A DNA stretch of 21,912 bases from a virus (IMGVR_UViG_3300021185_004475:1-21912); one strand, 5' to 3'; shown: positions 1-21,912, numbered from the stretch's first letter. Numbers and translations: made by a program. The notes: generated from the sequence alone by a model not told the origin.

Positions 1-2
1 TT

Positions 3-62
3 GTATCAGGTTCTACAAATTTAACGGTGATATTATCGATTCTTGAAAGTGCAAACGAATAA
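3..62 (+). CDS. 3' end of a small structural protein gene (partial)
   Basis: An open frame enters from the left edge and ends at TAA 60-62, leaving 19 codons that end in VILSILESANE. The fragment resembles the C-terminus of the complete 110-residue protein at 13355-13687, which ends in DVILSVLEIS: both have a polar Ser/Asn stretch, then VILS(V/I)LE, then the end. Each copy also sits directly upstream of a giant fibre gene (24 bases here, 10 bases there). I infer a paralogue of that small virion protein. The match is short, so the evidence is position plus about ten similar residues. The start lies outside the window. Confidence 0.6.
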   Translation, partial: VSGSTNLTVILSILESANE

Positions 63-85
63 TTATATACTAAGACTAATAATAA

Positions 86-3000
86 ATGAGCCAATTATTA
101 AGTGGAAAGGTTAGAGTAGTAAAACCTGTCAATGTTTCTGAAGATAGGTATGAATATCTACGATTAAATGAAGCTGAACCAAATTTGGGTGTTCCTATAA
201 GTGGTTCACTTACATCTGGTTCAATTGCTCTTGTTGCCTCTGATGCAGATGGTAATCGTTTATTTGTTACAACACTTCAATTAGAACAGGTAACTGGTTC
301 TTTTAGTGGTTCATTTGCAGGAGATGGTTCTGAATTAAATAACTTACCAGAAGCAGTAAGATTAATATCTGGTTCTACATCCGCATCAATTGCACCAAAT
401 ACTGGATTTTTAGTAAACGTATCATCATCATTTGGTGGAGATATGGATATCGATGGTGATGTTAAAGTTACTGGTGATTTAATTGTTGATAATAGAATTG
501 TAGCAAGAGAATTAATTGTTGAAATTATTTCATCTTCAATAATATTTTCTTCAGGCTCAAATAGATTTGGTGAATTTTCAACAGATAAGCAAGAATTTAC
601 AGGTTCGGTTGAAGTAACTGGTTCATTGGATGTATTTGGAGATACTACTATAAGTGGTTCTACATTTGTTAGTGGTAATATACAATTAACATCTGGTTCA
701 GCATTTAGTGGTAGTGGTGAGAATTTATTTAATATTCCAAAATCAGCACTTGCACCAGATTCATTAACTTCTGCTCTTATAGCAACAGGTTCAGTAACCG
801 CATCGGTTTCAACTGATGGATTTTTTAGAGTACAAGGAAGTGGTTCCGTAACAACCGAATTAAGTGGTTCTACTTTTATTAGTGGTAACCTACAACTTAA
901 TAGTGGTTCTGCTTTTAGTGGTAGTGGTGAAAACTTATTCAATATACCAAAAAGTGCATTAACTGATGATGCACTACTTTCTAATCTAATAACAACTGGT
1001 TCAGTAACTGCTTCAGTTTCCCAAGATGGATTCTTCCGAGTATTTGGAACTGGTTCGGTAACAACTGAATTGAGTGGTTCATTATTGGTTAGTGGAAATG
1101 TTAATCTTAATAGTGGTTCTTCATTTAGTGGTAGTGGTGAGAACTTATTCAATATACCAAAAAGTGCATTAACTGATGATGCATTAGAAACAAATTTAAT
1201 TATTAGTGGAGCAATAACTGCTTCAGTTTCACCAGAAGATGGATTTGTTGTAAATTCAATAGAAAGTGGTTCAACATTCTTTGGTGATGTTCAGTTAGTA
1301 TCTGGTTCTGTATTTAGTGGTAGTGGTAGGGATTTATTCGATATACCTCGTTCAGCATTAACTGAAGATGCAGACCTTTCTAATTTAATCACAACGGGTT
1401 CAGTATCGGCATCAGTTTCAACTGATGGATTTTTTAGAGTATTTGGAACTGGTTCAGTAACAACTGAATTAAGTGGTTCATTGTTTGTTAGTGGAACAGT
1501 TCAACTTAATAGTGGTTCGAAATTTAGTGGTAGTGGTGAAGATTTATTCGATATACCACGTTCAGCACTAACAGAAGATGCACTATTATCAACATTCATT
1601 ACAAGTGGGTCTGTAACCGCATCCGTATCACCTGATGAGGGATTTGTAGTAACCTCAATAGAAAGTGGCTCTACATTTAGTGGTTCTGTATTTTTATCAT
1701 CTGGTTCATTCTTTAGTGGTAGTGGTGAAAACTTATTTAATATTCCTAAATCAGCATTAGTTGATGATGCATTACTTTCCAATTTAATAACAACTGGTTC
1801 AGTAACTGCTTCTGTATCATCTGATGGTTTCTTTAGAGTATTAGGAACTGGTTCAGTAATAACTGAATTAAGTGGTTCTTTATTTGTTAGTGGGAATATT
1901 GAAATAAATAGTGGTTCAACTTATTCTGGTAGTGGTGAAAATTTATTCAATATACCATTAGCAGCATTAAGTGATGATGCACAAAATGCAATTAACGCAG
2001 CTGCATCTTTGGAAGCGGGTATATTAGCTAGTGGTTCAATAACAGCATCAGCAACCAATAATGTTTTTACAGTAACCTCTATTGAAAGTGGTTCAATATT
2101 TAGTGGTAGTGTAAGATTAAGTAGTGGTTCTGTATTTAGTGGTAGTGGGGCTGAACTATTTAATATTCCAAAATCTGCATTAGTTGAAGATGCATTGGTT
2201 TCTAATTTAATCCAAACAGGCTCAGTAACCGCATCAGTTTTACCTGATGGTACATTTAAAGTATTCGGAACAGGTTCAGTAAAATCTGAATTTAGTGGTA
2301 GTGTTTCTATAACAGAAACATTAGATGTTCCAAAAATTATAGCAGATGAAATTACTGGTTCATTTAGTGGTTCATTTGCAGGAGATGGTTCGGAGTTAAA
2401 TAATATTCCATTATCAGCATTATCAGAAGATGCATTTAAAATAGCAAGTGGTTCAGCAACTGCATCTATTTCTCCAAATTTAGGATTTGTAGTAAATACA
2501 TCATCATCAATAGAGGGTGATTTATCAGTTAGTGGTAGAATTACAGCTGAAGAATTATTTGTAAACTTTATATCTTCATCAGTAGTAATATCAACTGGTT
2601 CTAACATACTTGGTAATGATGGTGGTAATACCACTCAGAAATTATTTGGAGAAACTACAATAGAAGGAAATATAACTGCTAGTGGAGTAATAACATCAAG
2701 TGGTTTCATAGGAGATGGTGCAGGATTATTTAATATCCCACAATCAGCACTATCAGAAGATGCTTTCCAAATATCAAGTGGTTCAGTAACTGCTTCGGTT
2801 TCACCTGATGATGGTTTTGTAGTAACATCAATTGAAAGTGGTTCTACCTTTAGTGGTAGTTTGAGAATAAGTAGTGGTTCTACATTTAGTGGTAGTGGTG
2901 CTGAATTATTCGATATACCATTATCAGCTCTTTCTGAAATATCTCCATTAATAGCAAGTGGTAGTGTAACTGCATCAACTAATCCTAATGATGGGTTTGT

Positions 3001-6000
3001 AGTAACCTCAATAGAAAGTGGTTCTACATTTAGTGGTAGTGTAAGATTAAGTAGCGGTTCTTCGTTTAGTGGTAGTGGTAAAGATTTATTCGATATACCA
3101 TTTTCAGCAATAACGCAAGAAGCATTTAGAATTGTAAGTGGTTCAGTAACAGCATCAGTTCATCCGACTAGAGGATTTGAAGTAAATTCAACTGGTAGAT
3201 TTGATGAAGGTATAACTACAAGTGGTAGTTTAATAGTATCTGCATCTAATTCTTGGGCTGCTGATAATGACATTAAAATTGTAAAAGTAATTTCTACTGA
3301 TGATGGTAACAAATATGAAATAGATGGATATAGACAACCTTTACTTTATTTAGTAAGTGGTAGTACATATACATTTAATCAATCAGATTCTTCAAATAAT
3401 ACACATCCGATAAGATTTTCAACAATCGAACATGGTGTACATAATGGTGGGGTTCCATTTACTGGTAGTGTGGATACTGGAAGTGTTCTTGCTGGTACGG
3501 ATGGTTCTGAAGTTACTATTGAAATAACCGCTGATACACCTGATACTTTATATTACTATTGTGTTAATCACAATGGAATGGGTGGAGAAATTAAAAAAGT
3601 AAAAAGTTATCCAATCACCCAAACAATAATTGAAGATACTGTTATCATAAGTGGTGGATTGGATGTAACTGAAACTATTAATGCTCCTATTGTAAAAGCA
3701 AATGAATTTAGTGGTTCATTTAGTGGTTCGGGTAGAGATTTATTTGATATTCCTCTTTCAGCACTTGCTGAAAAGGTAGAGGAGTTATCATTTATAGCAA
3801 GTGGTAGTATAACTGCATCGGTTAACCCAGCATTTGGATTTAAGGTAAATTCATCAGCATCAATAGAGGGTGATACTATAATTTCCGGTGGTTTAGTTGT
3901 ATCTGAATCGGCTGTTATTGAAAATATACCAATAACTCAATCTGTAACAGTTGCTGAGAATAAATTCTTTGTACAAGGGTTACCAAGACCAAAATTAAAA
4001 CTTTTAGATAATACTTCGTATTATTTTGATTTATCGGATTCTTCAAACTTACTTCATCCATTTAGATTTTCAAGAACATATGATGGAACTTTAGAAGGTG
4101 GTATTGAATATACTACAACTATTACATCTGGAGCAGCAGCTGCTGGAACATCTGGAGCATATATAAACATAGAAGTAAGTGGAAGTTCACCAAACGTATT
4201 ATACTACTACACAGAGACTTCTGCATCATTTGGTAATATAGTTAGAAAATTAGGAGAAGCACCTACAATATCTCAGATAAGATTAATAGGTAATACCGCA
4301 ATAACTGGTGGTTTAGATGTTAGTGGAGTTTCTTCAGCAACATTATTATCATCACAAAATGTATCTGCATCCTTTGTATCATCTTCAATAGTTGATTTCA
4401 AAATTGGTGATAATTCATATGAAACAATTCCTGGTAGATTAAAATGGAATGAAACTGAAGGTACTCTTGATTTGGGTATGGGTGGTGAAACCGCATCATT
4501 ACAAATTGGTCAAAACTTATACTATCCATATGTAGTAAATAAAACTGGAGCTACTTTAGAGACTGGTACATTGGTTATGGTAGCACCTTCACAACCTACT
4601 TCTCTTAATAGATTAAGTGTTGTTAAGGCAATTACGGATGGTACTTATGATGAAGATAAAATAGTTGGTGTACTTACCGAAGATATTCAACATAACGGAC
4701 AGGGATTTGCAACTTGGTTTGGTTATGTTAGTAATTTAAATATCGCTGATTTAGAATCAGCTGGATTAAAATATACAGGTTCTGTATGGGTTGAAGGTGA
4801 AACTTTATATTCTGACCCTATAAGACCAGGTGGTTTAACAAATGAAAAACCACAAGCACCAAATTTAAAATCTTCAATAGCATTTATAACTACTATAACT
4901 GGACAAACTCTTAACTTATTAGTTAGACCTAAATTGGGAGAAAGTTTATCTGATTTACATGATGTACAAATTGCAACTGCATCTAATAATGATATCTTAG
5001 TATTTGTATCGGAATCAAATAGATTTGAAAATAGAAGTAGTGATTTAGTATTAAGTGGTTCATTTAGTGGTTCATACACTGGAGTTTATTTTGGTGATGG
5101 TTCAAACTTAGAAAATGTACAGGCAGCAGCTGCACCTCTTATATCAAGTGGTTCGGCAACGGCATCGGTTGCAAGTGGTGATACATTCATAGTAACGTCA
5201 CCTGTTAGTGGTTCAATCATAACAGGTTCAGTAGTAACATCTGGTTCAATAACTGTTGGTGGTGGTGGTATATTTAGTGGTGATGGTAGTGGACTTACCA
5301 ATATTGATATTGCAAACTTAGCACTTACATTAAATAAATTAGAGAGTGGTTCAGCAACGGCATCATTGGATATAGATGAATTCAAAGTATTTAGTAATAA
5401 TATAAGTACAAGTGTAGATTCATCTTTTAGTGGTTCGGTTAATATCTCAGAATCATTAAATGTAGGTGGAATTATTACTGGTGATGGTAGTGGGATTACA
5501 AATATTGATATAGCTAACTTAGCAATTGATTCATCAAAAATATTTACTGGTTCGGTAACTGCATCAGTTGACCCATTAGGTTTCTTTAGAGTAGAAAACT
5601 TAGACCCAAATATTAACTCAGGTTCAGTTAAAGTAGAAATAAGTGGTTCACTACATATTTCAGAATCAATAACTGCATCTTTATATAAAGGAGATGGTGG
5701 TGGATTATTTAATATTCCATTAGATGCATTAGAAGATTTACAATTAGATAGAATTATATCTGGTTCAGCAACTGCATCTATTTCTCCAAATTTAGGATTA
5801 GTTGTAAATAATCAAATTAGTGGTACATTATTCGTTGGTGATGGTGGAGGTTTATTCAACATTCCAGCTGATGCATTACAGGATTTACAATTACCTCAAA
5901 TTATTAGTGGTGGTATAAGTGCATCAGTTGAACCAACAGATGGATTTAGAGTTTACTCACCTCAATTTGGTTCAAAGTTTACTGGTTCACTTAATATTAG

Positions 6001-9000
6001 TGGGGCAGTAACTATACCATCTGGAAGTGGATTCTTTAGTGGTAGTGGTGAGGGATTATTTAATATTCCTGCTGATGCTATTGAAGGATTAGACCAAAGT
6101 AGAATACTTAGTGGTTCTGTAACCGCATCGGTTACTCCTGATGATGGATTCGTAGTTAGGTCAATTGATAGTGGTTCAACATTCTTCGGAGAAGTTAATT
6201 TCCAAAATGATGTAAGTGCATCTAAGATAACTGTAACTGATGAAATATTCTCACCAAGAATTACATCATCATTTGTAGGTTCATATCAAGGTGAAAATGT
6301 TGGTATAGATGTACCTGATGATTTAGATATTTTAATATTTGATGCAGATGCTAATAAGTTTAGACCTGTAACACAATTTGGTGATACTGCTGTATTCCCA
6401 TTCTCAGATGTAACTGAGGTAGTATTCCAACATAATTTTTCTCTTGATTATCCAGTAGTTCAAATTTATGAAACTGGTTCAAATGGACAGATTATTCCAC
6501 AAGCAATCGAATCAATCGATAGTTCATCTATTAGAGTAACCTTTAGTGGATTGACAAGTGGACAAGCAGTAATTGGTACTGGTGGTAGATTAGCAGGATT
6601 TGTAGAAGGTAGTAACGTTGTAGGTTTAGTTAATTCAGCATCTTATGCAGAATTTGCAGAAAACGCTGGAACAGCATCATCATTAGTAGGATTTGATTCA
6701 GCATCACTTGCTGAACTTGGAAACTTATCACAATATGTAAAGAGTAGCCAAACGGCATCGATGACTGTACTTTCAGCATCATATGCTGAAACTGCTTCAT
6801 TCGCTGTAAACGCTGGTGATTTTAATACTGATAATTTTGTAAGAACTGACCAAACGGCATCGATGACTGTACTTTCAGCATCATACGCTCTTTCAGCATC
6901 TTATGCAGTTAACGCAGTATCGGCTGAAGATTATGTAAGAAATGACCAAACTTCTTCAATGACTGTACTTTCAGCATCTTATGCAGCAACTGCTTCATTT
7001 GCATTAAACGCTGGTGATTTTGTAGGAGAAAATTTCTTACCAAATAATGGTACTGGTTCATTTGTTGGAAGATTTGAAGTAAGTGGTAGTTTAGTAGTAA
7101 CAGGTAGTGCACAACTAATAGGATTAGAAACAGGTAGTTCAGATACAGTTCTTGTTATTAATGAATCAACTGGACAGGTTTTCAAAAGAGATGTAACTGC
7201 AGTAAGTGGAACATCTGGTACAGGTGGTAGTGGTGGTACTTCTGGTTCATCTGGAAGTAGTGGTTCAGCTGGTACATCTGGTACATCAGGTTCTTCAGGC
7301 TCATCTGGTTCAAGTGGTACTTCTGGTAGTGGGGGTACAAGCGGTACAAGTGGAACATCTGGTACAAGTGGAAGTAGTGGTACAAGTGGTACAACTGGTA
7401 CTTCTGGTTCATCTGGTTCTTCTGGTAGTGGAGGTACAAGTGGTACTTCTGGTTCAGCTGGTACTTCTGGAACAAGCGGTTCATCTGGTTCGTCTGGTTC
7501 AAGTGGAAGTAGTGGAAGTAGTGGTAGTAGTGGAACATCAGGTTCGTCTGGTACATCTGGTACTGGAGGAACTTCTGGTTCAAGTGGAAGTAGTGGAAGT
7601 AGTGGGAGTAGTGGAACTTCTGGTACATCTGGGACAAGTGGTACTTCTGGAAGTAGTGGTACAAGTGGTTCAGCTGGAACAAGTGGTACTTCTGGTTCAT
7701 CAGGTAGAGAAGGTGGAAGATTATATGAAGTAATAAATGCAGGATTCCAATATTCATTTGATGGATATGCTGGAAACTTCCCAAAACTAACATTAGTAAA
7801 AGGGGAACTTTATTACTTCGATTTAAGTGGTGTAGGTAATGGGCATCCATTTGCATTAAGATTGGCTAGTGAAGATACTGATGATGTACCTGGTACACTA
7901 AACAATGACCCAACAAATGGAAATCATAGTACATCAGTATTCATAAGTTATAGAATACCTGAAGATGCACCAAATAACATAGTTTATCAATGTGCTAACC
8001 ATTCATCAATGGTAGGTCAGATTGAGATAGTAAATAAATACGGAACAAGCGGAACATCTGGTTCATCTGGTTCTTCTGGTAGTGGGGGTACATCTGGTAC
8101 TTCTGGTTCTTCTGGTAGTAGTGGTTCATCAGGTTCTTCTGGGACATCTGGAACAAGTGGTTCATCTGGAACATCTGGTTCTTCGGGTTCTTCAGGTTCA
8201 TCTGGTTCAAGCGGTAGTAGTGGAACATCGGGTTCTTCTGGTTCAAGTGGTACATCTGGTACGTCTGGAACGAGTGGAAGTTCTGGTTCTTCTGGTTCAA
8301 GCGGAAGTAGTGGTAGTAGTGGTAGTAGTGGAACGAGTGGAGAGCAAGGTTCTTCAGGTTCAGCTGGTACTTCTGGTACGAGTGGTAGTAGTGGTAGTAG
8401 TGGTTCAACCGGTACGAATGGTACGTCTGGAACAAGCGGTACGAGTGGAGCAGAAGGAAGTAGTGGTTCAGCTGGTACATCTGGAACTTCAGGTACCAAT
8501 GGAACTTCTGGTTCAGCAGGAACAAGCGGAACATCTGGAAGTAGTGGAACATCTGGAACAAGCGGAACTGCAGGTACTTCTGGAACAAGCGGAACATCTG
8601 GAACTTCTGGTAGTGGAGGTACGGCTGGTACATCTGGAACGAGTGGAACGAGTGGAACAACTGGTTCAGAGGGAACATCTGGAAGTAGTGGTACTTCTGG
8701 GACAAGTGGTAGTAATGGTACAAGCGGAACATCAGGCTCATCAGGTTCAGCTGGTACAAGTGGAACAAGTGGTTCCTCTGGTTCTTCTGGAACTTCTGGA
8801 ACGAGTGGTACAAATGGAACTTCGGGTTCATCTGGTTCAAGCGGAACATCTGGTTCATCTGGAACATCTGCAGAAGGTAGTAGTGGTACAAGTGGTAAAG
8901 ATGGTAACTTCGGTGGAGCATCATTCGATTACACATTCGCATCAGCAATAGGAAATTCAGAACCATCTGCTGGTAGACTTAGAATAAATAACTCTTCACA

Positions 9001-11563
9001 AAATATAGGTAATGAAATTTATATTAGTGAAACTGATGATGATGGGGGAAGTGTTCAATCGTTTATGGAAACGATGGACTCCGTTACTTCAGCAGTAAAA
9101 GCACATATACGAATTGCTAAAAAGTTCAATACTGATGAATACTTATTATTTGCAATAGGTGAATTAACCGATAATGGTGATTGGTGGACTCTTAGTGATT
9201 TATCAAATACAGGTTTCTCAACAGCCTCTCCTTTCACAAATGGTGATGATATTGTTGTATCTTTAGTTGCAGTTGGTGATAAAGGTGATACTGGTTCTTC
9301 TGGTACGAGTGGAAGTAGTGGTTCAACTGGAACCGCAGGTTCTTCTGGTTCTTCTGGAACTTCTGGTTCAAGTGGAACATCAGCAGAAGGTAGTAGTGGT
9401 ACAAGCGGAACATCAGGCTCATCTGGAACTTCTGGTTCTTCTGGTTCAGCTGGAACAAGCGGAACATCGGCAGAAGGTAGTAGTGGAACATCTGGTACAA
9501 ATGGTACATCTGGTTCATCTGGTATTATGGGAACTTCAGGTTCTTCTGGTACAACAGGTGAAGATGGTGAAGATGGAACTTCTGGAAGTAGTGGAAGTAG
9601 TGGACAAGATGGAACATTCTTTGGTTCATCTGGTACTTCTGGAACAAGTGGTTCCTCAGGCTCATCTGGTTCTTCTGGAACAAGCGGAACAACTGGAAGT
9701 GGTGGAACAAGTGGAGAAGATGGAACATTCTTCGGAAGTTCTGGTTCTTCTGGTACGAGTGGAAGTAGTGGTTCAACAGGTACTGCTGGTACAACAGGTA
9801 CTGCTGGTTCTTCTGGAACAAGTGGGGCAGAAGGAAGTAGTGGTTCAGCTGGTACATCTGGTACTTCTGGACAAGATGGAACGTTCTTTGGTAGTAGTGG
9901 TAGTTCTGGTTCAGATGGTACATCTGGAACTTCTGGAACTAATGGAACATCAGGTTCTTCTGGAACTAATGGTACATCTGGTACAAGTGGTGTAGATGGA
10001 ACATTCTTCGGTTCATCAGGCTCATCAGGTACGTCTGGTACTTCTGGAGCTGGTTCATCTGGAACTTCTGGTTTAAGTGGTTCTTCTGGAACATCTGGGA
10101 CAAGTGGACAAGATGGAACTTTCTTTGGAAGTTCTGGTACATCTGGAGATGATGGTACTTCTGGTACTTCTGGAGCAGGAACTTCAGGTTCCTCAGGTTC
10201 ATCTGGAAGTAGTGGTACTTCTGGACAAGATGGAACATTCTTTGGTTCATCTGGTACTTCTGGAACAAGTGGAACAAGTGGACTTGGAACTGATGGAACA
10301 TCTGGTATTAGTGGAACATCTGGTTCAGCTGGTACTTCTGGAAGTGGTGGAACAAGTGGACAAGATGGAACATTTTTCGGTTCTTCGGGTTCTGCGGGAA
10401 CATCTGGTACGACTGGAACTACTGGAAGTGCAGGTACTTCTGGTTCATCAGGTACTTCTGGAACAACTGGAAAAGATGGAACATTCTTTGGTAGTAGTGG
10501 TGTAAGTGGAACAAGTGGAACATCAGGTTCAACTGGAACATCGGGTTCATCGGGTTCTTCGGGTACTGCTGGTACATCTGGACAAGATGGTACTTTATTT
10601 GGAAGTAGTGGTTCTTCTGGTACGAGTGGAGTAAGTGGTTCTGCTGGAACATCAGGTGAAACTGGTTCAGCGGGTACATCTGGTACTTCTGGACAAGATG
10701 GTACTTTATTCGGTTCTTCTGGTTCATCTGGAACAAGCGGAGTAAGTGGTTCGTCTGGGACAAGTGGAGAAACTGGTTCAGCAGGTACATCTGGTGTTAG
10801 TGGTACAAGCGGACAGGATGGTACATTATTTGGTTCATCCGGTTCTTCTGGAACAAGCGGTGAAAGTGGTAGTAGTGGTACTTCTGGGGAAACTTCTTCA
10901 GCGGGAACATCTGGAACAAGTGGACAAGATGGTACTCTATTCGGTAGTAGTGGTTCATCTGGGGCAGATGGTGCTGACGGAACGAGTGGTTCTGGAGGAA
11001 CATCAGGTTCTTCTGGTACATCTGGAGAAGGTTCAAGTGGTAGTAGTGGTTCATCGGGTTCAAGTGGATTCTTAGAAGTTACTGATGATGGTGCTGAAAG
11101 AGTTCTTACTATGGATGGTGATGGAACTGCAACGGCTGAATCAAACTTAACATTTAACGGAACTGTATTAAATGTACTTGGAGATACAGTTATAAATGAT
11201 TCCTTAGAGGTTGGGCAATTAACATACTCTAAATACTATCATGAAACTTATAATGATTTAGGAGATTCAAATGGTGGAACTAATATAAATTTAATAACTG
11301 CTAATAATTTTAGAATTAGAAGAACAGGAAATATTACAATAACTATATCAAACGCACCAACAGGTCCTCGTGCAATTGGATTCACTTTACTATTGGAAGA
11401 TGGTAGTGGTGGAACAGCAACTACTAGTTGGCCAGGAGTAATACAATGGGCAAATGGTGTAGCACCAACACTAACGGCAAATGGAAAAGATATATTAGTA
11501 TTCTATACTTATGATGGGGGGAGTACTTATTATGGATTCCTAAGTGCAAATAATATAAGTTAA
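86..11563 (+). CDS. giant multidomain phage tail-fibre protein (3825 aa)
   Basis: Probably a long tail fibre or similar virion appendage. Order by residue: 1-65 N-terminal part, perhaps for virion attachment; about 70-1055 Ser-Gly strand repeats with GSFSGSFAGDGSELNN-type junctions; 1062-1175 and about 1284-1394 cupredoxin-like modules; about 1450-1650 a recurrent phage fibre module (GRLKWNETEG to LSDLHDVQI); about 1655-2070 further Ser-Gly repeats; about 2112-2175 a VFQHNFSLDYPVVQIYE-type module; about 2181-2310 SASYA repeats; 2375-2544, 2653-2937 and 3067-3661 Gly-X-Y shaft. A third cupredoxin-like module (2545-2652) and a YTFASAIGNSEPSAGRLR-type phage domain (about 2941-3066) interrupt the shaft. 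3661-3825 is a beta-rich tip ending in WANGVAPTLTANGKDILVFY and YYGFLSANNIS, a pattern seen at the C-termini of marine phage fibres. The ATG at 86 follows the previous stop by 23 bases and no clear Shine-Dalgarno is visible. No signal peptide or membrane segment is seen. The fibre role is confident; the exact fibre is unknown. Confidence 0.9.
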   Translation: MSQLLSGKVRVVKPVNVSEDRYEYLRLNEAEPNLGVPISGSLTSGSIALVASDADGNRLFVTTLQLEQVTGSFSGSFAGDGSELNNLPEAVRLISGSTSASIAPNTGFLVNVSSSFGGDMDIDGDVKVTGDLIVDNRIVARELIVEIISSSIIFSSGSNRFGEFSTDKQEFTGSVEVTGSLDVFGDTTISGSTFVSGNIQLTSGSAFSGSGENLFNIPKSALAPDSLTSALIATGSVTASVSTDGFFRVQGSGSVTTELSGSTFISGNLQLNSGSAFSGSGENLFNIPKSALTDDALLSNLITTGSVTASVSQDGFFRVFGTGSVTTELSGSLLVSGNVNLNSGSSFSGSGENLFNIPKSALTDDALETNLIISGAITASVSPEDGFVVNSIESGSTFFGDVQLVSGSVFSGSGRDLFDIPRSALTEDADLSNLITTGSVSASVSTDGFFRVFGTGSVTTELSGSLFVSGTVQLNSGSKFSGSGEDLFDIPRSALTEDALLSTFITSGSVTASVSPDEGFVVTSIESGSTFSGSVFLSSGSFFSGSGENLFNIPKSALVDDALLSNLITTGSVTASVSSDGFFRVLGTGSVITELSGSLFVSGNIEINSGSTYSGSGENLFNIPLAALSDDAQNAINAAASLEAGILASGSITASATNNVFTVTSIESGSIFSGSVRLSSGSVFSGSGAELFNIPKSALVEDALVSNLIQTGSVTASVLPDGTFKVFGTGSVKSEFSGSVSITETLDVPKIIADEITGSFSGSFAGDGSELNNIPLSALSEDAFKIASGSATASISPNLGFVVNTSSSIEGDLSVSGRITAEELFVNFISSSVVISTGSNILGNDGGNTTQKLFGETTIEGNITASGVITSSGFIGDGAGLFNIPQSALSEDAFQISSGSVTASVSPDDGFVVTSIESGSTFSGSLRISSGSTFSGSGAELFDIPLSALSEISPLIASGSVTASTNPNDGFVVTSIESGSTFSGSVRLSSGSSFSGSGKDLFDIPFSAITQEAFRIVSGSVTASVHPTRGFEVNSTGRFDEGITTSGSLIVSASNSWAADNDIKIVKVISTDDGNKYEIDGYRQPLLYLVSGSTYTFNQSDSSNNTHPIRFSTIEHGVHNGGVPFTGSVDTGSVLAGTDGSEVTIEITADTPDTLYYYCVNHNGMGGEIKKVKSYPITQTIIEDTVIISGGLDVTETINAPIVKANEFSGSFSGSGRDLFDIPLSALAEKVEELSFIASGSITASVNPAFGFKVNSSASIEGDTIISGGLVVSESAVIENIPITQSVTVAENKFFVQGLPRPKLKLLDNTSYYFDLSDSSNLLHPFRFSRTYDGTLEGGIEYTTTITSGAAAAGTSGAYINIEVSGSSPNVLYYYTETSASFGNIVRKLGEAPTISQIRLIGNTAITGGLDVSGVSSATLLSSQNVSASFVSSSIVDFKIGDNSYETIPGRLKWNETEGTLDLGMGGETASLQIGQNLYYPYVVNKTGATLETGTLVMVAPSQPTSLNRLSVVKAITDGTYDEDKIVGVLTEDIQHNGQGFATWFGYVSNLNIADLESAGLKYTGSVWVEGETLYSDPIRPGGLTNEKPQAPNLKSSIAFITTITGQTLNLLVRPKLGESLSDLHDVQIATASNNDILVFVSESNRFENRSSDLVLSGSFSGSYTGVYFGDGSNLENVQAAAAPLISSGSATASVASGDTFIVTSPVSGSIITGSVVTSGSITVGGGGIFSGDGSGLTNIDIANLALTLNKLESGSATASLDIDEFKVFSNNISTSVDSSFSGSVNISESLNVGGIITGDGSGITNIDIANLAIDSSKIFTGSVTASVDPLGFFRVENLDPNINSGSVKVEISGSLHISESITASLYKGDGGGLFNIPLDALEDLQLDRIISGSATASISPNLGLVVNNQISGTLFVGDGGGLFNIPADALQDLQLPQIISGGISASVEPTDGFRVYSPQFGSKFTGSLNISGAVTIPSGSGFFSGSGEGLFNIPADAIEGLDQSRILSGSVTASVTPDDGFVVRSIDSGSTFFGEVNFQNDVSASKITVTDEIFSPRITSSFVGSYQGENVGIDVPDDLDILIFDADANKFRPVTQFGDTAVFPFSDVTEVVFQHNFSLDYPVVQIYETGSNGQIIPQAIESIDSSSIRVTFSGLTSGQAVIGTGGRLAGFVEGSNVVGLVNSASYAEFAENAGTASSLVGFDSASLAELGNLSQYVKSSQTASMTVLSASYAETASFAVNAGDFNTDNFVRTDQTASMTVLSASYALSASYAVNAVSAEDYVRNDQTSSMTVLSASYAATASFALNAGDFVGENFLPNNGTGSFVGRFEVSGSLVVTGSAQLIGLETGSSDTVLVINESTGQVFKRDVTAVSGTSGTGGSGGTSGSSGSSGSAGTSGTSGSSGSSGSSGTSGSGGTSGTSGTSGTSGSSGTSGTTGTSGSSGSSGSGGTSGTSGSAGTSGTSGSSGSSGSSGSSGSSGSSGTSGSSGTSGTGGTSGSSGSSGSSGSSGTSGTSGTSGTSGSSGTSGSAGTSGTSGSSGREGGRLYEVINAGFQYSFDGYAGNFPKLTLVKGELYYFDLSGVGNGHPFALRLASEDTDDVPGTLNNDPTNGNHSTSVFISYRIPEDAPNNIVYQCANHSSMVGQIEIVNKYGTSGTSGSSGSSGSGGTSGTSGSSGSSGSSGSSGTSGTSGSSGTSGSSGSSGSSGSSGSSGTSGSSGSSGTSGTSGTSGSSGSSGSSGSSGSSGSSGTSGEQGSSGSAGTSGTSGSSGSSGSTGTNGTSGTSGTSGAEGSSGSAGTSGTSGTNGTSGSAGTSGTSGSSGTSGTSGTAGTSGTSGTSGTSGSGGTAGTSGTSGTSGTTGSEGTSGSSGTSGTSGSNGTSGTSGSSGSAGTSGTSGSSGSSGTSGTSGTNGTSGSSGSSGTSGSSGTSAEGSSGTSGKDGNFGGASFDYTFASAIGNSEPSAGRLRINNSSQNIGNEIYISETDDDGGSVQSFMETMDSVTSAVKAHIRIAKKFNTDEYLLFAIGELTDNGDWWTLSDLSNTGFSTASPFTNGDDIVVSLVAVGDKGDTGSSGTSGSSGSTGTAGSSGSSGTSGSSGTSAEGSSGTSGTSGSSGTSGSSGSAGTSGTSAEGSSGTSGTNGTSGSSGIMGTSGSSGTTGEDGEDGTSGSSGSSGQDGTFFGSSGTSGTSGSSGSSGSSGTSGTTGSGGTSGEDGTFFGSSGSSGTSGSSGSTGTAGTTGTAGSSGTSGAEGSSGSAGTSGTSGQDGTFFGSSGSSGSDGTSGTSGTNGTSGSSGTNGTSGTSGVDGTFFGSSGSSGTSGTSGAGSSGTSGLSGSSGTSGTSGQDGTFFGSSGTSGDDGTSGTSGAGTSGSSGSSGSSGTSGQDGTFFGSSGTSGTSGTSGLGTDGTSGISGTSGSAGTSGSGGTSGQDGTFFGSSGSAGTSGTTGTTGSAGTSGSSGTSGTTGKDGTFFGSSGVSGTSGTSGSTGTSGSSGSSGTAGTSGQDGTLFGSSGSSGTSGVSGSAGTSGETGSAGTSGTSGQDGTLFGSSGSSGTSGVSGSSGTSGETGSAGTSGVSGTSGQDGTLFGSSGSSGTSGESGSSGTSGETSSAGTSGTSGQDGTLFGSSGSSGADGADGTSGSGGTSGSSGTSGEGSSGSSGSSGSSGFLEVTDDGAERVLTMDGDGTATAESNLTFNGTVLNVLGDTVINDSLEVGQLTYSKYYHETYNDLGDSNGGTNINLITANNFRIRRTGNITITISNAPTGPRAIGFTLLLEDGSGGTATTSWPGVIQWANGVAPTLTANGKDILVFYTYDGGSTYYGFLSANNIS
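701..2340 (+). repeat. alternating 70/63-residue Ser-Gly tandem repeats in the first fibre
   Basis: Units begin at a codon before TTT-AGT-GGT-AGT-GGT (FSGSG) at 701, 911, 1121, 1310, 1520, 1709, 1919 (degenerate, YSGSG) and 2132. Spacings are 210, 210, 189, 210, 189, 210 and 213 bases. Each unit reads FSGSGENLFNIPKSALxDDA, then GSVTASVS, then one of two endings: DGFFRVxGTGSVTTELSGS (long form) or DGFVVTSIESGSTFSGS (short form). Related but more diverged units continue to about 3200 and again at 5050-6250. The pattern suggests a repeating beta-structured, probably trimeric shaft. Some neighbouring units are nearly identical in DNA (for example 941-974 and 1151-1184), pointing to recent duplication or recombination. 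Confidence 0.85.
3269..3610 (+). other. cupredoxin-like domain 1 (His-Cys-His-Met set intact)
   Basis: Residues 1062-1175 of the first giant fibre. A beta-rich stretch holds TYTFNQSDSSNNTHPIRFS, then about 50 residues later LYYYCVNHNGMGGEI. H1107, C1159, H1162 and M1165 occupy the order and approximate spacing of type 1 copper ligands in plastocyanin-like cupredoxins (an early His, then Cys-x2-His followed by Met). This is family reasoning from ligand pattern, not proof of copper binding. I recall similar HPxRFS ... YYYCxNHxGMGG modules in marine phage structural proteins. Confidence 0.65.
3932..4264 (+). other. cupredoxin-like domain 2 (ligands lost)
   Basis: Residues about 1284-1394. The fold signature of domain 1 is kept: SYYFDLSDSSNLLHPFRFS, then LYYYTETSASFGNI. 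The early His (H1324) is present, but the Cys, second His and Met positions read Thr1376, Ser1379 and Phe1382. It therefore looks like a structural copy that could not hold a type 1 copper centre. Paralogy with domains 1 and 3 is clear by eye from the xDSSNxxHPxRFS and LYYY blocks. Confidence 0.6.
4433..5045 (+). other. recurrent phage fibre module (GRLKWNETEG to LSDLHDV)
   Basis: Residues about 1450-1650 of the first fibre. The stretch GRLKWNETEGTLDLGMGGE, then QIGQNLYYPYVVNKTG, IVGVLTEDI, VWVEGETLYSDPIRPGGLTN, KPQAP and finally LSDLHDVQIAT matches a module I recognise in many unrelated phage tail and fibre proteins. No enzymatic residues stand out, and a structural role is assumed. The LSDLHDV segment usually marks the join to a following repeat or tip segment, and here Ser-Gly repeats resume just after it. 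Confidence 0.55.
6626..7020 (+). repeat. SASYA alanine-rich repeats
   Basis: Residues about 2181-2310 carry repeated SASYA/TASFA blocks. Three units are built on QT(A/S)SMTVLSASYA, spaced about 102 and 96 bases apart. A 36-base stretch starting at 6748 recurs without change at 6850. The motif is common in marine phage fibres just before a Gly-X-Y shaft and probably forms a trimeric neck. The duplication looks recent at the DNA level. Confidence 0.75.
7208..7717 (+). repeat. Gly-X-Y (collagen-like) region 1
   Basis: Residues 2375-2544 form 56 uninterrupted triplets with Gly in every third place. X and Y are almost only Ser and Thr (GTS, GSS, with some GSA, GSG and GTG), and there is no proline. 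It ends at GREGGR, where cupredoxin-like domain 3 begins. Synonymous codons are mixed (AGT, TCT, TCA, AGC for Ser; GGT, GGA for Gly), so the repeat is much purer in protein than in DNA. Confidence 0.85.
7718..8041 (+). other. cupredoxin-like domain 3 embedded in the Gly-X-Y shaft
   Basis: Residues 2545-2652 interrupt the Gly-X-Y shaft. The blocks LYYFDLSGVGNGHPFALRL and IVYQCANHSSMVGQIEIV repeat the domain 1 pattern. H2587, C2636, H2639 and M2642 keep the full His, Cys-x2-His-x2-Met set. The domain is sharply bounded by Gly-X-Y sequence on both sides, as expected for a cassette placed between shaft segments. Copper binding is inference. Confidence 0.65.
8042..8896 (+). repeat. Gly-X-Y (collagen-like) region 2
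   Basis: Residues 2653-2937 are Ser/Thr-rich Gly-X-Y triplets with a few charged or Asn positions (GEQ, GAE, GTN, GSN). Phase is broken once near the end by GTSAEG, where five residues rather than three separate the glycines. No proline is present. The next globular domain starts at KDGNFGG. Confidence 0.85.
8897..9283 (+). other. phage fibre domain between Gly-X-Y regions (YTFASAIG type)
   Basis: Residues about 2941-3066. The order FDYTFASAIGNSEPSAGRLR, IYISETDDDGGSVQSFM, then LFAIGELTDNGDWWTLS and GDDIVVSLVAVGDKGDTG matches a domain widespread in tail fibres of phages and prophages, usually found just before a collagen-like segment opening with GDKGDTG, as here. Function is unknown beyond structure, possibly receptor contact. 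Confidence 0.65.
9284..11068 (+). repeat. Gly-X-Y region 3 with 12 punctuating GQDGT(F/L)FGSSG units
   Basis: Residues 3067-3661. Ser/Thr Gly-X-Y triplets are interrupted by twelve copies of (Q/E/V/K)DGT(F/L)FGSSG. The first begins at 9602 and the last at 10922, an average pitch of 120 bases. Each GTFFG or GTLFG puts four residues between glycines and shifts the triplet phase by one. The first eight copies have Phe-Phe and the last four Leu-Phe; the last four are spaced 111, 120 and 111 bases. Other breaks are two GTSAEG and four short GxG steps (GAG twice, GLG, GEG). One glycine is replaced: S3604 in GETSSAG, where sister units have GETGSAG. Confidence 0.85.
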
Positions 11564-11576
11564 TGAGTTATGAATT

Positions 11577-12500
11577 ATGAGTATAGCAAGAAGATTATTA
11601 TCAATAGGAGGAGGACAAGTGAGACCGTTTAAATTTACAATACAAACAACATCAGCAAATACTCAATTTGAGTTACCTATTACTGCGCCAGGTGGAAATC
11701 AACCCAATTTAACAGTAAGTTGGGGTGATGGTAGTTCTGATAATACAATTATTTCAGTTAGTTCTTCGGATAGATTTCACACATATACATCAGCTGGTAC
11801 TTATCAAATTATAGTTGGTGGATATTGTCCAGGTTTTAGTGTAGGTAATAATCCATCATATAAAAACTTATATAAATCAGTTGATGATTGGGGACTTACG
11901 CAACTCGAAGAAGTAAATTTCTATGGTTGTGGTAATTTAACATCCATACCTATGGATGGTTCTAATAACGCAATATTAAACGATGGTTTAAATACTATAA
12001 AAAGATTCGATTCTACATTTAGACAAACTGGCATTACTATTATACCCAATGGAATATTTGATTACTCATCAAATGTAACCTCATTTACTAACACATTTGT
12101 ATTTTGTACAGGAATAACATCAATACCATCTGATTTATTTGATAACAATACAAATGTAACATCTTTTTCTGGTACATTTAACGCATTGCTAAATTTAACA
12201 TCAATACCAGTTGGATTATTTGATAATAACCCATTAGTAGTAAACTTCGAATCAGTTTTTAGAAACTGTAGAAAGGTAGCTGGTATCCCAGCTCAATTTT
12301 TTACTAATAACCAACAAGTTACTACTTTTGCAAATGCATTTAATATGGCAACTACATCAAACTTATTAACTGGTGTAACTCCAGAAGATGCTAATGGTGA
12401 TGAAATATTTGAAAGAGGTTCAAGTCCTATTGGTACGGATTGTTTTGCTTTTTGTAGTGGTTTAACTAATTTTGGTTCAATACCAGCAACATTTAAATAA
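11577..12500 (+). CDS. PKD-like plus BspA-type leucine-rich repeat protein, candidate adhesin
   Basis: A 307-residue protein. Residues about 43-86 fit a PKD-like beta-sandwich (VSWGDGSSDN, then HTYTSAGTYQIIV). Residues 142-248 hold four 26-27-residue repeats of the form TSFxxTFxxxxxLTSIPxxLFDNNxxV, typical of BspA/DUF285-type leucine-rich repeats found on surface and adhesion proteins; a degenerate unit follows to the C-terminus. It lies between a giant fibre gene (13 bases upstream) and a fibre chaperone gene (6 bases downstream), the place where T4-like phages often carry fibre-tip genes. I infer binding to a host surface or a fibre tip. No signal peptide or membrane segment is seen. Start choice is uncertain: the ATG at 11577 has no clear ribosome site, while an in-frame GTG at 11619 has a strong one; the GTG would remove 14 residues (MSIARRLLSIGGGQ). 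Confidence 0.8.
   Translation: MSIARRLLSIGGGQVRPFKFTIQTTSANTQFELPITAPGGNQPNLTVSWGDGSSDNTIISVSSSDRFHTYTSAGTYQIIVGGYCPGFSVGNNPSYKNLYKSVDDWGLTQLEEVNFYGCGNLTSIPMDGSNNAILNDGLNTIKRFDSTFRQTGITIIPNGIFDYSSNVTSFTNTFVFCTGITSIPSDLFDNNTNVTSFSGTFNALLNLTSIPVGLFDNNPLVVNFESVFRNCRKVAGIPAQFFTNNQQVTTFANAFNMATTSNLLTGVTPEDANGDEIFERGSSPIGTDCFAFCSGLTNFGSIPATFK
11606..11611 (+). promoter_or_regulatory. strong Shine-Dalgarno for a possible internal GTG start
   Basis: AGGAGG at 11606-11611 (part of AGGAGGAGGA) stands 7 bases before an in-frame GTG at 11619-11621, codon 15 of the PKD/LRR gene. The same bases also encode the Gly-Gly-Gly run of the longer form, so the match may be coincidental. It is the best Shine-Dalgarno in the window. 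Confidence 0.4.
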
Positions 12501-12506
12501 TAAGAT

Positions 12507-12965
12507 ATGTACTTAAAAGTTTCAGGCTCAACAATAACTTATCCATATTCGGTTCAAAATTTAAAGAATGAGAATCCTAGTATAAGTTTTCCAACAATCA
12601 TAGCAGATAGTTTATTGGAGTCATTCAACATCTACAAAGTTGAAACAAAAAGTAGTGGATATGATAGTGATGATACAAAAGATGTAACTGAAGTAACACC
12701 AACCTTATCTGGTTCGGTTTATGTACAAACATATAACATAACTGATGCAGATGAAGAAACAATAAATAAGAGAAGAGAAATAAAATGGTCGGAAGTAAGG
12801 AGTAATAGAGATTCATTATTATCTGAATGCGATTGGACACAATTTAACGATTCTCCAATATCAGGTTCAACTCTAACAGATTGGCAAACATATAGACAAT
12901 CACTAAGAGATATAACAAATCAATCTACCCCATACGATATTACTTGGCCTAATAGACCTTCTTAG
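12507..12965 (+). CDS. tail-fibre assembly chaperone family protein
   Basis: A 152-residue protein that probably helps fold or trimerise the neighbouring fibres and may not remain in the virion. The C-terminal half is diagnostic: WSEVRSNRDSLLSECDWTQF, then DWQTYRQSLRDITNQSTPYD, then ITWPNRP. This is the RDxLLxxxDWTQ ... WxxYRQxLRDI ... WPxxP pattern of the phage tail assembly chaperone family (Phage_tail_APC type). The N-terminal half (YPYSVQNLKNENPSISFP) is the form usual in marine T4-like phages. It starts 6 bases after the LRR gene, so the two are probably co-transcribed, and no clear ribosome site is visible. Family assignment is fairly sure; which fibre it serves is not shown. Confidence 0.85.
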   Translation: MYLKVSGSTITYPYSVQNLKNENPSISFPTIIADSLLESFNIYKVETKSSGYDSDDTKDVTEVTPTLSGSVYVQTYNITDADEETINKRREIKWSEVRSNRDSLLSECDWTQFNDSPISGSTLTDWQTYRQSLRDITNQSTPYDITWPNRPS

Positions 12966-13017
12966 AAGTTAAAAGATATTTATTTAATATTTATATCAAA
13001 GAAAAGGTAATTATCAG
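12966..13017 (+). other. 52-base AT-rich gap, largest between genes here
   Basis: The only gap over 25 bases in the window. It is very AT-rich and contains TATTTATA at 12988-12995, followed by GAAAAGG at 13001-13007, a weak ribosome site ten bases before the ATG at 13018. A promoter for the genes to the right is possible from position and composition, but no + strand T4-type late promoter (TATAAATA) is present. No terminator hairpin is visible. Confidence 0.3.
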
Positions 13018-13350
13018 ATGAGAATAGACCAACCCAGTTTTTCCGGTTCGATTACACAGGCTCCTTCAGCATACGCTGAGTTAAGTGGGTCATTTACTGG
13101 TTCATATACTGGTTCATTTAGTGGTTCTTTTATCGGAGATATTGCAGTTGAACAAGCTGAGTTTACTAATTTAACTATAAAACAATCATTAACTGTTGGT
13201 ACGGAAAATACTGATGGTGGTGTAAATATTATTAATAGTGGTTCAATTGAAGTAAGTGGTTCAATAAATTTATCACCAAACAATAGTTTTTCTGTTGATG
13301 GTGTAGATGTATTGGATTCTGCTTTAGCATTCTCAATAGCATTAGGATAA
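13018..13350 (+). CDS. mini-fibre protein with Ser-Gly strand motif (110 aa)
   Basis: A short protein without a family I recognise. Residues about 24-42 read SGSFTGSYTGSFSGSFIGD, the same junction motif as in both giant fibres; residues about 58-85 (SLTVGTENTDGGVNIINSGS) continue as beta-rich Ser/Gly sequence with a short C-terminus ending in SALAFSIALG. It could be a small virion protein sharing the fibre repeat, or what remains of a larger fibre. A weak AAAGG precedes the ATG by ten bases and the stop is four bases before the next gene. That it is translated is supported by the shared protein motif and the tight spacing; function is unknown. Confidence 0.7.
   Translation: MRIDQPSFSGSITQAPSAYAELSGSFTGSYTGSFSGSFIGDIAVEQAEFTNLTIKQSLTVGTENTDGGVNIINSGSIEVSGSINLSPNNSFSVDGVDVLDSALAFSIALG
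13344..13347 (+). promoter_or_regulatory. ribosome binding site of the small structural gene
   Basis: AGGA at 13344-13347 lies within the last codons of the preceding gene, 7 bases before the ATG at 13355. It supports that start and suggests translational coupling between the two genes. Confidence 0.6.
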
Positions 13351-13354
13351 ACAT

Positions 13355-13687
13355 ATGGCAAATATATTTAAAAATAGTATAAAAGGACCTGTTGGAACAG
13401 GTGGATTAGGTGTTTACACAACACCAGCAGCAACATCAACAACTGTGATTGGTGTAAATGTAGCAAATATTGTATCTGAAAACATTTATGTAGATGTACA
13501 AATAACCGATAACTCTGCTAGTGTTACTAAATATTTAGTAAAAGGAGCAGTTATCCCAAATGGTTCATCAGCAGTTTTAGTTGGTGGTGACCAAAAAGTA
13601 GTTTTAGAGGCAAACGATTCGATAACAGTAACATCTAATGTTAATAATTCAGCAGATGTTATTTTATCAGTATTAGAGATATCATAA
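13355..13687 (+). CDS. small structural protein (110 aa), paralogue of the gene ending at 62
   Basis: The protein reads as one compact beta domain: VYTTPAATSTTVIGVNVANI, then ENIYVDVQITDN, then KYLVKGAVIPNGSSAVLVGG, KVVLEANDSITVTS and DVILSVLEIS. I recall short proteins of this style (TTPAxTxTTVIGVxVAN at the start, LSVLE at the end) annotated as virion structural proteins in marine T4-like phages. Its likely role is a small virion or fibre-joining protein, which is inference. The C-terminus resembles the partial gene at 3-62, and both lie just upstream of a giant fibre gene. There are no cysteines, signal peptide or membrane segment. Confidence 0.75.
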   Translation: MANIFKNSIKGPVGTGGLGVYTTPAATSTTVIGVNVANIVSENIYVDVQITDNSASVTKYLVKGAVIPNGSSAVLVGGDQKVVLEANDSITVTSNVNNSADVILSVLEIS

Positions 13688-13690
13688 ATA

Positions 13691-13694
13691 GAGG
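13691..13694 (+). promoter_or_regulatory. ribosome binding site of the second giant fibre gene
   Basis: GAGG at 13691-13694 lies three bases before the ATG at 13698, closer than usual but the only candidate. It supports ATG 13698 as the start of the long right-hand gene, ten bases after the previous stop. Confidence 0.5.
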
Positions 13695-13697
13695 TTA

Positions 13698-16600
13698 ATG
13701 GAATACGGTGGAAAGAATCCAAATGGAATAAATCAAGTCAGTCAAAGTTTACTTTCGATTGATGTTCAAGGTGTAGAGCAAATAAACATATCAACCTCAT
13801 CGGTTGATATTAATACATCTTTGAATGTCGAAGGTGGAATAACTGCATCTTCGTTTAGTGGTTCTTTTACTGGTTCATTTAAAGGAGATGGTTCTCAATT
13901 AGAAAGTATTCCAACAACTGCACTTACTGGTGATATTGGTAGAATAGCTGAAGGTTCAGCAACTGCATCAGTTTTAAGTGGAACTTCATTCGAAGTAAGT
14001 GTACCTACAAATATAGTAGGTAATGTAACATCAACTGGTGATTTAGATATTCAAGGAGAGTTATCTGCATCTTTATATAAAGGTGATGGTGGGGGATTAT
14101 ATAATATACCCGCTGATGCATTAGGTGATATAGATAGATTAAAATCAGGTTCAATTGAAGCTATAATATCTCCCAATAAAGGACTTAGAGTAGAAACTGG
14201 TGTTACTGTAAGAGATTATCTTATTGTAACTGGTAGTGGTGTTTTTAAGAGTGATGCAAAAGTAGATACATTCTTATTAGTAGGAACTGATTTAAAAGTA
14301 ACAGGTTCAGCAGATATAGCAAATAATTTAAATATATCCAACGATTTAACAGTTGGTAATAACTTAGCTGTAAATGGAACAATTACTTCAAATGAGTTAA
14401 TAACAACATTTATTTCATCATCAGTAATTTATGCATCAGGTTCAAATGTGTTTGGTGATGAGAGTACTGATTCACATCAATTTACAGGTTCAGTATTAAT
14501 TAAAGATTCGGTAGTAATTCCGGTCTTTAGTTCAGAACCTGCTGGTGGTCAACTTGGACAATTATATTATAACTCAACTGATACCAACATATTTAGATAC
14601 ACTGGTTCAGAATGGGAACCTGCAGCTGGTACTGCTGGTACGTCTGGTACTTCTGGTACTTCTGGTACATCCGGAAGTGGTGGAACTTCTGGTACAAGTG
14701 GTACAAGTGGAACAAGTGGTACTGGGGGTTCATCTGGTACAAGTGGTTCTGGTGGAACATCTGGAAGTGGAGGTTCAAGTGGAACAACAGGTTCAGCTGG
14801 TACATCTGGCTCTGGTGGAACTTCTGGTTCTGGTGGAACAAGTGGCTCAAGCGGAACATCTGGTTCTGGTGGAACATCTGGAAGTGGAGGTTCATCTGGA
14901 ACATCTGGAAGTGGAGGTTCAAGTGGAACATCTGGTTCTGGTGGAAGTTCTGGAAGTGGAGGAACATCTGGTTCTGGTGGAACAAGTGGTACATCAGGAA
15001 CTTCTGGTACATCTGGTGTAGATGGAGATGATGGTACTGATGGTGTAGATGGTAATGATGGTTCGGATGGAGAAGATGGAACTTCTGGTTTAGATGGTAC
15101 ATCTGGTAGTGGAGGTTCATCGGGCTCTTCAGGTTCTTCTGGTAGTTCTGGTTCATCTGGTTCTTCTGGTATTGGTGGTGGTGATGGAGATGATGGTTCG
15201 GATGGAACATCTGGAACAAGCGGAACATCTGGAATAGATGGTACTGATGGTACTGCAGGAAGTGGAGGTTCAAGTGGTTCTGGTGGAACAAGTGGTTCTG
15301 GTGGTTCATCTGGTTTAACTGGAGCTGGTGGTGGAGATGGTTCATCTGGAACAAGTGGTTCTGGTGGTTCATCTGGTAGTGGTGGTTCAAGTGGTTCTGG
15401 TGGAACTTCTGGTAGTGGAGGAACATCTGGTACAAGTGGAACAAGTGGTTCAGCTGGTAGTGGAGGAACTTCAGGTTCTGGTGGTACGAGTGGAGCACAA
15501 GGTGAAGATGGTGAACAAGGTACAAGTGGTTCTGCTGGAACAAGTGGAACAAGTGGTACGAGTGGTACGAGTGGAACGAATGGTACTGCAGGGAGTGGAG
15601 GAACTTCTGGTAGTGGTGGTTCTTCTGGTATAGATGGAACTGATGGTACTGCTGGTAGTGGAGGTTCATCTGGAAGTAGTGGAACATCTGGTACAAGTGG
15701 AACAAGTGGTACATCTGGTTCTTCTGGAGTATTATCCTTAACAGGCACAACTGATAATGGGTTAATTACATTAAATGGTACTGCACCAAACGCAACTGTT
15801 GAAAGTAATCTTACTTTTGATGGTACAACATTAAACATAACAGGTAACTTAAATGTAACGGGTACACAAACAAGTGTAAATACCGAAACAATTTTGTTAG
15901 CAGATAATATTATAACTCTTAATTCAAACTTTACAACAGGTACTCCTTCAGAGGATGGTGGTATTGAGATATTAAGGGGTTCTTCAGCAACTAAAAAATT
16001 CTTTTGGGATGAATCATCCGATAGATGGTATGCTGATAACGCATTAGAATCAAACAATCTTTATTTAACTGGTGTAACTCAACCAACTATATTCTTTAAT
16101 GGTTCTTCGGATAGTGGAATTGATATGGCTATTAGAGCAACACCTGAAGGATTAGATTTCTATGAACCAGAAGATGGAAACAAAATACATTTCCAAGTTT
16201 TAGATGATACTGGTGTAAATGCAGTATTTGGATATAAACTAAATGGTACTGAAATTGTAGATACATCCCGTAACTTAGTTAATATTGGTACTATTAATAC
16301 TGGACAAGGTGCAACTGAGGTTTATAATATGAACCAAAATGTTCGTACAACCGATTCACCTACATTTGATAATTTAACAGTTGGTGATAGTGGAAACACT
16401 GGAACTTCTTTAAATATTATAGCAACTAATACGGCTGGTTCTCCTGCCGCAACTGCTATGATTAATATGAGTGGTTATGAAGGTAGAGCAATTGGTACTT
16501 TATTTACTGATGTATCTTATAGTGGACAAGAATGGTTTAGTGGTTTACGATATAGTGGTGGATTTGCTAATTATCAAATTGGATATCATTCAAGTGGTGG

Positions 16601-19600
16601 ACAAGCTGAATACTCAGCAAACTCATTATTAACAATTAACAAATCAGGTGAAGCAACATTTAGTGGTGGTGTAAACTCAACCTTCCTTAATACTGGACAT
16701 GGTGATAATGAGTTGTACGCAATGAACCAAAATGTTCGTACATCTGATAATGTTGAATTCAATCAGGTAACTGCTGGTAATTTTGTAGGAAATGTAAGTG
16801 GTACTGCTGATAGAGCAGAGGCAGTTGATTCAAATGATACTAGAGGTACAAATGATTTACCAAATAGTAAAGAAAAGGGTGTTTACTTTGATTTCAAAAG
16901 TAATGCAACCAATGGATTGAGTGATGGTGGTTCGTATAACGGACAAATGCATTGGAGAAGTTATGGTGGTGGTTCTGATTTAAGTGGAGGATATCCAATT
17001 CAGATTTCATATACTGCTAGTGGTAGATTATGGAGTAGATTAGGAAGTGGTACTACAACTTGGAATAGTTGGAGACAAATATTAGATAGTGTATCTCAAC
17101 CATACGCATATAATATGAACCAAAATGTTCGTACATCTGATTCTCCTCAATTTGCAAGAGTTTATTTAGATAATACAAATAATTATATAGATTCGAATGG
17201 TAGTTATCTATCATTTAAATCAGGTGGTAACGAAATGTTATTTGGTGGTTCAACATCAATGTACATTAACTATCGTGCAGCACTTGGTGGAACACCAACT
17301 CATTGGATTTGGAATGCTGGTTCATCATCATCATTTTCACAATTTACTTTAGGTAGATTAAACGCTGATAATTTATATGATAGAAACAATACTGGATATA
17401 GAGTAGACCCTGCATCTACTTCTATCTTAAATGAGTTAAGAGTAGATGGGTACATAAGACATAATGGTGATACAAATACTTACATTAGATTTGTAGGAGC
17501 TGATGATTTACAATTAGTAGCAGGTGGTAGACAAATGATTAGAATGGATGAAGGTACTGATCCTGATATTCTTCAATTAGGTGATTCTGCTACATACACT
17601 AGAAATGAAGGACATTTAATTGTTGGTCAAACTGGTATATCATATACAAATACAGATAATGCTCCATTGGTTGGTTCAAAAACTGATAATAGAGTACATA
17701 TCAATGGTTCAATTCAATTAACCAGCAATAACGATGCTATCGTATTCGGTAGAGGAACATCTTCATTTATGAAAGATGAAGAAATTGGCTTCGGATGGGG
17801 TGGTGGTTGGTATATGACCGATGGTACTTACCTAAGAGTAAGAAATAATAAAATTCTTTATTCAACTGGTGAATTTTGGGCTAGTAGATTTAATGATGTA
17901 AATAATACTGGATATTATGGTGACTTTGCATCTACATCAAATTTAAATCAGTTAAATGTTATTACTTTAAATGTTAGTGGTAACACTACATTAGGTAATG
18001 GTAATGGAGATACAACTCATATTAATGATATAGTTCATATTGGAGCAACTGATAGTGGTAATTCTGATTTATTCTTTGGTGAAGGTTCTACAAACAACAT
18101 TAGATATGGTGTTCATTGGAATTGGGATTCAGGATATAGATTTACTTGGAACACGAGAAACAATGGTACTGATACAACATTATTCTACTATGATACTAAT
18201 AGTACATCTTATGTATATTGGAATAGACACTTCCATATGCAGAATAAGGAAATTAACTATGTAGGTCAATTACACTTTAATGATAATGTTAGATTCTATG
18301 ATGAAGGTAATGATTCATATCTAAACTTCAAATATGGAGATTCTAATGCAGGTGGTATTAAGTTCGTAAATGGTGGTGGTACTCGAAAGGGGTATGTATA
18401 TGCTGATAATAGTGGATTTGGTTTATTAGATAATGATGGAAGTTGGGCAGTAAGAACCCAAACTGGTTCCAATCCATTAGAATTAAGAACTAATAATAAT
18501 GTAGAATTCTACGTTTATGATTCATACACATATTCACCAGGTTCATCAAGAGCACCAATATTTTATGATTCCAATGATACAGGGTATTATTCAGACCAAA
18601 ACTCAACAACTAGATTAAATAGATTATACATTAATCCAAGAAATGATAATTATAATGTTGGTTCTATCAATAGTACAAATAATCAAAGTGATTGGCAAAA
18701 TCTTACTAATACAAATGGACAATTTACTGTAACTCAGTATAATGCAATACAAAACTATACAAATTCACCAACGGGTCTTTATACATATGGTTCAGTATTA
18801 AGTACGAGAACAGTAAATCACTCATTCCAATTATATTCATCACATACTGGTGATTTAGCATATAAAACACAATGGAATAACGATAATTACTCAGGATGGT
18901 TAACCATTCCTGCTTATGGTAGAAATGGTGGTAACTCTGGTAATGCTTTATATGCATCTCAATTTATTGATTCAAATAGTACGGGTTATTACGCAGACCC
19001 TGCATCAACATCAAATTTTTACAATTTACAATTAACTGGAGCTAAACACACATACCTTTATATAAGTCCAGGTAATGGATATGAGGCTATGGTTAGGTTC
19101 AATGGTGGTAGTGGTAGTACTTGGTATGCTGGTAGTAGAACTTCTTCACAATTAGTAGGTTCAACTGATGCATGGCATGTATATTCACAAACTAGAGGTA
19201 GAACTGTTTCTGGTACTGATAATTCTGGTAATACATATTCTTATGCTTCATCAAGAGCACCAATATTCTATGATTTAGATAATACTGGATACTATGTAAA
19301 TCCTGCTGAAGCATCAAGACTACAACGTCTTTATGTTGAAGGTGGACATGGTGATACTCGAATTCAATTACACTACAATAATGGTAATGATATTTATGAT
19401 TCTCATCTAACCTTATGGGCATCTGAGCCAGGTATCACTTATGATAATAGTGGTATTGGTGGTAACATAAACTTTAGTGGACAATATTATGGTAGACAGA
19501 CTAATAGTAACGCTTATGGTACATATCTAAGATTTGATGTAAACTCAGGATATAGTGAATTCTGGTCAACTACTGGTAGTGCTGGTAGTTCTGGTGGACA

Positions 19601-21912
19601 AGGTACAAGACAATGGTATGTGAATCATAGTGGTGATAACTTTTCAAGAGTTTCATCTAGAGCACCTATATTCTATGATTCGAATAATACTGGATTTTAT
19701 GTAAACCCAGATAATACTTCAAACATTAGATATCTAAAGGTCAATACGACTGGAACTTCATCTAGTACACGAGCATTAACAATTAAAGCAGATGGACAAT
19801 CCGAACTTAATTTTGGTTCATATCCTGCATCTTGGACTTCGGCATTACAAATTCAAAATAACAACAATTCGAATTTCATTTGGATTTCACCATTAGATAA
19901 TGGACAGAATGCTAGATTTAGAACTGGTGGAAGTGCATTGGATTTTTACACCGATGGTGCTAATAATACTGGAACTCGTTCATTATTTGTAGGAAGTGGG
20001 TATGCTCAAGGTATAAGTTCATTAAGAGCACCGATATTCTATGATTCAGACAATACTGGATATTATTTCGATGGTGCATCAACATCCAAATGGAATGCAT
20101 CTAATCAAAATGGATATCATACATTTAATAATTATGGACTTGGTGTAACTGGTACATATTCATCCTATCGTTTACAATTAGTATTCGCAATGGGTTCATC
20201 ATATAGACCGAATTCGGCTGGTACATCAACCGCTAATATGTATGGTATTGGTTGGTCTCATCCAAACGCTGGTTCATTAGGTGGAGCTAATAACTTAACT
20301 GACCATGGTATGTTGATTGTCAACAACGGGTCGTTTAGAGCAGCATTATCAAATAGTTTAGTAGTAACTTCTGAAGTAAGAGGAACTCTTTTCAGAGATT
20401 ACAATAGTACGGGATATTATGTAGACCCTGCATCAACTTCAGTACTAAATCAACTTCAAGTTAATGGATTAACAGTTGATGGATATAAACTTGCAGATAC
20501 AGCTTCAAGAAGTGTAAGTGCAGGACAATGGGTAACTATTGCTACGGGAAGTGGTAGACAATATGCTACCTTCAATGTATGGGATACTAATGGTGGTAGA
20601 CATGGTTCAATGTCATTTACTGCTGGTATTTCTTATGGTGGAACTGGTACAATTACATTATTGGGTAAATCTTGGTATAGTTCTGGTGGTATTTTTAATA
20701 ATATTAGAATTAGAAAAAGTGGTACATATGATACTCATTACCTACAAATTTATTGTGATACTGCTGGTACATTATATTACGCAATAACAAATAACTTTCA
20801 AAGTAGTGGTTGGTCACTAACAACATCCGGTACAGGAAACCCTGCTTCTTCAACAGCTGCAGAAGTAGTACCTGATACATATCCTGGTTTGGGTACAAAT
20901 CAAGCAATTGCTGCATCTAGATACTATGATGTAAATAGTACTTCTTACTATGGAGATTTTGCCTCTACATCTTATATGAATGATGTAAGAGCTAACATTT
21001 TCTACGAAAGAGAAAACACCGCATATTACTTCGGTAGTTCACAGGGTGATGCTCGAATGAGAAATGTTAGATTTAATAGTGTTGATATTGAAAGTGGGGC
21101 AACTATTGAATCGGTAAACAATAATGGTAGAATATATTTAGGTGGTAACTTACATATTGATTCATATAATGGAAATGATATTTATCTGAATTACTATTCA
21201 GGTAGAAGAACGAGAACATTCTATTCATCAAATAGAGAAGCTTGGAGGTCTGATACAAATGGTATTGTTTACGCATTCGCACAACATCGTTCACCAATCT
21301 ATTACGATTATAATAATACAGGTTATTACTCTGACCCTTCAGGCGCTTCTAATTTCAATACATCTATAAGAGCAACTGAAATTTACGCTAGAAATTGGTT
21401 CAGAAACGATAATAGTGGTGAAGGTTTATACAACCAAGCAACTGGAATGCATTGGTATTCTGATTCAAATAGAAGATGGAGATTATATGGTGGACAATCG
21501 ACAGTTGAAATTGGTATGTACACTTCTGGGAATAGCCTTAGAGGTTATTACTACGCTGATAATAGTAATAACATTGGTATTTTAGATGCTGGTGGAAGTT
21601 GGGCAATTAGACACGCAAATGATAATGGTACTTATTTCTATACTGATAATAGTGCATTAGAATTTAGTGTTGGTAGAGATACAGTAGGTGGTAACTATGG
21701 TACTGTTAGAACTCATTCTACTAGAGGTGGATGGGGAGGATACTCAATTAATGGTAATTGGGTGTTTATGCATGACCATTCAAACGCAGCAGGTATCTAT
21801 AATGATATCGAAAATGAGTGGGCTATCTATATGTTGAGAAACTCTTATGTAGAGTTAATGTACAACGGAACTTGGGAATTAGCAACTCGTAGTGGATATG
21901 GTTTAGCTAGAG
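13698..21912 (+). CDS. second giant tail-fibre protein, C-terminus beyond window (at least 2738 codons)
   Basis: From ATG 13698 (MEYGGKNPNGINQVSQSLLS) I followed this frame to the window edge and saw no stop; frame was checked directly at many points. Order by residue: 1-310 N-terminal Ser-Gly repeats with SGSFTGSFKGDGSQLESIP, SLYKGDGGGLYNIPADAL and FISSSVIYASGSNVFGDEST cassettes like those of the first fibre, then GQLGQLYYNSTDTNIFRY; 311-677 perfect Gly-X-Y shaft; 678-790 a VESNLTFDGTTLNITG and NTETILLADNIITLNSN module usual in phage fibres; then a long distal part with three NQNVRT motifs and about eleven APIFYDSNNTGYY-type motifs. Such proteins often end in an intramolecular chaperone or receptor-binding tip, which would lie past 21912. 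It probably encodes a second fibre, parallel to the gene at 86-11563. Confidence 0.9.
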   Translation, partial: MEYGGKNPNGINQVSQSLLSIDVQGVEQINISTSSVDINTSLNVEGGITASSFSGSFTGSFKGDGSQLESIPTTALTGDIGRIAEGSATASVLSGTSFEVSVPTNIVGNVTSTGDLDIQGELSASLYKGDGGGLYNIPADALGDIDRLKSGSIEAIISPNKGLRVETGVTVRDYLIVTGSGVFKSDAKVDTFLLVGTDLKVTGSADIANNLNISNDLTVGNNLAVNGTITSNELITTFISSSVIYASGSNVFGDESTDSHQFTGSVLIKDSVVIPVFSSEPAGGQLGQLYYNSTDTNIFRYTGSEWEPAAGTAGTSGTSGTSGTSGSGGTSGTSGTSGTSGTGGSSGTSGSGGTSGSGGSSGTTGSAGTSGSGGTSGSGGTSGSSGTSGSGGTSGSGGSSGTSGSGGSSGTSGSGGSSGSGGTSGSGGTSGTSGTSGTSGVDGDDGTDGVDGNDGSDGEDGTSGLDGTSGSGGSSGSSGSSGSSGSSGSSGIGGGDGDDGSDGTSGTSGTSGIDGTDGTAGSGGSSGSGGTSGSGGSSGLTGAGGGDGSSGTSGSGGSSGSGGSSGSGGTSGSGGTSGTSGTSGSAGSGGTSGSGGTSGAQGEDGEQGTSGSAGTSGTSGTSGTSGTNGTAGSGGTSGSGGSSGIDGTDGTAGSGGSSGSSGTSGTSGTSGTSGSSGVLSLTGTTDNGLITLNGTAPNATVESNLTFDGTTLNITGNLNVTGTQTSVNTETILLADNIITLNSNFTTGTPSEDGGIEILRGSSATKKFFWDESSDRWYADNALESNNLYLTGVTQPTIFFNGSSDSGIDMAIRATPEGLDFYEPEDGNKIHFQVLDDTGVNAVFGYKLNGTEIVDTSRNLVNIGTINTGQGATEVYNMNQNVRTTDSPTFDNLTVGDSGNTGTSLNIIATNTAGSPAATAMINMSGYEGRAIGTLFTDVSYSGQEWFSGLRYSGGFANYQIGYHSSGGQAEYSANSLLTINKSGEATFSGGVNSTFLNTGHGDNELYAMNQNVRTSDNVEFNQVTAGNFVGNVSGTADRAEAVDSNDTRGTNDLPNSKEKGVYFDFKSNATNGLSDGGSYNGQMHWRSYGGGSDLSGGYPIQISYTASGRLWSRLGSGTTTWNSWRQILDSVSQPYAYNMNQNVRTSDSPQFARVYLDNTNNYIDSNGSYLSFKSGGNEMLFGGSTSMYINYRAALGGTPTHWIWNAGSSSSFSQFTLGRLNADNLYDRNNTGYRVDPASTSILNELRVDGYIRHNGDTNTYIRFVGADDLQLVAGGRQMIRMDEGTDPDILQLGDSATYTRNEGHLIVGQTGISYTNTDNAPLVGSKTDNRVHINGSIQLTSNNDAIVFGRGTSSFMKDEEIGFGWGGGWYMTDGTYLRVRNNKILYSTGEFWASRFNDVNNTGYYGDFASTSNLNQLNVITLNVSGNTTLGNGNGDTTHINDIVHIGATDSGNSDLFFGEGSTNNIRYGVHWNWDSGYRFTWNTRNNGTDTTLFYYDTNSTSYVYWNRHFHMQNKEINYVGQLHFNDNVRFYDEGNDSYLNFKYGDSNAGGIKFVNGGGTRKGYVYADNSGFGLLDNDGSWAVRTQTGSNPLELRTNNNVEFYVYDSYTYSPGSSRAPIFYDSNDTGYYSDQNSTTRLNRLYINPRNDNYNVGSINSTNNQSDWQNLTNTNGQFTVTQYNAIQNYTNSPTGLYTYGSVLSTRTVNHSFQLYSSHTGDLAYKTQWNNDNYSGWLTIPAYGRNGGNSGNALYASQFIDSNSTGYYADPASTSNFYNLQLTGAKHTYLYISPGNGYEAMVRFNGGSGSTWYAGSRTSSQLVGSTDAWHVYSQTRGRTVSGTDNSGNTYSYASSRAPIFYDLDNTGYYVNPAEASRLQRLYVEGGHGDTRIQLHYNNGNDIYDSHLTLWASEPGITYDNSGIGGNINFSGQYYGRQTNSNAYGTYLRFDVNSGYSEFWSTTGSAGSSGGQGTRQWYVNHSGDNFSRVSSRAPIFYDSNNTGFYVNPDNTSNIRYLKVNTTGTSSSTRALTIKADGQSELNFGSYPASWTSALQIQNNNNSNFIWISPLDNGQNARFRTGGSALDFYTDGANNTGTRSLFVGSGYAQGISSLRAPIFYDSDNTGYYFDGASTSKWNASNQNGYHTFNNYGLGVTGTYSSYRLQLVFAMGSSYRPNSAGTSTANMYGIGWSHPNAGSLGGANNLTDHGMLIVNNGSFRAALSNSLVVTSEVRGTLFRDYNSTGYYVDPASTSVLNQLQVNGLTVDGYKLADTASRSVSAGQWVTIATGSGRQYATFNVWDTNGGRHGSMSFTAGISYGGTGTITLLGKSWYSSGGIFNNIRIRKSGTYDTHYLQIYCDTAGTLYYAITNNFQSSGWSLTTSGTGNPASSTAAEVVPDTYPGLGTNQAIAASRYYDVNSTSYYGDFASTSYMNDVRANIFYERENTAYYFGSSQGDARMRNVRFNSVDIESGATIESVNNNGRIYLGGNLHIDSYNGNDIYLNYYSGRRTRTFYSSNREAWRSDTNGIVYAFAQHRSPIYYDYNNTGYYSDPSGASNFNTSIRATEIYARNWFRNDNSGEGLYNQATGMHWYSDSNRRWRLYGGQSTVEIGMYTSGNSLRGYYYADNSNNIGILDAGGSWAIRHANDNGTYFYTDNSALEFSVGRDTVGGNYGTVRTHSTRGGWGGYSINGNWVFMHDHSNAAGIYNDIENEWAIYMLRNSYVELMYNGTWELATRSGYGLAR
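14628..15728 (+). repeat. perfect Gly-X-Y shaft of the second fibre
   Basis: Residues 311-677 form 122 consecutive Gly-X-Y triplets with no phase break that I could find. The wording differs from the first fibre: GSG is very frequent beside GTS and GSS, so many Gly-Gly pairs occur, and Asp-rich blocks appear (GVDGDDGTDGVDGNDGSDG from 15018, GGDGDDGSDG from about 15177, GEDGEQ near 15500). No proline is present. The GT(F/L)FG interruptions of the first fibre are absent. Confidence 0.9.
16322..17150 (+). repeat. three YNMNQNVRT(T/S)D motifs
   Basis: Y(N/A)MNQNVRT followed by (T/S)D and a short strand occurs near 16322, 16715 and 17110. The DNA of the core, ATGAACCAAAATGTTCGTAC, is identical in all three. 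The motif resembles the DQNLRTTDSVTF-type linker seen in cyanophage fibres. It probably marks the start of successive beta modules. Confidence 0.75.
17361..21372 (+). repeat. about eleven APIFYDSNNTGYY-type repeats in the second fibre
   Basis: The motif (R)APIFYDSxNTGYYxDPAST followed by a short L/N-rich strand recurs near 17365, 17885, 18550, 18950, 19252, 19660, 20025, 20385, 20910, 20990 and 21285. Spacing is irregular, about 80-665 bases, with different beta-rich inserts between copies. The best-kept copies begin SSRAPIFYD (18550, 19252, 19660); diverged ones include FNDVNNTGYYGDFAST (17885) and ANIFYERENTAYY (20990). I recognise this as a known repeat of large marine phage fibres; it probably caps each beta module. 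Confidence 0.8.

Follow-up and report, generated by a model that had tools for sequence, protein, structure and literature searches.

The window analyzed here, a 21,912-nucleotide stretch of DNA from a virus (IMGVR_UViG_3300021185_004475), contains a giant tail-fibre ORF in which three cupredoxin-like modules had been predicted from the sequence, two of them with the His-Cys-His-Met (HCHM) ligand order of type 1 copper sites. This raises the question of whether these modules adopt a cupredoxin fold, whether the retained residues form a metal site, and what such a site would do in a phage fibre. We located three homologous modules of about 105 residues each, D1, D2 and D3, in this ORF (Table 1). 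Tail-fibre PHROGs match the C-terminal part of its product (phrog_7760, E 8.5e-15), and the downstream gene for a tail-fibre assembly chaperone further supports a tail-fibre setting.

Table 1. Modules, predicted ligands and neighbouring features of the fibre gene, in window coordinates
Feature	Position	Strand	Basis
Giant tail-fibre ORF, 3825 aa, carrier of all three modules	86-11563	+	ORF call; C-terminal tail-fibre PHROG match
D1, aa 1060-1175, predicted cupredoxin fold, complete H-C-H-M set	3263-3610	+	
Codon of H1107, first ligand of D1	3404-3406	+	
D1 ligand loop, C1159-VN-H1162-NG-M1165	3560-3580	+	
D2, aa 1284-1394, same fold family, H1324 the sole remnant of the metal set	3935-4267	+	
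Collagen-like run, 57 uninterrupted Gly-X-Y triplets, abutting D3 on its 5' side	7208-7720	+	
D3, aa 2546-2652, predicted cupredoxin fold, complete H-C-H-M set	7721-8041	+	
Codon of H2587, first ligand of D3	7844-7846	+	
D3 ligand loop, C2636-AN-H2639-SS-M2642	7991-8011	+	
Collagen-like run, 92 uninterrupted Gly-X-Y triplets, abutting D3 on its 3' side	8042-8869	+	
Tail-fibre assembly chaperone (Phage_tail_APC)	12507-12965	+	Pfam PF16778, E 1.3e-18; PHROG tail fibre assembly

Two other ORFs of the window were also inspected. The one between the fibre gene and the chaperone gene (11577-12500) showed weak similarity to BspA-type leucine-rich repeats (Pfam LRR_5, E 5e-5, under the cut-off) and matched PHROG 9915, a family of unknown function. 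A second giant fibre ORF (13698-21911; at least 2738 residues, continuing past the contig end) contains repeats of the 'RAPIFYDSNNTGYYVDPASTS' type, a collagen-like run of 123 Gly-X-Y triplets and a single Cys; the cupredoxin module is absent from it. A T4-type gp23 encoded on a contig with the same fibre was 51-53% identical to those of an uncultured phage, Microcystis phage Mel-JY01 and Flavobacterium phages, and the nearest gp23 relatives of contigs with this fibre are not marine cyanophages.

The complete ligand set was found in D1 (H1107, C1159, H1162 and M1165) and in D3 (H2587, C2636, H2639 and M2642), with every residue at its predicted position. As had also been claimed, D2 lacks the Cys, the second His and the Met, which are replaced by Thr, Ser and Phe, and keeps the surrounding blocks (DLSDSSN, YYY and others); its first His is present as H1324 in HPFRFS. 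Accordingly, the type 1 ligand order and predicted topology are seen in D1 and D3 and not in D2. The 3825 residues of the protein include just two cysteines, C1159 and C2636, each of them a loop ligand, and the pattern C-x2-H-x2-M did not arise in any of 20,000 shuffles of the protein. A profile built from the modules and their relatives matched the window exactly three times, at residues 1075-1169 (E 1e-34), 1292-1384 (E 2e-26) and 2555-2646 (E 6e-20). Since a single profile recovers all three at this significance, the modules are homologous, and their pairwise identities are 38, 32 and 25%.

AlphaFold2 models of D1 (pLDDT 89.9, 16-row alignment) and D3 (pLDDT 89.6, 23-row alignment) are both beta sandwiches. 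When these models were compared with known structures by Foldseek and VIA-align, cupredoxins headed both lists, which consisted almost entirely of cupredoxin domains: the pseudoazurin 2ux6, plastocyanins, rusticyanin, AcoP, auracyanin, laccases and the cupredoxin domain of nitrite reductase. For D1, the highest-ranked structure was 2ux6, a pseudoazurin with an amicyanin loop (E 9.6e-5). The best Z scores, both to 2dv6, were 9.2 for D1 (rmsd 2.7 over 99 residues) and 9.6 for D3 (rmsd 2.6 over 97 residues), only slightly higher than the 7-8 that can be reached by models lacking a clear match. By prediction, D1 and D3 are Greek-key beta sandwiches that match known cupredoxins, in agreement with the fold originally proposed. 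In both models, the first His lies directly ahead of the strand at about 49-54, the Cys at the end of the penultimate strand, and the second His and Met at the start of, or just ahead of, the last strand. As modelled, this placement matches type 1 copper sites in topology, so that the fold prediction called for at the outset puts the ligands where they belong. A structure search of BFVD with the D1 model also returned 'beta-sandwich proteins' from Pithovirus and Marseillevirus metagenome records.

At the sequence level, a profile comparison with 15 cellular plastocyanin-family proteins from whole genomes gave P 4e-6, with the Cys and second His paired. A PDB profile search with a broad alignment placed plastocyanin near the top, aligned over most of the module with the first His, Cys and second His paired, although at E of about 0.3 this match is suggestive only. 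The N-terminal part of the module alone gave no signal against the plastocyanin family (P 0.19), and searches of PDB sequences with single modules returned no meaningful match. Thus, kinship to cupredoxins is supported by the fold and the ligand loop, the remainder of the module being too diverged. No module of the window reaches the Pfam cut-off for PF00127 (Copper-bind), and we therefore do not file the module as a member of that family. PF00127 matched 6 of 72 relatives (best E 8e-4); it and PF25489 (At5g54830-like) match few relatives, and the one match inspected in detail is below the cut-off. Neither Pfam nor NCBIfam holds a model that covers the module. A match to the N-domain of purple acid phosphatase (E 0.007, below the cut-off) was dismissed as a beta-sandwich cross-hit.

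Conservation of the ligands among homologues had been set beforehand as the test on which the prediction would depend, and it proved to be strong. The HCHM state was present in 255 of 269 distinct copies and in 54 of 64 representatives sharing less than 60% identity. The first scans used a YYCxNH pattern that included the Cys, which might have inflated these counts. We therefore rescanned with an alignment of the N-terminal part alone, ending ahead of the YYYC stretch and hence blind to the Cys, second His and Met. Of the 84 complete distinct copies recovered in this way, 80 contained CxxHx2-4M, and all four exceptions were D2 orthologues, which rules out ascertainment by the search pattern as the source of the conservation.

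The copies that lack the Cys are also informative. In these copies, conservation dropped most steeply at the columns of the Cys (C84), second His (H87), Met (M90) and first His (H33) and at G92 and H45, and the scaffold columns F23, S26, N30, G7 and Y51 remained at 100%. Loss of the first His was associated with loss of the Cys (Fisher p 3e-4 among representatives), a value that is indicative, given few lineages: the Cys-less set comprises 11 copies in about six lineages, and the shape of the tree limits the independence of this joint-loss test. Because the ligand positions vanish together in degenerate copies and the scaffold columns do not, it appears that the residues are functional where they are kept, as was first suggested from their retention in two modules and loss in one. 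Column 45 corresponds to H1119 of D1 (window 3440-3442) in a GTHGG block and is kept in 80% of copies with the Cys versus 36% of those without it; this additional His may be part of the surroundings of the metal site. Cysteine is rare in the carriers: in 99 distinct viral carrier ORFs, the ligand-position Cys accounts for 125 of 369 cysteines, a third of the total, and in 42 of the 99 every Cys is a ligand.

In a tree of 72 modules, D1, D2 and D3 fell into separate groups with support of 100/99, 99/98 and 100/99, respectively, although the alignment offers few columns and the deep forks are poorly supported. Their orthologues usually occupy the equivalent place in the fibres of relatives. A recent tandem duplication is excluded by the placement of each module in its own supported orthologue clade. 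Throughout the D2 group the Cys, second His and Met are missing, and the first His is retained only in the window and its closest relative. Two relatives (L057 and L058) have an intact D1-like module at the middle position, which indicates that this position tolerates a full site.

The module is also widespread. Matches were found in 260 phage records with the D1 query and in 311 with the D3 query, mostly from phages of Synechococcus and Prochlorococcus and also from Pelagibacter and Methylophilales phages, and at least 591 IMG/VR stretches contain it; a scan of viral contigs with D2 as the query gave no matches. Among isolates, it is located at the C-terminus of gp9 in S-RIM2 and S-SSM7, in gp7 of P-HM2 and in tail fibres of Mosig, Melnitz, HTVC028P and EXVC032P, and almost every complete copy there has HCHM. 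The carriers match tail-fibre and baseplate PHROGs. The expectation that such a module would be unusual in a marine phage appendage is contradicted by these numbers, which show it to be common, and the overall interpretation first offered is therefore supported in part.

Outside phages, 64 bacterial and archaeal contigs carry the module. Stray phage contigs may account for some of them, and several with module-bearing lipoproteins look clearly cellular. In lipoproteins of Marine Group II archaea (L153, L154, L146 and L159), the module is at the end of a collagen-like stalk; gammaproteobacterial and SAR86 lipoproteins (L156, L145 and L171) also bear it, some on cadherin-like stalks, and it occurs on cadherin/RTX-type proteins of cells as well. 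The tree does not separate viral from cellular copies. The four archaeal lipoproteins pair a collagen-like stalk with a cupredoxin module, the same pairing as that of D3 in the phage fibre.

The long Gly-X-Y runs that flank D3 (Table 1) place the ORF among collagen-like phage fibres. Many shorter runs follow beyond D3, up to residue 3649, so that the collagen-like region spans window positions 7208-11034, and a later stretch of the ORF gives a sub-cut-off score to Pfam Collagen. The X and Y positions are almost exclusively Ser or Thr, and proline is absent. This framing of D3 was conserved in all relatives examined. Given the collagen-like runs, the fibre is probably trimeric, and each module would then be displayed three times.

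Fold, ligand set, strong conservation, joint loss and placement in tail proteins have been established computationally, and the explanation that we prefer, at a probability of about 0.6, is that D1, D2 and D3 are cupredoxin-fold modules for decoration and surface contact along the fibre, for which clamping by copper is predicted. Its parts differ in strength. The residues of D1 and D3 very probably form a metal site, and the metal is likely to be copper; a role in copper-clamped decoration together with surface contact is more tentative, at somewhat less than even odds. D1 and D3 would each contain a mononuclear copper site of type 1 ligand make-up with a short amicyanin-type C-x2-H-x2-M loop, and D2 would be an orthologous, metal-free descendant. 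The fibre would be synthesized in the host cytoplasm with a free thiol, and the site might take up copper after release or during lysis. The bound metal would clamp the beta sandwich and leave the module rigid and cysteine-safe in oxic water, and the module surface may take part in contact with the host or a glycan, a step that we infer from location alone. Electron transfer would be unnecessary for such a clamp.

The same ligands might instead constitute a working redox centre, with Cu(I)/Cu(II) cycling at the host surface or in the tail serving to exchange electrons with host envelope proteins or to scavenge oxidants. A full HCHM set is characteristic of electron-transfer cupredoxins, the fold matches include plastocyanin, rusticyanin and pseudoazurin, and the lipoprotein-anchored cellular relatives resemble membrane-tethered cupredoxins. 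However, the fibre showed neither a redox partner nor an electron-transfer domain, its modules are widely spaced along the shaft, and no use is known for moving electrons at an adsorption fibre, so that we consider this function very unlikely. We hold it equally doubtful that the modules are copper-free in life and that their residues serve folding, zinc binding or a thiol-based task, for example linking the chains of the trimer. A single Cys in each module might form a bond across chains, and type 1 sites are able to take other metals in vitro. Nevertheless, the two His and the Met drop out with the Cys while the scaffold stays, a pattern that a disulphide or folding role would not lead one to expect; Met would be an odd zinc ligand, and D2 shows that the fold persists when the ligand set is gone.

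Copper might also act as bait or mimicry, the copper counterpart of the Ferrojan-horse idea for iron, with a loaded module engaging host copper uptake or imitating the cupredoxin-bearing surface proteins of marine microbes. In favour of this idea, Marine Group II archaea, SAR86 and further marine bacteria have lipoproteins with the same module, viral and cellular copies fail to form two separate groups in the tree, and the module is located on the adsorption proteins gp9 and fibres. We nonetheless judge it improbable, since most carriers infect hosts other than those with known surface proteins of this kind, no receptor has been identified, and some copies in genome bins may be stray phage contigs. 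A large, repetitive, low-complexity protein could in principle acquire a short motif by chance or convergence. The probability of this is negligible: the shuffles and the homology of three modules (E of the order of 1e-20 to 1e-34) argue against it, as do the predicted cupredoxin fold and the hundreds of conserved relatives, and it is refuted by the blind-scan conservation together with the shuffles and the joint loss of ligands.

The fold and the ligand set are already known as such, and it is the presence of a cupredoxin family in virion fibres and baseplate connectors that is without a Pfam or NCBIfam model, or a paper in the open literature searched. That search of the open literature found nothing relevant on a cupredoxin or copper-binding domain in phage tail fibres, virions or cyanophages. 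In a 2010 comparison of cyanophages, plastocyanin appears only as a separate gene, petE, and the word 'copper' is absent from the main text (PMC3037559). Were copper bound at these sites, many abundant marine phages would be metalloparticles, with copper-dependent stability or adsorption as a possible consequence, in surface water where copper is a trace metal, scarce and toxic at once. A function would then be available for 'virion structural protein' entries in hundreds of cyanophage records, phage fibres would be linked to a stalked surface-protein family of marine microbes, and the copper content of purified cyanophage particles would be predicted to scale with the number of gp9 and fibre copies. 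A broader proposal, which we regard as rather unlikely, is that the adsorption machinery of marine tailed phages contains copper: an undescribed cupredoxin family, common to them and to stalked surface proteins of marine archaea and bacteria, would load it on fibres and gp9 connectors, where it would contribute to host recognition or render infection sensitive to seawater copper status.

Among known systems, the module resembles the plastocyanin/azurin family (PF00127) in predicted fold, in the His...Cys-x2-His...Met order and in the residues paired by profile. In contrast to that family of soluble electron carriers, it is part of a structural virion protein and has 'HP' rather than 'HN' at the first ligand, and its C-x2-H-x2-M loop is two residues shorter than the C-x2-H-x4-M loop of plastocyanin. 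The loop spacing is identical to that of amicyanin (CTPHPFM, in the title of PDB 2vmj), but the overall sequences are unrelated at a detectable level and the phage module has no methylamine-oxidation setting. The cyanophage gp9 baseplate wedge-tail fibre connector (phrog_677) and tail-fibre PHROGs 30742, 27200 and 693 contain the same HCHM module, of which their annotations make no mention as a cupredoxin, whereas the window protein combines collagen-like runs with three modules on a far longer shaft. In Marine Group II archaea and marine Gammaproteobacteria, stalked lipoproteins likewise share the HCHM module, which there caps a collagen-like or cadherin-like stalk at its C-terminus; these are cellular proteins with a lipobox membrane anchor and one module each, versus three in the window fibre. 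Finally, Ig-like domains occur in the tail and fibre proteins of numerous phages and are thought to help surface contact. They and the modules described here are both beta sandwiches inserted in tail or fibre proteins, but Ig-like domains carry no metal set, whereas the modules of the window match cupredoxins and carry one.
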